A DNA stretch of 55,163 nt, from positions 1-55,163 of the forward strand of contig JACNFQ010000053.1 in the NCBI GenBank assembly GCA_014384545.1. Direction: 5' to 3'. The translations under genes were made by a program, and so were the position numbers. Shown here one piece after another: positions 1 to 55,163 of the stretch (its first letter is position 1; every line of letters starts with the position of its first letter). The notes beneath the pieces were generated by a model. The model was not told the DNA's origin. It was given only the letters and a program-made list of their open reading frames with translations, and did no database searches. This stretch comes from a bacterium. Its GTDB lineage: Bacteria > UBP7 > UBA6624.

Positions 1-2
1 GG

Positions 3-767
3 AGGGCGAAACAAGAGGGGAGAAAAGGTCATGATCTCCTCCGCCAGTTGGGTACAACGGGCATCCAGACACCCATCCGTTGGGAGGGGGGGGAACTTGT
101 AGGTACCCACAGTCTCCATGATACAACTCTTGAACTCTCTGATCCAGAAGGTCCTACAGTCCACAAAAAGTGGATGACCGCTTTCAACACACATAGTGGT
201 AAGGCTATTCTTCATAAAACGCCGTGGTCTCTCTTTAGCGATTTCTTTGAACGCATCACGCCTAGGGGTGAGGAGCTATGGGTTACGAACGGCCGAGTCA
301 ATGAGTTATGGCAAAGTGGGTTTGACGATGAAAAACGTCCCTTTATTATGGACAGGTGGCCGGAGAACTTCTTTGAGATTCATCCCGACGATGCTAAGGT
401 GCGGGGTATTGAGAGTGGTGATAGACTTCGGATCGTCAACGAAGATGTCCTTATCCAAACGGGTGGGTTTGTTGCTCAAGAAGATGGTGACCTCTCCTAC
501 ACCGCACTAGAGAAAAAGGGACACATCCGCATAGGTAGGGGAGAGACTGAGGGGGTTGCCATTGTCACCACGGCAACGAAGAAGGGAGTTATCTTTACCA
601 ACTTCCTCCACCCAAAACATGCAGCGAACGCCCTCGTCCACCGGGTCCCAGACCCCCTCACAAATCGGTATCGGTTTAAGTTAGGAAAGGGGATCATTAC
701 AAAGATAGGAGAGAGCCCCTACAAGGAGGATCTCTCCCAAATGACATTCGCCCCTAGAGACCTCTAA
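3..767 (+). CDS. aioA: arsenite oxidase large subunit AioA, C-terminal part (cut by window start)
   Basis: The reading frame is open from base 3, so this is the 3' end of a longer gene; the TTG at 48 is not a real start. The protein ends in the beta-barrel molybdopterin-binding domain of the DMSO-reductase superfamily. The signature VTNGRVNELWQSGFDD, then RWPENFFEIHPDDAK and a GIESGDRLRI turn, are what I know from arsenite oxidase AioA, which oxidises arsenite in the periplasm with a bis-MGD molybdenum centre and passes electrons through the Rieske subunit AioB. The N-terminal Fe-S and active-site regions lie outside the window, so the substrate cannot be verified here. mobB, for the same cofactor, follows three bases after the stop, which supports the call. 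A related molybdoenzyme is the alternative. Confidence 0.72.
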   Translation, partial: RAKQEGRKGHDLLRQLGTTGIQTPIRWEGGELVGTHSLHDTTLELSDPEGPTVHKKWMTAFNTHSGKAILHKTPWSLFSDFFERITPRGEELWVTNGRVNELWQSGFDDEKRPFIMDRWPENFFEIHPDDAKVRGIESGDRLRIVNEDVLIQTGGFVAQEDGDLSYTALEKKGHIRIGRGETEGVAIVTTATKKGVIFTNFLHPKHAANALVHRVPDPLTNRYRFKLGKGIITKIGESPYKEDLSQMTFAPRDL

Positions 768-770
768 CAG

Positions 771-1265
771 ATGGACGCTCCTGTTCTATCGATTGTGGGT
801 CGCTCGGGTAGTGGAAAGACGACATTGGTAGAAGGAGCTGTAAAGGAGCTCTCAAGGAAAGGTGTTCGGGTAGCCGTAGTAAAACATACCCATAAAGCGC
901 TAGACATCGACACCAAAGGGAAAGATAGTTGGCGGTTTAGAGAAGCCGGTGCATCACGAACTGTCCTTGCAGGGCTGAACTGGACGATGACCCAAGAATC
1001 TGCCTCATCGATTCACGATATCCTTGAGAGGGAGCGACTGGGTGTTGACTTGGTTCTTGTGGAGGGGTTTAGTCGAGATGGTCTGCGTCCCCGCATTGAA
1101 GTTCTTGCTCCTGGACGCGAGCCCTACCTTCCCCCCGAAGAAGTTGATGCCTATCTTGTCCGAGGGAATGGTCCAACTCTCCCTTTGCAACACCCTTGGC
1201 GCCCCGCTACGACAGCTGAACTCCTTTCCGTCATTACAGAAATGACGGGGCTTCAAGTCCACTAG
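771..1265 (+). CDS. mobB: molybdopterin-guanine dinucleotide biosynthesis adaptor MobB
   Basis: A 164-residue P-loop GTPase of the MobB family, which assists MobA in attaching GMP to molybdopterin to give the MGD cofactor used by DMSO-reductase-type enzymes. Visible motifs are the Walker A loop GRSGSGKTT at residues 10-18, the segment VVKHTHKALDIDTKGKDSW with the conserved lysine and histidines, and a VLVEGFS box around the Walker B position. The length is typical of stand-alone MobB. The ATG sits three bases after the aioA stop with no clear Shine-Dalgarno, so translation is probably coupled to the upstream gene. Its position between two molybdoenzyme loci suggests it serves both (inference). 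Confidence 0.9.
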   Translation: MDAPVLSIVGRSGSGKTTLVEGAVKELSRKGVRVAVVKHTHKALDIDTKGKDSWRFREAGASRTVLAGLNWTMTQESASSIHDILERERLGVDLVLVEGFSRDGLRPRIEVLAPGREPYLPPEEVDAYLVRGNGPTLPLQHPWRPATTAELLSVITEMTGLQVH

Positions 1266-1278
1266 GATTCCCCTCCTC

Positions 1279-2478
1279 GTGTCAGATACTCCCTGTCCCA
1301 AATCGGAGGCGTTGCGCCTTATCAATACCGCCGAACGAGATGCACGGTGCGATGCTGCCCAATTGGGCATTGTGGGGGGGTTGGTCTCTCTCCTTATAGG
1401 AGGGGTCATCGCTCTTACACCTTGGGGGCAGAGTGCGGTGGGGCTAAAGGCGGCGTGGTGGTTTTTCGTGCCGGGCTTCCTCGTTCCACCCGTTCTAGGC
1501 GCTTCGGGGTTTTTCATACCCGTTGTCTCTACAAAGCGTATCAATCTGGCTCGTTTGCGGACAGCACTTCACATCACTTTCATTGCCATACCACTGGCAG
1601 CCTTCTCATCGGCTTTTGTTTGGACAGGTATTTGGCACGGCGCCCTCGTCATGCTCTTGGTGGGTAGCGTCATGGCGGTTAGCTCATTGGTTCCTGCCAT
1701 CATGTGGAGCTTTCCCCCTCAGGCCGCACTAGGCATTGCACTCCCTTCATGGTTGCTCTCTACCCTCCTTTGGATCAAGGCTGGGTGGGGCTATCCAGGT
1801 TGGGTGGGGTCTCCTTATACATGGGGTCGCCAACCCCTTTTTACACACCTCCTCCTTCCCGGTTTTGCGTTGTTGGCGATGATGGGTATCCAGATTGCAA
1901 TGGGGGCAAGGTTGCCCTCTAAGCGGCCCTTATTTCCTGAAAAAATTCGCCTTGCCTTTTGGGTAATGGGTTCATCGTTGCTCGTTGTGGGATTGGGGGT
2001 AAACTGGTCGCTTCTTCCTTGGGCGGGGGGTCTGTTATTGGCGACTTGGCTCTTTCACCTATACCCCCTCGTTCGTTTCTTCTTCCCTTTGACACGGGGT
2101 GAAGCGTCCAGTAAGAGGAATAGTGCCGAGGGTTTTCTTTTGGGGTGGTCTACTTTAGGCATCGGTTTGGTCTTGGGGCTGTTGATGGGGCTGAAGCCCG
2201 GTCTAATGCCCTCGCTACGCACCGTCCACCTTCACCTGAACCTGATGGCCGGCGTTCTACCCATCCTGTTGGGGGCTGCTGCCCATCTTCTCAATGGCGC
2301 CCTAGGTCTAGAGAGTCGCCAACGCACTCTAGGCATTGCCCTTCGTTTCGCGTGGATTGGGGGCGTTCTTTTTTCGTTTCGCTCCCTTTTTCCCCTTGCC
2401 TCCCCCCTAGGCGGTACGCTCCATTTAGCCGCTGTGGCTTGGACCATCACTCTCCTCCAAGCCAAACCCACGACCTAG
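1279..2478 (+). CDS. polytopic membrane protein with an HLHLN motif, function unknown
   Basis: A 399-residue, strongly hydrophobic protein with about ten to twelve predicted membrane segments after a short charged N-terminus. A histidine-rich HLHLNLMAG segment near residue 315 begins one of the last helices and resembles the HVHLN signature of a poorly characterised group of membrane proteins distantly like heme-copper or NnrS proteins; I do not recognise a specific function. It starts at a GTG 13 bases after mobB and has no convincing Shine-Dalgarno, so it is probably the last gene of the aio-mob transcript. A 128-base gap then separates it from the next operon. Metal or heme binding by the paired histidines is a guess. 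Confidence 0.55.
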   Translation: MSDTPCPKSEALRLINTAERDARCDAAQLGIVGGLVSLLIGGVIALTPWGQSAVGLKAAWWFFVPGFLVPPVLGASGFFIPVVSTKRINLARLRTALHITFIAIPLAAFSSAFVWTGIWHGALVMLLVGSVMAVSSLVPAIMWSFPPQAALGIALPSWLLSTLLWIKAGWGYPGWVGSPYTWGRQPLFTHLLLPGFALLAMMGIQIAMGARLPSKRPLFPEKIRLAFWVMGSSLLVVGLGVNWSLLPWAGGLLLATWLFHLYPLVRFFFPLTRGEASSKRNSAEGFLLGWSTLGIGLVLGLLMGLKPGLMPSLRTVHLHLNLMAGVLPILLGAAAHLLNGALGLESRQRTLGIALRFAWIGGVLFSFRSLFPLASPLGGTLHLAAVAWTITLLQAKPTT

Positions 2479-2574
2479 TCTTCACGAATGTCTCGTTTTG
2501 GTCTCTCAAGAGGCTGAAAGTGTCAATTTGGTGATGACCGACTCCTCTCAACTCTAGCCCCTTCCCAATTCGTC

Positions 2575-2602
2575 TATAGTGGCACTCAAGCGGAAAGGAG
2601 GG
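2575..2602 (+). promoter_or_regulatory. likely -10 box and Shine-Dalgarno of the molybdoenzyme operon
   Basis: TATAGT at 2575-2580 is a good -10 candidate about 25 bases before the coding start. AAGGAGG at 2595-2601 is a strong ribosome site. It sits five bases from the ATG at 2607 and only two from the upstream GTG at 2604, which favours the ATG. No convincing -35 is visible. The remainder of the 2479-2606 gap shows nothing else. Confidence 0.45.
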
Positions 2603-2606
2603 TGTG

Positions 2607-5225
2607 ATGACTAAAGAAAAGAAGTCAGGTACTCGGGTAGGTCCAAAATGGGGACAGGTTACCCGTCGCACCTTCCTCCAAGGAGTCGCGGCGACCTCGG
2701 GTGCAGTGGCTGGCTCATCGCTCTTTGGCGACCTCATTACCTTGTCACCACTCCCCGGAGAATCGCCCAAGCCCCTGCATGAAGACTGGATACCCACGAC
2801 TTGCTGGATTGGAAAACAAGAGTGCGGAATGCTCGCTCGGAGAATCAATGGCCATGTCGTCAAGTTGGAGGGGCTCCCTGCGCACCCGCGCAATCGTGGA
2901 ACACTTTGCCCCAAGGGGATTGCCCAAATCCAGGCGCTTTACGACCCCAATCGCGTCAAGGCACCTCTTCTCCGTACAAACGAAAAAGGCGTAAAGGGTA
3001 CGTGGCGGGAGATTTCTTGGGATGATGCTTTGGACTTGGTAGCCGAACGCATTGGGGAGGCGCGGGACCGCGATCCGTCCCTCTTCGTATGGCAGAAGGG
3101 GCGGAGCAAGGCTAAGCCTCTCTACGACAAGGCTTTTGTGGGTGCTACCGGAGCCCTGAAACTCCACCACGGTGCATTCTGCTCCGATGCAGGATACCGT
3201 GCGATGGAGTACACAATTGGGATGCATGGGGTGATGCATCCAGATTTCAAACATACGCAGTATCTCCTCTCTTGGGGATGGAACATCACGGGTGGTGGAG
3301 GAAATAAGTACTGTTGGCTTACCTGGGCACAGCAACTGGTGGAGGCGCGGCAGAGGGGGCTACGCGTTATTGATATTGATCCCCGTCTTCGAAGCGCTGC
3401 CCACTTTGCCGATGAATGGCTTCCTGTCCGTCCAGGAACGGACATGCCCCTCGCTCTCGCCCTCTGCAAGGTGCTCATTGATCAAGACACGATTGACCGT
3501 CCTTACCTCACCACCTACACGAACAGCTCCCATCTGCTCCAAGAAGACGGTTCCTTCCTCCGGGACGATGAGGGCTCCCCGTTGGTTTGGGACGAAGAAA
3601 CGGAGACGCCCCGACCCTTCGGCTCGGAGGGGATTTCTCCAGCACTGGAGGGGGTTTACTCTTGGGATGGTGCTCAGGTCCGCACCGTCTTCAGCTCCTT
3701 CAAGGACCATATCTCCACAGCCACACCTGAATGGGCTGCGGAGATTACAGGCATCCCAGCCAACCAGATTCGGAAAATCGGGAGGGAACTTGGCGACAAT
3801 GCGATGATTGGATCCACCATTGAGATTGAAGGTCACACCCTTCCCTATCGACCTGTAGCGATCATGGCTTACCACATGTCCCAACAAGAGTTGGGGTTCC
3901 AGGCGTTGCGGGCTATGACTTTTATTCCTATGCTATTAGGGGCGATTGGTGCTGTAGGTGGACAGTTTACCGACCTCACTTGGAAAGAACACAAAAACTG
4001 GAAGAAGTTAGACAACATTGAGATTACCGACACCCCCAACATCACCCTAAAGGGGTCCAAGTACTACCCCATCAACAGCAACAACTCCTCCCTTGTCGCC
4101 CATGTGATGAAGGATCCCCTACGGTACGGCGTCTCGGGGATTCCTGAGGTCGCCCTCCTTCACCATGTCAACCCTTTGGGCTCGTTCCCCGACCAAAAGG
4201 CGAACCGGGAAGCATACGCAAAGCTAAAGTTTGTAGCTGTCATTGATCCTTGGCTCTCCTTGACGGCCGACCTCTATGCGGATGTCGTTCTCCCCGCCTC
4301 CACTCTAGAAAAGTATGAGGGTCCCATGAAGGGGACCGACCAGTATGAGGATGCCGTGGCACTCCGTATTCCCCCTATGGAGCCGATCTTTGATACTAGG
4401 AGTGAAATCGAGATTTACCTTGATCTCTGCGAGCGATTGGGCGTCCTCAATGGTGAGAAAGGATACCTTGCCCTAGTCAACAAGAACCTCAAGTTGAAGC
4501 CCCCTTATACCCTCCCGCTTGACAAGAAACCGACTCCACGCGAAATATACGACATTTGGGCAAAGGGACAAGGGATCAAGGAGGGGGTCGCCTTCTTTGA
4601 GGACAACGGTGTCCTGCTAAAGGGTGCTGTGCCCGCCTCCAAGCGGTATCCCATGGCGATGGATACACCCTTTGGAGGCGTCGTCCCCCACCGTCTTTAC
4701 GGGGAATCGCTACTGGGATACGCCCGAAAGATGGAGGAGAGGGGCGCCCCCGAAATCTACTGGCGAGACTATACGCCTTTCCCAGTTTGGAGGACCCCCA
4801 CTCTGGAAGGTTCCCCAGCGAAATATGACCTTTATCTAACCAGTTTTCACAAGATAGAGTTCAAGCAATCACGCACCCCGATTCCCTTCGTACGAGAACT
4901 CGCTCCTACGCAGGTACTTGAGATCAATCCAAGTGCAGCAAGAGCCCGTGGACTTGAGGATGGAGACAGAGTCCAGGTAGAAAGCCACAATGCCGTCACA
5001 GGAGAGACCCGTAAGATTGAGACAACGGTGCGTTTCAGGGAGTCTATCCGACCCGATGTGGTGGCGATGCCCCACCATTACGGAGAACATACCAAACACC
5101 CATGGGTAGATGGCACAGGTCCCACCCCCAATACCCTTTTCTTCACAGGGGAAGGGTATGTAAGTAATACAGCCGACCAAACCTACTTGGTCAAGGTGAG
5201 GGTCTCCAAGGCCCCAAGGAGGTAG
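2607..5225 (+). CDS. molybdopterin oxidoreductase catalytic subunit, TAT-exported (CISM/PsrA-ArrA-TtrA-like)
   Basis: An 872-residue catalytic subunit of a DMSO-reductase-family complex. It has a twin-arginine signal (RRTFLQG near residues 20-26), so it acts outside the cytoplasmic membrane. The Fe4S4 domain follows, but only three of four cysteines are present: C66, C73 and C101, with glycine (G69) where the second cysteine of CxxCxxxC belongs. C192 in HHGAFCSDAG lies where the molybdenum ligand is expected, which fits polysulfide, tetrathionate, arsenate or selenate reductase-like enzymes better than nitrate (Asp) or DMSO (Ser) enzymes. The C-terminal molydopterin-binding domain is complete. 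It heads a five-gene operon with ferredoxin, NrfD and TorD genes. The substrate cannot be read from the sequence. Start chosen by Shine-Dalgarno spacing. Confidence 0.82.
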   Translation: MTKEKKSGTRVGPKWGQVTRRTFLQGVAATSGAVAGSSLFGDLITLSPLPGESPKPLHEDWIPTTCWIGKQECGMLARRINGHVVKLEGLPAHPRNRGTLCPKGIAQIQALYDPNRVKAPLLRTNEKGVKGTWREISWDDALDLVAERIGEARDRDPSLFVWQKGRSKAKPLYDKAFVGATGALKLHHGAFCSDAGYRAMEYTIGMHGVMHPDFKHTQYLLSWGWNITGGGGNKYCWLTWAQQLVEARQRGLRVIDIDPRLRSAAHFADEWLPVRPGTDMPLALALCKVLIDQDTIDRPYLTTYTNSSHLLQEDGSFLRDDEGSPLVWDEETETPRPFGSEGISPALEGVYSWDGAQVRTVFSSFKDHISTATPEWAAEITGIPANQIRKIGRELGDNAMIGSTIEIEGHTLPYRPVAIMAYHMSQQELGFQALRAMTFIPMLLGAIGAVGGQFTDLTWKEHKNWKKLDNIEITDTPNITLKGSKYYPINSNNSSLVAHVMKDPLRYGVSGIPEVALLHHVNPLGSFPDQKANREAYAKLKFVAVIDPWLSLTADLYADVVLPASTLEKYEGPMKGTDQYEDAVALRIPPMEPIFDTRSEIEIYLDLCERLGVLNGEKGYLALVNKNLKLKPPYTLPLDKKPTPREIYDIWAKGQGIKEGVAFFEDNGVLLKGAVPASKRYPMAMDTPFGGVVPHRLYGESLLGYARKMEERGAPEIYWRDYTPFPVWRTPTLEGSPAKYDLYLTSFHKIEFKQSRTPIPFVRELAPTQVLEINPSAARARGLEDGDRVQVESHNAVTGETRKIETTVRFRESIRPDVVAMPHHYGEHTKHPWVDGTGPTPNTLFFTGEGYVSNTADQTYLVKVRVSKAPRR

Positions 5226-5228
5226 GAG

Positions 5229-5972
5229 ATGGCACGATACGGAATGGTCATTGATCTCTCAAGATGTCACGGTTGCCGTGCATGTATGGTGGCGTGTAAG
5301 GTGGAGAACAACACACCCAAGGGGAGTTTTTGGAACTATGTCTTCCGGTTCGAGGAGGGGGTCTTCCCCGAGACTCGAGTCTCTTTCCTCCCTCGCCCTT
5401 GTATGCACTGCGACAACGCCCCTTGCGTGAAAGTCTGCCCTGTGGGATCCCGCCACAAGACGCTTGAGGGGCTTACCCTCACTGATTGGGATCGATGTAT
5501 TGGGTGTCGGTACTGCGAGGTCGCCTGCCCCTATGGCGTGAACTGCTTTAACTGGAAAGATCCAAAAAAGAACAGGTATTTGGACTGGAGTGACCCCTCT
5601 TTGGAGGGGGTAGAGTTGTCCCACGGCATGCCCTATGCCAACCCCGACCTAGACCTTCCACAAGGAAGTCAGGGAAGGCACACTGCTGGGGGCGGTCGGA
5701 TGAAGGGCGTGGTGGAGAAATGTACCTTTTGCGTCCATAGGTTAGAGAAGGGGCTTCTACCTGCTTGCGCCGCAAACTGCCCTGTTGGGGCGTTGGTCTT
5801 CGGCGATCTGGACGATCCCGAGAGCCCTCCCTCCCAGCTTCTGAGGGAGAAGCCTCATTTTAGGCTTCTTGAAGGGGAAGGAACCGAGCCGAGGGTCTAC
5901 TATGTCGGAGGCGCCCCTCCCACCACAGCCTCTCGGCAAATCGAAGCGGTCAAAGCGAGGGTTGAACGATGA
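5229..5972 (+). CDS. 4Fe-4S ferredoxin-type electron-transfer subunit (PsrB/NrfC/DmsB-like)
   Basis: A 247-residue iron-sulfur subunit that relays electrons between the membrane anchor and the molybdenum subunit. Four cysteine clusters are visible in order: CHGCRACMVAC, CMHCDNAPCVKVC, CIGCRYCEVAC, and the split CTFC...CAANC near residue 165-185, enough for four [4Fe-4S] clusters as in DmsB, NrfC and PsrB. The start lies three bases after the catalytic-subunit stop, with GGAGGTAGGAG as ribosome site. It has no signal peptide of its own, as expected for a subunit exported together with a TAT-bearing partner (family knowledge). Its stop overlaps the next start in an ATGA junction. Confidence 0.92.
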   Translation: MARYGMVIDLSRCHGCRACMVACKVENNTPKGSFWNYVFRFEEGVFPETRVSFLPRPCMHCDNAPCVKVCPVGSRHKTLEGLTLTDWDRCIGCRYCEVACPYGVNCFNWKDPKKNRYLDWSDPSLEGVELSHGMPYANPDLDLPQGSQGRHTAGGGRMKGVVEKCTFCVHRLEKGLLPACAANCPVGALVFGDLDDPESPPSQLLREKPHFRLLEGEGTEPRVYYVGGAPPTTASRQIEAVKARVER

Positions 5973-7258
5973 ACGAAAAGAAAAGACTCCCTTTCGGGAT
6001 GGGTCGGCTGGGCACAAAATGGTGGGTCCTAGTCGGGGTTTCCCTCACTCTAGTCACTCGGGGCATCATCGCCTACTCCCAACAAGCCTCAGAGGGGGAA
6101 GTCGTAACGGGGATGCGCGATATCGGACCGATGGGGGGCGCCGCCTGGGGACTATACATCGTCTTTGTGGTCTATTTCGTCGGAATCAGCTTTACGGGCA
6201 TCTGTCTTGCCAGCCTTATCCGTCTCCTAAACCTAAAGGTCCTTCGCCCCATCGTTCGACCTGCTGAAGTGATGACGGTCATTGCCCTTATCCTCGGTGC
6301 ACTCGCTATCCTCGCCGATGTGGGACAGCCCGGACGCGCTTTTCTTATGCTCTTGAAGTACGCCCGACCCCAATCCCCTTTCTTTGGCACATTCGCCATG
6401 GTCATTTCAGGATATCTCTTCGGTAGCCTCGTCTACCTCTACCTCCACGGACGACCCGACGCAGCTGTTCTTGCCAAGCGACCAGGTCTTCTTCAGCGGT
6501 TCCATAGGTGGTGGGCTGCCGGATACGGGGACACCCCTCCCGAGAGGGCACGACGGGTGCGAAGTTCTTTCTGGCTATCCGTAGCCCTCCTCCCACTACT
6601 GATCACAGCGACATCGACGCTGGGGTTCGTCTTTGGCCTCCAAGGGGGGCGTCCCGGATGGTTCGGCTCGCTCCAGGCTCCCGGTTTCGTGGTCATGGCA
6701 GGACTCTCAGGCGTAGGGGTCCTCATCCTTATCGCTGCTGGACTTAGACAGGCACTGGGGGAGAAGGAGCGGTTGAACCTAGAACTATTCCGGTGGCTTG
6801 CTGACTTCCTCCTTGTCCTCCTAGCAGGGTACCTCTATTTCCTCGTGGTGGAGTGGCTAACCAACTCCTATGCAGCCGGCCCCAGCGAGTCCCTCGTCTC
6901 CCAAGCGATTCTTGCAGGGGAGAATGCGTGGATCTTCTGGGGGTCGGTCGCTTTTCTCACCCTTCCTGCGTTCCTCCTTCTACTCCAGCGGTTGCGTGGA
7001 AGGGTCAGTCTTCCCCTCATCGTGGCTTGCGGGGTGATGGTCAACCTAGCAGCGATTGCAAAGCGGTTCCTCATCGTCGTTCCCTCGCAAACACATGGCA
7101 TGCTCCTTCCCTACTCCACGGGCTCCTACACGCCCTCCCTAGTGGAGTGGGAAATCGTGATCGGATTGGTGGGATTAGGAGGGCTTCTCTTCGCCCTCTT
7201 CGTAAAGGGATTCCCTATCCTTGAGTTAGACAGGGATTATCTGGGAGGCACAAAATGA
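5969..7258 (+). CDS. NrfD/PsrC-like polytopic membrane anchor, quinol-interacting
   Basis: A 429-residue integral membrane protein with roughly nine to ten hydrophobic segments, of the NrfD/PsrC family that exchanges electrons with the quinone pool. The first half contains RGIIAYSQQ near the first helix and ADVGQPGRA after the fourth, both typical of NrfD proteins, where conserved polar residues of the quinone site occur. It overlaps the ferredoxin gene by four bases (ATGA) and the following small gene in the same way, showing tight translational coupling. With the previous two genes it forms a complete three-subunit Mo/Fe-S/membrane complex. Direction of electron flow is not evident from sequence. 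Confidence 0.88.
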   Translation: MNEKKRLPFGMGRLGTKWWVLVGVSLTLVTRGIIAYSQQASEGEVVTGMRDIGPMGGAAWGLYIVFVVYFVGISFTGICLASLIRLLNLKVLRPIVRPAEVMTVIALILGALAILADVGQPGRAFLMLLKYARPQSPFFGTFAMVISGYLFGSLVYLYLHGRPDAAVLAKRPGLLQRFHRWWAAGYGDTPPERARRVRSSFWLSVALLPLLITATSTLGFVFGLQGGRPGWFGSLQAPGFVVMAGLSGVGVLILIAAGLRQALGEKERLNLELFRWLADFLLVLLAGYLYFLVVEWLTNSYAAGPSESLVSQAILAGENAWIFWGSVAFLTLPAFLLLLQRLRGRVSLPLIVACGVMVNLAAIAKRFLIVVPSQTHGMLLPYSTGSYTPSLVEWEIVIGLVGLGGLLFALFVKGFPILELDRDYLGGTK

Positions 7259-7482
7259 ACAGAACCGCGATCGCAATCTGGATGGTGGTGGCTGGATTCT
7301 CACTCCAGTTCTTCGCCTATTTCCGTTGGGCAGCTCCTCTGGGAGCTCCGACAAGTCCGGCCTTCAGCGACCCACGCATCCCCTATGCCCCGGCTGCCTT
7401 TATTTTCGGCGTGATGCTCGTCTTCCTCTCCGCCGTTGTCTACGAACTTCAGGGTGGTGGGGAGGGAGAATCTGATGGCTGA
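7255..7482 (+). CDS. small two-helix membrane protein of the molybdoenzyme operon
   Basis: A 75-residue protein with two hydrophobic segments (about residues 6-26 and 46-64) and an acidic glycine-rich tail. I do not recognise a named family. It overlaps the NrfD gene by four bases at its start and the TorD-like gene by eight bases at its end, so it is certainly translated with the operon. An accessory or assembly subunit of the membrane anchor is a reasonable inference from position alone. Confidence 0.7.
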   Translation: MNRTAIAIWMVVAGFSLQFFAYFRWAAPLGAPTSPAFSDPRIPYAPAAFIFGVMLVFLSAVVYELQGGGEGESDG

Positions 7483-8233
7483 GTTGGCTGCTGCAGAGGC
7501 TCGAGCAAAGGAGGCTCTCTATCGCCTGGGGGCTGCGGTCTTCCTTTACCCGACCCCTGAACAACTGACACGCCTCAAGGAGGGAGCAATCCGCCTTGAT
7601 TCTGGAGAGGGGCCTCTCTCCCCCTCGTTGGCAGATCTGGTGGGAATCATCAAGAGGATTCGCCCCTCACTGAGCCTCCCTCTTGAAGAAGCCTACTGTC
7701 GCCTCTTCCGTGTGAATCCCCCTGCCCCGCCCTATGAATCACATTACATTGATAAGGCAGGGCTGGGGGCGGGGGGGATTGCGGCTACCTTAGAGGAAGA
7801 GTACGCCACTGTGGGACTTACGCCCAAACCGTCCCTGAATGAGCCCCCCGACCACCTCTCCATGGAGATGGAGTTCCTTGCCCATCTCTCTGGGAAAGAG
7901 GCAGCAGCTTGGGAGGAGTGGAATCCGGAGGTTGCCCTTGATTGGAGAGAAGAGCGGCGGGGATTCCTAAACCGCCATCTCGCCCAGTGGCTCTCCTTGT
8001 TCCAGGAAAAGGTACTCCCAAACAGTCCGCCCACCATCTATAGTTCCGCTCTTCGGATGGCAGAGGAATTGCTCGCCGTAGAGATTGAGAGATCCCCTGT
8101 AAAGAAGAGCACTAGGGAGACTTGTCTCAATCCCGTCTTTTCTGAGCCACGAGACACGAGAGATGAGGGAAGTGCATCTATACTCCCTCATCTCTGTAAG
8201 GGCGATCGAATAAAGCCCTCGGAGCAAACTTGA
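7475..8233 (+). CDS. TorD/DmsD-family molybdoenzyme chaperone
   Basis: A cytoplasmic chaperone that would bind the TAT signal of the catalytic subunit and guard cofactor insertion before export. TorD-family marks are EEAYCRLFRV followed by PPYESHY, and the later PDHLSMEMEFLAHL motif. I chose the ATG at 7475 (252 residues) over the upstream TTG at 7436, because GGGAGGGAGAA precedes it at good spacing and it overlaps the previous stop by only eight bases. The last forty residues, rich in charged residues, are not part of the core family fold. The catalytic subunit in the same operon is the obvious client. Confidence 0.88.
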   Translation: MAELAAAEARAKEALYRLGAAVFLYPTPEQLTRLKEGAIRLDSGEGPLSPSLADLVGIIKRIRPSLSLPLEEAYCRLFRVNPPAPPYESHYIDKAGLGAGGIAATLEEEYATVGLTPKPSLNEPPDHLSMEMEFLAHLSGKEAAAWEEWNPEVALDWREERRGFLNRHLAQWLSLFQEKVLPNSPPTIYSSALRMAEELLAVEIERSPVKKSTRETCLNPVFSEPRDTRDEGSASILPHLCKGDRIKPSEQT

Positions 8234-8249
8234 CCTAGGAGGTTATGTT

Positions 8250-9230
8250 GTGAGAAAGATATTGCTGATGGTGATTCTTGCCCTTGGAGGTCTAGCACTC
8301 CAGGCAGGAGAGATTGACTTTTCGGGTATCTCGTTCTTGAGGTATCGTAACTTTATTGAAGGAGGTAGCCAAGACGGTATCGATGCGTTTGATGTGAACC
8401 GCGTCTATTTCAACGTAAAAAGCAAGATTGGCGATCGGTCACGATTTCGGTTTACAACGGATATCAACCGAGTAACGGGCGAAAACCGTTATCTCAGAAC
8501 ACGCGTCAAATACGCTTGGTTTGGCTACAAACCGATCGGTTCTGAGGGAGAGTTCAAGTTTGGGCTTATCCCTACCCCCTTTATAGGGATGGAAGACGGA
8601 AACTGGAAACACCGCTTTGCCTACCAAAGTGTCTCCGACCAAGAGGGGTGGCTAGATAGTGCCGACTTTGGAGCGTCTTGGAGTGGAAAGGGTGGGAACT
8701 TTTCCTATACCGCATTCGTTGCCAACGGCGAAGGGTATGGTGGTTCCCCCGCCGGCACGGGTGAAGTTGCGGGTGCCCTCTTGACTTATAAGTCTGAGGG
8801 GGGGTTATCACTCTCTTTGTATGGCCAAGACGGGCGAGAAAACAGTGGGGGCGGAGATGTGCAACGAGGAAGGCTTATCGGAAACCTGACCTATTTGGGA
8901 GACAACTGGATGATCGCTGGTTCTTATGGCTCTGGAGAAGGCTTTGGAGGAGTAGCTAACACCGATATTGATGGATGGTGGCTTTATGGAAGTGTGGACT
9001 ATGCCACCGACTGGGACTTGTTCTGGAGGGTTCGACAAACATCAATAGATGACCCGACGGCAGGAACAGGAGAAGTGGAAGAGACCGCTTGGATTTTGGG
9101 TGTTGCCCACCAAATGGATAGGAATCTTCGTCTCTCCCTTGATCTCCAATCGACCTCTTTTGACAACGCAATCGGGGTTGACCCTGCTGATCAAGTCGTT
9201 CTCTTCGCCCATGTGGAGGTCAAGTTCTAG
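8250..9230 (+). CDS. outer-membrane beta-barrel porin
   Basis: A 326-residue secreted protein with a clear Sec signal peptide (hydrophobic residues 4-17, probable cleavage after LQA at about residue 20) and then alternating polar/hydrophobic strands rich in Gly, Tyr, Trp and Phe, ending in the aromatic C-terminal residue (EVKF) used as a barrel-assembly signal. This resembles phosphate-selective or general porins. It starts at a GTG with AGGAGG at 8237-8242, seven bases upstream, and lies 16 bases after the torD-like gene, so it may be co-expressed to admit or release the molybdoenzyme substrate (inference). It is the best evidence here that the host has an outer membrane. Confidence 0.75.
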   Translation: MRKILLMVILALGGLALQAGEIDFSGISFLRYRNFIEGGSQDGIDAFDVNRVYFNVKSKIGDRSRFRFTTDINRVTGENRYLRTRVKYAWFGYKPIGSEGEFKFGLIPTPFIGMEDGNWKHRFAYQSVSDQEGWLDSADFGASWSGKGGNFSYTAFVANGEGYGGSPAGTGEVAGALLTYKSEGGLSLSLYGQDGRENSGGGDVQRGRLIGNLTYLGDNWMIAGSYGSGEGFGGVANTDIDGWWLYGSVDYATDWDLFWRVRQTSIDDPTAGTGEVEETAWILGVAHQMDRNLRLSLDLQSTSFDNAIGVDPADQVVLFAHVEVKF

Positions 9231-9286
9231 CGGATTGAGCTAGGGTTTCATCATCCCCAAGGAGTAACGAGGGATACTCTAGGGTG

Positions 9287-9306
9287 TTATCATTCCCCTA
9301 TGATAA
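9287..9306 (+). promoter_or_regulatory. leaderless promoter within a perfect inverted repeat
   Basis: TTATCAT, six bases, ATGATAA forms a perfect 7-bp inverted repeat. Its left arm contains TATCAT (9288-9293) exactly at -12 to -7 relative to the ATG at 9300, so transcription would start on the start codon. No Shine-Dalgarno is present. The repeat straddles promoter and start and could be an operator for the encoded regulator, or it could be a chance overlap. Confidence 0.5.
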
Positions 9307-9998
9307 AACCTCGCGTTGCCACCCTTGGCTTCTCTATTCGACAGATACGGAGGTTGCGCACATTGCTGGTGGGGGCAGAGATTCTGACTGCCAGTCCGGG
9401 GCTGTGGGAACCCACGCCCCAGATTCTTCAACTCAAGCCAGACCTTGTCCTTATCTCCTGCGAAGGGGAATCTGAGGTTCGTGTTTGTGAGGCTTGTAAG
9501 GATATCAAACAGTCTGGTATCCCTGTTCTTATTGTCCAATCCGATACACTTCTAGAAAAGAGGCTAAAAACCCTCAGTCTCTCATCCGCCTCCATGGACA
9601 TAACCCACACCGAAGAGATGTTGAAGGCGTGGGTTGCCCTGCGCAGACGAATGCCCGCTAAACTGGGCAATGTCACAATCGACCCTGATGGAAGACGGTT
9701 ATGTGGACCCGAAGGGGATATAAGCTTGACGCCCACCGAGTTCCAAGTCTTAGACATGATTGTCGCCGCGGAAGGGCATTTGGTAGATAGACAACAGATT
9801 CTTGAAGGTGTATGGGGCATCCAAAGTGAGGGCTCTACGGGGCATGTGAAACATGTGGTGTGGATGTTACGAAACCGCCTCCTTTCAGCAGGGGGGACTG
9901 GGAAAGAGCTTCAGACAGTTCGTGGACATGGTTACCGTGTTGCCGAAGCGTTTCTTCCCCAAACAACGAGCCTTCAGCCCTCTGCCTCTTCGTCATAG
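9300..9998 (+). CDS. OmpR-type winged-helix regulator with a degenerate receiver domain
   Basis: A 232-residue two-domain regulator. The C-terminal part (about residues 120-225) is a typical OmpR/PhoB winged helix: LTPTEFQVLDMIVA, the VDRQQILEGVWG segment, and the wing TVRGHGYRVAE. The N-terminal part has the length and hydrophobic pattern of a receiver but lacks its chemistry: the phospho-acceptor position in PDLVLISCEGE holds serine, the acidic pair after strand 1 is absent, and no conserved lysine follows. It probably responds to something other than phosphorylation. No histidine kinase gene is adjacent. It lies directly upstream of the oah operon in the same direction and may control it (inference). 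It appears to be leaderless. Confidence 0.82.
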   Translation: MIKPRVATLGFSIRQIRRLRTLLVGAEILTASPGLWEPTPQILQLKPDLVLISCEGESEVRVCEACKDIKQSGIPVLIVQSDTLLEKRLKTLSLSSASMDITHTEEMLKAWVALRRRMPAKLGNVTIDPDGRRLCGPEGDISLTPTEFQVLDMIVAAEGHLVDRQQILEGVWGIQSEGSTGHVKHVVWMLRNRLLSAGGTGKELQTVRGHGYRVAEAFLPQTTSLQPSASSS

Positions 9999-10052
9999 GT
10001 CTCAAAGAGGTCTAGAAATAGCTTTTCTGATCATAAGGACAGAGGAATCCGA

Positions 10053-10079
10053 TAGATTACACCTATGAAGGAAGAATGA
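10053..10079 (+). promoter_or_regulatory. oah operon promoter with a five-codon leader reading frame
   Basis: TAGATT at 10053-10058 is spaced exactly as at the leaderless genes of this window relative to an ATG at 10065. That ATG opens a tiny frame, ATG AAG GAA GAA TGA, whose stop overlaps the oah ATG at 10076 in an ATGA junction. The AAGGAAG inside it also serves as a Shine-Dalgarno for oah. A TGATCA palindrome at 10028-10033 lies further upstream. Confidence 0.4.
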
Positions 10080-11167
10080 TTGAATTGAAAAACCACACTT
10101 TGCCCGAGGGGGCTTTTGAAGGTGTCCGTTACGAACTTAGATCCGTATTGGATCAAGCAGGAAACCGGGTCCCTCACCTCCATAACGCTTGGATCGTTCT
10201 GGACAATCCTGACCAGTACAACAGTTACACCACAGAAATGGTCAAAGAGGTCATCCTTTCATTCCGCCGGGCTTCGTCCGACAGGAGCGTTGTCGCCGTC
10301 GTCTTTACAGGGGTGGGGCACCAGGCCTTCTGTACGGGTGGAAACACCAAAGAGTATGCCGAGTATTACGCCGGAAACCCCCAAGAATACCGCCAATATA
10401 TGCGCCTTTTCAACGATATGGTTTCGGCGATTCTTGGGTGCGACAAGCCCGTCATATGTCGGGTAAATGGAATGCGTATTGGGGGTGGGCAAGAGATTGG
10501 GATGGCTTGTGATTTTTCGGTCGCCCACGATCTAGCTCGGTTTGGTCAGGCAGGTCCGAAACATGGCTCGGCTGCCATCGGGGGTGCTACCGACTTCTTG
10601 CCCCTCTTGATTGGTGTAGAGCGCGCCTTAGAAAGTGGCACCCTTTGTGAAGTTTGGTCTGCCCACAAAGCCCATCGGCTGGGGATGCTAACCGAGATCG
10701 TTCCCGCCTTGAAAGTTAATGGCGACTTTGTTCCTAACCCTCTCGTTGAGACGGCTCAATACTTGGACGCCTTCGGTCGAATCATCCATGGCGAATCGAA
10801 GACGGGCGATGCTCTTCGCGAAGGAAAGGGTGTGCTTAAACAGGGGGAAGTTTCGCTTGAATTATTGGACGAAGCCGTCGACCGCCTATCTACAAAGTTT
10901 CTTATGACCTTCCCCGACTGCCTCACAAAATCGCTTGAAGAGTTGCGTAAGCCAAAGCTTGAATCGTGGAATAGAAACAAAGAGAGTTCTCGCGCTTGGT
11001 TGGCCTTGAACATGATGACAGAAGCGCGTGCGGGTTTTATCGCTTTCAATGAGGGCACACGGGAAACAGGAAGAGAAGTGGACTTTATTCTCCTACGCCA
11101 ACGGCTAGCAGAAGGCGCACCCTGGACCGAAGAGTTGCGGCAGGAGATTTCCCCCCAAGAGGGCTAA
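10076..11167 (+). CDS. oah: 6-oxocyclohex-1-ene-1-carbonyl-CoA hydrolase (Oah/BamA)
   Basis: A 363-residue crotonase-superfamily enzyme matching the Oah/BamA family (not the outer-membrane BamA). It adds water twice to 6-oxocyclohexene-carbonyl-CoA and opens the ring to 3-hydroxypimelyl-CoA, the hallmark step of anaerobic benzoyl-CoA degradation. Strongly family-specific segments are HNAWIVLDNPDQYNSYTTEM, FCTGGNTKEYAEYYAG, the oxyanion-hole stretch RVNGMRIGGGQEIGMACD, and RFGQAGPKHGSA. Length is close to the usual 370-380 residues. It heads a four-gene operon with touching or overlapping stops and starts. This gene is widely used as a marker for anaerobic aromatic degraders, so the call carries real metabolic weight. 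Confidence 0.95.
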   Translation: MIELKNHTLPEGAFEGVRYELRSVLDQAGNRVPHLHNAWIVLDNPDQYNSYTTEMVKEVILSFRRASSDRSVVAVVFTGVGHQAFCTGGNTKEYAEYYAGNPQEYRQYMRLFNDMVSAILGCDKPVICRVNGMRIGGGQEIGMACDFSVAHDLARFGQAGPKHGSAAIGGATDFLPLLIGVERALESGTLCEVWSAHKAHRLGMLTEIVPALKVNGDFVPNPLVETAQYLDAFGRIIHGESKTGDALREGKGVLKQGEVSLELLDEAVDRLSTKFLMTFPDCLTKSLEELRKPKLESWNRNKESSRAWLALNMMTEARAGFIAFNEGTRETGREVDFILLRQRLAEGAPWTEELRQEISPQEG

Positions 11168-11874
11168 TGGCTTTATTAGGCGAGGCACCAGTCGCCCTTG
11201 TGGTGGGGGGGAAGGGGGGGATTGGTTCGGCGATCGTAAAAGAGCTTTCTAGCAAGGGATGGGATGTGCTAACGATGGACATCCACCCCGAAGGGGATGA
11301 TTTGGAGATTAGGGTAGATTTGTCAGACGAAGCTGCCGTGGTGGATAGTTTTAACAGGTTTAGAATGAGGCGCGAGCGTCTGGATGGCTTGGTCTTTGCT
11401 GCTGGTATCTGGAGAGACCGTATTTCGTGGAAGCTAACTGCAGAGGATTGGGACACCGTTCAATCTGTCAACCTAAGAGGAGCCTTTCTGGCAACGAAAG
11501 AAGCGACCCCTCTCCTCAGAAAGAGTCCCCGGGGTCGCCTTCTCTTTGTGGGCTCTATCAATGGAGCAAGAGGTAAAGTGGGCCAAGCCGCTTACTGTGC
11601 CTCTAAGGCGGGATTAGAGGGATTGATGAAGACACTCGCTAGAGAACTGGGCAGGGATGGAATCACATCTAACCTTTTAGCTCCCGGCTTGATTGCGACC
11701 CCTCCTACCCTCTCTCTCCCTAGCGAAGTCTGGGAGAATGCAGAGAAAGAGCGTCTCCTTCCCCAAGCAGGCACCCCCGAAGATGTGGCAGCGATGGCGG
11801 GATTCCTCCTTTCCAAGGAAGGGGGGTTCATCACAGGTCAAGTCATTAATGTGGACGGGGGACAAGGGTTATGA
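11167..11874 (+). CDS. short-chain dehydrogenase/reductase in the benzoyl-CoA operon
   Basis: A 235-residue classical SDR (FabG-like). It has the nucleotide-binding turn GGKGGIGSAIV, the FAAGIW strand equivalent to NNAG, serine in LLFVGSINGARG, and the catalytic YCASK. The C-terminus ends with GQVINVDGGQGL as in FabG-like reductases. It overlaps oah by one base (TAATG) and had by four (ATGA), so it belongs to the pathway operon. Oxidation of 3-hydroxypimelyl-CoA or of a cyclic hydroxyacyl-CoA (BadH-like) would fit. This role is inference from position, and the exact substrate is open. Confidence 0.8.
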   Translation: MALLGEAPVALVVGGKGGIGSAIVKELSSKGWDVLTMDIHPEGDDLEIRVDLSDEAAVVDSFNRFRMRRERLDGLVFAAGIWRDRISWKLTAEDWDTVQSVNLRGAFLATKEATPLLRKSPRGRLLFVGSINGARGKVGQAAYCASKAGLEGLMKTLARELGRDGITSNLLAPGLIATPPTLSLPSEVWENAEKERLLPQAGTPEDVAAMAGFLLSKEGGFITGQVINVDGGQGL

Positions 11875-12896
11875 CGATGCGAGCTGCTCTTTATCGGGGA
11901 GTGCCCCGAATGGAAGTAGAGGATTTGCCCGTGCCTTCCCCGAGTGCGGGAGAAGTTCTGGTCAAGGTTGCGGGTTGCGGAATCTGTCATACTGATCTTC
12001 ATTACCTTGATCATGGTGTCCCCACCTTCAAAAAACCTCCTTTGGTGTTGGGTCATGAGATTTCGGGGACGGTTGAATCCTGGGGAGAGGAGGTCTCGGA
12101 TTGGGAAGAAGGGGACAGGGTCCTATTACCAGCGGTCACATCTTGTGGGACTTGTTCCTATTGTGCATCGGGAAGAAGCAACATTTGTGCCCGTATGAAG
12201 ATGTTTGGGAATGATGTAGATGGTGGGTATGCCGAGTATGTCGTTGCCCCTGCCCGTGAAATCTATCCTCTACCCGACTCAATACCCTTGATAGAAGGCT
12301 CTGTAATTGCCGATGCCGTCAGTACACCGTGGCATGCAGTGAACAATCGAGCCAAGATCCAAAAAGGAGAAGAGGTCGTCGTTTATGGCGTAGGTGGTGT
12401 GGGTATCAATGTCGTCCAATGTGCTGTTGCCGCAGGGGCGCGTGTCACTGCCGTTGATATTGACGCCAGCAAGCTAGAGAAGGCGAAGGAACTGGGGGCG
12501 ACAGAGACAATCTGTGCCCCACAGGGCGAAAGTGCTCATAAAGAAGTCAAGAGGATTACGGGGGGGGGAGCCCATTGTGCGATTGAGGCGATTGGACGAG
12601 CAGATACGATTCAGTCCGCTTTTTCCTCTGTTAGGAGGGGAGGAAGATTGGTTGTTTTGGGATATACCCACGAGAAAGTCCCCCTCCCTATGGGCAAGCT
12701 CATGTATCACGAAATGTCTGTGGTGGGCACTTTGGGATGTGGTGGAGGCGACTACCCAGAGATTATTCGGGCGGTCGCCGAAGGAGAACTCGCTTTGGGA
12801 CCGATAGTCTCTGGGCAAATACCTTTGGAAAAAATCAATGAGGGCTTTGACCTGCTCCGAGCGGGAGAGGGGCTTCGATGGGTGGTAATACCATGA
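11871..12896 (+). CDS. had: 6-hydroxycyclohex-1-ene-1-carbonyl-CoA dehydrogenase (zinc alcohol dehydrogenase)
   Basis: A 341-residue medium-chain zinc alcohol dehydrogenase. Catalytic-zinc residues are in GCGICHTDLHY and the GHEISGTV segment. The structural zinc cysteines are in CGTCSYCASGRSNIC, and the dinucleotide-binding turn is YGVGGVGINVVQ. The GVPTFKKPPLVLGHEISG stretch resembles Had/BamQ, which makes the 6-oxo compound that Oah cleaves. Placement between oah and dch decides the call over a generic alcohol dehydrogenase. ATGA overlap with the preceding SDR. Confidence 0.86.
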   Translation: MTMRAALYRGVPRMEVEDLPVPSPSAGEVLVKVAGCGICHTDLHYLDHGVPTFKKPPLVLGHEISGTVESWGEEVSDWEEGDRVLLPAVTSCGTCSYCASGRSNICARMKMFGNDVDGGYAEYVVAPAREIYPLPDSIPLIEGSVIADAVSTPWHAVNNRAKIQKGEEVVVYGVGGVGINVVQCAVAAGARVTAVDIDASKLEKAKELGATETICAPQGESAHKEVKRITGGGAHCAIEAIGRADTIQSAFSSVRRGGRLVVLGYTHEKVPLPMGKLMYHEMSVVGTLGCGGGDYPEIIRAVAEGELALGPIVSGQIPLEKINEGFDLLRAGEGLRWVVIP

Positions 12897-13666
12897 CTGT
12901 AACGACAACTTGGAATCCTGAGGGGGTAGCGTGGCTTTCGCTAGATAGCCCCCCGGGGAATATTCTGGACTTAGAGATGATGGGGGATCTCTCTAATGCG
13001 ATGACCGAACTAGAAGAAGGTAAGCACCGACCTTATGCGGTCATTCTTCGGGGGGCTGGAGGGAACTTCTGCTACGGGGCAAGTGTAGAGGAGCATCTTC
13101 CTGACAAAGTGGAAGAGATGCTATTCCACTTTACTGAACTCTTGCGCCAAATGGTCGCTTTCCCTGCTGTCACCATCGCTGCTGTCTCTGGAAAAGCGTT
13201 GGGAGGTGGTTATGAACTCGCTTTGGGATGCGATAGGCTCATCCTTGACACGAATGCGGTTGTAGGACTTCCGGAGATTCGCTTGTGCGTTTTTCCTCCT
13301 GCTGGACTTGCCCTCCTTCCCCTAAGAGCGGGAGACGGAACCGTTGCGGATGCCGTTCTTGCGGGGCGTCTCATTGGTGCTGAAGAAGCTGTCCAAAAAC
13401 GGTTAGCTGATGTCTTGACAACTGATGTAGAAAAGGAGATTCTCCAATGGCTGGAGGGGGGGGTCTTGCATCATTCCCGTGCGAGTCTTCGTGTCGCGAT
13501 AGACAGAATGAGACGGCGGCGGCGTGATGTGCTGGAATCAGAACTCCCTAAACTCCACCGCATGTATCTCCACGAACTGACACAATTCCACGATGGAGAA
13601 GAGGGGATAAGGGCTTTCTGCGAGAAGAGAAAACCCGAGTGGGATCACATCGACTTCGTTAAGTAG
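12893..13666 (+). CDS. dch: cyclohexa-1,5-dienecarbonyl-CoA hydratase (crotonase family)
   Basis: A 257-residue enoyl-CoA hydratase/isomerase family protein. It would hydrate cyclohexa-1,5-diene-1-carbonyl-CoA, the product of benzoyl-CoA reductase, to the 6-hydroxy compound used by Had. Crotonase features are the oxyanion-hole strand LRGAGGNFCYGASVEEH, the central AVSGKALGGGYELALGCD and VGLPEIRL. I start it at 12893, where ATG overlaps the had stop in ATGA like the other junctions, rather than at 12878. The gene ends two bases from the convergent feoB with no terminator visible. With oah and had it completes the three-enzyme ring-cleavage module. Confidence 0.85.
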   Translation: MTVTTTWNPEGVAWLSLDSPPGNILDLEMMGDLSNAMTELEEGKHRPYAVILRGAGGNFCYGASVEEHLPDKVEEMLFHFTELLRQMVAFPAVTIAAVSGKALGGGYELALGCDRLILDTNAVVGLPEIRLCVFPPAGLALLPLRAGDGTVADAVLAGRLIGAEEAVQKRLADVLTTDVEKEILQWLEGGVLHHSRASLRVAIDRMRRRRRDVLESELPKLHRMYLHELTQFHDGEEGIRAFCEKRKPEWDHIDFVK

Positions 13667-13668
13667 CG

Positions 13669-15699
13669 CTAGAAACCGAAAGCAGAACCGATACGGTACG
13701 CTAAGAATGCTGCACCTATGGCTAGACTTAAGGGCAGTGCCTGAGAGAGAAGGGTAAGCCCCCAAGACTTCGTTTCTTTATGGATAACGACTGTCGTATA
13801 TCCACATGGTAGATAGAGCATATAGAAAAGAAGATAACAGAATGCAGAAAGATCGCTCCAGTGTGCCTTCAAGAAGGCACCAAGCCCCCCCGCTTCCAGA
13901 GAAAACCCAGCTGCCAAATCCGTAGCCTGCCCATATGTCATCGCCAATGAAGCAGCCATCAGTTCCTTGGCGGGAATCGTATAGATGAGCGAACTTAACA
14001 TCGCCCCATCTAACCCAAAAGGGACGCCATATGGGTCTAAAGCGCCTACAAGCCTGCCTGTATATGTTTCGGTGAAAGGCACACCAGCGGGTAGGTTTGA
14101 CATGAACCAAAAGACCAAGCAAAAGGGCGCTGCAACAGCAGCAGCACGCCAAAGTACCCCCCACACTTTAGTCTTGAGTGCCCGGCCAATCACGCGCCCC
14201 CAATCGGGCTTTCTATAGGGGGGAAGTTCGATCAAGAAAGGTACTTTTCCTTCCCCTTTTAGCACGCCATTCAAGAACCAAGTAGCAAGAAAGACCATCA
14301 GCCACGAGATAGCTACGAGAGCCGCCATCATCATCCAAGCATGGCGACCAAAGAAGAGAGCCGAGAGGAATACCATACCACCCAATCGCCCATTGCACGG
14401 GTTTATGGCGTTGGTAAGTATCGCTACTGTGCGATCCCTTCCCCGCATTATTCTGGCGGAATAGATACCCGGAATATTGCACCCATACGCCATCATGCAT
14501 GTGAGACATTGCTTCCCTTGACCTCCTACAGATTTCATCACCTTATCCATCGTGAAAGCGATACGAGGGATCAAACCGGAATCTTCTAGGACGGCAAAGA
14601 GGACAAAGAAAATAGCCATCGTCGGTAACATGACGGCTATAACCGCCCCCACCCCATAAATAAGACCCTCTACGATCGGTCCCCTTACCCAAAAGGAGGT
14701 GTCGGAAAGGAGTGTTCTTGCACCCTCTGCTAGAGAATCAAAGAGGGACATCAGGAATCCACTAATGGGTGCTGCACCTGTGACTGTAACCCAAAAAATA
14801 AAAGCGAACACTGCCAAGACGATTGGGAATGCCAATAATGGATGTAGGACGAGGCGGTCGATCTTCTCCGTCTTTAGGTCTCTGCCCGTTCCTCCTGCCA
14901 TACGTTCCCAATAGCGCGCCCGTTCAATCTTGGCCAAAACGAGGCGGTTTTGCACATCGCCCAAACTAAGGGCAAGTTGCTTCCCCTTGACAATCGCTCT
15001 TTTCCCTCCTTGCTCCTCAATCCAAGATTGAGTTCCCTTATCCCCCTCCAATAGTCGCAATGCCAGCCAACGGGTAGACCTCCTCCCCACACCTTCCTCA
15101 TCTAAGACGCGTTCTAGCTCCAGAACAGCGACTTCTACCTCGGCTTCGTAGGGGGCAATCTGCGGGTTGGCAGGTGTGGCTATACGAGATGCTATCGCGC
15201 TCTTTAGCTCATCTAGACCCTCTCCTTTGGGGGCAACGACCCCCACCACGGGGAGCGCCAGCTCACGAGCCAAAACCTCTAGATTGGGGGGTATCCCTTG
15301 ACGACGAGCTTCGTCCATCATCGTGACAGCCAATAGGACGTTAGGGGTAATCTCTCTGACTTCTAACAGAAGACGCAACCCTCGCCGAAGGCGTGTCGCT
15401 TCGGCGACAACGATAACCACACTGGGTCTCTCATCCAATAGGTACGACCAAGCGATCTCTTCCTCAACCGAGCCACCTGTTAGTGCATAAGTTCCTGGAA
15501 GATCCACAACCGACATCTCTCCTTTGGGCAGCTGCACCCTGCCTTCGGCGCGGTCCACTGTCTTTCCGGGCCAGTTTCCCACATGGTGAGAGAGCCCTGT
15601 TAGAGCATTGAAAAGGGTCGTTTTGCCCGTATTCGGTTGCCCCACCAAAGCTAAGGGGCGCACTTTTTGAGACCCTTGAACGGTTGTAAGTCCCTTCAC
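13669..15699 (-). CDS. feoB: ferrous iron transporter FeoB
   Basis: A 676-residue inner-membrane Fe(II) transporter with an N-terminal GTPase domain. Motifs include G1 GQPNTGKTT near residues 20-28, G3 DLPGTYAL, and a G4 region reading TMMD where NxxD is usual, so the guanine-specificity asparagine is replaced by threonine. The membrane part carries the paired gate motifs, including MAYGCNIPG and YTIPAKELMAAS. Length is slightly short for the family (about 700-770). It starts in an ATGA overlap with the DtxR-FeoA gene, and the two form one iron-uptake operon. Confidence 0.93.
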   Translation of the reverse strand: MKGLTTVQGSQKVRPLALVGQPNTGKTTLFNALTGLSHHVGNWPGKTVDRAEGRVQLPKGEMSVVDLPGTYALTGGSVEEEIAWSYLLDERPSVVIVVAEATRLRRGLRLLLEVREITPNVLLAVTMMDEARRQGIPPNLEVLARELALPVVGVVAPKGEGLDELKSAIASRIATPANPQIAPYEAEVEVAVLELERVLDEEGVGRRSTRWLALRLLEGDKGTQSWIEEQGGKRAIVKGKQLALSLGDVQNRLVLAKIERARYWERMAGGTGRDLKTEKIDRLVLHPLLAFPIVLAVFAFIFWVTVTGAAPISGFLMSLFDSLAEGARTLLSDTSFWVRGPIVEGLIYGVGAVIAVMLPTMAIFFVLFAVLEDSGLIPRIAFTMDKVMKSVGGQGKQCLTCMMAYGCNIPGIYSARIMRGRDRTVAILTNAINPCNGRLGGMVFLSALFFGRHAWMMMAALVAISWLMVFLATWFLNGVLKGEGKVPFLIELPPYRKPDWGRVIGRALKTKVWGVLWRAAAVAAPFCLVFWFMSNLPAGVPFTETYTGRLVGALDPYGVPFGLDGAMLSSLIYTIPAKELMAASLAMTYGQATDLAAGFSLEAGGLGAFLKAHWSDLSAFCYLLFYMLYLPCGYTTVVIHKETKSWGLTLLSQALPLSLAIGAAFLAYRIGSAFGF

Positions 15700-16619
15700 T
15701 TCGGTGCCAATGCAATCGCTTTCGCTTCTGATGCTCTTAAGGAGAGGCGCGTACCCCCCACTTCAAAGACCAAAGGATCCCCCATCGGTGCTTTGCGAAG
15801 AAACCGAATAGGCTCGCCCTGAATCGCACCCATGTCCGAAAGGCGCCTTACAAGCTCTGGATCCCCACTGACCCTTCCCAACACACCCTCTTCTCCAGGA
15901 GAGAGATGTAATAGTGTTCTTAGTTGGGCTGTCTCTACCCCCACCTTTGAGGCAGCTTCCACAGATAAGGTGTTTAAACCAGGAGCGCCCTCCACTCTAA
16001 GACCATATCCAGAACCATAAGGGTCAAGTGTTTCCACCTGAAACTTCGCGCCGGGAACCAAGCCGATCTCCTTCAAATGCCTAAGAAGACCACCGTCAAA
16101 GCCAGCCACTCGCCTTACGACACCTTTGTCACCTAGTGACAGAGAGCTTAGGGGAACCAAACTCTCGACCTCTATTTCTAACTCGGGTGTCGGAATAGGG
16201 CTTCCATGGGGGTCGTGTGTGGGATGGCCTAAATGGGCATCAATAGCGGCTTCCAATTCCTCACTGATGTGATGCTCTAGCCTCTCTGCTTCAGGGTGGG
16301 CTTCTTCCCATGAATAACCCAAAGCCTCGGTTAGGAAGAGCTCTAACAGACGATGATGGCGCAACATCTCTTTGGCTATGCGTAACCCGGGCTCTGTAAG
16401 TTGGGGCTTCCCCCGCTTCACTCTGACCAAAAGGCCCATCTCACTTAACTTGCCTACGCCTTGTGAAACCGCCGATGGGGTGATTCCTAGACGAACCCCC
16501 AATGCTGTCGTTCCCCCCTCATCGCCTGACATCTCCATTCTTAGGAGAGCTTTGAGTAAGTCCTCCATCGCTTCAGAGAGCCCCTCTCTTGATGCAGTCT
16601 TCTTGTTCTTAGGGGTCAT
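15696..16619 (-). CDS. DtxR/MntR-type metalloregulator fused to FeoA domain(s)
   Basis: A 307-residue fusion. Residues about 15-75 form a DtxR-like winged helix (TPSAVSQGVGKLSEMGL recognition region). Residues 80-140 form the metal-sensing dimerisation domain with RHHRLLELFLTEALG and the HPEAERLEHHIS metal-ligand region. A first SH3/FeoA-like domain follows (about 150-225) and a second, complete FeoA domain (about 230-305: LSPGEEGVLGRVSG, RLSDMGAIQGEPI). FeoA is normally a small separate FeoB partner. Here sensing, DNA binding and the FeoB-assisting module are on one chain, encoded immediately upstream of feoB. The promoter carries a palindrome that could be its own operator. Confidence 0.88.
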   Translation of the reverse strand: MTPKNKKTASREGLSEAMEDLLKALLRMEMSGDEGGTTALGVRLGITPSAVSQGVGKLSEMGLLVRVKRGKPQLTEPGLRIAKEMLRHHRLLELFLTEALGYSWEEAHPEAERLEHHISEELEAAIDAHLGHPTHDPHGSPIPTPELEIEVESLVPLSSLSLGDKGVVRRVAGFDGGLLRHLKEIGLVPGAKFQVETLDPYGSGYGLRVEGAPGLNTLSVEAASKVGVETAQLRTLLHLSPGEEGVLGRVSGDPELVRRLSDMGAIQGEPIRFLRKAPMGDPLVFEVGGTRLSLRASEAKAIALAPK

Positions 16620-16627
16620 ATCCCCCT

Positions 16628-16643
16628 ATTTTAGCACACTAAA
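16628..16643 (-). promoter_or_regulatory. promoter of the DtxR-FeoA-feoB operon with palindromic operator candidate
   Basis: On the minus strand TAAAAT (16633 to 16628) is a -10 box ending nine bases before the ATG, so the transcript would have almost no leader. The inverted repeat TTTAG, four bases, CTAAA (16630-16643) overlaps this box. Palindromes of this kind overlying the -10 are typical of DtxR-family autoregulation (family knowledge); binding by the encoded protein is inferred. Confidence 0.5.
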
Positions 16644-17846
16644 CTATAGAGTTGCAGTTGCTACAAACCGAAGCGTGAGTTGGACCTCTTCGTCCACGCC
16701 AGCCAAGATGGGGATGTTGGGAATCCGAAGGGCATAGTCTCTCCAAAGAACCGTCGTTTCGGCTATCCCATTGATGACTTGGGGGCTTCCCCAGATTGCT
16801 CTTACAAAGAAAATCTCGGGTCTTGAGATGCTCCCTATCCAGAGATCACCGGTGATCGTAAATGTGATTTCCTCACCCACCACGAACTGCACTGGCAATC
16901 CACCGATGTGGGTAGGTGTGAAACGAATCGTTGGGTATTGGTCTGTGTGAAGAATGCGCTCTTGAATCGCCTTGTTTCTCTTGTCCGCATCGGTAAGAAA
17001 AGCTCTTGCATCGATCTCTATTGCTGAAATGGTCGTTTTCTTAGGATGGGCAAAATCGACGGTGATCGTCCCCATGACTTCATCATTTGTCCCTACAACT
17101 ACCTTTCGTTGTCCTCGAAGGATTTCTTCTAGGGAAAAGACCGCTTCTGTGCCCCCAGCCAAAGTAAACTCAACTTGTCCACATCCCTCCCCCTGTGTCG
17201 AAAGATCCATCACGGCACCATAGGTATCTTCAACCTCTAGACCTTGAGCAAGTGCTAACTCTCTTTCTATGATTTCTGTCATCTCTTCTTCGTTCCTATA
17301 ACCAACAAACCTCTTTCCGTTGATAAAGAAATGGGGTGTTCCCGTTGCAGAGAGACATCTTCCCAATGACTCGTCCACCGCAGAATGCCCCTTTACTTTC
17401 TCCCCCTCCAAAGCCCGAGAGAAGGCGTTCACATCAAGGAGCAACTCGCCCGCCAAAGCGAGATAAGCCTCTCTGCCCCTAATCCCCTTGTCCTCAAAGA
17501 GGCGGTCATGGTAGGTCCAAAATGCACCTTGCTCACCTGCAGCCATTGCAGCCCAAAATGCTTCTCTAGAATCGGACTTCCCTCTGGGATTGCTCTTGAA
17601 AACCCATCTCACTTGATCCGGGTAGTTCTCAAGGATCGCTTGAATCACGGGGTGGGCACGGGCACACCACCCACAATTGAAATCACTAAACTCAACGATC
17701 GTCACCAAGGCGTTATTGCCCCCCAACACAGGGGATGCCCCTGTCGGAACCGCATACCGCTCAGCCCAATTCCACTCTGGAACCTCTCCTCCATACATGG
17801 GCGTACAAACCCCACAGAATAGAGCGACAAGTATCCCTTTTTTCAT
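16644..17846 (-). CDS. secreted DsbA-like thioredoxin domain fused to a YceI domain
   Basis: A 400-residue exported protein with two unrelated domains. After a signal peptide (residues 1-19) comes a DsbA/DsbG-type thioredoxin fold with active site FSDFNCGWCARAHP (C58, C61) and the cis-proline loop in TGTPHFFING. From about residue 235 a YceI-like lipocalin fold begins: ITVDFAHPKKTTISAIEI, then DQYPTIRFTPTHI and the repeated ITFTITGDLWI strand. YceI proteins bind isoprenoid or other lipophilic molecules, and DsbA domains oxidise or reduce disulfides. I know of no described role for the pair on one chain. The start fits a leaderless promoter. It is followed after 24 bases by the dtxR-feo operon. 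Confidence 0.82.
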   Translation of the reverse strand: MKKGILVALFCGVCTPMYGGEVPEWNWAERYAVPTGASPVLGGNNALVTIVEFSDFNCGWCARAHPVIQAILENYPDQVRWVFKSNPRGKSDSREAFWAAMAAGEQGAFWTYHDRLFEDKGIRGREAYLALAGELLLDVNAFSRALEGEKVKGHSAVDESLGRCLSATGTPHFFINGKRFVGYRNEEEMTEIIERELALAQGLEVEDTYGAVMDLSTQGEGCGQVEFTLAGGTEAVFSLEEILRGQRKVVVGTNDEVMGTITVDFAHPKKTTISAIEIDARAFLTDADKRNKAIQERILHTDQYPTIRFTPTHIGGLPVQFVVGEEITFTITGDLWIGSISRPEIFFVRAIWGSPQVINGIAETTVLWRDYALRIPNIPILAGVDEEVQLTLRFVATATL

Positions 17847-17852
17847 AGGGTC

Positions 17853-17858
17853 AGTCTA
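17853..17858 (-). promoter_or_regulatory. -10 box of leaderless DsbA-YceI gene
   Basis: TAGACT on the minus strand occupies -12 to -7 relative to the ATG at 17846. No Shine-Dalgarno lies between, so the transcript probably starts at the start codon. No -35 consensus is evident. The rest of the 17847-17944 gap shows nothing recognisable. Confidence 0.45.
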
Positions 17859-17944
17859 TGACAATTTGCATCCTTCTTTGGGTGGGTAGACCTTAGTATG
17901 AAGAGATTGAAGCGACAATCCTCCCTTTCCTCTACTGAATACTG

Positions 17945-19171
17945 TTACGACACCCCATCTCCCCAACGTTTCGCTACATAGGTCTTAACGCGCTCCATGA
18001 AATCATCAACGAGTCCCTCCCCTTCCAAGAACCCCTCTTGTTCTCCATCCACATAGAGGGGAACTTTGGGGCTTTCCCCAGCCCCCGGCAGGCTCATGCC
18101 GATATCCGCAGCTTTGCTCTCTCCTGGACCATTTACGACACAGCCCATTACCGCCACGGCGAGTGTCTCGGAACCAGGATACGCTTGGGTCCATACTTCC
18201 CTTAACTTATCTAACCTTTCTTGAATCTCTGCTGCACTTCTACGAAAGAGGTCGGATGACGTTCTTCCACATCCTGGACACGCTGTTACAGACGGTCGGA
18301 AGGACCGAAGCGTTAGTCCCTGCAGAATCTCTTGGCAGAGACGAACCTCTGCTGTGCGGTCTCCATGAGGTTCGGGCGTTAGTGACGCTCTCACGGTATC
18401 CCCTATTCCCTCATCCAAGAGAATAGCCAGAGCCGAAGCAGTCGTTACGATGCCGCGAATGCCCATTCCAGCCTCTGTAAGTCCCAAGTGGAGGGGAAAT
18501 CCCGTTGCTTTTCCCAACCTCCGATAGACATCGACCATTTGGGGCAACCTAGAGACTTTACAGGACAGAATGATGCTCTCTTCTGGCAATCCCCAACCGA
18601 TCGCCACTTCGGCGCTTTGAGTGGCACTTTCTACCAACGCCTCTGTTTGGACATCTTCGGCAGAAAGAGGAACGGTTCGGTTGCCATTCTTGTCCATTCG
18701 TTCTGCAAATAGTTCCCTATCAAGCGACCCAGCATTAACACCAATCCGCACGGGCTTTCCAGCCTCTATTGCGATTTCAATAAAAGTGCGGAAGTTGGCA
18801 TCATGTCTTACACCAAGCCCCATATTTCCAGGATTAATGCGAAGCTTAGATAACGCTTGAACCAATGCGGGGTGCTTCCTTAGAAGAAGATGCCCATTGA
18901 AGTGAAAGTCCCCCACCAATGGGACGGGACAACCTGATGCTTCCATCCGCTTGACAATCTCTGGAACAGCTCTTGCTGCAGCACTATCATTAACAGTAAG
19001 CCTTACCAACTCGCTACCAGCCCGGGCTAAGCTAATCGCTTGTGCCGCTGTCTTCTCCACATCTGCCGTGGGTGTATCCGTCATGGACTGAATCACCACG
19101 GGGTGTTCTCCACCTATGGGCACACCACCCACAAGACAGACCGTGCTCTTCCTTCGCCTTGAAAGTCTCAT
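17945..19171 (-). CDS. ispG: 4-hydroxy-3-methylbut-2-enyl diphosphate synthase IspG (GcpE)
   Basis: A 408-residue enzyme of the MEP isoprenoid pathway. It reductively converts MEcPP to HMBPP with a [4Fe-4S] cluster. Family segments are GGVPIGGEHPVVIQSMTDT at the start, VPLVGDFHFN, RINPGNMG, and the cluster cysteines in TACPGCGRTSSD and MGCVVNGPGE. The length matches the bacterial type without the plant insert. It overlaps the preceding thiO-like gene by four bases. The pairing with an FAD amine oxidase has no obvious pathway logic; both are probably expressed from the promoter upstream of thiO. Confidence 0.95.
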   Translation of the reverse strand: MRLSRRRKSTVCLVGGVPIGGEHPVVIQSMTDTPTADVEKTAAQAISLARAGSELVRLTVNDSAAARAVPEIVKRMEASGCPVPLVGDFHFNGHLLLRKHPALVQALSKLRINPGNMGLGVRHDANFRTFIEIAIEAGKPVRIGVNAGSLDRELFAERMDKNGNRTVPLSAEDVQTEALVESATQSAEVAIGWGLPEESIILSCKVSRLPQMVDVYRRLGKATGFPLHLGLTEAGMGIRGIVTTASALAILLDEGIGDTVRASLTPEPHGDRTAEVRLCQEILQGLTLRSFRPSVTACPGCGRTSSDLFRRSAAEIQERLDKLREVWTQAYPGSETLAVAVMGCVVNGPGESKAADIGMSLPGAGESPKVPLYVDGEQEGFLEGEGLVDDFMERVKTYVAKRWGDGVS

Positions 19172-20244
19172 GAGGCAAATCTATCAGGACTGAAGGGGCA
19201 TTCCTTTCTTCGTATGCCGTCCCACCATGCCCCAAACATTGAAGCGACTTCGGGAGCTAACAGAATGCCGTTTCGAAAGAGTCCCGTAGCCCAAAAAAGC
19301 CCCTCTTCTTCTTCTCTTGCCCCAATGATTGGGCAATCATCAGGACTACCTGGCCTAAACCCACACCACGCCTCGCCAATCTTCGCTTGACATATCCCTG
19401 GCACCCACTGGGCAATACGGGCAATGCGTCGATGCAGAATCGAGCGATCAATCGTCTCGTCCCAACCTTTGTCCTCTACCATTGAGCCAATCCACAACGC
19501 CCCTTTGCCCTGTGGCACCATATAGGCCGACTCGCCATGGAGGGTGTGGGTGGGGGGGTTTTCTCCCAAGAGATGGAGTTCAATCAACTGACCCCGCATC
19601 GGTTTCACGGGTGGTACCCATCCTTGAGGACTTTTTAAGGACCAAGCACCTGTCGTCATCACCACCCGATTGGCTTGGAGGTGATCCCCCTTGCTGGTCG
19701 TTGCTGAAAAAGAGCCCTCCTTCCCTTGGAGAAGAACGACCTCTGACCCCTCCCTTATTACACATCCCTTAGCGATGAGTGCATCTCGCAATTGATAGAG
19801 AAGGTGGCGGGGATGGATGCGTCCTTCTTCACGGATGAATAATGCCTGGGGCACACGGAGCCAACCAAAGCTCTCACCTAAAGTTTGCTCTTTTATCCAT
19901 TCCCCCTTTAGCCCCACCTGAAGTAGGCTCTCTGCTCTCTCTGCTGTGTGCGCCTCCACAGGGTAAAGAACGCCTTCCATATGGAGCTCTGGGTCGCCCT
20001 TTGCACATTCTTGGAGCACACCAATCCAAGCAGGATACCTGCGAATCCCTGACCAACAAAGAGCGTTCAAAGAGGCGTCGGACCACGACATTCCTGCGGG
20101 GGAGAGTATGCCCGCACTCGCTTGACTAGCCCCTGCCCCACATGTATCCTTTTCTAGGAGGGTCACAGAAACCCCCTTAGAAAGGGCCTCTAATGCGACG
20201 GCCATACCCATGACACCACCACCCACCACCAAGAGATCGCTCAT
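19168..20244 (-). CDS. thiO: FAD-dependent glycine/D-amino-acid oxidase (ThiO-like)
   Basis: A 358-residue DAO-family flavoprotein. The N-terminus has the Rossmann FAD motif VVGGGVMGMAVAL and a later GASQASAGILSP loop, both typical of glycine oxidase ThiO, which makes iminoglycine for thiazole synthesis. The C-terminal WCGFRPGSPDDCPIIGA is the usual second FAD-contact region. No other thiamine genes are nearby, so the assignment to thiamine synthesis rather than general amine oxidation is only moderate. It is divergent from the peptidase gene at 20288 and seems to be leaderless. It shares an operon with ispG through an ATGA overlap. Confidence 0.75.
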   Translation of the reverse strand: MSDLLVVGGGVMGMAVALEALSKGVSVTLLEKDTCGAGASQASAGILSPAGMSWSDASLNALCWSGIRRYPAWIGVLQECAKGDPELHMEGVLYPVEAHTAERAESLLQVGLKGEWIKEQTLGESFGWLRVPQALFIREEGRIHPRHLLYQLRDALIAKGCVIREGSEVVLLQGKEGSFSATTSKGDHLQANRVVMTTGAWSLKSPQGWVPPVKPMRGQLIELHLLGENPPTHTLHGESAYMVPQGKGALWIGSMVEDKGWDETIDRSILHRRIARIAQWVPGICQAKIGEAWCGFRPGSPDDCPIIGAREEEEGLFWATGLFRNGILLAPEVASMFGAWWDGIRRKECPFSPDRFAS

Positions 20245-20251
20245 AGGGAGA

Positions 20252-20267
20252 ATCCTAGAACTAGGAT
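20252..20267. promoter_or_regulatory. divergent promoter pair formed by an inverted repeat
   Basis: ATCCTAG, AA, CTAGGAT is a 7-bp inverted repeat in the 43-base gap between thiO and the peptidase gene. Each arm supplies a TAGGAT -10 box: the minus-strand copy lies at -13 to -8 of the thiO ATG; the plus-strand copy (20262-20267) lies 20 bases before the peptidase ATG at 20288, which also has a Shine-Dalgarno GGAGG at 20278-20282. Confidence 0.45.
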
Positions 20268-20287
20268 GACTCCCTTTGGAGGAGAAA

Positions 20288-21898
20288 ATGGAAAAAAGTA
20301 TTAGAGCTTATTTTGAGGATCTTGAATCGTTGGTTCGTCCCTTGCGTAAAGCGATTTCTTTGGGCTGGTGGGGCAAAGAGACAACAGGGGAAACCGTCTT
20401 TCAAGAGATTGTCCAGACTTTAGGTGAGCATTTGGAAAGTATCAATGCCGACCCCGAACGCTTTGGTCAAGTGAAGTCTTGGCACGAGAGAAGAGAGGAG
20501 ATTGGTGACCCCCTCTTGCGACGCATCGTAGAAGAATCTTACTTGGGTGCGGTTGGAAATCAAAAGACACCAGGAGAAATCAGCGAATCCCTAAAACTTT
20601 CAATCAAGATCTCCTCCACATTTGTAAGCCATCGCAGTGAAGTGGGTGGAAAGAAGATGAGCGACAACGACCTCTTGGAGATTCTGAAAGAGAGCAACGA
20701 CAATGACGAACGGCAAGAGGCATGGGAAGCATCCAAAACGATTGGTGTTGTCGTTAGGGATGATGTGATCGCCTTGGCGCACCTAAGGAATGGTTGGGCA
20801 CAACGGCTGGGGTTTAGAGATTACTACGCGATGCGCCTAGAAACCCAAGAAGTAGAAGAGTCTTTCCTATACCAGCTATTGGATGATCTAGCGGCACAAA
20901 CCAAAGTCCCTTTTCTTGCCCATAAAGCTACTGATGACGCCAAGCGCTCCCAACGGTTTGGCACGCCCATCAACGACCTCATGCCATGGCACTACGAAAA
21001 CCCCTTTTTCCAGGATGTACCTGTAGACCCTTCTTTGACCGACCCTTGGTTTAGAGAAAAGGATCTTGAAGCGCTTGCCCTAGAGACTTTCGACTCTGTC
21101 GGTTTGGATATTCGCCCCTCCCTTGAAAAGAGCGACCTTTACGAACGGGAAGGGAAAAACCAGCATGGCTTCTGTTTGTCTGTGGATGACTCCGTCCAAG
21201 ACACACGCGTCCTTTGCAACTTGCGCCCCAACACCCAATGGGCCGACACCATCCTTCATGAATATGGTCATGCCATATACAACCTATTATCTGTTGAGGA
21301 CCTTCCGTGGTTCTTACAGGGCCCCGCTCACACAAATAGCACCGAAGCGATTGCGATGATCTTTGGGAGGCAAGTGTTGAGGCCTGACTGGCTAACAGCG
21401 TTCTTAGGTGTATCTCATGAAGAGCTGGCTAGCAGTAAGAATGCACTTGCTGACGGACAGAATTACAAGATGTTGGCGTTTAGTAGGTGGATGCAAGTGA
21501 TGTGCCGATTTGAACGTGCACTCTATGCCGACCCCGATCAAGACCTGAATAAGGTCTGGTGGGATTTGAAGGAGAGATACCAAGGGCTAAACCGTCCTGA
21601 AGGGAGAGATGCTCCTGATTGGGCATCGAAAATTCATATTCCCAATTCGCCTGTCTATTACCACAACTACATGATTGGCGAGATGACCGCCAGCCAGTTG
21701 GAACATACGATCCACAAGGAATCGGGGAAGGGTCTCTTGAAGAACGAAGAGGCGGGCATTTTCTTAAGGAAGATGTTCTCATTAGGGAGCACTTTGCGAT
21801 GGGATACCCTCGTGGAAAGAATGACCGGAGCCCCCCTTTCCGCAAACGCTTGGGCAACAGACTTTGCCCACCCCCCTAAATCAAGCATGGAGAGCTAA
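20288..21898 (+). CDS. zinc metallopeptidase of the M3/M2 type (oligopeptidase)
   Basis: A 536-residue gluzincin-type peptidase without a signal peptide. The zinc motif HEYGH is at residues 324-328, followed by an STEAIAMIFG segment that supplies the third, glutamate ligand. The helical N-terminal part with the LAHLRNGWAQRLGFRDYYAM stretch and the C-terminal NSPVYYHNYMIGEM region resemble bacterial M3 oligopeptidases and ACE-like M2 enzymes; I cannot separate the two from motifs alone. It likely degrades short peptides in the cytoplasm. The ATG at 20288 is chosen because GGAGG ends five bases before it; the TTG at 20276 is rejected. It is a single-gene unit on the plus strand between minus-strand operons. 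Confidence 0.85.
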   Translation: MEKSIRAYFEDLESLVRPLRKAISLGWWGKETTGETVFQEIVQTLGEHLESINADPERFGQVKSWHERREEIGDPLLRRIVEESYLGAVGNQKTPGEISESLKLSIKISSTFVSHRSEVGGKKMSDNDLLEILKESNDNDERQEAWEASKTIGVVVRDDVIALAHLRNGWAQRLGFRDYYAMRLETQEVEESFLYQLLDDLAAQTKVPFLAHKATDDAKRSQRFGTPINDLMPWHYENPFFQDVPVDPSLTDPWFREKDLEALALETFDSVGLDIRPSLEKSDLYEREGKNQHGFCLSVDDSVQDTRVLCNLRPNTQWADTILHEYGHAIYNLLSVEDLPWFLQGPAHTNSTEAIAMIFGRQVLRPDWLTAFLGVSHEELASSKNALADGQNYKMLAFSRWMQVMCRFERALYADPDQDLNKVWWDLKERYQGLNRPEGRDAPDWASKIHIPNSPVYYHNYMIGEMTASQLEHTIHKESGKGLLKNEEAGIFLRKMFSLGSTLRWDTLVERMTGAPLSANAWATDFAHPPKSSMES

Positions 21899-21968
21899 GA
21901 CCCCCAGCCCTTAGAGATAATCGGTGCCGGTGTTGTCCTTTGGACTGGTTAAGTGATGCTACCGAGGG

Positions 21969-22952
21969 CTAAAGGTCTTTGGCGGGAATAGGGGGGGCAT
22001 CTTCAATAAGAAGTTCCGTCTTATCTTCCCAAGGTGACCAATCCCCTTTCAAAACGAAGAAAGAGACCACAGCCAAGGGGATCCACAATGCCAAACCGAA
22101 GGGTGTTGCCATACCCGACTCTGGATTAGCTAAGTAGAGACCAGTGGGCGCAAGATGAGAACCCAATGACGCACCCACCAATCCCGTTGCCCAAATGCTA
22201 CCCCACCTTAGAAAGACCCAACTCCCAATAATAGCTAGAAAGATGGTCTGAATGCCCGAACCCAAAGCAACTTCTTCTACACTATGTCCCATAAACTGGG
22301 CTTCAGGGGCAACCATCACCATAAAAGATGCTGCCACACCAGCCAGCACGCCCACAGCAATCGCCGCTTTGCGCCGACCCACTCGCACAGCCATTCTGGG
22401 CAAGAAATAGGCATACCATCCATAGGTAGACCCTATCGCCAAGAACATCCCAATGAATGGACCGACAGCCATCGTGATCCACTGTGCCCCCGCGGTTGTA
22501 CCCACTTGTTTCTCAATGAAGCCAGGAGGCAGATCTGAAAGACTGACACCTTGGGCGGCCATTGCCGCCTTCAATGCAATGGTCATTTCAGCTTTCCACG
22601 CGGTCATCTCCAAATCAATCTCGGCCCAGCCAAAGAGGGCTGTAAAGGCAAAAGCGAGCCAAGCGATACCGATTCCCCCCAAGAACAGACCCCAAAAGAC
22701 CTTACCGGGCATCCACTTGAACCCAGCACCACCAAAGCCCTCTTTTCCTACAAGCCTTGCTATTACAGCCGCTATTGCGGGGAGAAAACTCAATCCCACC
22801 ACCAAGAAACCTGCCATGGGATTTGCAGAATCACCAGAAGCGACACCTTGGGATTTCATTTGGAAGACCAACCACAGGGGGAGAATGAAGGCGACCGCCA
22901 AATAGACAACCAAACCAAGAGGGAGACTGTTTTTCTTATTCATACTTCCCAT
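21969..22952 (-). CDS. CPBP/Abi-like polytopic membrane protein lacking protease residues
   Basis: A 327-residue membrane protein with about eight hydrophobic segments. The segment STYGWYAYFLPRM strongly resembles motif 1 of CPBP intramembrane proteases (EExGWRGYLLPRL), but the two glutamates are replaced by Ser-Thr and the arginine by Tyr. The later SIWATGLVGASLGSH helix resembles motif 3 but has glycine where the histidine is expected. The fold may therefore be retained as a non-catalytic, possibly substrate-binding or scaffold protein. Start has GGAG six bases upstream. It lies downstream of htpX, so a membrane quality-control setting is suggested by position only. Function unknown. Confidence 0.6.
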   Translation of the reverse strand: MGSMNKKNSLPLGLVVYLAVAFILPLWLVFQMKSQGVASGDSANPMAGFLVVGLSFLPAIAAVIARLVGKEGFGGAGFKWMPGKVFWGLFLGGIGIAWLAFAFTALFGWAEIDLEMTAWKAEMTIALKAAMAAQGVSLSDLPPGFIEKQVGTTAGAQWITMAVGPFIGMFLAIGSTYGWYAYFLPRMAVRVGRRKAAIAVGVLAGVAASFMVMVAPEAQFMGHSVEEVALGSGIQTIFLAIIGSWVFLRWGSIWATGLVGASLGSHLAPTGLYLANPESGMATPFGLALWIPLAVVSFFVLKGDWSPWEDKTELLIEDAPPIPAKDL

Positions 22953-22990
22953 TTTACGCTCCTTTTTCCAATCGGCATGAGTTTCGTCAG

Positions 22991-23983
22991 TTACATAGAG
23001 CGCAATCTCTCAATACGCTTCTCCATAGGGGGGTGGGTCTCAAAGAGACCAAGAAAACCCTCTTGATATTCCCGTAGAGGATTCCATATCCAAAGATGGG
23101 CATTCCCCATCTTCGCAACCTCTAGGGGCTCGGTGTCGGTGGAAATCTTCTCCAAGGCACTCCATAGACCTTCGGGGTTTCGAGTAATCGCTACTGCTGT
23201 CGCATCCGCCAAGAACTCCCTCTTGCGTGATACGGCGAACCGCACCAGTTGCGCCGCTAAGGGGGCAATGATCGCAACGAGAAGCATCAAGACGAGAATC
23301 GCGGCACCCCCCTCGCCCCTTCTGCGTCGGCTTCCACCATACCGCATTGAACGCCACATCACCTCCGAAAGTGAGAGTATCGTCCCTACCAGTGCAGAAA
23401 CCAAGACCATCAACGCACTATCTCCATTCTCGATATGGGCAAGCTCATGTGCCAAAACACCCTCTAATTCATATCGGTCCAGCTGTTCTAGGAGTCCAGT
23501 CGTAACGACTATCGCCGCTTTCTCACCCTTTGAAACAGCAAATGCATTCGGTGCCCCATCATCCACCACACGAATCTCTATATCCTCCCCTCGCCCTACA
23601 GCCAACATCAGTGCCGAAACCAACGGTCTAACGCGCCTGTTCTCTTCGGGACGGGGATGTCGTGCTCGTGCTGCGGCTAGCACAGCTGGCATGCCCCATA
23701 ACGAAGAGCCCCCCCAACTCAAAAGCCCCCATCCCACACCCACCAAAAGACCGACTACCAAGTCCTCTAGAAAGAAGAACCCGAATGCGGCACCTATGCC
23801 CCCCAAAAGGACAAGAAGAAAGAGGACCAAGCCCACCGTCTTACGACGGTTTGACTTCTGTTCATCAGAAAAAAGCCGGCGCATCCGGGGGACAGAAGGA
23901 CCAGGAATCTCCTCCTTAATTCGTGCTCCAAGTGGCAGAGCATTTGGGGGGTCCCAATCTGGAGTGGGGTCTTTGTATACCAA
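22991..23983 (-). CDS. htpX: HtpX-like M48 membrane zinc protease
   Basis: A 330-residue M48 family peptidase with membrane segments at about residues 50-90 and two more near 190-240. The catalytic motif is LAHELAHIENGD, with HExxH zinc ligands, followed by a glutamate in RKREFLADATA. HtpX degrades misfolded membrane proteins and is commonly paired with LemA, as here. The start is a TTG at 23983 placed after the lemA stop, with GAAGGG at useful spacing; no ATG fits. The N-terminal 40 residues before the first helix are hydrophilic and longer than in E. coli HtpX. Confidence 0.88.
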   Translation of the reverse strand: MVYKDPTPDWDPPNALPLGARIKEEIPGPSVPRMRRLFSDEQKSNRRKTVGLVLFLLVLLGGIGAAFGFFFLEDLVVGLLVGVGWGLLSWGGSSLWGMPAVLAAARARHPRPEENRRVRPLVSALMLAVGRGEDIEIRVVDDGAPNAFAVSKGEKAAIVVTTGLLEQLDRYELEGVLAHELAHIENGDSALMVLVSALVGTILSLSEVMWRSMRYGGSRRRRGEGGAAILVLMLLVAIIAPLAAQLVRFAVSRKREFLADATAVAITRNPEGLWSALEKISTDTEPLEVAKMGNAHLWIWNPLREYQEGFLGLFETHPPMEKRIERLRSM

Positions 23984-23995
23984 GAATACCCTTCG

Positions 23996-24538
23996 TTAGA
24001 AAGAGACCGAAGGGGCGTCGTGGGCGGCACAATCATCGGGAATATCAAAGAGATCCGCTGCACCAAACCCCGATGCAGCGAATGACCAAGGGAACATCAA
24101 GCGGAGGGCGTTGTACTTGGTCACGACGTCGTTGTGGTGTTGCCTCGCATAGGCGATTCGGTTTTCGGTATTGGACAACTCTTCAGTAAGTTGTCGGAAG
24201 TTCGCATCTGCTTTCAACTCTGGATACGCCTCGGACAGGGCAAAGATACGTCCCAATGCAGCGCCTAACATGCCCTCGGCTAAGCCTTGCTCTTGAGGGT
24301 TTCCCGCAGCAACGGCTTGGTTGCGTGCCTGAATCACTGCCTCTAAGGTCTCCCTTTCATGGTTCTTATACCCCTTGACCGTTTCCACCAAGTTGGGAAT
24401 CAGGTCGTAGCGACGCTTCAGTTGGACTTCAACCTGAGACCAAGCATTCGCTATAGACGCCGAGAGTTTTACGAAACCGTTTCTAGCTGAAATGAACCAA
24501 ATCCCACCAGCCACCAAGACACCCAAAACATAGAACAT
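23996..24538 (-). CDS. lemA: LemA family protein
   Basis: A 180-residue protein with one N-terminal membrane helix and a long helical bundle. The family core NAWSQVEVQLKRRYDLIPNL is followed by VKGYKNHERETLEAV, both diagnostic of LemA, and then FRQLTEELSNTENRIAYAR. The biochemical role of LemA is not settled; its coupling to HtpX-type proteases is common and is seen here, with the htpX start 12 bases downstream. A Shine-Dalgarno GGAGG lies eight bases before the ATG. The C-terminal tail after FPWSFAASGFGAAD is short and variable, as usual. Confidence 0.93.
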   Translation of the reverse strand: MFYVLGVLVAGGIWFISARNGFVKLSASIANAWSQVEVQLKRRYDLIPNLVETVKGYKNHERETLEAVIQARNQAVAAGNPQEQGLAEGMLGAALGRIFALSEAYPELKADANFRQLTEELSNTENRIAYARQHHNDVVTKYNALRLMFPWSFAASGFGAADLFDIPDDCAAHDAPSVSF

Positions 24539-24579
24539 ATAGATTCCTCCTATCCCTTATTTTACGCAAGAGAGAGAGA

Positions 24580-25800
24580 CTAGGTGATTCGATAGACCCA
24601 TTCCTCGATGTGATCACACGGTTGACAATGGTATTCAGCGACGCGAATAGGTCGACCCAAAGGGCCCGTTAGGTCGTGTAGTGTTCGCAATCCCATGACC
24701 CTTGTGCAATGGCAAGGGGGTCGCTTCTGGCTTGCACGCTCTTCTACTTCCGGGGCAGGACATGATGGTGCTGATGTGAAATAGCCATCGTAGGGAATCA
24801 GAAGGCGGTTAAATGAGTGGACAAAGCGTTGAGCCCACAATGAAGCATCGTAGCGATCTTCAACCCGAATAGAACGGGGGATGTCTCGTGGCAGGTCGCC
24901 ACCACCACCCAGCCACTCCTTTCGTGCATCTGCCATCGCCACCAAGACTTTGGGATGCTCCCATGCGTATTTTCTGAGAGCGCTTCGGGCAATGAAATTG
25001 TATTGGTGTCCTACCTGCCCATACTGTGCAAGATACGAGAATAGCGGTCGTGCCAACAAAGAGGCTCCCCACGCCTCACGCGTGGACTTGATCTCTAACC
25101 CCAACGGATTTCCTTCGTGGCGGACATCACTAGCCAACCACCCGATTTCGTGGCGTCCCACACCAGCCTCAACCAAGACATCAGGTGCCCCCTTGTATCC
25201 TGTTATCTCCTTCGAAATATCCCCTGCACGCCACCAACGACGGGGGCTAGGCTGCCAAGCCCTCTCTATCTCTACCCCCGTAAACCGAGCCAAATGCAAT
25301 GCTCCCAAGATAGAGATTGAACGGGGACGCTCTGAAAACTCAGTATCAATGAAATCCTCAAGAATCTGTTCGGTAGATAGAACCCCCTTGTAATCATCAA
25401 TCGGTGTTTGATACTCCACATAGGCGACCTTGGCTAAAACATCATCTGTAACGACCGCAAATCCAAAGTGTTGGGCAACGGCAAAAACAGTCGCTTCCCC
25501 TAAATCAAGGGCCTTTGTACGCAAGAGCCGAAAGAGCGATGTCGCTTCGGGATCGACTTTCCTGAAGTTAATGATCTCCAAGCCCGCCCCCACCAGCGCG
25601 TCTTTCTGCTTCCTGCTCCTAATCTCATTCCCAACGCTCTTCGTTGTAACCGTACGCAATCCCGCTTTCTGAAGAGCTGTCAAAACAGAAAGATGCCCCC
25701 CCTTTTCTAGCTTGATCAACACATCGGCATCAAAGACTAAGGTGCTATTTCCCCGCTTGTGAACCCGATCAAAAACCGAAGCAACACCCTGTTCAATCAT
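24580..25800 (-). CDS. PIN-domain protein fused to an uncharacterised region with PD...ExK and zinc-finger-like cysteines
   Basis: A 406-residue protein I cannot assign to a named family. Residues 20-124 look like a PIN ribonuclease domain: D24/D26 in VFDADVLIK, E59 in VGNEI, E102 in LGEATVFAVA, and D119/D120 in VVTDDVLAK, all at expected spacing for metal binding. The middle region contains GAPDVLVE (D207) and, 28 residues later, LEIKS (E236, K238), which is the spacing and order of a PD-(D/E)XK nuclease core. The tail has CxC (C363, C365) and CxxC (C392, C395), likely a zinc site. It starts just after the ymdB stop in the recA-rny-ymdB operon. No antitoxin-sized gene is adjacent. The nuclease assignments are inference. 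Confidence 0.6.
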   Translation of the reverse strand: MIEQGVASVFDRVHKRGNSTLVFDADVLIKLEKGGHLSVLTALQKAGLRTVTTKSVGNEIRSRKQKDALVGAGLEIINFRKVDPEATSLFRLLRTKALDLGEATVFAVAQHFGFAVVTDDVLAKVAYVEYQTPIDDYKGVLSTEQILEDFIDTEFSERPRSISILGALHLARFTGVEIERAWQPSPRRWWRAGDISKEITGYKGAPDVLVEAGVGRHEIGWLASDVRHEGNPLGLEIKSTREAWGASLLARPLFSYLAQYGQVGHQYNFIARSALRKYAWEHPKVLVAMADARKEWLGGGGDLPRDIPRSIRVEDRYDASLWAQRFVHSFNRLLIPYDGYFTSAPSCPAPEVEERASQKRPPCHCTRVMGLRTLHDLTGPLGRPIRVAEYHCQPCDHIEEWVYRIT

Positions 25801-25803
25801 CGG

Positions 25804-26601
25804 CTAGAGACTCGTTACATCCCGCCGAATACGGTTTATTGATACCGCCTTGCTGGTCTCACTATCTACTGTAATCAACGCTCCTTGAAATGTGGCAGAA
25901 CCCACTCTGGGTGTGGAAAACCGAGTGCCAATACCTTTCCGAAAACGCTCGACACTGATCTCGGGGACAACCCCAATGACAGAATCAAGCGCCCCGGTCA
26001 TTCCTATATCCGAAATACCGGCTAGCCCCTTCGGAAAAATGCGTTCATCTGCTGTCGCAACATGGGTATGTGTCCCCCAACACGCTGTGGCATTTCCATC
26101 AAGGAACCACTGCATCGCCTGTTTTTCGCTCGTTGCCTCTGCGTGGAACTCCACCAAGAGAATCTCCCCCTCTCTCTTTTCCTCCAGGATTCCCTCTATG
26201 CACGCAAAAGGATTGTCCGTTCCTTCTCTCATAAATACCCTACCCTGAAGAACGACCAATCGGATAGGGCGCCCCTTGACAACTTCCGTCCAAACTCCTT
26301 GTCCGGGGGCTCCCATTGGATAGTTTGCTGGACGAACCAAAGGTTCTGTTGCATTGCTCATCACACGGCGAATAGATCCTTGGTCTAGCCAATGATCCCC
26401 TAGTGTCACGATATCTGCACCCGAATCTTTCAAATCAAAGTAGTTGGGCTCACTCAACCCAAATCCACCACTCGCGTTCTCGCCATTGACAATCACCAAA
26501 TCTGCTTTATGCTCTTCGCGTACCCGAAAAAGCTCCCGCTGGATCATTCGGCGACCCAACCTCCCCATCACATCTCCCACAACTAAGATGCGGATGGTCA
26601 C
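25804..26601 (-). CDS. ymdB: YmdB-family metallophosphodiesterase
   Basis: A 265-residue calcineurin-like phosphoesterase of the YmdB (TIGR00282) type, which hydrolyses 2',3'-cyclic nucleotides and influences RNase Y-linked RNA processing in Bacillus. Metal-binding residues occur in VGDVMGRLGRR, VNGENASGGFG, TLGDHWLD, EFHAEATSEK and CWGTHTHVATADE. It begins at a GTG overlapping the rny stop by four bases, the same rny-ymdB coupling known from Firmicutes. The PIN-fusion gene follows directly, giving a run of three RNA-related genes. Confidence 0.93.
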   Translation of the reverse strand: MTIRILVVGDVMGRLGRRMIQRELFRVREEHKADLVIVNGENASGGFGLSEPNYFDLKDSGADIVTLGDHWLDQGSIRRVMSNATEPLVRPANYPMGAPGQGVWTEVVKGRPIRLVVLQGRVFMREGTDNPFACIEGILEEKREGEILLVEFHAEATSEKQAMQWFLDGNATACWGTHTHVATADERIFPKGLAGISDIGMTGALDSVIGVVPEISVERFRKGIGTRFSTPRVGSATFQGALITVDSETSKAVSINRIRRDVTSL

Positions 26602-28118
26602 AAGGTAACCCGACCCCGCCGCTCCCGAATCACTGTAATCGTCAAAGAACCAGGTATCTCTAGTTCCTCTCGAATCCGCCGACCAATCCTCTCTGCCAAT
26701 ACGGTGGGATCACGATCCCCCGACCTGTCGGGGTCAAGAACGACCCTCACTTCTCGCCCAGCACTGACAGCATAAACGGATGCCACACCCTCTTCTTCCA
26801 TCCCCAGAGCCTCTATCGCTTCCAACCTCTCCATATGTTCTTCCGTATTCTCGCGCCTTGCTCCTGGACGGGCCGACGAAAGAGCATCTACTAACCCCAC
26901 CAAGGCTGCTTCAGCATTCTCGGGAGCAACCTCACCGTGGTGGCATGCCACCCCATTCGCCACAGGGGCAGACTCTCCCCTTTCCAGAAGGAATCTTGCT
27001 CCTGCTTCCGCATGGGGAATCCCAGCACCAGCATCAGGTAGTGCTTTCCCGATATCGTGAAGAAACGCCATCCTAGAGAGAAGGGCACTATCTAACCCGA
27101 TCGTACGGGCTAAGAGATTAGCGATGCGGGCACACTCGACACTGTGGAGCAAGAGGTTTTGCCCCATACTGGACCGAAAACCCATATGCCCCATCATCCT
27201 CTCCACTTCGCGATGGAGCCCCTCCACCCCAGCTTCTTGAGCAGCTCTAGCTCCCCTTTCTCGAGCTTCCTCCTCTATCCCTTCCTCGGCCCGCTCAATC
27301 TCGGCTTCGATAGCGGGAGGATGAATACGACCATCAGCAATCAACTGCTCCAACGCTCTTTTTGCGATCGCTCTTCGTAAACCGTCGTGGGAAGCGATGA
27401 CGATCTGGAGTGATTCATCAATGATGAGGTCCACGCCCGCTCGCTCTTGAAACGACTTTACATTCCTACCGCCCTTCCCAATGATGCGCCCCTTCCACGA
27501 CTCTTCAGGTATCTTGATAAGGTCTGTAAAGTCCTCAGCCAACAGAGCAGGGATTTCCACACGTTGAATCGCTTCAAGTAAGAGGTCTCGGGCTCTTGCC
27601 TCTGCCGTTCTCTCTGCCATAGCTTCCCCTTCTTTAGCCAACCGCCTTAGAGCCTCGCGGCTCGCTCTGCGGGCATGGTCAACTACGAAGTCGCGTGCCT
27701 CATCTGCTGATAGCCCTGCCAACGCTTCAACCCGACCAGCCAACTCCTCTTCTTCCTTCAAGTGCCTCTTCTCTTGGTTCTCTAGCCTCTTTTTCCACGC
27801 CTCCATCTCTGCCCTCTCTTTCTCGGCAGTTGCCCTCGCTATGCGTCGTTCCTTCTCTCGTCGGGTTTCCTCATTTCTGTTCTGTTCTAGAAGTTGTTTG
27901 GCAACACCCCTTTCTTCAGCGGCAGCTAAGCGAGCCTGTTCAGCACCCTCTCTCTCTGCTCTGGCTTCTTTCTTGATGGCGGTGATTTGAGACTTCGCTT
28001 CAAGGATTTCTGCAGCACGCTCATCTACCCGCTCTTTCTTGCTTTTTGCTAGGATAAGTGCACCCACCACACCAGCCCCAAGTGCACCCACAAGAATGCC
28101 TGTCCAAAATAATGTCAC
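26598..28118 (-). CDS. rny: ribonuclease Y
   Basis: A membrane-anchored endoribonuclease that initiates mRNA decay. From the GTG at 28118 it has 506 residues: a membrane helix at once (ILVGALGAGVVGALIL), a long charged coiled coil (residues 25-190), a KH domain with IGKGGRNVKSFQE, and an HD domain with MAFLHDIGKALPDAG and a following ACHHGE. I prefer this GTG because AGGGAG lies seven bases upstream and it places the helix at the N-terminus as in the family; the longer frame from a TTG at 28169 adds 17 basic residues. Placed between recA and ymdB, as in Gram-positive genomes. Confidence 0.95.
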   Translation of the reverse strand: MTLFWTGILVGALGAGVVGALILAKSKKERVDERAAEILEAKSQITAIKKEARAEREGAEQARLAAAEERGVAKQLLEQNRNEETRREKERRIARATAEKERAEMEAWKKRLENQEKRHLKEEEELAGRVEALAGLSADEARDFVVDHARRASREALRRLAKEGEAMAERTAEARARDLLLEAIQRVEIPALLAEDFTDLIKIPEESWKGRIIGKGGRNVKSFQERAGVDLIIDESLQIVIASHDGLRRAIAKRALEQLIADGRIHPPAIEAEIERAEEGIEEEARERGARAAQEAGVEGLHREVERMMGHMGFRSSMGQNLLLHSVECARIANLLARTIGLDSALLSRMAFLHDIGKALPDAGAGIPHAEAGARFLLERGESAPVANGVACHHGEVAPENAEAALVGLVDALSSARPGARRENTEEHMERLEAIEALGMEEEGVASVYAVSAGREVRVVLDPDRSGDRDPTVLAERIGRRIREELEIPGSLTITVIRERRGRVTL

Positions 28119-28183
28119 ATTCGTTCTCCCTGTCAGTCGCCAAGGCGACCGTTTAGTGGGGTACCCCAAAGGGGATACTAACT

Positions 28184-29212
28184 CTAGTTTTCTATAAGCC
28201 CCAAATCGATCTTTACCATCGTTTCTATCTTCTCTCTGATATCGTCGTTTTCGTCAAGAAATCTCACGACATTCACCATCCCTTGCCCCAATGCAGTATC
28301 CCCAAAATGGAACCAACTACCCGATTTGTCCACAGCGCCACAATCCACCCCTAGCTGGACCAACTCTGCTCCTTTCCAGATACCAATACCAAACCGAATG
28401 GGAAACTCAGCCTTTTTGAAGGGAGGTGCTACTTTGTTCTTGACGATGCGGCATCGGACAATGCTACCTACATTTTCCTCCTTCTCTAGGATTGATTTGA
28501 TACGTCGAATATCGATCCGAACCGAAGAGTAAAACTTAAGGGCTCTCCCTCCTGGCGTCGTTTCGGGGTTTCCAAACATTACACCGATCTTCATTCGTAT
28601 CTGGTTGATGAAGATGACTGCGGCGCCCGTTCTTGAAATGCTCCCCGAGAGCCTACGGAGAGATTGGGACATCAGACGTGCCTGTAAACCTACTTTAGGG
28701 TCTCCAATATCCCCTTGAAGTTCTGCCTTGGGAACCATCGCAGCAACACTATCAATAACGACCAAGCCGACTGCACCCGAACGAATCATCTCATCGGTAA
28801 TATCCAAAGCTTGTTCCATATGTTCCGGCTGGGTCAATAAGAGATTGTCCCAATCCACCCCTACTCTTTCGGCATAACTCTGCATCAATGCATTCTCTGC
28901 ATCCACATAGAGGACTGTCTTCCCTTTCTTTTGAGCCTCGGCAACGATGTGGAGAGCCAAAGTCGTCTTTCCGCTCGCCTCAGGACCAAATACCTCGGTA
29001 ATACGACCGCAAGGAATTCCCCCCACGCCCAAGCGGGTGTCCAATAGCAGTGAACCTGTGGAAATTGACTCACCTTTTTGGGTAGCACCTGTCGTCCCCA
29101 TCCGCATGACAGCACCTTCGCCATATTTGCGCTCGATAGAACGAAGAACGGTATCCAAGACATTCTTCTCTTTCCCCTTTGTGCTCTTTTTAGTCGTTTT
29201 TTTCTTCGCCAT
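28184..29212 (-). CDS. recA: recombinase RecA
   Basis: A 342-residue RecA from the ATG at 29212. It has a basic N-terminus (AKKKTTKKSTKGKEK), Walker A GPEASGKTT, the mixed-sequence region LLLTQPEHMEQAL, VVIDSVAAM, and the DNA-binding loop segment FINQIRMKIGVMFGNPETTP. It performs strand exchange and LexA-type coprotease activity. The open frame continues 52 codons upstream through the repeat element, but those residues are the translated hairpin repeat and are not homologous to RecA. AAAGGAGT lies about 10 bases before the chosen ATG. No obvious SOS box was seen between pncC and recA. Confidence 0.97.
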   Translation of the reverse strand: MAKKKTTKKSTKGKEKNVLDTVLRSIERKYGEGAVMRMGTTGATQKGESISTGSLLLDTRLGVGGIPCGRITEVFGPEASGKTTLALHIVAEAQKKGKTVLYVDAENALMQSYAERVGVDWDNLLLTQPEHMEQALDITDEMIRSGAVGLVVIDSVAAMVPKAELQGDIGDPKVGLQARLMSQSLRRLSGSISRTGAAVIFINQIRMKIGVMFGNPETTPGGRALKFYSSVRIDIRRIKSILEKEENVGSIVRCRIVKNKVAPPFKKAEFPIRFGIGIWKGAELVQLGVDCGAVDKSGSWFHFGDTALGQGMVNVVRFLDENDDIREKIETMVKIDLGLIEN

Positions 29213-29262
29213 TCTTACTTTGACTCCTTTCGTTTTCCTCTCTCCGTTAGAGGGTGGACATC

Positions 29263-29412
29263 GTGGCTCGGAGAGCCACAACCCCTCATCCCCTTTCTCC
29301 ACGCCTTGCCACCTGCGTCGGGGGGTAGGAACCCCCGACCTAACGGAACCCTCATCCCCTATCTCCACGCCTTGCCACCTGCGTCGGGGGGTAGGAACCC
29401 CCGACCTAACGG
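29263..29412. repeat. tandem 66-bp repeat with hairpins between pncC and recA
   Basis: Two direct copies, 29283-29346 and 29349-29412, are 64 bases long, differ at one position (29295 T versus 29361 A) and have a 66-base period. Each contains an 8-bp hairpin, GTCGGGGG, seven bases, CCCCCGAC (29317-29339 and 29383-29405). A third, separate hairpin GTGGCTC, GGA, GAGCCAC lies at 29263-29279. There is no T-tract after them in either direction, so they are not simple terminators. The second hairpin abuts the pncC stop codon. The structure resembles a REP-like or BIME-like dispersed intergenic element. Confidence 0.85.
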
Positions 29413-29861
29413 GTCGGGAGGACCACGGTAGAGAGGCTTTCTATTGACTTCTCCACAGATGCTCGGCGAACCGATTCTCTATCTCCGTCAAGAATCCATT
29501 TTACAGCGTTCGTCTTACCCGCCACGTAGAGTGCCATCCAAACAGTCCCCGCGGGCAATCCATCCTGGGGACCAGGGCCAGCTACTCCGGTCAAGGCGAG
29601 GGCAATCTCTGTCCCTAATGCTGTTGACACACCCTTAGCCATCCCTGTTGCCACCGCTTCACTTACCACTCCTTGCTCTTTGATCACTTTTGGATGGACG
29701 CCCAACAGAGAAGATTTGACCCCCACCTGATAGGAAACGATACCTCCGCGGAACCACGCCGAAGCGCCTGGAGTTGAACTGAGGCGTGCAGAGAGTTCGC
29801 CCCCCGTCAAAGACTCGGCGACCGAAAGGGACCATCCCCGCACAACGAGAGCTTCTGCCAA
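29406..29861 (-). CDS. pncC: CinA C-terminal domain protein, nicotinamide-nucleotide amidase PncC
   Basis: A stand-alone CinA C-terminal domain of about 151 residues that deamidates NMN to nicotinate mononucleotide in pyridine nucleotide recycling. Family segments are SVAESLTGGELSARL, ASAWFRGGIVSYQ, SEAVATGMAKG and ALTGVAGPGPQDG. The upstream ATG at 29912 would overlap ssb by 23 bases and add 17 unconserved residues; a TTG at 29861 has GGAGGG nine bases upstream and avoids the overlap, so I prefer it, with moderate certainty. The N-terminal CinA MoCo-like domain is absent. The pncC-recA-rny-ymdB order parallels the cinA-recA-rny-ymdB order of Bacillus. Confidence 0.9.
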   Translation of the reverse strand: MAEALVVRGWSLSVAESLTGGELSARLSSTPGASAWFRGGIVSYQVGVKSSLLGVHPKVIKEQGVVSEAVATGMAKGVSTALGTEIALALTGVAGPGPQDGLPAGTVWMALYVAGKTNAVKWILDGDRESVRRASVEKSIESLSTVVLPTR

Positions 29862-29889
29862 GAGGAACAACCCTCCTTCGCCATCGCAC

Positions 29890-30705
29890 TTACCCTGTCT
29901 TGGGTAGATCATTCACATCCATCACAGGAAGGTCACCACCCGTTTTTGAAATGATCCGCTCTTTCTTGCCTCTAGAGGGCGATGTACTCTCGCTAGTAGA
30001 TGGTCGACTCTCTTCTCGGCGACCATCCATAAGGCGAATCTCTCCTTCTGGCCATGCCACTTGAACGACTGCAGCCTCGGATTTTCCCGTATTACCACCC
30101 GCTGGGGTGTTCATTGTGCCCATCACAAAGAGCTTGGTGCCCTCGTTGATGAACTTCTCTGCAAACTCAGCATCTTTGCCCCAACAAACAACGGTATGTG
30201 CGTGAATCTCCTCCCACTTGTCTCCCGAGCGGGTCGTCGTAATGCGGTTTGTCATTACGGTGAAATTTGCTTCTTTCCCACCTTGGACAGAACTCCCCAT
30301 TTGGGGTTTCGTTTGGGCTTCTCCTACCAAAATCAACTTGTTTACCATTTCGGCAAATCCTCCCTCTTGCCGATCGTCCATGACGAGGACTTTCCCCTTT
30401 GGCCAACCCGCCTTGATTTCGGTAATGTACTTTTGGTTCCCTTCCGCATCCTCGTATTGGCGATACTCAATGCTCCCTTCTACATAAAGCTTTCTGCCCT
30501 TTTTTACGTTCTCTTCCACAAACTCAGCATCCTTCCCCCAACAGATAATGCGGTGCCATTGGGTAACATCCCTCTCTTCGCCTGAGCGGGTCTTATACCG
30601 TTCGTTGGTCGCCAAACGGATCGTTGCTTTCTTGGTCCCGCTCGGGAATTCCCGAATTTCAGGTTCTGCTCCTACATTGCCGACCAGTATCAACTTGTTG
30701 ATCAT
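29890..30705 (-). CDS. ssb: single-stranded DNA-binding protein with two OB folds
   Basis: A 271-residue SSB carrying two OB domains in one chain, as in Deinococcus-Thermus. The duplication is plain: NKLILVG occurs at residues 3-9 and again at 122-128, and CWGKDAEF occurs once in each half. Two such chains would give the four OB folds that other SSBs reach with tetramers (family knowledge). The tail is low-complexity and Ser/Arg-rich, but the end reads MDVNDLPKTG instead of the usual acidic DDDIPF tip that recruits partners. The start is the ATG at 30705 with AGGAGG six bases upstream; the longer frame upstream is not homologous. Confidence 0.93.
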   Translation of the reverse strand: MINKLILVGNVGAEPEIREFPSGTKKATIRLATNERYKTRSGEERDVTQWHRIICWGKDAEFVEENVKKGRKLYVEGSIEYRQYEDAEGNQKYITEIKAGWPKGKVLVMDDRQEGGFAEMVNKLILVGEAQTKPQMGSSVQGGKEANFTVMTNRITTTRSGDKWEEIHAHTVVCWGKDAEFAEKFINEGTKLFVMGTMNTPAGGNTGKSEAAVVQVAWPEGEIRLMDGRREESRPSTSESTSPSRGKKERIISKTGGDLPVMDVNDLPKTG

Positions 30706-30802
30706 CTCTTTCCTCCTAATCCCATCTTTATTCTTGGATCTCCTAACTATTCTACTAGAGCAAGTTCCTCGTGCCCCTTTTTCGTTCCCGTTATGTTCAC
30801 CC

Positions 30803-31369
30803 CTACATTCGGGGAAGAGTAATGCCAACTTGCGACTGGTACTTGCCCGCCCGATCCGCATAAGAGGTTTCGCATGGGTCGTCACTCTCAAAAAAGAGAA
30901 CTTGGGCAATCCCCTCGTGGGCGTAGATCTTGGCGGGTAGCGGTGTCGTGTTGCTAATCTCTAGTGTCACATGCCCCTCCCATTCGGGCTCAAAGGGTGT
31001 TACGTTCACGATGATTCCGCACCTTGCATAGGTTGACTTTCCTAAACAGACCGTAATCACATTTCTGGGTATCTTGAAATACTCCACAGTCCGTGCCAAT
31101 GCGAAGGAGTTGGGAGGAATCAGCACTTCGTCCGCGACGACATCCACAAAACACGAACGATCCATCCCCTTGGGGTCAACCACGGAGCTGTGGAGATTCG
31201 TAAATACTCTAAACTCGTTGGTGACACGGATGTCATACCCATAAGAAGATGTTCCATACGAAATGACACGATCACCCAAACTATTCTCTTTGACTTGATC
31301 GGAGCAAAAAGGCGTAATCATTCCTTTCGCCGCCATTTGACGAATCCATGAATCCGGTCTTACAGACAT
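30803..31369 (-). CDS. dcd: dCTP deaminase
   Basis: A 188-residue Dcd that converts dCTP to dUTP for dTMP synthesis. Clear family marks are [13 protein letters not shown], the substrate-binding [16 protein letters not shown], and the catalytic-glutamate strand [10 protein letters not shown] followed by [12 protein letters not shown]. The true start is the ATG at 31369, which shares its A with the TGA stop of nrdJ, so both nucleotide-metabolism genes are translationally coupled. The frame upstream of this ATG simply repeats the end of nrdJ in another register. A gap of 97 bases before ssb holds nothing obvious. Confidence 0.96.
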
Positions 31370-34300
31370 CAGGAACAACCCATAGAGTTGCCACAGTTCA
31401 AACAACGGTAACAGGTGCCGTTCCGCACTGTGATGTGGCCACATTGGTCACAGAGGGGGGCGTCGCCCATCATCTGTCCCAAGTGGATATCTAGAGCGTC
31501 ATCGCTCCCTTTCTCCTTGCTAAAGAGTGGCTCCTGCTTGGGCAAGGTGGCATCTCTCGTTCGTTCTACTGGAGGATCGGCAGGGGGGATTTGGACAAAA
31601 TCTGTTCGACCCAAATACTCCATTCCTAATAACTTAAAGATGAAATCAACGACACTTGTCGCTTTCTTGATGTTCGGGTGGTCCACCATCCCATAGGGCT
31701 CAAACCGAGTAAAGGTAAAAGCGTCCACAAACTCCTTCAACGGCACCCCATACTGAAGCCCCAAACTGACTGCAATGGCAAAGCAGTTGAGCAAACTGCG
31801 GAATCCTGCCCCCTCTTTGTGCATATCCAAAAAGATCTCTCCCAATCGGGGCTTGCCCTCCTCGCCTACTTCATATTCGCCTGTGCGGACGAAAATCTTA
31901 TGCCCCCCAATACGCGCTTCAGATGTAAACCCCTGCCTCCGCCTCGGAAGGCGCTGGCGTCTTGAGCGTTGAACTGTGTCCGTTTTGGGTGCCTCATCGT
32001 GTGCCTCTTCAGTGGTCTTCTCCTGATCAATCTCTTTTCCTGATTGGAGAGGTTGAGCTCCTTTTGAACCATCACGGTAAACAGCGACTGCCTTCAGACC
32101 CAGTTTCCACCCTTGAATATAGATATCTTCAATATCCTGAACCGAGGCCGAGGCTGGAAGATTGACGGTTTTAGAGATAGCTCCCGAAAGGAAGGGCTGG
32201 GTCGCAGCCATCATCCGCACATGCCCCATCGCAGGGATATACCGTTCACCATGCCCACACTTGTTGGCACAATCGAAGACAGCAAGGTGCTCTTCCTTGA
32301 GTCCTGGAGCACCTTCAACCGTCATCCGCCCAAAAATGATCTCATTCGCCTTCTCAACCTGTTCCTCATCAAACCCTAGCGCTTCCATCATACTAAAGCC
32401 CTCTTCGTTCGCTGGTCCTTCCCATCCTCGTGCTTCTAAGAAATCCTCCCCTACATGCGACACCGTAAGGACCTCCTTGATAGAGAATGCTCCCAAAAAC
32501 TTACTCTCAAGACGAGCCAAGTCCTTAGGCGAAAATCCCTTCTTCTTGAGCGAGTCTGTATTGATGGGTGAGGGGTTGTCCCAAGACATAAACCCCTGGA
32601 CATACTGGAGAATCTCCTTTACATCTGATTCGGCATATCCCAAGAAAGTGAGTCCACGGCGGACCGTTCGGTTGATAATCTTAAAATAACCCCCACCCGC
32701 TAGTTTCTTGATCTTGCACAAAGCGTAATCGGGCTCAATGCCCGTTGTGTCACAATCCATCAACAGTCCGATCGTCCCTGTAGGTGCCAAAACCGTAGCT
32801 TGAGCGTTTCGAAAACCACTCTCGGCCCCCTCTTTGACGACGCCATCCCATAGACGCGTTGCTTCGTTCCAAAGAGCGGCTCCTGTGTGCTCTATCTCTA
32901 GCGAGTACGCAGCTTGTCGGTGGAGATTCATGACCTCACCCATCGATGTGGCATTCTCTGGATAGGCTGCAAACGACCCTTTCGATTCTGCAAGTTCTGC
33001 GGATACACTATACGCACATCCTGTCAAAATACCAGTCAGAGCGGCTGCTATTCCCCTCCCCTCTTCACTGTCGTAGGGGATACCCCGCGCCATCAGCAAA
33101 CCCCCAAGATTAGCGTACCCCAACCCCAATGGGCGGAAATCATGTGAGTTTTTCGCTATCTCCTCTGTGGGATAGGAAGAGAGGTCAACGAGAATCTCTT
33201 GGGCTGTAAATAAGAGGCGAATCGCATGGTTATATCCTCCAATATCAAAAGAGCCATCTTCCTTTTGGTATTTCAAGAGATTGATGCTAGAGAGATTACA
33301 TGCCGTGTTGTCCAAGAACATAAACTCGCTACAGGGATTAGATGCGTTGATACGGTCTGTCGCTTTACAGGTGTGCCACTCGTTGATCGTTGAGTCGTAC
33401 TGAACCCCAGGATCAGCACATTGCCATGTCGCCTCTGCCAACGCACCCATCACCTTGCGACAAGATAACTCTTCCATACCCTCTCCCGTTGTCCGGAAGG
33501 TCGTCCAATAAGTCTTGTCCTCTTCGTAGCCCTTTAGGAAATCATCTGTAAGCCTAACGGCATTGTTGGCGTTTTGCCCGCCGACCGTCTCGTAGGCTTC
33601 TCCCCCTATCCCTCCCTCGTATCCACTCGCCATCAAGACTTTCGCCTTTTTCTCTTCCACAACCTTCCAGTTGATGAACTCAAGGATTTCAGGGTGGTCT
33701 ACATCTAAACAGACCATCTTTGCAGCACGCCGTGTGGTCCCTCCCGACTTTGTAGCCCCAGCACCTGAATCTAGGACCTTTAGGAAAGACATCAATCCAC
33801 TGGAGCTTCCACCCCCTGACAACTTCTCTGTCTTTCCGCGCAAAGGACTAAAGTTTGTCCCTGTACCCGAGCCATACTTAAAGAGCCGAGCCTCGTTCTG
33901 AGCAAGAGAAAAAATGCTCATCAAATCATCGTCCACTTTTTGGATGAAACAAGCACTACACTGAGGACGTTCGTAGTTGTCTTCTAGGCGATGTGGTCGT
34001 TCTCTCTCTTCATCCCAAGCCCAATTTCCACCTGCACCTTTGATACCATACTTGGCAGAGAGTCCACAGTTGAACCAAACGGGGCTGTTGAAAGCAGCAT
34101 GCTGATTGGCCAAGAGCCAAGAAAGCTCTTCCTCGAATGTCTCAGCGTCTTCCTCGCTGGCAAAATACCCACCCGCCTTCGTGCCCCACATGCGCATTGT
34201 GTGGATAATGCGCTGAATGGTCTGACGAAGAGAAGTCTCGCCTACTCCCTCCCCCCCCACGCCCCGTTTCCTGAAATATTTGCTGGCGAGGATGTCAATA

Positions 34301-34521
34301 GAGAGTTGACTCCAATTTGTGGGTACCTCTATCCCATCCATCTCAAAAACGACAGATTCGTCTTGATTCGTGATCTTACTGATGGCATTCTTCCACTTTA
34401 TACTCTCATCCCAACTCTGATCGGTTTGGGTATGGTGGCGATCAAAGAAAAGCCCCTTACCCGATCCCTTCAAACACTCTCTTTCTCTTCCTTCCTTCGC
34501 TCTTTTTTCTGTGTCAGACAT
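31369..34521 (-). CDS. nrdJ: adenosylcobalamin-dependent (class II) ribonucleotide reductase NrdJ
   Basis: A 1050-residue single-chain RNR that reduces ribonucleotides using B12 as radical source, independent of oxygen. Typical segments are [13 protein letters not shown], the glycyl-loop region [20 protein letters not shown] with the active-site cysteines, [22 protein letters not shown], and a C-terminal zinc ribbon [27 protein letters not shown] and AGGGAAAG precede the ATG. It is the only RNR in the window and is coupled to dcd. No cobalamin riboswitch motif was found in its leader. Confidence 0.96.
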
Positions 34522-34594
34522 CTTTCCCTAAATACTCCTTATCTGTTGCTTTCCTTGCCACCTTCCGAGGGCTGGAAAGGGGTGGGTAAAGGTC

Positions 34595-34600
34595 AGTATA
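34595..34600 (-). promoter_or_regulatory. possible -10 box in the nrdJ leader region (34522-34729)
   Basis: TATACT on the minus strand is the best -10 candidate in the 208-base gap between ndk and nrdJ. The gap also has stems such as TTGGTG/CACCAA (34622-34648, with a 15-base loop) and CGGT-AACC-ACCG at 34662-34673, so the DNA or RNA may be structured. I see no -35 consensus, no B12 box and no RNA family I recognise. Confidence 0.25.
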
Positions 34601-34729
34601 CACAACGGCAAGGGAATAGGCTTGGTGATGGAACATCTTTCGGCACCAACCCTTGAACGGGCGGTAACCACCGTGATTTCAACGAATTCGCATGAGCCGC
34701 AAGGTAGAGGTTACTAGACGAAAAACAAG

Positions 34730-35131
34730 CTACTTGCCAAAGAAAAGGGCTAACTCACGATTCGCCGACTGAAGCGAGTCTGAACCATGAACAGCGTTCT
34801 CTTGTAGAGAGGTGCCAAAGCGCTTTCGGAGTGTCCCTTCCTCTGCATCTTCTGGATTGGTAGCCCCCGCCAATTGTCGAAATGCTGCCACGCAATCAGG
34901 AGCCTCTAATCGCGCCAGAACGACGGGGCTACGCGTAATAAACTCTACCAACTCTCCAAAGAAAGGTCTCTCTGAATGTTCTGCGTAATGCTCTGCTGCG
35001 ATTTCGTGGTCTAACTCCCTCATTTCTAACGCTGAAATGCGGAACCCTGCCGACTCTATAGCTGCCAATATTGAACCCGCCAAACTGGCTTCAACCGCAT
35101 CGGGTTTTACAATGAGTAATGTCTTTTCCAT
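34730..35131 (-). CDS. ndk: nucleoside-diphosphate kinase
   Basis: A 133-residue Ndk that balances nucleoside triphosphates by phosphohistidine transfer. It begins with the classic ETLLIVKPDAV-like strand (KTLLIVKPDAVEA), carries RPFFGELVEFITRSPVV in the Kpn-loop region, and has the catalytic histidine in NAVHGSDS. It is slightly shorter than the usual 140-150 residues. It is the last gene of the rpmE operon, five bases after the DedA-like stop. A short stem CAAG-TAG-CTTG followed by TTTTT overlaps its stop codon and may act as a weak terminator. Confidence 0.96.
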   Translation of the reverse strand: MEKTLLIVKPDAVEASLAGSILAAIESAGFRISALEMRELDHEIAAEHYAEHSERPFFGELVEFITRSPVVLARLEAPDCVAAFRQLAGATNPEDAEEGTLRKRFGTSLQENAVHGSDSLQSANRELALFFGK

Positions 35132-35136
35132 GGGGG

Positions 35137-35772
35137 TTATTCTCCCTCATCATCCTCACCTATTGGTGTTGAATGTCTCCTAGAACGCCACTCTCGGAAA
35201 AACCCCACAGAGAGGATTAGGAGAACCACGCCCACCATCCAGGCAATCCCTGCAGGGGTCTTCCAAAATCCCTTCGCTTCTTCTCCAAAACGAGCTGCCA
35301 AATGAGCCACAAGGAAGAACCGAGCTCCCCGCCCCAATAAGGAGAAGATGAAGAGGGTTCTCTTTTTTAGCCCCATCATCCCCGATATGACACAGAAAAA
35401 CTTGTAGGGAACAGGTGTAAAGCCCGCCAAGAGTATCGCTTCGTCACCATGTCGAAGGAGCTTCCGTTTGACCGTTTGAAAGACCTTTTTCTCGCCAAAC
35501 CTCGCCACAATCGGCTTCTCAAGGAACCGGCCTAACCACCACCCCACAAGTGCCCCCGTCGCACTTCCAACCGTTGCAACACCAGCCAAGAAAGCGTACT
35601 CCTGAGGCGACTTTCCTGCTAGGAATAGGAGGCCTAGGTCAGGAGGTAAAGGAAAGAAGATCGCCTCACAAAACGCCCAGATAAGGAGCCCCATAGCTCC
35701 CCATTCTTCAAAATGGGATGAGAGAGACTCCACAAGCCCTTCAGCCACCATGCTTACGAACAACAGACTCAT
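35137..35772 (-). CDS. DedA/VTT-domain membrane protein
   Basis: A 211-residue membrane protein of the DedA/YqaA (VTT) family, associated with lipid carrier or phospholipid scrambling across membranes. Characteristic features are the amphipathic entry segment with EAIFFPLPPDLGLLFLAG, the glycine-rich GSATGALVGWWLGRF, and the reentrant-loop motif FTPVPYKFFCVISGMMG near the middle. The ATG at 35772 overlaps the tsaC stop in an ATGA junction and gives the usual length; the longer open frame upstream only reads tsaC out of frame. Specific substrate unknown. Confidence 0.83.
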   Translation of the reverse strand: MSLLFVSMVAEGLVESLSSHFEEWGAMGLLIWAFCEAIFFPLPPDLGLLFLAGKSPQEYAFLAGVATVGSATGALVGWWLGRFLEKPIVARFGEKKVFQTVKRKLLRHGDEAILLAGFTPVPYKFFCVISGMMGLKKRTLFIFSLLGRGARFFLVAHLAARFGEEAKGFWKTPAGIAWMVGVVLLILSVGFFREWRSRRHSTPIGEDDEGE

Positions 35773-36332
35773 AAAAAGACCTTCGGCATCGCCCCACGCA
35801 AGAGGACAACCCCTCCTTCTGTCCATGCGACAACAGATGTGGGTTTCCCATTTCCTCTTGCTCCCAACCAAGCTCCGTCAACGCTTTCTCTTATCTCCTT
35901 GGGGGCATCCTTATATTGAACAGGAGGCTCTTCTCCCTTCTTGTTGGCGCTTGTCAAGAGATAAGGAGTTCCTGCGGCGATTGCCAAGGGAATCAGGGAA
36001 TCACTCCCCCCCAATCTCAGTCCCAAACCGAACGCCCCCGCCCACAAGGGGTTTCGTTCTCTCTTCCGAAACCTGCCCGGAACAACCAATGTCATCCTCT
36101 CGTTCCATAACCCCTCTATCCCTCCATTTGGTTCTGTACGACACACCCAACACTCTCTCAATGAGGCATAATCGCTAAACACCCATGTAAAGGGTGTCTT
36201 TCTTGCCCCCTTTACCCTGACCAACTCTTCAACGTTTTCGGGGCGAGTAGCCAGCCCCAAAACCGTCCCTGTCTCCACAAGAATAATCCCCCCTTTTTGA
36301 AGGGCTTCTGCACCCGCTATGTTCCTGTCCAT
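35769..36332 (-). CDS. tsaC: Sua5/YciO/YrdC-type threonylcarbamoyl-AMP synthase
   Basis: A 187-residue protein of the Sua5/YrdC fold, which makes threonylcarbamoyl-AMP for the t6A37 modification of ANN-decoding tRNAs. The N-terminal GGIILVETGTVLGLATRP corresponds to the conserved TDT-YGL region of TsaC, and LGLRLGGSDSLIPLAIAA plus YLLTSANKKGEEPP correspond to the SANxSG region. TsaC size, without the Sua5 extension. The start overlaps prmC by 16 bases. The rpmE-prfA-prmC-tsaC order is a widespread bacterial translation operon, which supports the call. Some motif residues (TDTVYGL read as TGTVLGL) are unusual. Confidence 0.84.
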   Translation of the reverse strand: MDRNIAGAEALQKGGIILVETGTVLGLATRPENVEELVRVKGARKTPFTWVFSDYASLRECWVCRTEPNGGIEGLWNERMTLVVPGRFRKRERNPLWAGAFGLGLRLGGSDSLIPLAIAAGTPYLLTSANKKGEEPPVQYKDAPKEIRESVDGAWLGARGNGKPTSVVAWTEGGVVLLRGAMPKVFL

Positions 36333-37180
36333 TGAGCTTCAACGACGAGATAAGGATAATGATCCGGGGATCCCCAAGGTTTCCTGAGACGAGCTCTACT
36401 CCAACCTTTTCCAAAAAGCGTGAGAGCTTCTTCACCCAAGAAAAACCCTACTTCCATCAAGAGCCATCCACCCTCCCTAAGATGGAGGGGAGCATCGGAA
36501 ACGATGCACTGGGCGACACTCAAGGGCTCATCAGGGGCAAAGAGTGCCAAGGGGGGGTCAAAGAGAGCGACCTCGGGTGGGAGACTTTCTTTCTCCTCCT
36601 CTCCAATATAGGGCGGGTTCGCCGTAATCACATCAAAGATCCCACTTACCTCGTTGTACAGGTCGCTTTGTAGGACCTTGACTCCATATTCAGGAATCAA
36701 ACGGGCAACTTCCTCCTTAGCATGTTGAACCGCCAAGTTGTCACAATCAACCATCACCACCCTAGCCTCGGTTTCATAGGCTAAACTGATGCCCACACAC
36801 CCTCCTGCACAACATAAGTCCAAGACCACCCCCTTGTCTGGGACCTTCGGTATCGCTCTTTGAACGAGTTCTTCGGTTTCGGGGCGAGGACTAAAAACGC
36901 CCGGTACGACACGAAACCTAAAATGACGAAACGCCCGCCACCCCAAGATGCGGTCAATCGGCTCTCGCCTTTCTCGTCGCAACAGGTACCCCTCCCAGAT
37001 GGGAGCTACTTCGTGAGGAATCTCTTGTTTGTTCTCTGCCAAGAGATCTTCTCGGGTCCATCCCATCGCTTCGGAAAGGAGAATCTCGCTATCTAACCAA
37101 GGGGAATCCACACCCGCGGCCAATAGCCGTGCTCTACCTTGCCTAATCGCGTCAGAAACGAGGACCTTCTTACGCTCCAC
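36317..37180 (-). CDS. prmC: peptide chain release factor glutamine methyltransferase PrmC
   Basis: A 287-residue SAM-dependent methyltransferase that methylates the glutamine of the GGQ motif in release factors. The helical N-terminal domain (ARLLAAGVDSPWLDSEILL) is followed by the PRPETEELV segment, the SAM-binding VLDLCCAGGCVGISLA, and the catalytic NPPY in VITANPPYIGEEE. The start overlaps the end of prfA, its direct substrate gene, by 11 bases. DLCCAGGCVG differs from the usual DLGTGSGC only in small residues. Well conserved in length. Confidence 0.95.
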   Translation of the reverse strand: MERKKVLVSDAIRQGRARLLAAGVDSPWLDSEILLSEAMGWTREDLLAENKQEIPHEVAPIWEGYLLRRERREPIDRILGWRAFRHFRFRVVPGVFSPRPETEELVQRAIPKVPDKGVVLDLCCAGGCVGISLAYETEARVVMVDCDNLAVQHAKEEVARLIPEYGVKVLQSDLYNEVSGIFDVITANPPYIGEEEKESLPPEVALFDPPLALFAPDEPLSVAQCIVSDAPLHLREGGWLLMEVGFFLGEEALTLFGKGWSRARLRKPWGSPDHYPYLVVEAQWTGT

Positions 37181-38273
37181 TTTGTACCTCGTCCATCAGT
37201 CGCTTCCTGAGAAGACGAGCGATATCCTCAAAAAAAACCCTTCCTTCGCCCGCAAGGACGCGGTCAAGTTGGTGGATAGAGTGCCCCACACGATGATCCG
37301 TTACCCTGTTTTGAGGGAAGTTGAAGGTCCGAATCTTCTCAGAGCGATCCCCACTCCCTACCGCAGAGCGCCGTCTCTCATCCCCCTCCTTCTTCCTCTG
37401 CTCTACCTGAAACTGGTACAGTTTAGTACGCAACATCAAGAGACACCTCTCACGGTTCTGATGTTGGCTCCGTTCCTCTTGACAGTCCACGACGACTCCC
37501 GAAGGGCGATGGGTCATTCGTACCGCTGAATCGGTCTTGTTGACATGTTGCCCCCCAGCGCCACTAGCCCGATAGGTATCCACCTTGATATCTCTTGGGT
37601 CTAGATCTATTTCTACTTCGTCATCTGCCTCCGGGAGGACAGCAATCGTCGCTGCAGATGTATGAATGCGCCCTTGGCTTTCTGTATCGGGAACGCGTTG
37701 GACTCTATGGATGCCACTCTCAGCAGCCAACCAGCCAAATGCCCCCTCTCCCCTAACCATGAAGGAAATCTCTTTGTAGCCCCCCATCTCACTTGACGAG
37801 GAGGAAAGAACCTTGATGTTGAAATCGTTCTCCAACATTCTCTTGTACATCCCAAAGAGGTCCCCCACCCACAGCGCTGCCTCGTCGCCCCCCGTACCTG
37901 CTCTAATCTCCACCAATGCATTCCTTCCTGCGTCGGGATCACGAGGCACTAGGGCGTCCTCCAAGTGGCTGGTGGTCTTTGAAAGTGTCTCAGCCGCTTC
38001 CTCAATCCCCTCTTGAGCAATCTCCTTGAGTTCAGCATCGTTACCAAGAAGTGCCTCGTTCAAGTCGGTCCATTCTGCCAAGTCCTCAAGGTATTTTTGG
38101 TGAAGTTCTAGTATGGTTTGAACTCGTTGTCTTCTGCGCCCCAACCCTTTTAGCTTGCGGGGTTCCTTGAGTATCAGTGGGTCAATAAGAGCGGCATCAA
38201 TCTCTTCCAATGCCTTCTGTATTGGAAGCATCGCCTCTTGAAAAGCATCCTCTGGGGGCATAGCCCCCGTCAC
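37170..38273 (-). CDS. prfA: peptide chain release factor 1
   Basis: A 367-residue class I release factor. The GGQ motif lies in ASGAGGQHVNKTDSAVR. The codon-recognition tripeptide reads PDT in HRVQRVPDTESQGR, matching the RF1 PxT pattern and not the SPF of RF2, so it should read UAA and UAG; PAT is the commoner form. It starts at a GTG just beyond the rpmE stop; an ATG four codons later is an alternative. The gene sits between rpmE and prmC in the common arrangement. Confidence 0.95.
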   Translation of the reverse strand: MTGAMPPEDAFQEAMLPIQKALEEIDAALIDPLILKEPRKLKGLGRRRQRVQTILELHQKYLEDLAEWTDLNEALLGNDAELKEIAQEGIEEAAETLSKTTSHLEDALVPRDPDAGRNALVEIRAGTGGDEAALWVGDLFGMYKRMLENDFNIKVLSSSSSEMGGYKEISFMVRGEGAFGWLAAESGIHRVQRVPDTESQGRIHTSAATIAVLPEADDEVEIDLDPRDIKVDTYRASGAGGQHVNKTDSAVRMTHRPSGVVVDCQEERSQHQNRERCLLMLRTKLYQFQVEQRKKEGDERRRSAVGSGDRSEKIRTFNFPQNRVTDHRVGHSIHQLDRVLAGEGRVFFEDIARLLRKRLMDEVQSGA

Positions 38274-38274
38274 A

Positions 38275-38550
38275 CTAAGAACGAGCCTCGTCTCTCTTCA
38301 TTGCGGCTTTTCGGGCTTTCTTACCCCTGTCGCCCATATCGGAAAGAGAGTCACTGCCGTACCGCTCTTTGAAGCGATCGATACGACCCGCCGTATCAAC
38401 GAATTTCTGTTTCTTGGTAAAGAAAGGGTGACAGGTTGAACAGATTTCAACCCGAATTGACTTTACAGTAGCGCCAACGAGAAAATCGGCACCACAGTCA
38501 CATATGACCTTGCAGTCGTCATGCCAAGCAGGATGGATATCACTTTTCAT
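38275..38550 (-). CDS. rpmE: 50S ribosomal protein L31 (zinc-binding type)
   Basis: A 91-residue L31 starting at the ATG at 38550. It begins [20 protein letters not shown] and continues [19 protein letters not shown], so it is the C+ form with four cysteines that can bind zinc. The C-terminal [10 protein letters not shown] is typical, and the tail after it is longer than usual and highly charged. GGGAG lies about eight bases upstream. It heads the rpmE-prfA-prmC-tsaC-dedA-ndk operon. Confidence 0.93.
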
Positions 38551-38588
38551 TACTTTACTCCCTAAACCCAAACAGAACCACAAAGGGG

Positions 38589-38594
38589 ATTATA
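38589..38594 (-). promoter_or_regulatory. -10 box of the rpmE-prfA operon
   Basis: A perfect TATAAT on the minus strand, 38 bases upstream of the rpmE ATG. A -35 is not clear. This operon, unlike several single genes of the window, has a leader with a Shine-Dalgarno. Confidence 0.5.
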
Positions 38595-38610
38595 CCTTGA
38601 GCCCAACCCC

Positions 38611-39762
38611 CTAATGGGCAGAGGGTCCTACCCATCTAGCCACAAAGAGATTCGTCTCTCCCTCTACCAAACCGTTCCGATTGCTCCCGAAAACGATCCA
38701 TTCCCCATCGGGCGAGAACATAGGAAACCCATCAAATCCTGGGTATTGGGTCACCTTCTGAGTCTTCCCTTGACCAAGAGGGAGCATGAAGAGATCAAAG
38801 CCTCTCCCTTGGGGATCGTCTTCGTTAGAGACATAGAGGACGAACTGGTCGTTGGGTGAAAGGACGGGACCAAAGTTAGCCGCACCGTTATCTGTTAGAG
38901 GGGTGCGCAACGTGCCATCGGGACGCATCGCCCATATCTCTAGTGCAGAGGGCCTCACAAGCTCTTTGTCGAACAGATCCTGAAAGACTGTCTTCTCTTC
39001 TTCCGTCTTTGCGATAGATCGTCGCCAGACAATCACCTCGCCAGAATAACCCGGAAAACTGCCGCCGTCATACCCTGGAGAATGGGTCAGGCGGACGATG
39101 CGCCTGTCGCCATCGATCGTCATCCCGTAAAGCTCCAAATCTCCGTCACGAGCACTCGTAAAGACCATTCTGTTGTTTCGATTCCAATCCACACCCTCAA
39201 CCTCGGCGTCATACCCTGGCACATCTGTTAGTTTCTCAATAATCTCACCTGTATCAGCAGCTGCTAGATAGATTTCATATGTGCCATGTATGGGCCACAC
39301 ATATCCTTGAGAATAGTCAAGGGGTGGAGGATCTTCGGCCATCTCTTCATGGGTAGAAGCGTAAATGAAGCGTTTCCCATCAGATAACCAAAAGGGGCAT
39401 GTCGTTACACCAAGCCCCGTTGAGACGAGCACGCTTTGCCCCGTAGCCAAATCATAGGTAAAGATCTGGTCAGCACCCCCCCCATCTCTTGTACTCTGGA
39501 AAAGAAGCTTGGACCCATCGGGTGACCAATACGCCTCTGCATTCTGTCCCCCAAAAGTGAGCTGTTCCAGATCAGCAAGAAAGAGTTCTTCTCCTTCAAA
39601 AAGGGGTGCGGGGGGATAGAGTTGGGGTTGTTGGAACCCCCCCACCGCCAAGACCCACTCCTCACCAGAAATCTCCCGCCCCAAAGGCGTGGGTGTGGGT
39701 CCCCCATGTCCTCCAGCTAGGAGAAAAATGAGGAGGGTGAAAGGAGGTAGGAGAGCGGGCAT
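38611..39762 (-). CDS. secreted TolB-like (PD40) beta-propeller protein
   Basis: A 383-residue exported protein. A hydrophobic signal segment (residues 4-17) is followed by a mature domain with recurring PD40/WD40-like blades of the TolB type, such as AYWSPDGSKLLFQSTRDG, FWLSDGKRFIYAST, RMVFTSARDGDLELY, VLSPNDQFVLYVSNED and MFSPDGEWIVFGSNRNG. Such propellers bind proteins or carbohydrates; no catalytic residues are evident. A start on the ATG at 39762 fits a leaderless promoter (TAAGCT at -12 to -7). It follows the TSUP gene but has its own promoter. Function unknown. Confidence 0.78.
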   Translation of the reverse strand: MPALLPPFTLLIFLLAGGHGGPTPTPLGREISGEEWVLAVGGFQQPQLYPPAPLFEGEELFLADLEQLTFGGQNAEAYWSPDGSKLLFQSTRDGGGADQIFTYDLATGQSVLVSTGLGVTTCPFWLSDGKRFIYASTHEEMAEDPPPLDYSQGYVWPIHGTYEIYLAAADTGEIIEKLTDVPGYDAEVEGVDWNRNNRMVFTSARDGDLELYGMTIDGDRRIVRLTHSPGYDGGSFPGYSGEVIVWRRSIAKTEEEKTVFQDLFDKELVRPSALEIWAMRPDGTLRTPLTDNGAANFGPVLSPNDQFVLYVSNEDDPQGRGFDLFMLPLGQGKTQKVTQYPGFDGFPMFSPDGEWIVFGSNRNGLVEGETNLFVARWVGPSAH

Positions 39763-39768
39763 GAGGAC

Positions 39769-39774
39769 AGCTTA
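39769..39774 (-). promoter_or_regulatory. -10 box of the leaderless propeller gene
   Basis: TAAGCT on the minus strand occupies exactly -12 to -7 of the ATG at 39762 and lies in the 26-base gap after the TSUP gene. No Shine-Dalgarno precedes the ATG. Confidence 0.4.
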
Positions 39775-39788
39775 TTCTATCTGAATCG

Positions 39789-40532
39789 TTAGAGAAGGAA
39801 CTTGACAGCGGCAATGACGAGAACGAAACCCAGCACGTTCCGAATCATCCCTCCCGACCATCTTCCTGCTCCTGTTTTGGATCCTAGCCACCCCCCCGCC
39901 CATGCTGAAAGGGCGAAGAGAATCCAACTCTCCATGGGGAATTCAGGCCAAATGCCTGCACGGGCGATTCCCACCAACCCTGCCGCTGAATTGAGAAGGA
40001 TAAATGCCGCTGTTGTTGCGGCTGTTTCTTTGGCAGTTGCCCACCCCATCGTCAAGAGAAGGGGAGAAAGGAAGATGCCCCCACCCACACCAACCATCCC
40101 CGAAAGGGCTCCCATAATCAATCCCCAAGCCAAAGCACTGGGAAGTTTGGGTGCGACAAGGCGTTTTCTCCTTGCCTGCCCCCTGCCAAGAATGAGTCGA
40201 TACGCCGACCAAATCAGAACACCAGCTAGAACACGGCGTGTGACTTGGTCCTCTAGGGGGAATCCCGCCATCACCGCTGCGGCAGGGACTGAAGTGATGA
40301 CGAAAGGCCAAAGGAGGTTTCCCTTCAGGAATCCTCTTTTCTTGAACTGCGATGTCCCAGCCCCTGCTACTAAGATGTTTAGAGAAAGGGCGACGGCTCG
40401 CATTGAAGCGATGGGCCACCCCGCTAGAGCCATCACCGCCAGATAGCCACTAGCACCCCCATGTCCTACCGAACCATAAAGGAATGCCACCAAAGCGATA
40501 AGGGGGAACAACCAAGAGGAATCTTCCGTCAT
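39789..40532 (-). CDS. TauE/SafE (TSUP) family anion exporter
   Basis: A 247-residue membrane protein with about eight helices of the TSUP family, proposed exporters of sulfite or other sulfur-containing anions. It has the duplicated family motif GSVGHGGASGYLAVMAL near the start and GALSGMVGVGGGIFLSPLLL in the middle, with related Gly-rich turns. The ATG lies 16 bases after the 3' end of tRNA-Gln, with no Shine-Dalgarno, so the two are probably transcribed together. The substrate is not evident; with the molybdoenzyme operon a sulfur role is possible but unsupported. Confidence 0.85.
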   Translation of the reverse strand: MTEDSSWLFPLIALVAFLYGSVGHGGASGYLAVMALAGWPIASMRAVALSLNILVAGAGTSQFKKRGFLKGNLLWPFVITSVPAAAVMAGFPLEDQVTRRVLAGVLIWSAYRLILGRGQARRKRLVAPKLPSALAWGLIMGALSGMVGVGGGIFLSPLLLTMGWATAKETAATTAAFILLNSAAGLVGIARAGIWPEFPMESWILFALSAWAGGWLGSKTGAGRWSGGMIRNVLGFVLVIAAVKFLL

Positions 40533-40548
40533 CTGTCTTGAGGGCGTA

Positions 40549-40619
40549 CTGGGCGGGGAGGAATCGAACCTCCATTCTCGGATCCAAAGACCGATGTCTT
40601 GCCGTTAGACGACCGCCCA
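40549..40619 (-). tRNA. tRNA-Gln (anticodon UUG)
   Basis: A 71-base cloverleaf on the minus strand. The acceptor stem is TGGGCGG (40619-40613) with CCGCCCA (40556-40550) and discriminator G at 40549. The D arm GTCTAACGGCAAGAC, anticodon loop CTTTGGA giving UUG, and T loop GTTCGAATCC are all recognisable. CCA is not encoded. The anticodon stem ends in a U-U pair. It is followed by the TSUP gene. Confidence 0.93.
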
Positions 40620-40630
40620 TCCAAGGGGGT

Positions 40631-40636
40631 ATTATC
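40631..40636 (-). promoter_or_regulatory. -10 box of tRNA-Gln
   Basis: GATAAT on the minus strand, ending 12 bases before the mature tRNA 5' end. The same GATAAT recurs as the -10 candidate of the genes at 41889 and 52298. No clear -35. Confidence 0.45.
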
Positions 40637-40680
40637 CCACATTAACCGTGTTTCACGAGTGCGTGACCAGCAACAGCGCC

Positions 40681-41889
40681 CTAATCTCTCAAGTGAACGA
40701 GGGCGATCAAGGAATCCCCCTCTACCCGAATTGATTCTAAGAAACTAGGTAGGTTTTCGTTCGGTTCTACCCCTGCAGGAAAGAACTGTATCGCGGCACG
40801 GATCTTCTCCTTTTCAACGAGAAGGAAGATATCTGCAGTGCCCGTCTGCGCAAGTAGGTCTTGGGAGCGGGGGTCAAAGAAACCCGAACCATCCACCAAG
40901 CAAGCCTCTGTAGCGGAGCGTAAATACCCGAAATACCAAAAGGCAACGGTACACCCTTCTTGGGGAAGAAACTTAGCGACCTCCTGAACCACCCGTTGGT
41001 GGTCTTCCCATCGGACCTGAGAACGATTCATGGGATAGAGACTCAGCAACCCAAAAACCCCAAGAACGAGAGGAGCTTTTGATCTTGTTCTTGAGAAAGC
41101 GAGACATAGTGTGGCTAGGACCAAGCCTCCTGCCAACCCCCATACCGTTCCTGGAGGAAACCCCGCCCCCCACCACACCACAGTCATTCCCAATAGAACG
41201 CCCAAGAGTTGGCGCTCGTTCCTCTTCCACCACGGTAGGAAGAATAAGACGGCAGCCACCCCCACCCAAGGGAGAGGTGAGGGGTGCCCCTCTCCTCCTA
41301 ATGATAACCTCTGAATAAGCAACCCCTTTGCCCCCAAGGTCGCCGGAAGAGGAGAGCCCCACAAGAATTCGTTCAAGAGCAATACCAGAGCCAACACCCC
41401 CAATCCACCAAGAACCCATTCTCTCTTGCCCGAAAAATACGTAAATAGCCCCGCCACGCCCCATGATAGGAGGGCGTCCATCCTTGTGACGAGTGCCAAC
41501 CCCGCCCACACACCCCCCTTCTCCTTTCCAATCCAAATGGCAAGGAGAGTTAGGAAGAGGAATAGAGCTGTTCCTGGTCCAATGAGGAGGAGGTAGGGCA
41601 CGAATGGAACGAGTGCGAATAAGAGGGGCGCCCTCCACCCCCCCCACCTCCACAGCACCCAGAGGATTCCTCCCAAAGAGATGACGTTGAGTGTAAAGAC
41701 GGCTAGAACAGGTTCTAGACCTAAGGAAACGAGTGCCGTGGCTAGGTGTAGATGGAGGGGCTCGGAGACGCCCATGGAGGGGATTGCTTCTCTTTCGGGG
41801 AACCCCTCTCCTTGAGTAGCTGCCCAAGCACTCCAAGCCACCAAATGGGCATCATCACTAAGGACCGGAAGCGTCAAGAAGAATGCCAT
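40681..41889 (-). CDS. GT-C-type membrane glycosyltransferase, putative
   Basis: A 402-residue protein with about eight to ten membrane helices and a C-terminal soluble part. SDDAHLVAWSAWAA near residue 10 has the acidic pair found in the first external loop of GT-C enzymes. VTRMDALLS and NEFLWGSPLPATLGAKG resemble the R-x-D and YFGxPLPNT..AK stretches of polyprenyl-phosphate-sugar transferases, so it likely moves a sugar from a lipid carrier on the outer face. The acceptor is unknown. The ATG at 41889, rather than the longer frame to 41991, is fixed by a -10 (GATAAT) at -12 to -7 and by the divergent neighbour. Divergent to the SDR gene across only 33 bases. Confidence 0.65.
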   Translation of the reverse strand: MAFFLTLPVLSDDAHLVAWSAWAATQGEGFPEREAIPSMGVSEPLHLHLATALVSLGLEPVLAVFTLNVISLGGILWVLWRWGGWRAPLLFALVPFVPYLLLIGPGTALFLFLTLLAIWIGKEKGGVWAGLALVTRMDALLSWGVAGLFTYFSGKREWVLGGLGVLALVLLLNEFLWGSPLPATLGAKGLLIQRLSLGGEGHPSPLPWVGVAAVLFFLPWWKRNERQLLGVLLGMTVVWWGAGFPPGTVWGLAGGLVLATLCLAFSRTRSKAPLVLGVFGLLSLYPMNRSQVRWEDHQRVVQEVAKFLPQEGCTVAFWYFGYLRSATEACLVDGSGFFDPRSQDLLAQTGTADIFLLVEKEKIRAAIQFFPAGVEPNENLPSFLESIRVEGDSLIALVHLRD

Positions 41890-41895
41890 AGGTTT

Positions 41896-41916
41896 ATTAT
41901 CCCCCCATGGTAGATT
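41896..41916. promoter_or_regulatory. overlapping divergent leaderless promoters
   Basis: In the 33-base gap 41890-41922, GATAAT (minus strand, 41901 to 41896) is at -12 to -7 of the ATG at 41889, and TAGATT (plus strand, 41911-41916) is at -12 to -7 of the ATG at 41923. Neither gene has a Shine-Dalgarno. Each promoter's -35 region would lie over the other gene's promoter or start codon. Confidence 0.5.
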
Positions 41917-41922
41917 AGTTCT

Positions 41923-42735
41923 ATGCCCAAAGTCCTCGTTACGGGAGCATCTTCTGGTCTGGGAAGAGCGATTGCTGTTGCTCTTGCCCAAAAGGGGTGG
42001 GAGGTCTTTGCAGGGGTGCGTGGCAAGGAAGATGGACCACCATTCAGTGGCAAAGGTGTGATCCGCCCCCTCGTTCTGGATATTACAGACCCAAAAGCAC
42101 TCTCTGCCCTCCCTTCTCAGATTGGAGAGCGGCTTGACGCTCTAGTAAACAACGCGGGTATCGTTCGTCCTGGCCCCCTTGAGATTCTGCCCCTTTCTGC
42201 CCTTCGGGAACAGTTAGAAGTGAATGTGGTGGGACAGGTTGCAGTCACTCAGGCTGTATTACCTGCCCTTAGAGAGAGAAAAGGGCGCATCGCTTTCATC
42301 AGTTCCACAAGTGGGCTCGTGACTTTTCCCTTTCTGGGTGCTTATGCCGCTAGCAAGCACGCTCTTGAAGCCGTAGGAGATGCCTTTCGGAGAGAGCTTC
42401 AGCCGTGGAGTATTGATGTTTCGTTGATAGAGCCAGGCCCCATTCGCACACCGATTTGGAAAAAAACGAGAGATTTTGTAGAAGAGAACAAGGGAGTTAT
42501 CTCGCCCCAGTCCCTATCCCTTTACGAAAAGGGGATTGAGATCTTTGAATCGGGAACGACACAAGCCGAAGAGCGTGCTGAGGATGCTTCTGTGGTGGTT
42601 GCTGCCGTTCTCCATGCCCTTCTTTCAGAGCGCCCACGAACACGATATATCGTGGGTCCAAGGAGTCGATGGAGGACCGTCTTGGCTCGCTTCCTTCCTG
42701 ATCGCTGGCTAGATAGGCGTCTAGGCGGGTCCTAG
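41923..42735 (+). CDS. classical short-chain dehydrogenase/reductase
   Basis: A 270-residue SDR with TGASSGLGRAIAVALAQKG, the LVNNAGIVRPG strand, the serine in AFISSTSGLV and the catalytic YAASKHALEA. It resembles the retinol- or ketoreductase-like classical SDRs (FabG/17-beta-HSD type), with the C-terminal extension LSERPRTRYIVGPRSRWRT that is seen in SDRs with loosely defined substrates. Substrate unknown. The start is leaderless. The prolyl oligopeptidase gene begins two bases after its stop, so they form a two-gene operon. Confidence 0.8.
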   Translation: MPKVLVTGASSGLGRAIAVALAQKGWEVFAGVRGKEDGPPFSGKGVIRPLVLDITDPKALSALPSQIGERLDALVNNAGIVRPGPLEILPLSALREQLEVNVVGQVAVTQAVLPALRERKGRIAFISSTSGLVTFPFLGAYAASKHALEAVGDAFRRELQPWSIDVSLIEPGPIRTPIWKKTRDFVEENKGVISPQSLSLYEKGIEIFESGTTQAEERAEDASVVVAAVLHALLSERPRTRYIVGPRSRWRTVLARFLPDRWLDRRLGGS

Positions 42736-42736
42736 A

Positions 42737-44812
42737 ATGGCTCTCTTCTCCTTTCTTCTTCTTATGATTACCCCAAATCCCCCGCCATCAACTCCTCTGT
42801 CTCCAACGATAGAGAGCCACTTTGGGCGTGTGGTCAACGATCCCTATCGCTGGTTAGAGGACGGCGACTCTGACGCCGTAAAGGAATGGTCGCTGGCCCA
42901 AACAGCAAGGGCGACGACCTATCTCTCTGCTCTTCCCGCTTGGAATCCCCTTCGCAAACGCATCTCCACCCTCCTAGAGCAAGGGAGTCTTGGTCTTCCT
43001 GTTTTCAGGGGAAAGAGGGTTTTTTGGACCGAGAGAGAGGGGCTAGAAGACCATGCTAAGGTCTATTGGAAAGAAGGGGTGGAAACAGAAGTGCTTTTAG
43101 ACCCCAACGGTTGGAGTGATGACGGCACCCGAAGTTTGGACTGGTGGGTGGTTAACCGAGAGGGAACCCTCGTTGTCTATGGCGTCTCTGAGGCAGGTTC
43201 GGAGATGTCCACCACTTATGTGCTGGAAGTAGAAACAGGGAAACAACTTGAGGAAGAGATACCCTATACGCGGTGGGCAAACCCCTCTTGGCTCAAGGAC
43301 AATCGTGGTTTCTATTACAGCAGATACCCTCAACCGGGAACGGTTCCACCAGAAGAAGTTTCTTATCATAGGCGTGTCTACCTCCACATCTTGGGGACGG
43401 ACTGGGAGGACGACCCCCTTGTTTTTGGGGCGGATAGAGAGAAAGAAGAGTGGCCAAGTGCTTCCGTAGATTACTCGGGAAAGTGGCTCTTGGTGGAGGC
43501 AAGTAAAGGATGGGATGAATCGACTCTCTTCCTTGCCAACCTGACGGATGATCTTCCCCATTTCTCTTTGGTCGCCGGGGGAGACGGGCTCTATTCTGCC
43601 TTTATTGAAGAAGGTTTTATCTGGATTCTGGAACGCTCAGCGAGGTTTCCTCTTTCTCAGTTGTGGCGGGCACCCTTAGAGGACAACCCTGCCGACAGGT
43701 CCAACTGGCAGGTAGCCGTTCCCCAAAGCGATTCTCCACTCCAATCGGCGTCTTTTGTAGGAGGAAAAATCGTCCTCGCCTACGAGAAAAAGGCAACTTC
43801 CAAGATCGTCCTCCTAGACCCCCTTACACTCCAACAAGACGGTTTTCCTTTACCGGGGATTGGTTCAGTTGGCGGGCTTTCGGCACGGAGAGAGGGGGGG
43901 TTGTTTGCTTATTCCTTTGCTTCTTTTGATACCCCTCCCGTCATTTTTCAACAAGAAGCGGGCTCTTTAGAGCGTTCCGTTTGGGGGCGAATTGACTACC
44001 CTATTGACCCGAGTGGGCTACAGGTTCAACAAGTGGAATACCCCTCACAAGACGGCACCCTAGTTACGATGTTCCTCGTCCACAAGGAGGGTGTGGTTCT
44101 TGATGGCTCTAACCCGACTCTATTGACAGGTTATGGGGGGTTCAACATCTCCCAAAAACCTTATTTTTCTCCCACTCTTTTCCCGTTCCTAGAAGCAGGG
44201 GGTGTTTTTGCCCTCCCCAATCTAAGAGGTGGGGGTGAGTATGGAGAGGGTTGGCACCAAGGAGGAATGTTGAAGAATAAACAGAATAGCTTTGATGACT
44301 TTATTTCTGCCGCCGAATGGCTCATCTCCCATCACTACACTTCGCCCCAACGATTGGCGATTAGTGGGGGGAGCAACGGGGGGTTACTCGTTGGGGCTGC
44401 TATGACACAAAGACCCGACCTTTTTAAGGCGGTCGTCTGTGCTGTCCCCCTATTGGATATGGTGCGATACGACCAGTTCTTGATTGCTCGATTGTGGATT
44501 CCTGAATATGGAGACCCCTCTGTTGAGGATGATTTTCACTCGCTCTATAGCTATAGTCCCTACCACCACATCCCCACCCAAGGCTCCTTCCCTAGTCTTC
44601 TGCTGATGACGGCCAATCACGACTCTCGTGTTGATCCCCTTCACGCACGGAAGTTCGCTGCTTTGGCTCAAAGGAATCACCCCAACTCCCTCATCTTGTT
44701 ACGGGTTGAAGATGACGCAGGGCATGGTGTAGGGAAGCCCATTTCCTTTGTAATAGATGAAGTGACCGATCGCTGGGCTTTCCTCTTTGACCAATGGGGA
44801 CTCTCCCTCTAA
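42737..44812 (+). CDS. prolyl oligopeptidase (S9A)
   Basis: A 691-residue serine peptidase that cleaves short peptides after proline. An N-terminal seven-bladed propeller region (from NDPYRWLEDGDSDAV onward) precedes an alpha/beta-hydrolase domain. Catalytic residues are S546 in GGSNGG, D633 in DSRVD and H663 in DAGHGVGKP. FDDFISAAEWLISHHYTSPQ is a strong family segment. The first 13 residues are hydrophobic, so membrane or periplasmic location is possible, but they are short for a signal peptide. No Shine-Dalgarno; it lies right after the SDR stop and is probably translated by coupling. Confidence 0.93.
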   Translation: MALFSFLLLMITPNPPPSTPLSPTIESHFGRVVNDPYRWLEDGDSDAVKEWSLAQTARATTYLSALPAWNPLRKRISTLLEQGSLGLPVFRGKRVFWTEREGLEDHAKVYWKEGVETEVLLDPNGWSDDGTRSLDWWVVNREGTLVVYGVSEAGSEMSTTYVLEVETGKQLEEEIPYTRWANPSWLKDNRGFYYSRYPQPGTVPPEEVSYHRRVYLHILGTDWEDDPLVFGADREKEEWPSASVDYSGKWLLVEASKGWDESTLFLANLTDDLPHFSLVAGGDGLYSAFIEEGFIWILERSARFPLSQLWRAPLEDNPADRSNWQVAVPQSDSPLQSASFVGGKIVLAYEKKATSKIVLLDPLTLQQDGFPLPGIGSVGGLSARREGGLFAYSFASFDTPPVIFQQEAGSLERSVWGRIDYPIDPSGLQVQQVEYPSQDGTLVTMFLVHKEGVVLDGSNPTLLTGYGGFNISQKPYFSPTLFPFLEAGGVFALPNLRGGGEYGEGWHQGGMLKNKQNSFDDFISAAEWLISHHYTSPQRLAISGGSNGGLLVGAAMTQRPDLFKAVVCAVPLLDMVRYDQFLIARLWIPEYGDPSVEDDFHSLYSYSPYHHIPTQGSFPSLLLMTANHDSRVDPLHARKFAALAQRNHPNSLILLRVEDDAGHGVGKPISFVIDEVTDRWAFLFDQWGLSL

Positions 44813-44913
44813 CACCTTTTTCGGACCGTCTCGGTTCCGTCTCGTTCGCCCCTCCAAAGTCTGAATGGGGTCTTGAAGAGAGAATATACGAATGCACTCT
44901 CCGTAATTCAGAG

Positions 44914-44941
44914 TAGATTCCAGAATCATTCCAATAGGAGG
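44914..44941 (+). promoter_or_regulatory. nosZ promoter and distant Shine-Dalgarno
   Basis: TAGATT at 44914-44919 repeats the -10 seen before oah and the SDR gene and would place the transcript start near 44926. AGGAGG at 44936-44941 is a strong ribosome site but 19 bases from the ATG at 44961, beyond the usual range, with no alternative in-frame start between. No FNR box was seen in 44813-44960. Confidence 0.4.
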
Positions 44942-44960
44942 TTTTCAAGTAAACACCACT

Positions 44961-46949
44961 ATGACAAAAAATAAGAATCTGCTTTCTTGGGGGTTGGTTG
45001 CCGCGGTACTTCTCTTCGTTGCCGTTAGCGCCTTCGCCCCTCGAACGAGCACACGACTAGGGCGAGGAGCTACTGCGATTGCTGCCGACCGGGATTTAAC
45101 CCCCGACGACATCGAAGCCGCACTAAAGACCTATATGCCCTCCGGTCGCCACGACGACTACATTATGTTCTCTTCAGGAGGACACGCAGGACAAGTCTTC
45201 GTCATTGGCTTGCCATCCATGCGCATACTCAAGACAATCGGAGTCTTTACTCCGGAGCCTTGGCAAGGTTGGGGAACAGGTGCCCAAGATACAATGGATA
45301 TCCTTGCTGATGGCGCAGTAGACGGTATAGAGATCACATGGGGGGACACCCACCACCCCGCCCTTTCTGAAACAGGGGGCGAGTATGACGGACAATGGCT
45401 CTTTATCAATGACAAGGCAAATGCTCGGGTTGCCCTTATTGACCTGAAGGACTTTGAGACAAAACAGATCGTAAAAAACCCCATCGCCATCAACGATCAC
45501 GGCGGCACCAAGGTGACGCCCGATACTGAATGGGTGATTGAGGGTGGACAATATGCCACACCTCTGGGTTATGAGTATGCACCCATAAGTGATTATGCTG
45601 ATTCCTATCGTGGAATGGTCACTTTCTGGAAGTTTGACCGATTGGCTGGGCGCATTGACAAGAGTGCCTCTTTTGCGATGGAGCTTCCTCCCTACTGGCA
45701 AGACCTTTGTGATGCTGGGAAGAAAGTGAGTGAAGGATGGGTCGTTTGTGGCTCGTTCAACTCCGAGATGGCAACCGGGGGAATTGAAGACGGAAACCCA
45801 CCCTTTGAAGCGGGTGCGTCCCAACGAGACATGGACTATCTCCATATCATCAATCTGGATGCTGCGATTCGGGTCGCTCGTGCCGGACAAACATCTGACA
45901 TAAATGGATTCCCGGTCATCTCTCTTGAGAGATCCATCGCAGAGAACCTCCTCTACTTAGCTCCCGAACCAAAAAGCCCCCATGGTGCAGACATCACGCC
46001 TGGTGGTGAATACATTGTCGTCAGTGGGAAACTCGATCCCCATGTCACGATTTACTCTTGGGCCAAGATTCAATCCTCCATTCGAGCTGGTAACCATCGT
46101 ACGGACAGTTACGGTGTCCCCATTCTTCCTTTTGACTCGGTTGTAGAAGCTCAAGTAGAGGTCGGATTGGGTCCTCTTCATACTGAGTTTGACAACCAAG
46201 GGTACGCTTACACCAGCCTCTTCCTAGAGCCAGCTGTTGCCCGCTGGACCTTGGGTGGTCCTTACGAACGCCTCCACCCAGAAAAGGGGTGGCAACTCGT
46301 CCAACAGATTCCGGTTCATTACAATGTGGGACACCTCGTTACAGCTGAAGGTGATACCGTAAGCCCCGATGGCAAATACTTGGTCTCTTTGAACAAGTGG
46401 GCATTAGACCGCTTCGCGAATGTCGGTCCCCTACTCCCTCAGAACTTCCAGTTGATTGACATTGAGAACAATGGTGATGCCATGAAGTTGCTCTATGACA
46501 TGCCTATGGGTATTGGAGAACCCCACTACGCTCAGATTATCAAAGCTGACAAACTAAACCCCTGGGAGGTCTACCCCGAGGTGGGATGGAACCCCACCAC
46601 AGGGACGATTGATGAGCACGCCGTGATGTTAGGCGAAGAGCGTGTGGAAAGACATGGAAACACCGTTGAGATCTTTATGACGGCTATCCGCAGCCACTTC
46701 ACCCCAGAGCGCATTGATATTCGAAAGGGTGATCATGTGATTTGGCACATTACAAATGTGGAGCGAGCCTACGATGCAACGCACGGATTCGCGCTACCTG
46801 GATACAACATCAATGTCTCTATTGAACCAGGCGAAGCGTTGTCTTTTGAGTTTGATGCTACCAACGATGGAGTCTTTACCTATTACTGCACAGAGTTCTG
46901 CTCTGCTCTCCACTTGGAGATGATGGGCTACCTTCAGGTACGACCGTAA
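44961..46949 (+). CDS. nosZ: nitrous-oxide reductase NosZ (clade II, Sec-type signal)
   Basis: A 662-residue periplasmic copper enzyme that reduces N2O to N2. The N-terminus is a Sec-like helix (LLSWGLVAAVLLFVAVSAFA) without a twin-arginine motif, as in clade II (atypical) NosZ. The propeller holds CuZ-type histidine segments: FSSGGHAGQVFV, DTHHPALS, INDHGGTKV, SPHGADITPGG, GPLHTEFD, and MGEPHY-like GIGEPHYAQI. The C-terminal cupredoxin has the CuA ligands C643, C647, H651 and M654 in YCTEFCSALHLEMMG. Its position before nosD, nosF, nosY and nosL confirms the call. Expression would let the host respire N2O from the environment without a full denitrification path. Confidence 0.97.
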   Translation: MTKNKNLLSWGLVAAVLLFVAVSAFAPRTSTRLGRGATAIAADRDLTPDDIEAALKTYMPSGRHDDYIMFSSGGHAGQVFVIGLPSMRILKTIGVFTPEPWQGWGTGAQDTMDILADGAVDGIEITWGDTHHPALSETGGEYDGQWLFINDKANARVALIDLKDFETKQIVKNPIAINDHGGTKVTPDTEWVIEGGQYATPLGYEYAPISDYADSYRGMVTFWKFDRLAGRIDKSASFAMELPPYWQDLCDAGKKVSEGWVVCGSFNSEMATGGIEDGNPPFEAGASQRDMDYLHIINLDAAIRVARAGQTSDINGFPVISLERSIAENLLYLAPEPKSPHGADITPGGEYIVVSGKLDPHVTIYSWAKIQSSIRAGNHRTDSYGVPILPFDSVVEAQVEVGLGPLHTEFDNQGYAYTSLFLEPAVARWTLGGPYERLHPEKGWQLVQQIPVHYNVGHLVTAEGDTVSPDGKYLVSLNKWALDRFANVGPLLPQNFQLIDIENNGDAMKLLYDMPMGIGEPHYAQIIKADKLNPWEVYPEVGWNPTTGTIDEHAVMLGEERVERHGNTVEIFMTAIRSHFTPERIDIRKGDHVIWHITNVERAYDATHGFALPGYNINVSIEPGEALSFEFDATNDGVFTYYCTEFCSALHLEMMGYLQVRP

Positions 46950-46963
46950 CAACGATAACTACC

Positions 46964-46994
46964 GGGGGCCGGCTCGTCCGGCCCCCTATTTTTT
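46964..46994 (+). terminator. rho-independent terminator after nosZ
   Basis: A perfect 9-bp stem, GGGGGCCGG, loop CTCGT, CCGGCCCCC (46964-46986), followed by TATTTTTT. It stands between nosZ and the rest of the nos genes and could limit read-through so that nosZ is expressed in excess over its maturation genes. Confidence 0.88.
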
Positions 46995-47013
46995 AAAGGA
47001 AAATAACGGATAT

Positions 47014-47676
47014 ATGACTCCATTACTTAACAGAATCTTAGGCCCCCGCATTCCCGAAGAGGATTTCAAGAAGAGACCTTTTCGGTATCTCCTGCCCAAC
47101 CTTCTCTTTACGCTCGCTGCAGTTTCTCTCATCATCTCGGTCTTCTTCCCCTTTTGGCGAATGGATTTGAAGGCTCCTCAGTATCCTCGAGGGTTGGAGT
47201 TGATTGCCTATGTCGATCACATCGGGGGTGATGTAGAAGAGTTAGACCTGATCAATCACTACATTGGGATGCGACCCTTACAAGAAGCAGCGAAGTTTGA
47301 GATGTCGATTGCCTACTATGTGATGAGTGTCTTCGCGTTATTTCTCCTTGCTGGAACCGTTATCCACACCCGATGGACCGCGTGGCTTTCCCTTCCAGCG
47401 TTTCTATTCCCCGCTGCCTTCATATTGGATATGCGTTGGTATATGAGAGAGTTTGGGATGAACCTAGACCCTAAGGCACCTCTTTCCAGCTCGGTCGACC
47501 CCTTCGTCCCAACGATTCTTGGTGAAGGAGAAGTCGCCCAATTTACCACTTTGGGATATGTCGATATCGGTTTCTGGCTTGCGTTGGGTTCTTCTGTCCT
47601 GATTATCTTCGCTCTTTGGTCTCATTGGGCTGTCTGGAGTCCCTTGGTTAGAAAGGAGGAGGGAAAGAGCAACTAG
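47014..47676 (+). CDS. nos-cluster membrane protein, uncharacterised
   Basis: A 220-residue protein with about four to five membrane segments. The first external region reads KAPQYPRGLELIAYVDHIGG and then LDLINHYIGMRPLQEAA; the NHYIGM signature recurs in proteins encoded in clade II nos clusters, which are usually annotated as hypothetical. It may belong to electron delivery or copper assembly for NosZ, but no metal-binding motif is clear. AAAGGAA lies upstream. It follows a terminator, so its expression may depend on read-through. The stop shares a base with the GTG of nosD (TAGTG). Confidence 0.65.
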   Translation: MTPLLNRILGPRIPEEDFKKRPFRYLLPNLLFTLAAVSLIISVFFPFWRMDLKAPQYPRGLELIAYVDHIGGDVEELDLINHYIGMRPLQEAAKFEMSIAYYVMSVFALFLLAGTVIHTRWTAWLSLPAFLFPAAFILDMRWYMREFGMNLDPKAPLSSSVDPFVPTILGEGEVAQFTTLGYVDIGFWLALGSSVLIIFALWSHWAVWSPLVRKEEGKSN

Positions 47677-49040
47677 TGCTCCCCCTTTGGCACCTTCTCC
47701 TCGCTTTGGCACCTGCCAATCTGACCGTTGTTTCAGGAGATGAGGGAGGGTTATCTCGGGCTCTTGCCCAAGCAGAAGCGGGCGCTGTAATTACGGTTGA
47801 GGGGGGGGTGTGGAGAGGTTCGTTCATGATAAACACCCCCCTTACGCTCATTGGGAAGAATGGGGCAACACTTGACGGAGGGGGCGAAGGAACTGTCCTC
47901 TCTATCCTTGCCCCAGATGTCACGGTTCGGGGTTTAACGATTACGGGAAGTGGTCGTCGCTTGGATGCAGAGAACTCCGGCGTTTCTGTTGAAGCGCCTC
48001 GAGCTACGATCGAGGATAACATATTGAACGAGGTTCTATTCGGTCTCTACTTGAAGAGCTCCCCCCAATCTGTCGTGAGGAATAACAGAATTACAGGGTT
48101 TCCTATCGCTGTACCAAGACGTGGGGACCCCATTCGCATTTGGGAAAGTGATGGCACTCAGGTTGTGGGCAATGTTGTAGAGAGTGGAAGGGATGTCGTC
48201 CTTTGGTTCTCTTCAGACTTGGTCGTTATGAATAACTCCATTTCCAATGGAAGGTATGGTCTTCACTTCATGTATTGCGACGGAGCGAAAGTGATAGAGA
48301 ATGCGTTCATCAACAACTCTGTAGGAGCCTTCCTTATGTTTAGCAGAGATCTAAGGATGGAGAATAACCTATTCTTGGGCAACTATGGACCGAGTGGATA
48401 TGGGGTGGGATTAAAGGATGTGGATGATGCCCTGGTCGCCGACAATCTCTTCTTGGGCAACCGCGTTGGCGTTCATATGGACAACAGCCCCAGACAAGTT
48501 GATTCGATAGGTCATGTACACCATAACGTCTTTTCTAGGAATACCCTTGGAATCTCTCTGATGCCCTCTGTTAGGAATAATGCGTTTTGGGCAAACGCTT
48601 TCTTGGAAAACGACGAACAGGTGCTCATTGCGGGCAGGGGTGGGTATGCCGCCAGTAACAGCTGGTCACATAATGGTGTTGGGAATTACTGGAGTGATTA
48701 CCGTGGCTTTGATGGGGATGGGGATGGTTTGGGTGACTACCCCTATCGTTCAGATAGACTTTTTGAGAGTATTATGGCGAGATACCCGACCCTGCGTCTC
48801 TTCGTAAACACCCCCGCAGCACGCGCCCTTGATTATGCTGCCCGGGCCTTCCCCTTGGTTGCCCCTCGACCCATTCTTGAGGATAACTACCCCTTGATTG
48901 AGATGCCACCAATTCCCCCCGCACCCAAACCCCCCATGCCCAACGGCGGACCTCTTACTGCCGCCGCGGGGGGTATCTTGCTGTTGGCAGTCACTTTGGG
49001 ATTCTTGGGTAAAGAGAGTTTTCTTGGAGGTTCCCCATGA
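47676..49040 (+). CDS. nosD: NosD, periplasmic beta-helix copper-site maturation protein
   Basis: A 454-residue secreted protein of the NosD (carbohydrate-binding/sugar-hydrolase-like parallel beta-helix) family needed to build the CuZ site of NosZ. A signal segment (residues 1-16) precedes repeated short turns typical of the beta-helix, such as NNRITGFPIAV, VVMNNSISNGRYGLHFMYCDG and VADNLFLGNRVGVH. A further helix near the C-terminus (AAAGGILLLAVTLGFLG) may anchor it. It starts at a GTG and ends in an ATGA overlap with nosF. ABC partners NosF and NosY follow, as in all nos operons. Confidence 0.94.
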   Translation: MLPLWHLLLALAPANLTVVSGDEGGLSRALAQAEAGAVITVEGGVWRGSFMINTPLTLIGKNGATLDGGGEGTVLSILAPDVTVRGLTITGSGRRLDAENSGVSVEAPRATIEDNILNEVLFGLYLKSSPQSVVRNNRITGFPIAVPRRGDPIRIWESDGTQVVGNVVESGRDVVLWFSSDLVVMNNSISNGRYGLHFMYCDGAKVIENAFINNSVGAFLMFSRDLRMENNLFLGNYGPSGYGVGLKDVDDALVADNLFLGNRVGVHMDNSPRQVDSIGHVHHNVFSRNTLGISLMPSVRNNAFWANAFLENDEQVLIAGRGGYAASNSWSHNGVGNYWSDYRGFDGDGDGLGDYPYRSDRLFESIMARYPTLRLFVNTPAARALDYAARAFPLVAPRPILEDNYPLIEMPPIPPAPKPPMPNGGPLTAAAGGILLLAVTLGFLGKESFLGGSP

Positions 49041-49762
49041 TTGAAGTCAGCCACCTTGGTAAGTCGTTTGGGAATACGCGTGCACTAAATGACCTCTCCT
49101 TTTCCCTTGCTGAGGGTGAATCTGTAGCTCTTTGGGGGCACAATGGTGCAGGAAAATCAACCCTCCTCCATGCACTGCTTGGGCTCTTTCCCTATGAGGG
49201 CAAGATTACCTTGAACGGTGTGGATGTAAAGCGTGACGGAACAGAAGCGAGGCGTCATGTGGGGTTTGTTCCCCAAGTATTGGGTTTCCACCCAGGTGCG
49301 ACAGCCGTTGAAGCTTACTCTTTTTTCTCCTCATTGCGCGGGTTGAAAGTTAACCAATCCTCTTTCCATTCGATGGGTCTAGAAGGAGAAGAGAGAAAAC
49401 GCCTTCGAGATCTTTCAGGGGGCATGCGGCGACGCTTAGCTCTAGGTATCGCCCTTCTGGACAACCCGCCTCTCCTCTTGTTGGACGAACCCACCTCCGA
49501 CTTAGATGCGAAAGGGAGAGAGTCTTTCTTAGAACGACTTGAGGTGGCAAAAGAGACGGGGCATACTCTCCTTTTCTCTTCTCACCGACCCGACGAAATC
49601 GTTCGCTTAGCAGACCGTGTCCTCTTTCTAGATGGGGGCGAATTGGTTCAGGACGGGCTCACCAGCCATCTCTTCCATGATGGCTCCCCGGGAACTTCTG
49701 TTAGAAAAACAAACGGAGACTCTTTCATCCCCGTTTCCAAGTTGGGAGGTATCCATGCCTAG
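49037..49762 (+). CDS. nosF: NosF, ABC transporter ATP-binding subunit
   Basis: A 241-residue ABC ATPase. Walker A is WGHNGAGKST, the signature is LSGGMRRRLALG, Walker B is LLLLDEPTSD and the switch histidine lies in LLFSSHRPDE. NosF energises NosDFY, which supplies a sulfur or copper species for CuZ assembly (family knowledge). GGAGG lies six bases before the ATG. The stop overlaps the nosY start by eight bases. Confidence 0.95.
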   Translation: MIEVSHLGKSFGNTRALNDLSFSLAEGESVALWGHNGAGKSTLLHALLGLFPYEGKITLNGVDVKRDGTEARRHVGFVPQVLGFHPGATAVEAYSFFSSLRGLKVNQSSFHSMGLEGEERKRLRDLSGGMRRRLALGIALLDNPPLLLLDEPTSDLDAKGRESFLERLEVAKETGHTLLFSSHRPDEIVRLADRVLFLDGGELVQDGLTSHLFHDGSPGTSVRKTNGDSFIPVSKLGGIHA

Positions 49763-50588
49763 ATTTGCTCTTCTTCTTGCTTTTGGTAAGCGTGAACTGA
49801 AAGAAGCGTTTCGTAATCTATGGTTCGTTCTCTTTAGTTCGGCCTTCTCAGTCTTAGCTGTCGCTCTCTCTTGGCTCTCTCTTTCCGGAGCGGGACGAGA
49901 GGGCCTAGCCTCTTTAGACCGCACAGGAGCAAGCCTAACCCATCTTGTCTTGCTCATCGTTCCACTCCTAGGACTTGTCTTAGGAGCTGGCTCTTTGGCT
50001 GGTGAAAGAGATAGAGGCACCCTTCCCATGCTCCTTGCTCAACCTGTATCTCGAGCTGAAGTTCTTGGAGGCAAACTCCTTGGATTGGGGGGGGCACTCT
50101 TAGGAACGATTGGTTTAGGGTTTGGTTTGGCTGGTCTCTTGATTGCTTGGGGGGGTGGCACATTGGGTGCCGATAGTTTCCTACTCTTAGTTGCCCTCTC
50201 TTTTCTGTTGGCTTTTACGGCGCTGGGATTAGGTATGCTGATCTCTTCATGCGCTCGAACAGAGGGTGCTGCACTAGGTTTGGCATTGTTCCTGTGGCTA
50301 GGCTTCGTTTTTTTGGGGGACTTGGGATTGATGGGAACAGCTGTCGCTTTTCAGACCGAACCTGGCACCCTGTTCTTGTTAGCCCTTGGCAACCCTCTTG
50401 AGGTTTTTAGGATGGCTACTGTACTCTCTATCAAGGGTGGAGGCGAGTTATTAGGACCTTCAGGTTTATGGGCTCTTCGGGAGTGGGGAGAGGCCCTGGA
50501 AGGAGGATTGATTGCCACACTCTTCCTATGGGCACTACTGCCCGCCATCATCTCCACTTCCGTCTTCAAAAAGCGAGGTATTCAATGA
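49755..50588 (+). CDS. nosY: NosY, ABC-2 type permease
   Basis: A 277-residue permease with about six membrane helices of the ABC-2 class, acting with NosF. After an N-terminal LLAFGKRELKEAFRNLWF it has the family-typical GERDRGTLPMLLAQPVSRAEVLGGK after the second helix, which is strongly characteristic of NosY-like permeases. The ATG at 49755 is chosen because GGGAGG lies five bases upstream and nosF ends only eight bases later; the longer frame reads nosF out of frame. Stop and nosL start overlap in ATGA. Confidence 0.93.
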   Translation: MPRFALLLAFGKRELKEAFRNLWFVLFSSAFSVLAVALSWLSLSGAGREGLASLDRTGASLTHLVLLIVPLLGLVLGAGSLAGERDRGTLPMLLAQPVSRAEVLGGKLLGLGGALLGTIGLGFGLAGLLIAWGGGTLGADSFLLLVALSFLLAFTALGLGMLISSCARTEGAALGLALFLWLGFVFLGDLGLMGTAVAFQTEPGTLFLLALGNPLEVFRMATVLSIKGGGELLGPSGLWALREWGEALEGGLIATLFLWALLPAIISTSVFKKRGIQ

Positions 50589-51046
50589 GACTTTTTCTTC
50601 ACTCTTTGATCCTCTTAGCAAGCTGTAGGGGTATTGCTCAAGCAGAGGAGCCCCCATCTCTACGCCTTGGGGTGGACATCTGCGACTATTGCTCTATGAT
50701 GATTGATGATATCCGTTTTGCTTCAGCCTATGTCACGACAGAAGGGAAAGTGCGCCGTTTTGATGATATTGGGGGCCTCCTAATCACCCTAAAAGAGAGA
50801 GGTGAATCTATTCAATCGGTGTGGGTACACGACATCTCTTCTCTCTCATGGATAGATGGTGAGAAGGCGATATATGTCCATGGTGGAACAATGACTCCTA
50901 TGGGGTATGCTCTTTCTGCCTTCTCTCTTCATGAAGAGGCAGAGCGATTTGCACAAGAGAGTGGGGGCATCGTCATGTCGTGGGAGGAGATTCTCACATC
51001 AGAGATTACCCCCCAATCACCCCACCAAACTGGAGGGAAAGAATGA
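50585..51046 (+). CDS. nosL: NosL, copper-binding lipoprotein
   Basis: A 153-residue lipoprotein copper chaperone for NosZ. The signal ends in the lipobox LASC (C14), so it is anchored to a membrane. The mature part has DICDYCSMMIDD, the Cu(I)-binding CxxCxM motif of NosL near residue 32, followed by the strand RFASAYVTTEGKVRRFDDIG. The longer open frame upstream is rejected; this ATG overlaps nosY in ATGA. Its stop overlaps the next regulator start in the same way, completing the nosDFYL order. Confidence 0.93.
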   Translation: MRLFLHSLILLASCRGIAQAEEPPSLRLGVDICDYCSMMIDDIRFASAYVTTEGKVRRFDDIGGLLITLKERGESIQSVWVHDISSLSWIDGEKAIYVHGGTMTPMGYALSAFSLHEEAERFAQESGGIVMSWEEILTSEITPQSPHQTGGKE

Positions 51047-51450
51047 ACAGAACGTCAGCGATGCTTGCCTTAGAGGGATTGATCCGATTGGCTGCATTGC
51101 CAAGAGAAGAGTACCACACCTTGGCCGAAATCTGTCCACCAAACTCACCAACTCCACCCTATTTTGCGAAAGTATTTCAACGGCTATCCCTTTCACCTAT
51201 CGTCTCGGCACGAAGGGGACCTGGGGGCGGGTACAAACTGACGATCTCTCCCCAAGAGATTACTTTAGAGGCCGTGATTCTTGCCTCTACCGAACAAAAG
51301 AGCCTCTCATCCTGCCTTCTCAGAGATGCCCCTTGCGGGTCTGAACCTGCCTGTCCGCTACACAAACTGTTGAAGGATGAACAGATTGCACTCTCTCATC
51401 AAATTACCTCATTGACCTTAGAAGACTTGCTTGAAAGCGAGGGTGCCTAG
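51043..51450 (+). CDS. Rrf2-family Fe-S transcription regulator (NsrR/IscR-like)
   Basis: A 135-residue Rrf2 regulator. The N-terminal winged helix (LALEGLIRLAALPREEYHTLAEI) is followed by the wing RRGPGGGYKLTISPQ. Three cysteines, C91, C98 and C104, lie at the cluster-ligand positions of IscR and NsrR (C-x6-C-x5-C), so it likely senses NO or redox state through an Fe-S cluster. It is the last gene of the nos operon, with an ATGA overlap to nosL, so it may adjust N2O reduction to NO or oxygen. Its gene converges on ctaG with a four-base overlap of stops and no terminator between. Confidence 0.88.
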   Translation: MNRTSAMLALEGLIRLAALPREEYHTLAEICPPNSPTPPYFAKVFQRLSLSPIVSARRGPGGGYKLTISPQEITLEAVILASTEQKSLSSCLLRDAPCGSEPACPLHKLLKDEQIALSHQITSLTLEDLLESEGA

Positions 51451-52298
51451 GTTTCGTCTAGGTTTGGGTGCGGATTCGCCTTGTGATGCTTGTGACTCCA
51501 AGAGAAAAAAGTCCCTGCCCACGCCACTGTATATCCAACCATAGCGGCTATCTTCATGATAATACCACCCAGTTTTTGATCTTCAAGAGGCGAGAAATCG
51601 AGCCATCCCTCTAGCCGCGGTGCCACTTGATAAGTGGGATAGAAGACTTGGTCACTAAACGAGAGAATGCCAAACGCAGGAAGCTGTGCCACGGGAAATG
51701 CGAAGATATAGAGGAGTCTGGCACCAAAGGAGAGGCGTGGCCATCCGGGGACAGGATTGAGGAGGGGCCACCAAGAGAGAATTGCACCAAAGAGCATTGT
51801 CGCATGTTCTAGATTGTGGATGGGGGTGCTGTGAAGGGCTGCCTCGTAAAGGCGTGGCAGGTGCCAACCCAAAAAGAAGAGATGGAAAAGAGCCCAAGCC
51901 ACGAGAGGTTTTGTCAGGGTTTGGAGGATGGGTCGGATAAGGGGGCGGTCAAACAAGCTCTTGGCGAGTGCCGGAGGAATCCCGACCAAGAGGGCTACAG
52001 CAACAGGGAAGATGAAGAGGATATGTTGGACCATATGAACCCAAAACAGATACTCTTCGCCCACATGGTCAATGGGCGAAGAAACTGCGACATAGAAGAG
52101 GGCTACACCAAAGAAAAAGGAGAGTGCTCTCCACAGAGGGTATGGCGTTCCCTTTCCCCATTTTTCCCTCCAAGGACCAATGCCAAAAAAATATAGGGAT
52201 AGCACACCCAAGAGAAGGACCAAGAGGGGAACCTCATGAGTCCAAGTTGAGATATTTTCTGATTCGTGGAGCCCCGTATGGAGGAAGAGCATTCTCAT
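51447..52298 (-). CDS. ctaG: CtaG-type cytochrome c oxidase assembly factor (Caa3_CtaG)
   Basis: A 283-residue membrane protein with about seven helices of the Caa3-type CtaG family, needed to mature the copper sites of caa3 oxidases. Family segments are SSPIDHVGEEYLFWVHMVQHIL, PLVAWALFHLFFLGWHLP, and HNLEHATMLFGAILSWWPLL; the paired histidines are probable metal ligands. The gene has its own promoter candidate (GATAAT) in the 42-base gap after the COX IV-cytochrome gene. Separate from the older Cox11-like CtaG. It stands with the oxidase genes, supporting the caa3-type identification. Confidence 0.9.
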   Translation of the reverse strand: MRMLFLHTGLHESENISTWTHEVPLLVLLLGVLSLYFFGIGPWREKWGKGTPYPLWRALSFFFGVALFYVAVSSPIDHVGEEYLFWVHMVQHILFIFPVAVALLVGIPPALAKSLFDRPLIRPILQTLTKPLVAWALFHLFFLGWHLPRLYEAALHSTPIHNLEHATMLFGAILSWWPLLNPVPGWPRLSFGARLLYIFAFPVAQLPAFGILSFSDQVFYPTYQVAPRLEGWLDFSPLEDQKLGGIIMKIAAMVGYTVAWAGTFFSWSHKHHKANPHPNLDET

Positions 52299-52305
52299 AT
52301 GAAGT

Positions 52306-52311
52306 ATTATC
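52306..52311 (-). promoter_or_regulatory. -10 box of ctaG
   Basis: GATAAT on the minus strand at -13 to -8 of the ATG at 52298. There is no Shine-Dalgarno, so ctaG may be leaderless like the other genes with this spacing. Confidence 0.35.
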
Positions 52312-52340
52312 CCAAAAACTATGTCGTGGAAGAAGCGTCG

Positions 52341-53078
52341 CTAGAGAGAAGCTAGATAGTGCAAGAGAGCTTCGACTTCTTCATCAGATGCTGTCATCGT
52401 AAGTCCCATCGGCATCATGCCCTTAATGAACCCTTTTGGTGCACGCTTCATTGGGTCTAGAACAGATTCTCGAATATAGGCGGTATCCACAATAATCGTT
52501 GTGCCATCATCCATCTCTTGCTCCCGTCCTAATAGACCCTTCCAAGAAGGTCCGACCAACCGTGAGCCGTCCACACTATGGCATGCCGAACAACCCAATT
52601 GAGTCGCTACCGTTTCGCCTAAAGCAATCATCTCATCCTTCGTAAGGGCGTTTCCACCTTCACAGGGGTTTGCCACCTCCATCTCAACGACCTCTCCCCC
52701 TTCACAGGGGTTTGTTGGCGTGGGATCGGGTGTGTGACAGGGGTTTGCCACCTCAATCTCAACGACCTCTGGGGTTTGGTGGGCAACCTCGCTACGGGGA
52801 CTGGGCTGGGCAGCATTTGGGTTCAACATCACAATGATAGCCCAGGCACTGCCAGCAATCAGAAAGACCCCCATCCCGAAGATCCAACCCAACAAGGCGG
52901 GGTCTTTCTTGAGGTGCATGTAGACCTGGATGACCAACCAAAACTTGAGGGCTGCTAGCGAGAGCAAAAGGACGTTGTAAACGGTTTGCGGTGACCACGA
53001 AGGGAGCATCACCTCCACTACAGTCACCAATGTCAAGATCACAGCGATTTTTAGGTAGTTATTGTTCTTGTTGCTCAT
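52341..53078 (-). CDS. cytochrome oxidase subunit IV-like membrane domain fused to a cytochrome c domain
   Basis: A 245-residue fusion. Residues 1-90 hold three membrane helices of the prokaryotic COX IV (CyoD/CtaF) type (YLKIAVILTLVTVVEVML, VYNVLLLSLAALKFWLVIQ, YMHLKKD, GWIFGMGVFLIAG). A linker (95-145) contains repeats ending in NPC (C114, C125, C139). Residues 150-245 are a class I cytochrome c with the heme motif CSACH (C163-H167) and a Met-rich GMMPMGL ligand region. In caa3 oxidases the cytochrome c is normally fused to subunit II, so placement on subunit IV is unusual. GAGGAG precedes the ATG by eight bases. Confidence 0.85.
   Translation of the reverse strand: MSNKNNNYLKIAVILTLVTVVEVMLPSWSPQTVYNVLLLSLAALKFWLVIQVYMHLKKDPALLGWIFGMGVFLIAGSAWAIIVMLNPNAAQPSPRSEVAHQTPEVVEIEVANPCHTPDPTPTNPCEGGEVVEMEVANPCEGGNALTKDEMIALGETVATQLGCSACHSVDGSRLVGPSWKGLLGREQEMDDGTTIIVDTAYIRESVLDPMKRAPKGFIKGMMPMGLTMTASDEEVEALLHYLASL
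52662..52770. repeat. 34-bp direct repeat inside the COX IV-cytochrome linker
   Basis: Copies at 52662-52695 and 52737-52770 differ at one base and are 75 bases apart, exactly 25 codons. A partial third copy of the first 11 bases lies at 52703-52713. The repeats encode the linker with the VANPC and TNPC segments, so the linker likely grew by in-frame duplication. Confidence 0.8.
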
Positions 53079-53090
53079 TTTCTTACTCCT

Positions 53091-53828
53091 CTAGGACCCA
53101 GGCATTTCCATCAAGTAGACAACGGAGAAAATCACAATCCAAACGACATCAACGAAGTGCCAATAAAGGCCTGCTACTTCAACATGGACTGCTTTTTTCT
53201 TTGTGACACCTCCCCAAAACGAGTGGACCAACAAAAGAATCATCCAAAGAACACCCACCGCCACGTGCACGCCATGAAAGCCTGTTAGTAGATAAAAAGA
53301 AGCCCCAAAAAGGTTCGTTTGCATCGTTAGCCCTTCTTCAATAAAAGTAGAGAATTCGAAGACTTGATAGCCCAAGAAAACCAACCCACAGAGAATCGTG
53401 GCCACATTCCATAGACGGAACTTTCCCAAATCCCCCCGTTGAATTGCTGCCAACTGGAGCACCATCGTTAGGGAGCTAGTCAAGAGAATAAAGGTGCTGA
53501 TTGTGGTCGTCTGGAAGTCAAAGACATCAAGGGGCCATGGACCTGTCAAACTCCTTCCTTTATAGACCAAATACCCTGCAATTAAGCTCCCGAACAACAT
53601 GCAGTCGCTAGCGATGTATGCCCACCAAAGGAGCTTGATGTGGGGAACACCAGTCCCCTCGGGCGGCTTAGGGGGACCTTCGGTCTGGTCATCGGGCACG
53701 GCAGGTACCGTTTGGGGTTTCTTTCGAACCAATCCCAAAATACCATAAAAGGTAAAGACTGCAACACCAAACGCAGCGACCACAAGAGCGAGTCCCATTA
53801 GGGGAGAAAGTGTACTGGCAAGAATCAT
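53091..53828 (-). CDS. ctaE: cytochrome c oxidase subunit III
   Basis: A 245-residue subunit III with seven helices. The first two are separated by a proline-rich loop (PAVPDDQTEGPPKPPEGTG), then IKLLWWAYIASDCMLFGSL, the GASFYLLTGFHGVHVAVG segment, and the family end EVAGLYWHFVDVVWIVIF. The long first loop is unusual for the family. The ATG at 53828 overlaps the subunit I stop in ATGA and is chosen over the longer frame. It would stabilise the oxidase and help oxygen uptake (family knowledge). Confidence 0.93.
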   Translation of the reverse strand: MILASTLSPLMGLALVVAAFGVAVFTFYGILGLVRKKPQTVPAVPDDQTEGPPKPPEGTGVPHIKLLWWAYIASDCMLFGSLIAGYLVYKGRSLTGPWPLDVFDFQTTTISTFILLTSSLTMVLQLAAIQRGDLGKFRLWNVATILCGLVFLGYQVFEFSTFIEEGLTMQTNLFGASFYLLTGFHGVHVAVGVLWMILLLVHSFWGGVTKKKAVHVEVAGLYWHFVDVVWIVIFSVVYLMEMPGS

Positions 53829-55081
53829 TGTCCTGCCTCCATGGGGTGAATATGTTCTCCACCCTCTCCTTCTAAAGCCCATGCAAAGAAAGCGAGTAGC
53901 ATAATGCCCACCCCTGTGAACCCTAGTGCGGGGCTATACAGGAGCCCAAGCCCTCCAAAGAGAATCCCCAAACTTGCGATGGCGGGCATCCAAGACCCCC
54001 CAGGCATGTGGATCCCGCCCTTGTCGGGAGGAAGAGTAGCGATTTCTCGCTTTTCCATCTTGGCAGCCCAAAGTTCATCCCTCTCTTTTACGACGGGTGT
54101 TTGGGCAAAGTTGTATACAGGGGGAGGAGACGTTGTGGTCCACTCCAATGTCCGGGCGTCCCATGGATCGGCAGGTGCTCTCTCTCCGTGGCGTGCTGCT
54201 CGGAGAAGCTCCATAATAAAGAGTAGGACAGAAAGCCCCATCGCAAATGCCCCAAACGTGGCAGCCAAATTGGAAGCACCCCATCCCATCTCGGATGAAT
54301 AGGTGTAGATGCGCCTGGGCATTCCATAAAAACCGGCAATGACCATCGGTATGAATGTCGCATTGAACCCCCAGAAAAAGAGCCAGAAAATCTTCTTTCC
54401 TCGCTTGTCATCCAATAGGCGTCCGGTCATCTTCGGGAACCAATAAGCAATCCCAGCAAAGAGACCGAAGAGCCCCCCACCCACAAGCGTATAGTGGAAA
54501 TGTGAAACGACAAAATAGGTATCATGTTGCTGGTAATCAGATGCCGCAGCACTGTTCATGATTCCTGTCAGCCCCCCCCATAAGAACATTCCAATGAAGG
54601 CAACAGCATACAACATGGGCGTGGTAAATCGAATCTTCCCACCCCACAAAGTAAAGACCCAGTTGAAGATCTTTGCCCCTGTGGGTATCGCAATCAAACT
54701 CGTTGTGAGGGCAAAAGCTGTATTGGCGACAGGCCCCATCCCTACGGTAAACATATGGTGGGCCCAAACCGCAAACCCCAAGAAAGCAATCGTTGCACCC
54801 GAAAAAACGACGACCGGATATCCGAAAAGGGGTTTGCGGGAAAAGGTAGGAAGTATCTCAGAAATGATCCCCATCGGCGGAAGAACGATGATATAAACCT
54901 CTGGGTGTAGTTTTCCTGACTTGTTGGCAATTTCGTGGACGTGCAGTATGGGTTCAAGGTTGTTATGTTGTTGATCTGTCATATTCGTTCTAGCAGATTC
55001 CGCTCCTCCCAGCGTACAGGCCATTGTTTTCGTAAGGTCGCACATTGGGGGATTCGTTAGTGTTGTGTGCGGCTCCGCCAT
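53825..55081 (-). CDS. ctaD: heme-copper oxidase subunit I, C-terminal part with abnormal N-terminus at window end
   Basis: From residue 59 (54907) this is a clear A-type subunit I: HPEVY (CuB histidine and cross-linked tyrosine), AHHMFTVGM (CuB histidines), SLIAIPTGAKIFNW with the K-channel lysine, and HDTYFVVSHFHYTLVGG with both heme histidines. The upstream 58 codons are not subunit I: the normal helices, low-spin heme histidine and D-channel residues are missing, and the usual FWFFG before HPEVY is replaced by unrelated residues. The 200 bases at the window end look compositionally different. The gene is thus truncated, or the contig end is chimeric. The C-terminus carries an extra two-helix region, as in some caa3 oxidases. 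Confidence 0.8.
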   Translation of the reverse strand: MAEPHTTLTNPPMCDLTKTMACTLGGAESARTNMTDQQHNNLEPILHVHEIANKSGKLHPEVYIIVLPPMGIISEILPTFSRKPLFGYPVVVFSGATIAFLGFAVWAHHMFTVGMGPVANTAFALTTSLIAIPTGAKIFNWVFTLWGGKIRFTTPMLYAVAFIGMFLWGGLTGIMNSAAASDYQQHDTYFVVSHFHYTLVGGGLFGLFAGIAYWFPKMTGRLLDDKRGKKIFWLFFWGFNATFIPMVIAGFYGMPRRIYTYSSEMGWGASNLAATFGAFAMGLSVLLFIMELLRAARHGERAPADPWDARTLEWTTTSPPPVYNFAQTPVVKERDELWAAKMEKREIATLPPDKGGIHMPGGSWMPAIASLGILFGGLGLLYSPALGFTGVGIMLLAFFAWALEGEGGEHIHPMEAGQ

Positions 55082-55163
55082 CAGCCCGTCGACTCCTGCA
55101 TCCTCACGGCCTAGTTTTGCGTGTTTATCATTCGCTTTTGTGAGACCACCCCGAACCGAGTCT

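Follow-up and report, generated by a model that had tools for sequence, protein, structure and literature searches.

Gene A of the window, the whole 55,163-nucleotide stretch of DNA analysed here, is supported by sequence comparison as a member of a separate, monophyletic and uncharacterised CISM subfamily, in which a glycine takes the place of the second cysteine of the FS0 motif. FS0 is the electron gateway in almost all Fe-S molybdoenzymes. The chance is somewhat below even (about 45%) that gene A encodes the catalytic subunit of a quinone-linked enzyme that acts on an oxyanion, most likely of arsenic, and carries a [3Fe-4S] FS0 cluster on three cysteines; the cluster type, the substrate and the direction of the reaction are what we infer for the subfamily. 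The window belongs to a 1.4-Mb draft genome (79% complete, 107 contigs), and its relevant features are as follows.

3..767 (+): second MopB protein, of AioA/IdrA type, of which the contig start leaves the C-terminal part; it does not belong to the gene A complex (52.5% identity to an Azonexus hydrophilus protein)
771..1265 (+): MobB, guanine-dinucleotide cofactor synthesis, upstream of gene A (PF03205, 112 bits)
2607..5225 (+): gene A, catalytic Mo/W-bisPGD (MopB) subunit, 872 residues (Pfam and NCBIfam matches)
2802..2909 (+): FS0 motif with the glycine substitution, C66-WI-G69-KQE-C73-x27-C101, and then PKG
3180..3182 (+): codon of C192, the putative Mo ligand
3312..3314 (+): codon of C236, a cysteine that is invariant in the clade and specific to it, and a candidate relocated FS0 ligand (from the alignment)
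5229..5972 (+): gene B, ferredoxin subunit with four 4Fe-4S motifs (ArrB 207 bits, cut-off 450; DsrO 190 bits, cut-off 200)
5969..7258 (+): gene C, NrfD/PsrC-type membrane quinone subunit (PF03916, 86 bits)
7436..8233 (+): gene D, TorD/NarJ-type chaperone with an uncertain start (PF02613, 86 bits; TIGR03482, 72 bits)

Gene A starts with ATG, with a GTG at 2604 as an alternative start, and its product has a Tat signal (TRRTFLQG). The Mo domain PF00384, the dinucleotide-binding domain PF01568 and the Fe4S4 domain PF04879, which Pfam still detects at 31 bits, all score above their gathering cut-offs and place the protein in the MopB (DMSO reductase) superfamily. A canonical CISM A subunit has four protein ligands for FS0 in a CxxCxxxC-xn-C motif. 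In gene A, the spacing is kept as C-x2-G-x3-C-x27-C with glycine at the second position, as the initial annotation had read it: the codons are TGC for C66 (2802-2804), GGA for G69 (2811-2813), and those at 2823-2825 and 2907-2909 for C73 and C101. The sequence CWIGKQ[D/E/G]C is found in 21/21 members with a readable N-terminus, the window included. The corresponding column holds cysteine in 47 of 48 other MopB proteins, namely Arr-like, Arx, Ttr-like, Phs-like and Aio proteins, E. coli DmsA, YnfF, NapA, NarG, TorA and FdnG, and unnamed ones; the sole exception is TorA, which lacks FS0. This distribution indicates that G69 is due neither to chance nor to error. A sequencing error or a decaying gene, which the fragmentation of the draft genome into contigs might suggest, is extremely improbable. 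Because GGA is two base changes away from TGT and TGC, a single sequencing error is no explanation; the 872-residue frame and the operon are intact, and a search for close homologues with cysteine at position 69 found none among the 21 members. This candidate was therefore ruled out.

The proposal that C192 is the Mo ligand agrees with the alignment, in which this predicted ligand falls on the Mo-ligand cysteine of Psr and Arr; the column is cysteine in all 21 members and in 37/48 of the other MopB proteins. The CISM-type partner genes that had been noted are likewise present, because a four-cluster ferredoxin subunit, an NrfD-type membrane quinone subunit and a TorD-type REMP chaperone are encoded next to gene A, as in CISM complexes. 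The order A-B-C(NrfD)-D(TorD) is kept among the homologue loci.

The subfamily forms a single clade in a tree of 66 proteins (SH-aLRT 100). When the FS0 and C236 columns are left out of a 47-protein tree, the 19 members included still form one clade (SH-aLRT 100), and the change between glycine and cysteine at column 69 occurs once on that tree. Arr together with Arx, Ttr-like, Phs/Psr and Aio proteins are all separate from this clade, so that the earlier expectation of an uncharacterised subfamily with its own clade and a glycine at the column is borne out, and gene A falls into no characterised clade among references that do not include SrdA, PadB, SoeA or bona fide TtrA and whose Ttr-like and ArrA-like members score below their curated cut-offs. 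The best NCBIfam model for gene A, PhsA (NF012032), gives 225 bits against a cut-off of 694, and the protein lies outside the PhsA/PsrA clade. The ArrA model (NF041714) gives 148 bits against a cut-off of 1600, which the ArrA-like references also do not reach, and the TtrA model (NF011567) gives 69 bits against 1750, with gene A separate from Ttr-like references that are themselves below the cut-off. The active-site motif of gene A, QKGRSK, matches neither the ArrA motif (R/K)GRY nor the ArxA motif XGRGWG, and the protein does not group with ArxA. The AioA model (TIGR02693) gives 26 bits against 359; AioA and IdrA are found in a far clade, and the partner of gene A is a ferredoxin/NrfD pair, not a Rieske small subunit. 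Among PDB sequences, polysulfide reductase (2vpw) is the best match, followed by ArrA (6cz7). A Foldseek search of the PDB with a model of moderate quality puts ArrA, PcrA and PsrA on top, with 6cz7 as the best match and low TM-scores of 0.4-0.5.

Lower benzoyl-CoA degradation genes are located downstream of the gene A operon at 10076-13663 (+); they encode a 6-oxocyclohex-1-ene-1-carbonyl-CoA hydratase (612 bits, above the cut-off) and SDR, Had-like and dienoyl-CoA hydratase-like proteins. They hint at phenylacetyl-CoA oxidoreductase PadB as the identity of gene A. However, the flanks of the homologues showed no benzoyl-CoA genes recognisable by comparison with those of the window, and this identity was set aside.

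The bacterial members of the subfamily come from Chloroflexota, Bacillota and further lineages, and one member is from a haloarchaeon, Natronorubrum bangense. Seven relatives at 57-65% identity were found when species genomes were scanned. Profile searches found members in 10/400 Chloroflexota genomes, in 2/349 Bacillota genomes at full score and in 5/386 genomes of a broad bacterial sample that counts the genome of the window, and a plasmid of Natronorubrum bangense encodes a member of 32% identity. Viral contigs yielded no relatives, whether scanned with the A2 profile or with a Phs-like, PhsA, NapA or FdnG query, and a literature search found no mention of "CWIGKQ". The "Deep" unaffiliated CISM of Halodesulfurarchaeum (PMC5437934) and the Psr operon of the natronoarchaeal strain AArc-Sl, which has arsenite-resistance genes on its flanks (PMC6176080), might be relatives.

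Eleven positions are strictly diagnostic, being invariant in the clade and rare elsewhere (67, 68, 69, 70, 71, 231, 236, 239, 481, 753 and 850), and eight of them fall within two short segments, the FS0 loop (67-71) and the C236 loop (231, 236 and 239). C236 is cysteine in 21/21 members and in 0/48 other MopB proteins. It is placed in the loop or first helical turn after a Rossmann-type strand (219-224), and its segment is 34-35 residues long in the subfamily; most other families have 29-34 residues there, and some have more. The only five clade-invariant cysteines are 66, 73, 101, 192 and 236. Because these amount to one Mo ligand plus four, C236 is a candidate replacement ligand for FS0. The earlier call of a separate subfamily with a glycine thus holds, but the initial annotation overlooked this clade-invariant cysteine and with it a possible fourth ligand.

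The Tat-exported A subunit would bind Mo/W-bisPGD with C192 ligating the metal, and would carry out a two-electron exchange with an oxyanion, for which arsenite/arsenate is the most likely choice. FS0, the four clusters in B and the NrfD-type subunit C would form the electron path between this oxyanion and the quinone pool, in either direction, with FS0 held by three of the usual four cysteines, likeliest as a high-potential [3Fe-4S] cluster. In natural [3Fe-4S] sites, such as those of succinate dehydrogenase and NarH-type subunits, the second cysteine of CxxCxxxC is usually the one replaced, and by this analogy the [3Fe-4S] form is ranked first. However, the lost position in these sites usually holds a residue bulkier than glycine, and this pattern, together with possible ligation by C236, counts against it. 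A relocated ligand, in which C236 replaces the second cysteine, G69 makes room for its loop and FS0 stays a four-cysteine [4Fe-4S] cluster of unusual geometry, has an appreciable although minor chance of being right. The count of invariant cysteines and the clustering of diagnostic positions in the two loops argue for it, but fold inference predicts C236 at a helix start after the cofactor-phosphate loop, which may put it some 10 A or further away from FS0. Nor do structure models place the loop: AlphaFold2 with eight close homologues gives a pLDDT of 49, and adding five DmsA sequences raises it to 67.8 while residues 228-239 stay below 50.

A site-differentiated [4Fe-4S] cluster, with three cysteines and water, hydroxide or another ligand on the fourth iron, would have an altered potential or even allow chemistry at FS0. 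The small glycine at the fourth site and the adjacent invariant KQ, which could hydrogen-bond an exogenous ligand, are compatible with such a site, but FS0 of the relatives is an electron-transfer site and we know of no precedent in the MopB superfamily, which makes it quite improbable. Still less probable is an enzyme that works with FS0 missing, like TorA/DMSO reductase. Column 69 lacks a cysteine in just one other protein of the set, TorA, but TorA has lost the entire motif, whereas CPKG, three of the cysteines and the spacing CxxGxxxC are invariant in the subfamily. Moreover, loss of FS0 in NarG blocks insertion of the Mo cofactor (PMC10609526), which together with this conservation makes absence of the cluster unlikely and suggests that the site is probably still occupied.

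An FlpD/poly-ferredoxin protein is encoded in about twelve subfamily loci and an FmdE-domain protein in four. FlpD/MvhD and poly-ferredoxin genes lie 3' of TorD in L010, L030, L088, L089, L091, L092, L093, L096, L098 and L099 and are absent from the operon of the window. They may act in cluster maturation or in electron transfer in the cytosol; NapF serves cluster assembly for NapA (PMC10609526), and it is a speculation by analogy that the poly-ferredoxin does the same.

Gene neighbours make arsenic the leading candidate for the substrate of the subfamily, although they may mislead. Seven loci, from six genomes, have next to A a sensor module made up of a periplasmic binding protein, a histidine kinase and a response regulator. 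The binding proteins linked in this way can be aligned with Sulfuricella ArxX, and all of them retain the AioX/ArxX/ArrX pocket, Y88, C106, Y131, S161, S163, H192 and D210, with E210 in one and with serine or threonine at position 163, where Sulfuricella ArxX also has threonine. E. coli PhnD, used for comparison, has glycine at 106 and asparagine at 210, and C106 alone is also present in unlinked binding proteins. AioX and ArxX bind arsenite and ArrX binds arsenate, each matching its own enzyme (PMC5908839). Arsenic genes are found near A in three distant, unrelated loci: L004 has Acr3 and an ArsC-like gene directly next to A, L100 has ArsR and an Acr3-ArsC-like fusion near it, and Natronorubrum has ArsR and an ArsC-like phosphatase gene near it; most loci have no ars genes. 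Five genomes have an Acr3 above the cut-off, within 10 kb of A in two. The genome of the window, 79% complete, showed no such sensor and no Acr3. These sensor and resistance genes beside homologues escaped the initial annotation, whose subfamily call they leave in place.

It is quite possible, with odds below even, that the same enzyme acts on a non-arsenic oxyanion of sulfur, selenium, antimony or iodine and that the arsenic genes are bystanders. The sensor module is not exclusive to the subfamily, because a Ttr-like MopB gene lies beside a module of the same type and an FmdE gene in G041 (L112, G041:C44:10000-21000). The scarcity of ars genes among the loci and a QKGRSK motif unlike those of Arr and Arx point the same way, as does the IdrA-like neighbour of gene A at 3-767, which is a probable iodate-reductase-like enzyme by its similarity to a large subunit of Azonexus hydrophilus whose gene, on a plasmid, has two cytochrome c peroxidase genes next to it. 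However, the linked sensors keep the AioX pocket in full and ars genes lie near A in three lineages, which argues against bystanders. In G1102, the subfamily A gene has another Ttr-like MopB gene immediately upstream of it (L099, 1-2511), and the two enzyme types may be functionally linked. Under the arsenic reading, arsenite oxidation is slightly favoured as the direction because the genome of the window encodes a clade II (Sec-type) nitrous oxide reductase, a high-potential electron acceptor (44961-46943, +; 819 bits). ORFs 3' of this gene resemble nos accessory genes, and ORFs at 51450-55081 resemble cytochrome oxidase genes by eye only. The boldest combination, in which the subfamily joins Aio, Arx and Arr as a fourth and independent lineage of molybdoenzymes that respire arsenic, shared by bacteria and haloarchaea and with FS0 rebuilt by loss of one cysteine and recruitment of C236 from the cofactor-binding loop, is distinctly unlikely.

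A clade with an altered FS0 is a natural experiment on how ligand number relates to the potential and assembly of this cluster. If the arsenic reading is true, current ArrA and AioA profiles, which do not recognise the subfamily enzyme, are causing arsenic metabolism genes to be overlooked in haloarchaea, Chloroflexota and other bacteria. CWIGKQxC and the C236 loop together provide a simple diagnostic signature.

Among known systems, the nearest in the tree is an uncharacterised sister clade of MopB A subunits (L011, L012, L044, L045 and Sporomusa L082; SH-aLRT 99-100), of which L011 and L012 are about 31% identical to the subfamily; unlike the subfamily, it has an intact CxxCxxxC-type motif and lacks C236 and the clade motif. 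About a dozen further paralogues related to this sister clade are present in G044, the 1.9-Mb genome of L007. ArrA and ArxA resemble the subfamily in the best score of gene B, to ArrB, in an X-S-R sensor with the same pocket and in the GR at their motif near the active site, and arx also has NrfD and TorD partners; however, they form a separate clade, and G69, C236 and QKGRSK set the subfamily apart. PsrA and PhsA share the best NCBIfam and PDB sequence matches and an A-B-NrfD-type complex with it but have a canonical four-cysteine FS0, a separate clade and a family cut-off that gene A does not reach. AioA and IdrA have also naturally lost one FS0 cysteine, which in AioA is the fourth one and leaves a [3Fe-4S] FS0. 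IdrA has a [3Fe-4S] FS0 as well (PMC10100899); both differ from the subfamily in their far clade and in a Rieske partner subunit in place of B and NrfD. Another natural ligand loss is seen in a different MopB (L013, G031:C5) that reads CWQCVVRDG at FS0, with the third cysteine replaced (Asp/Gly). The iron–sulfur subunit of succinate dehydrogenase and NarH resemble the proposed FS0 in their [3Fe-4S] centre, and NarH and EbDH beta each have one (PMC10609526, PMC8840923), but the former two are ferredoxin-like subunits and not catalytic MopB proteins.
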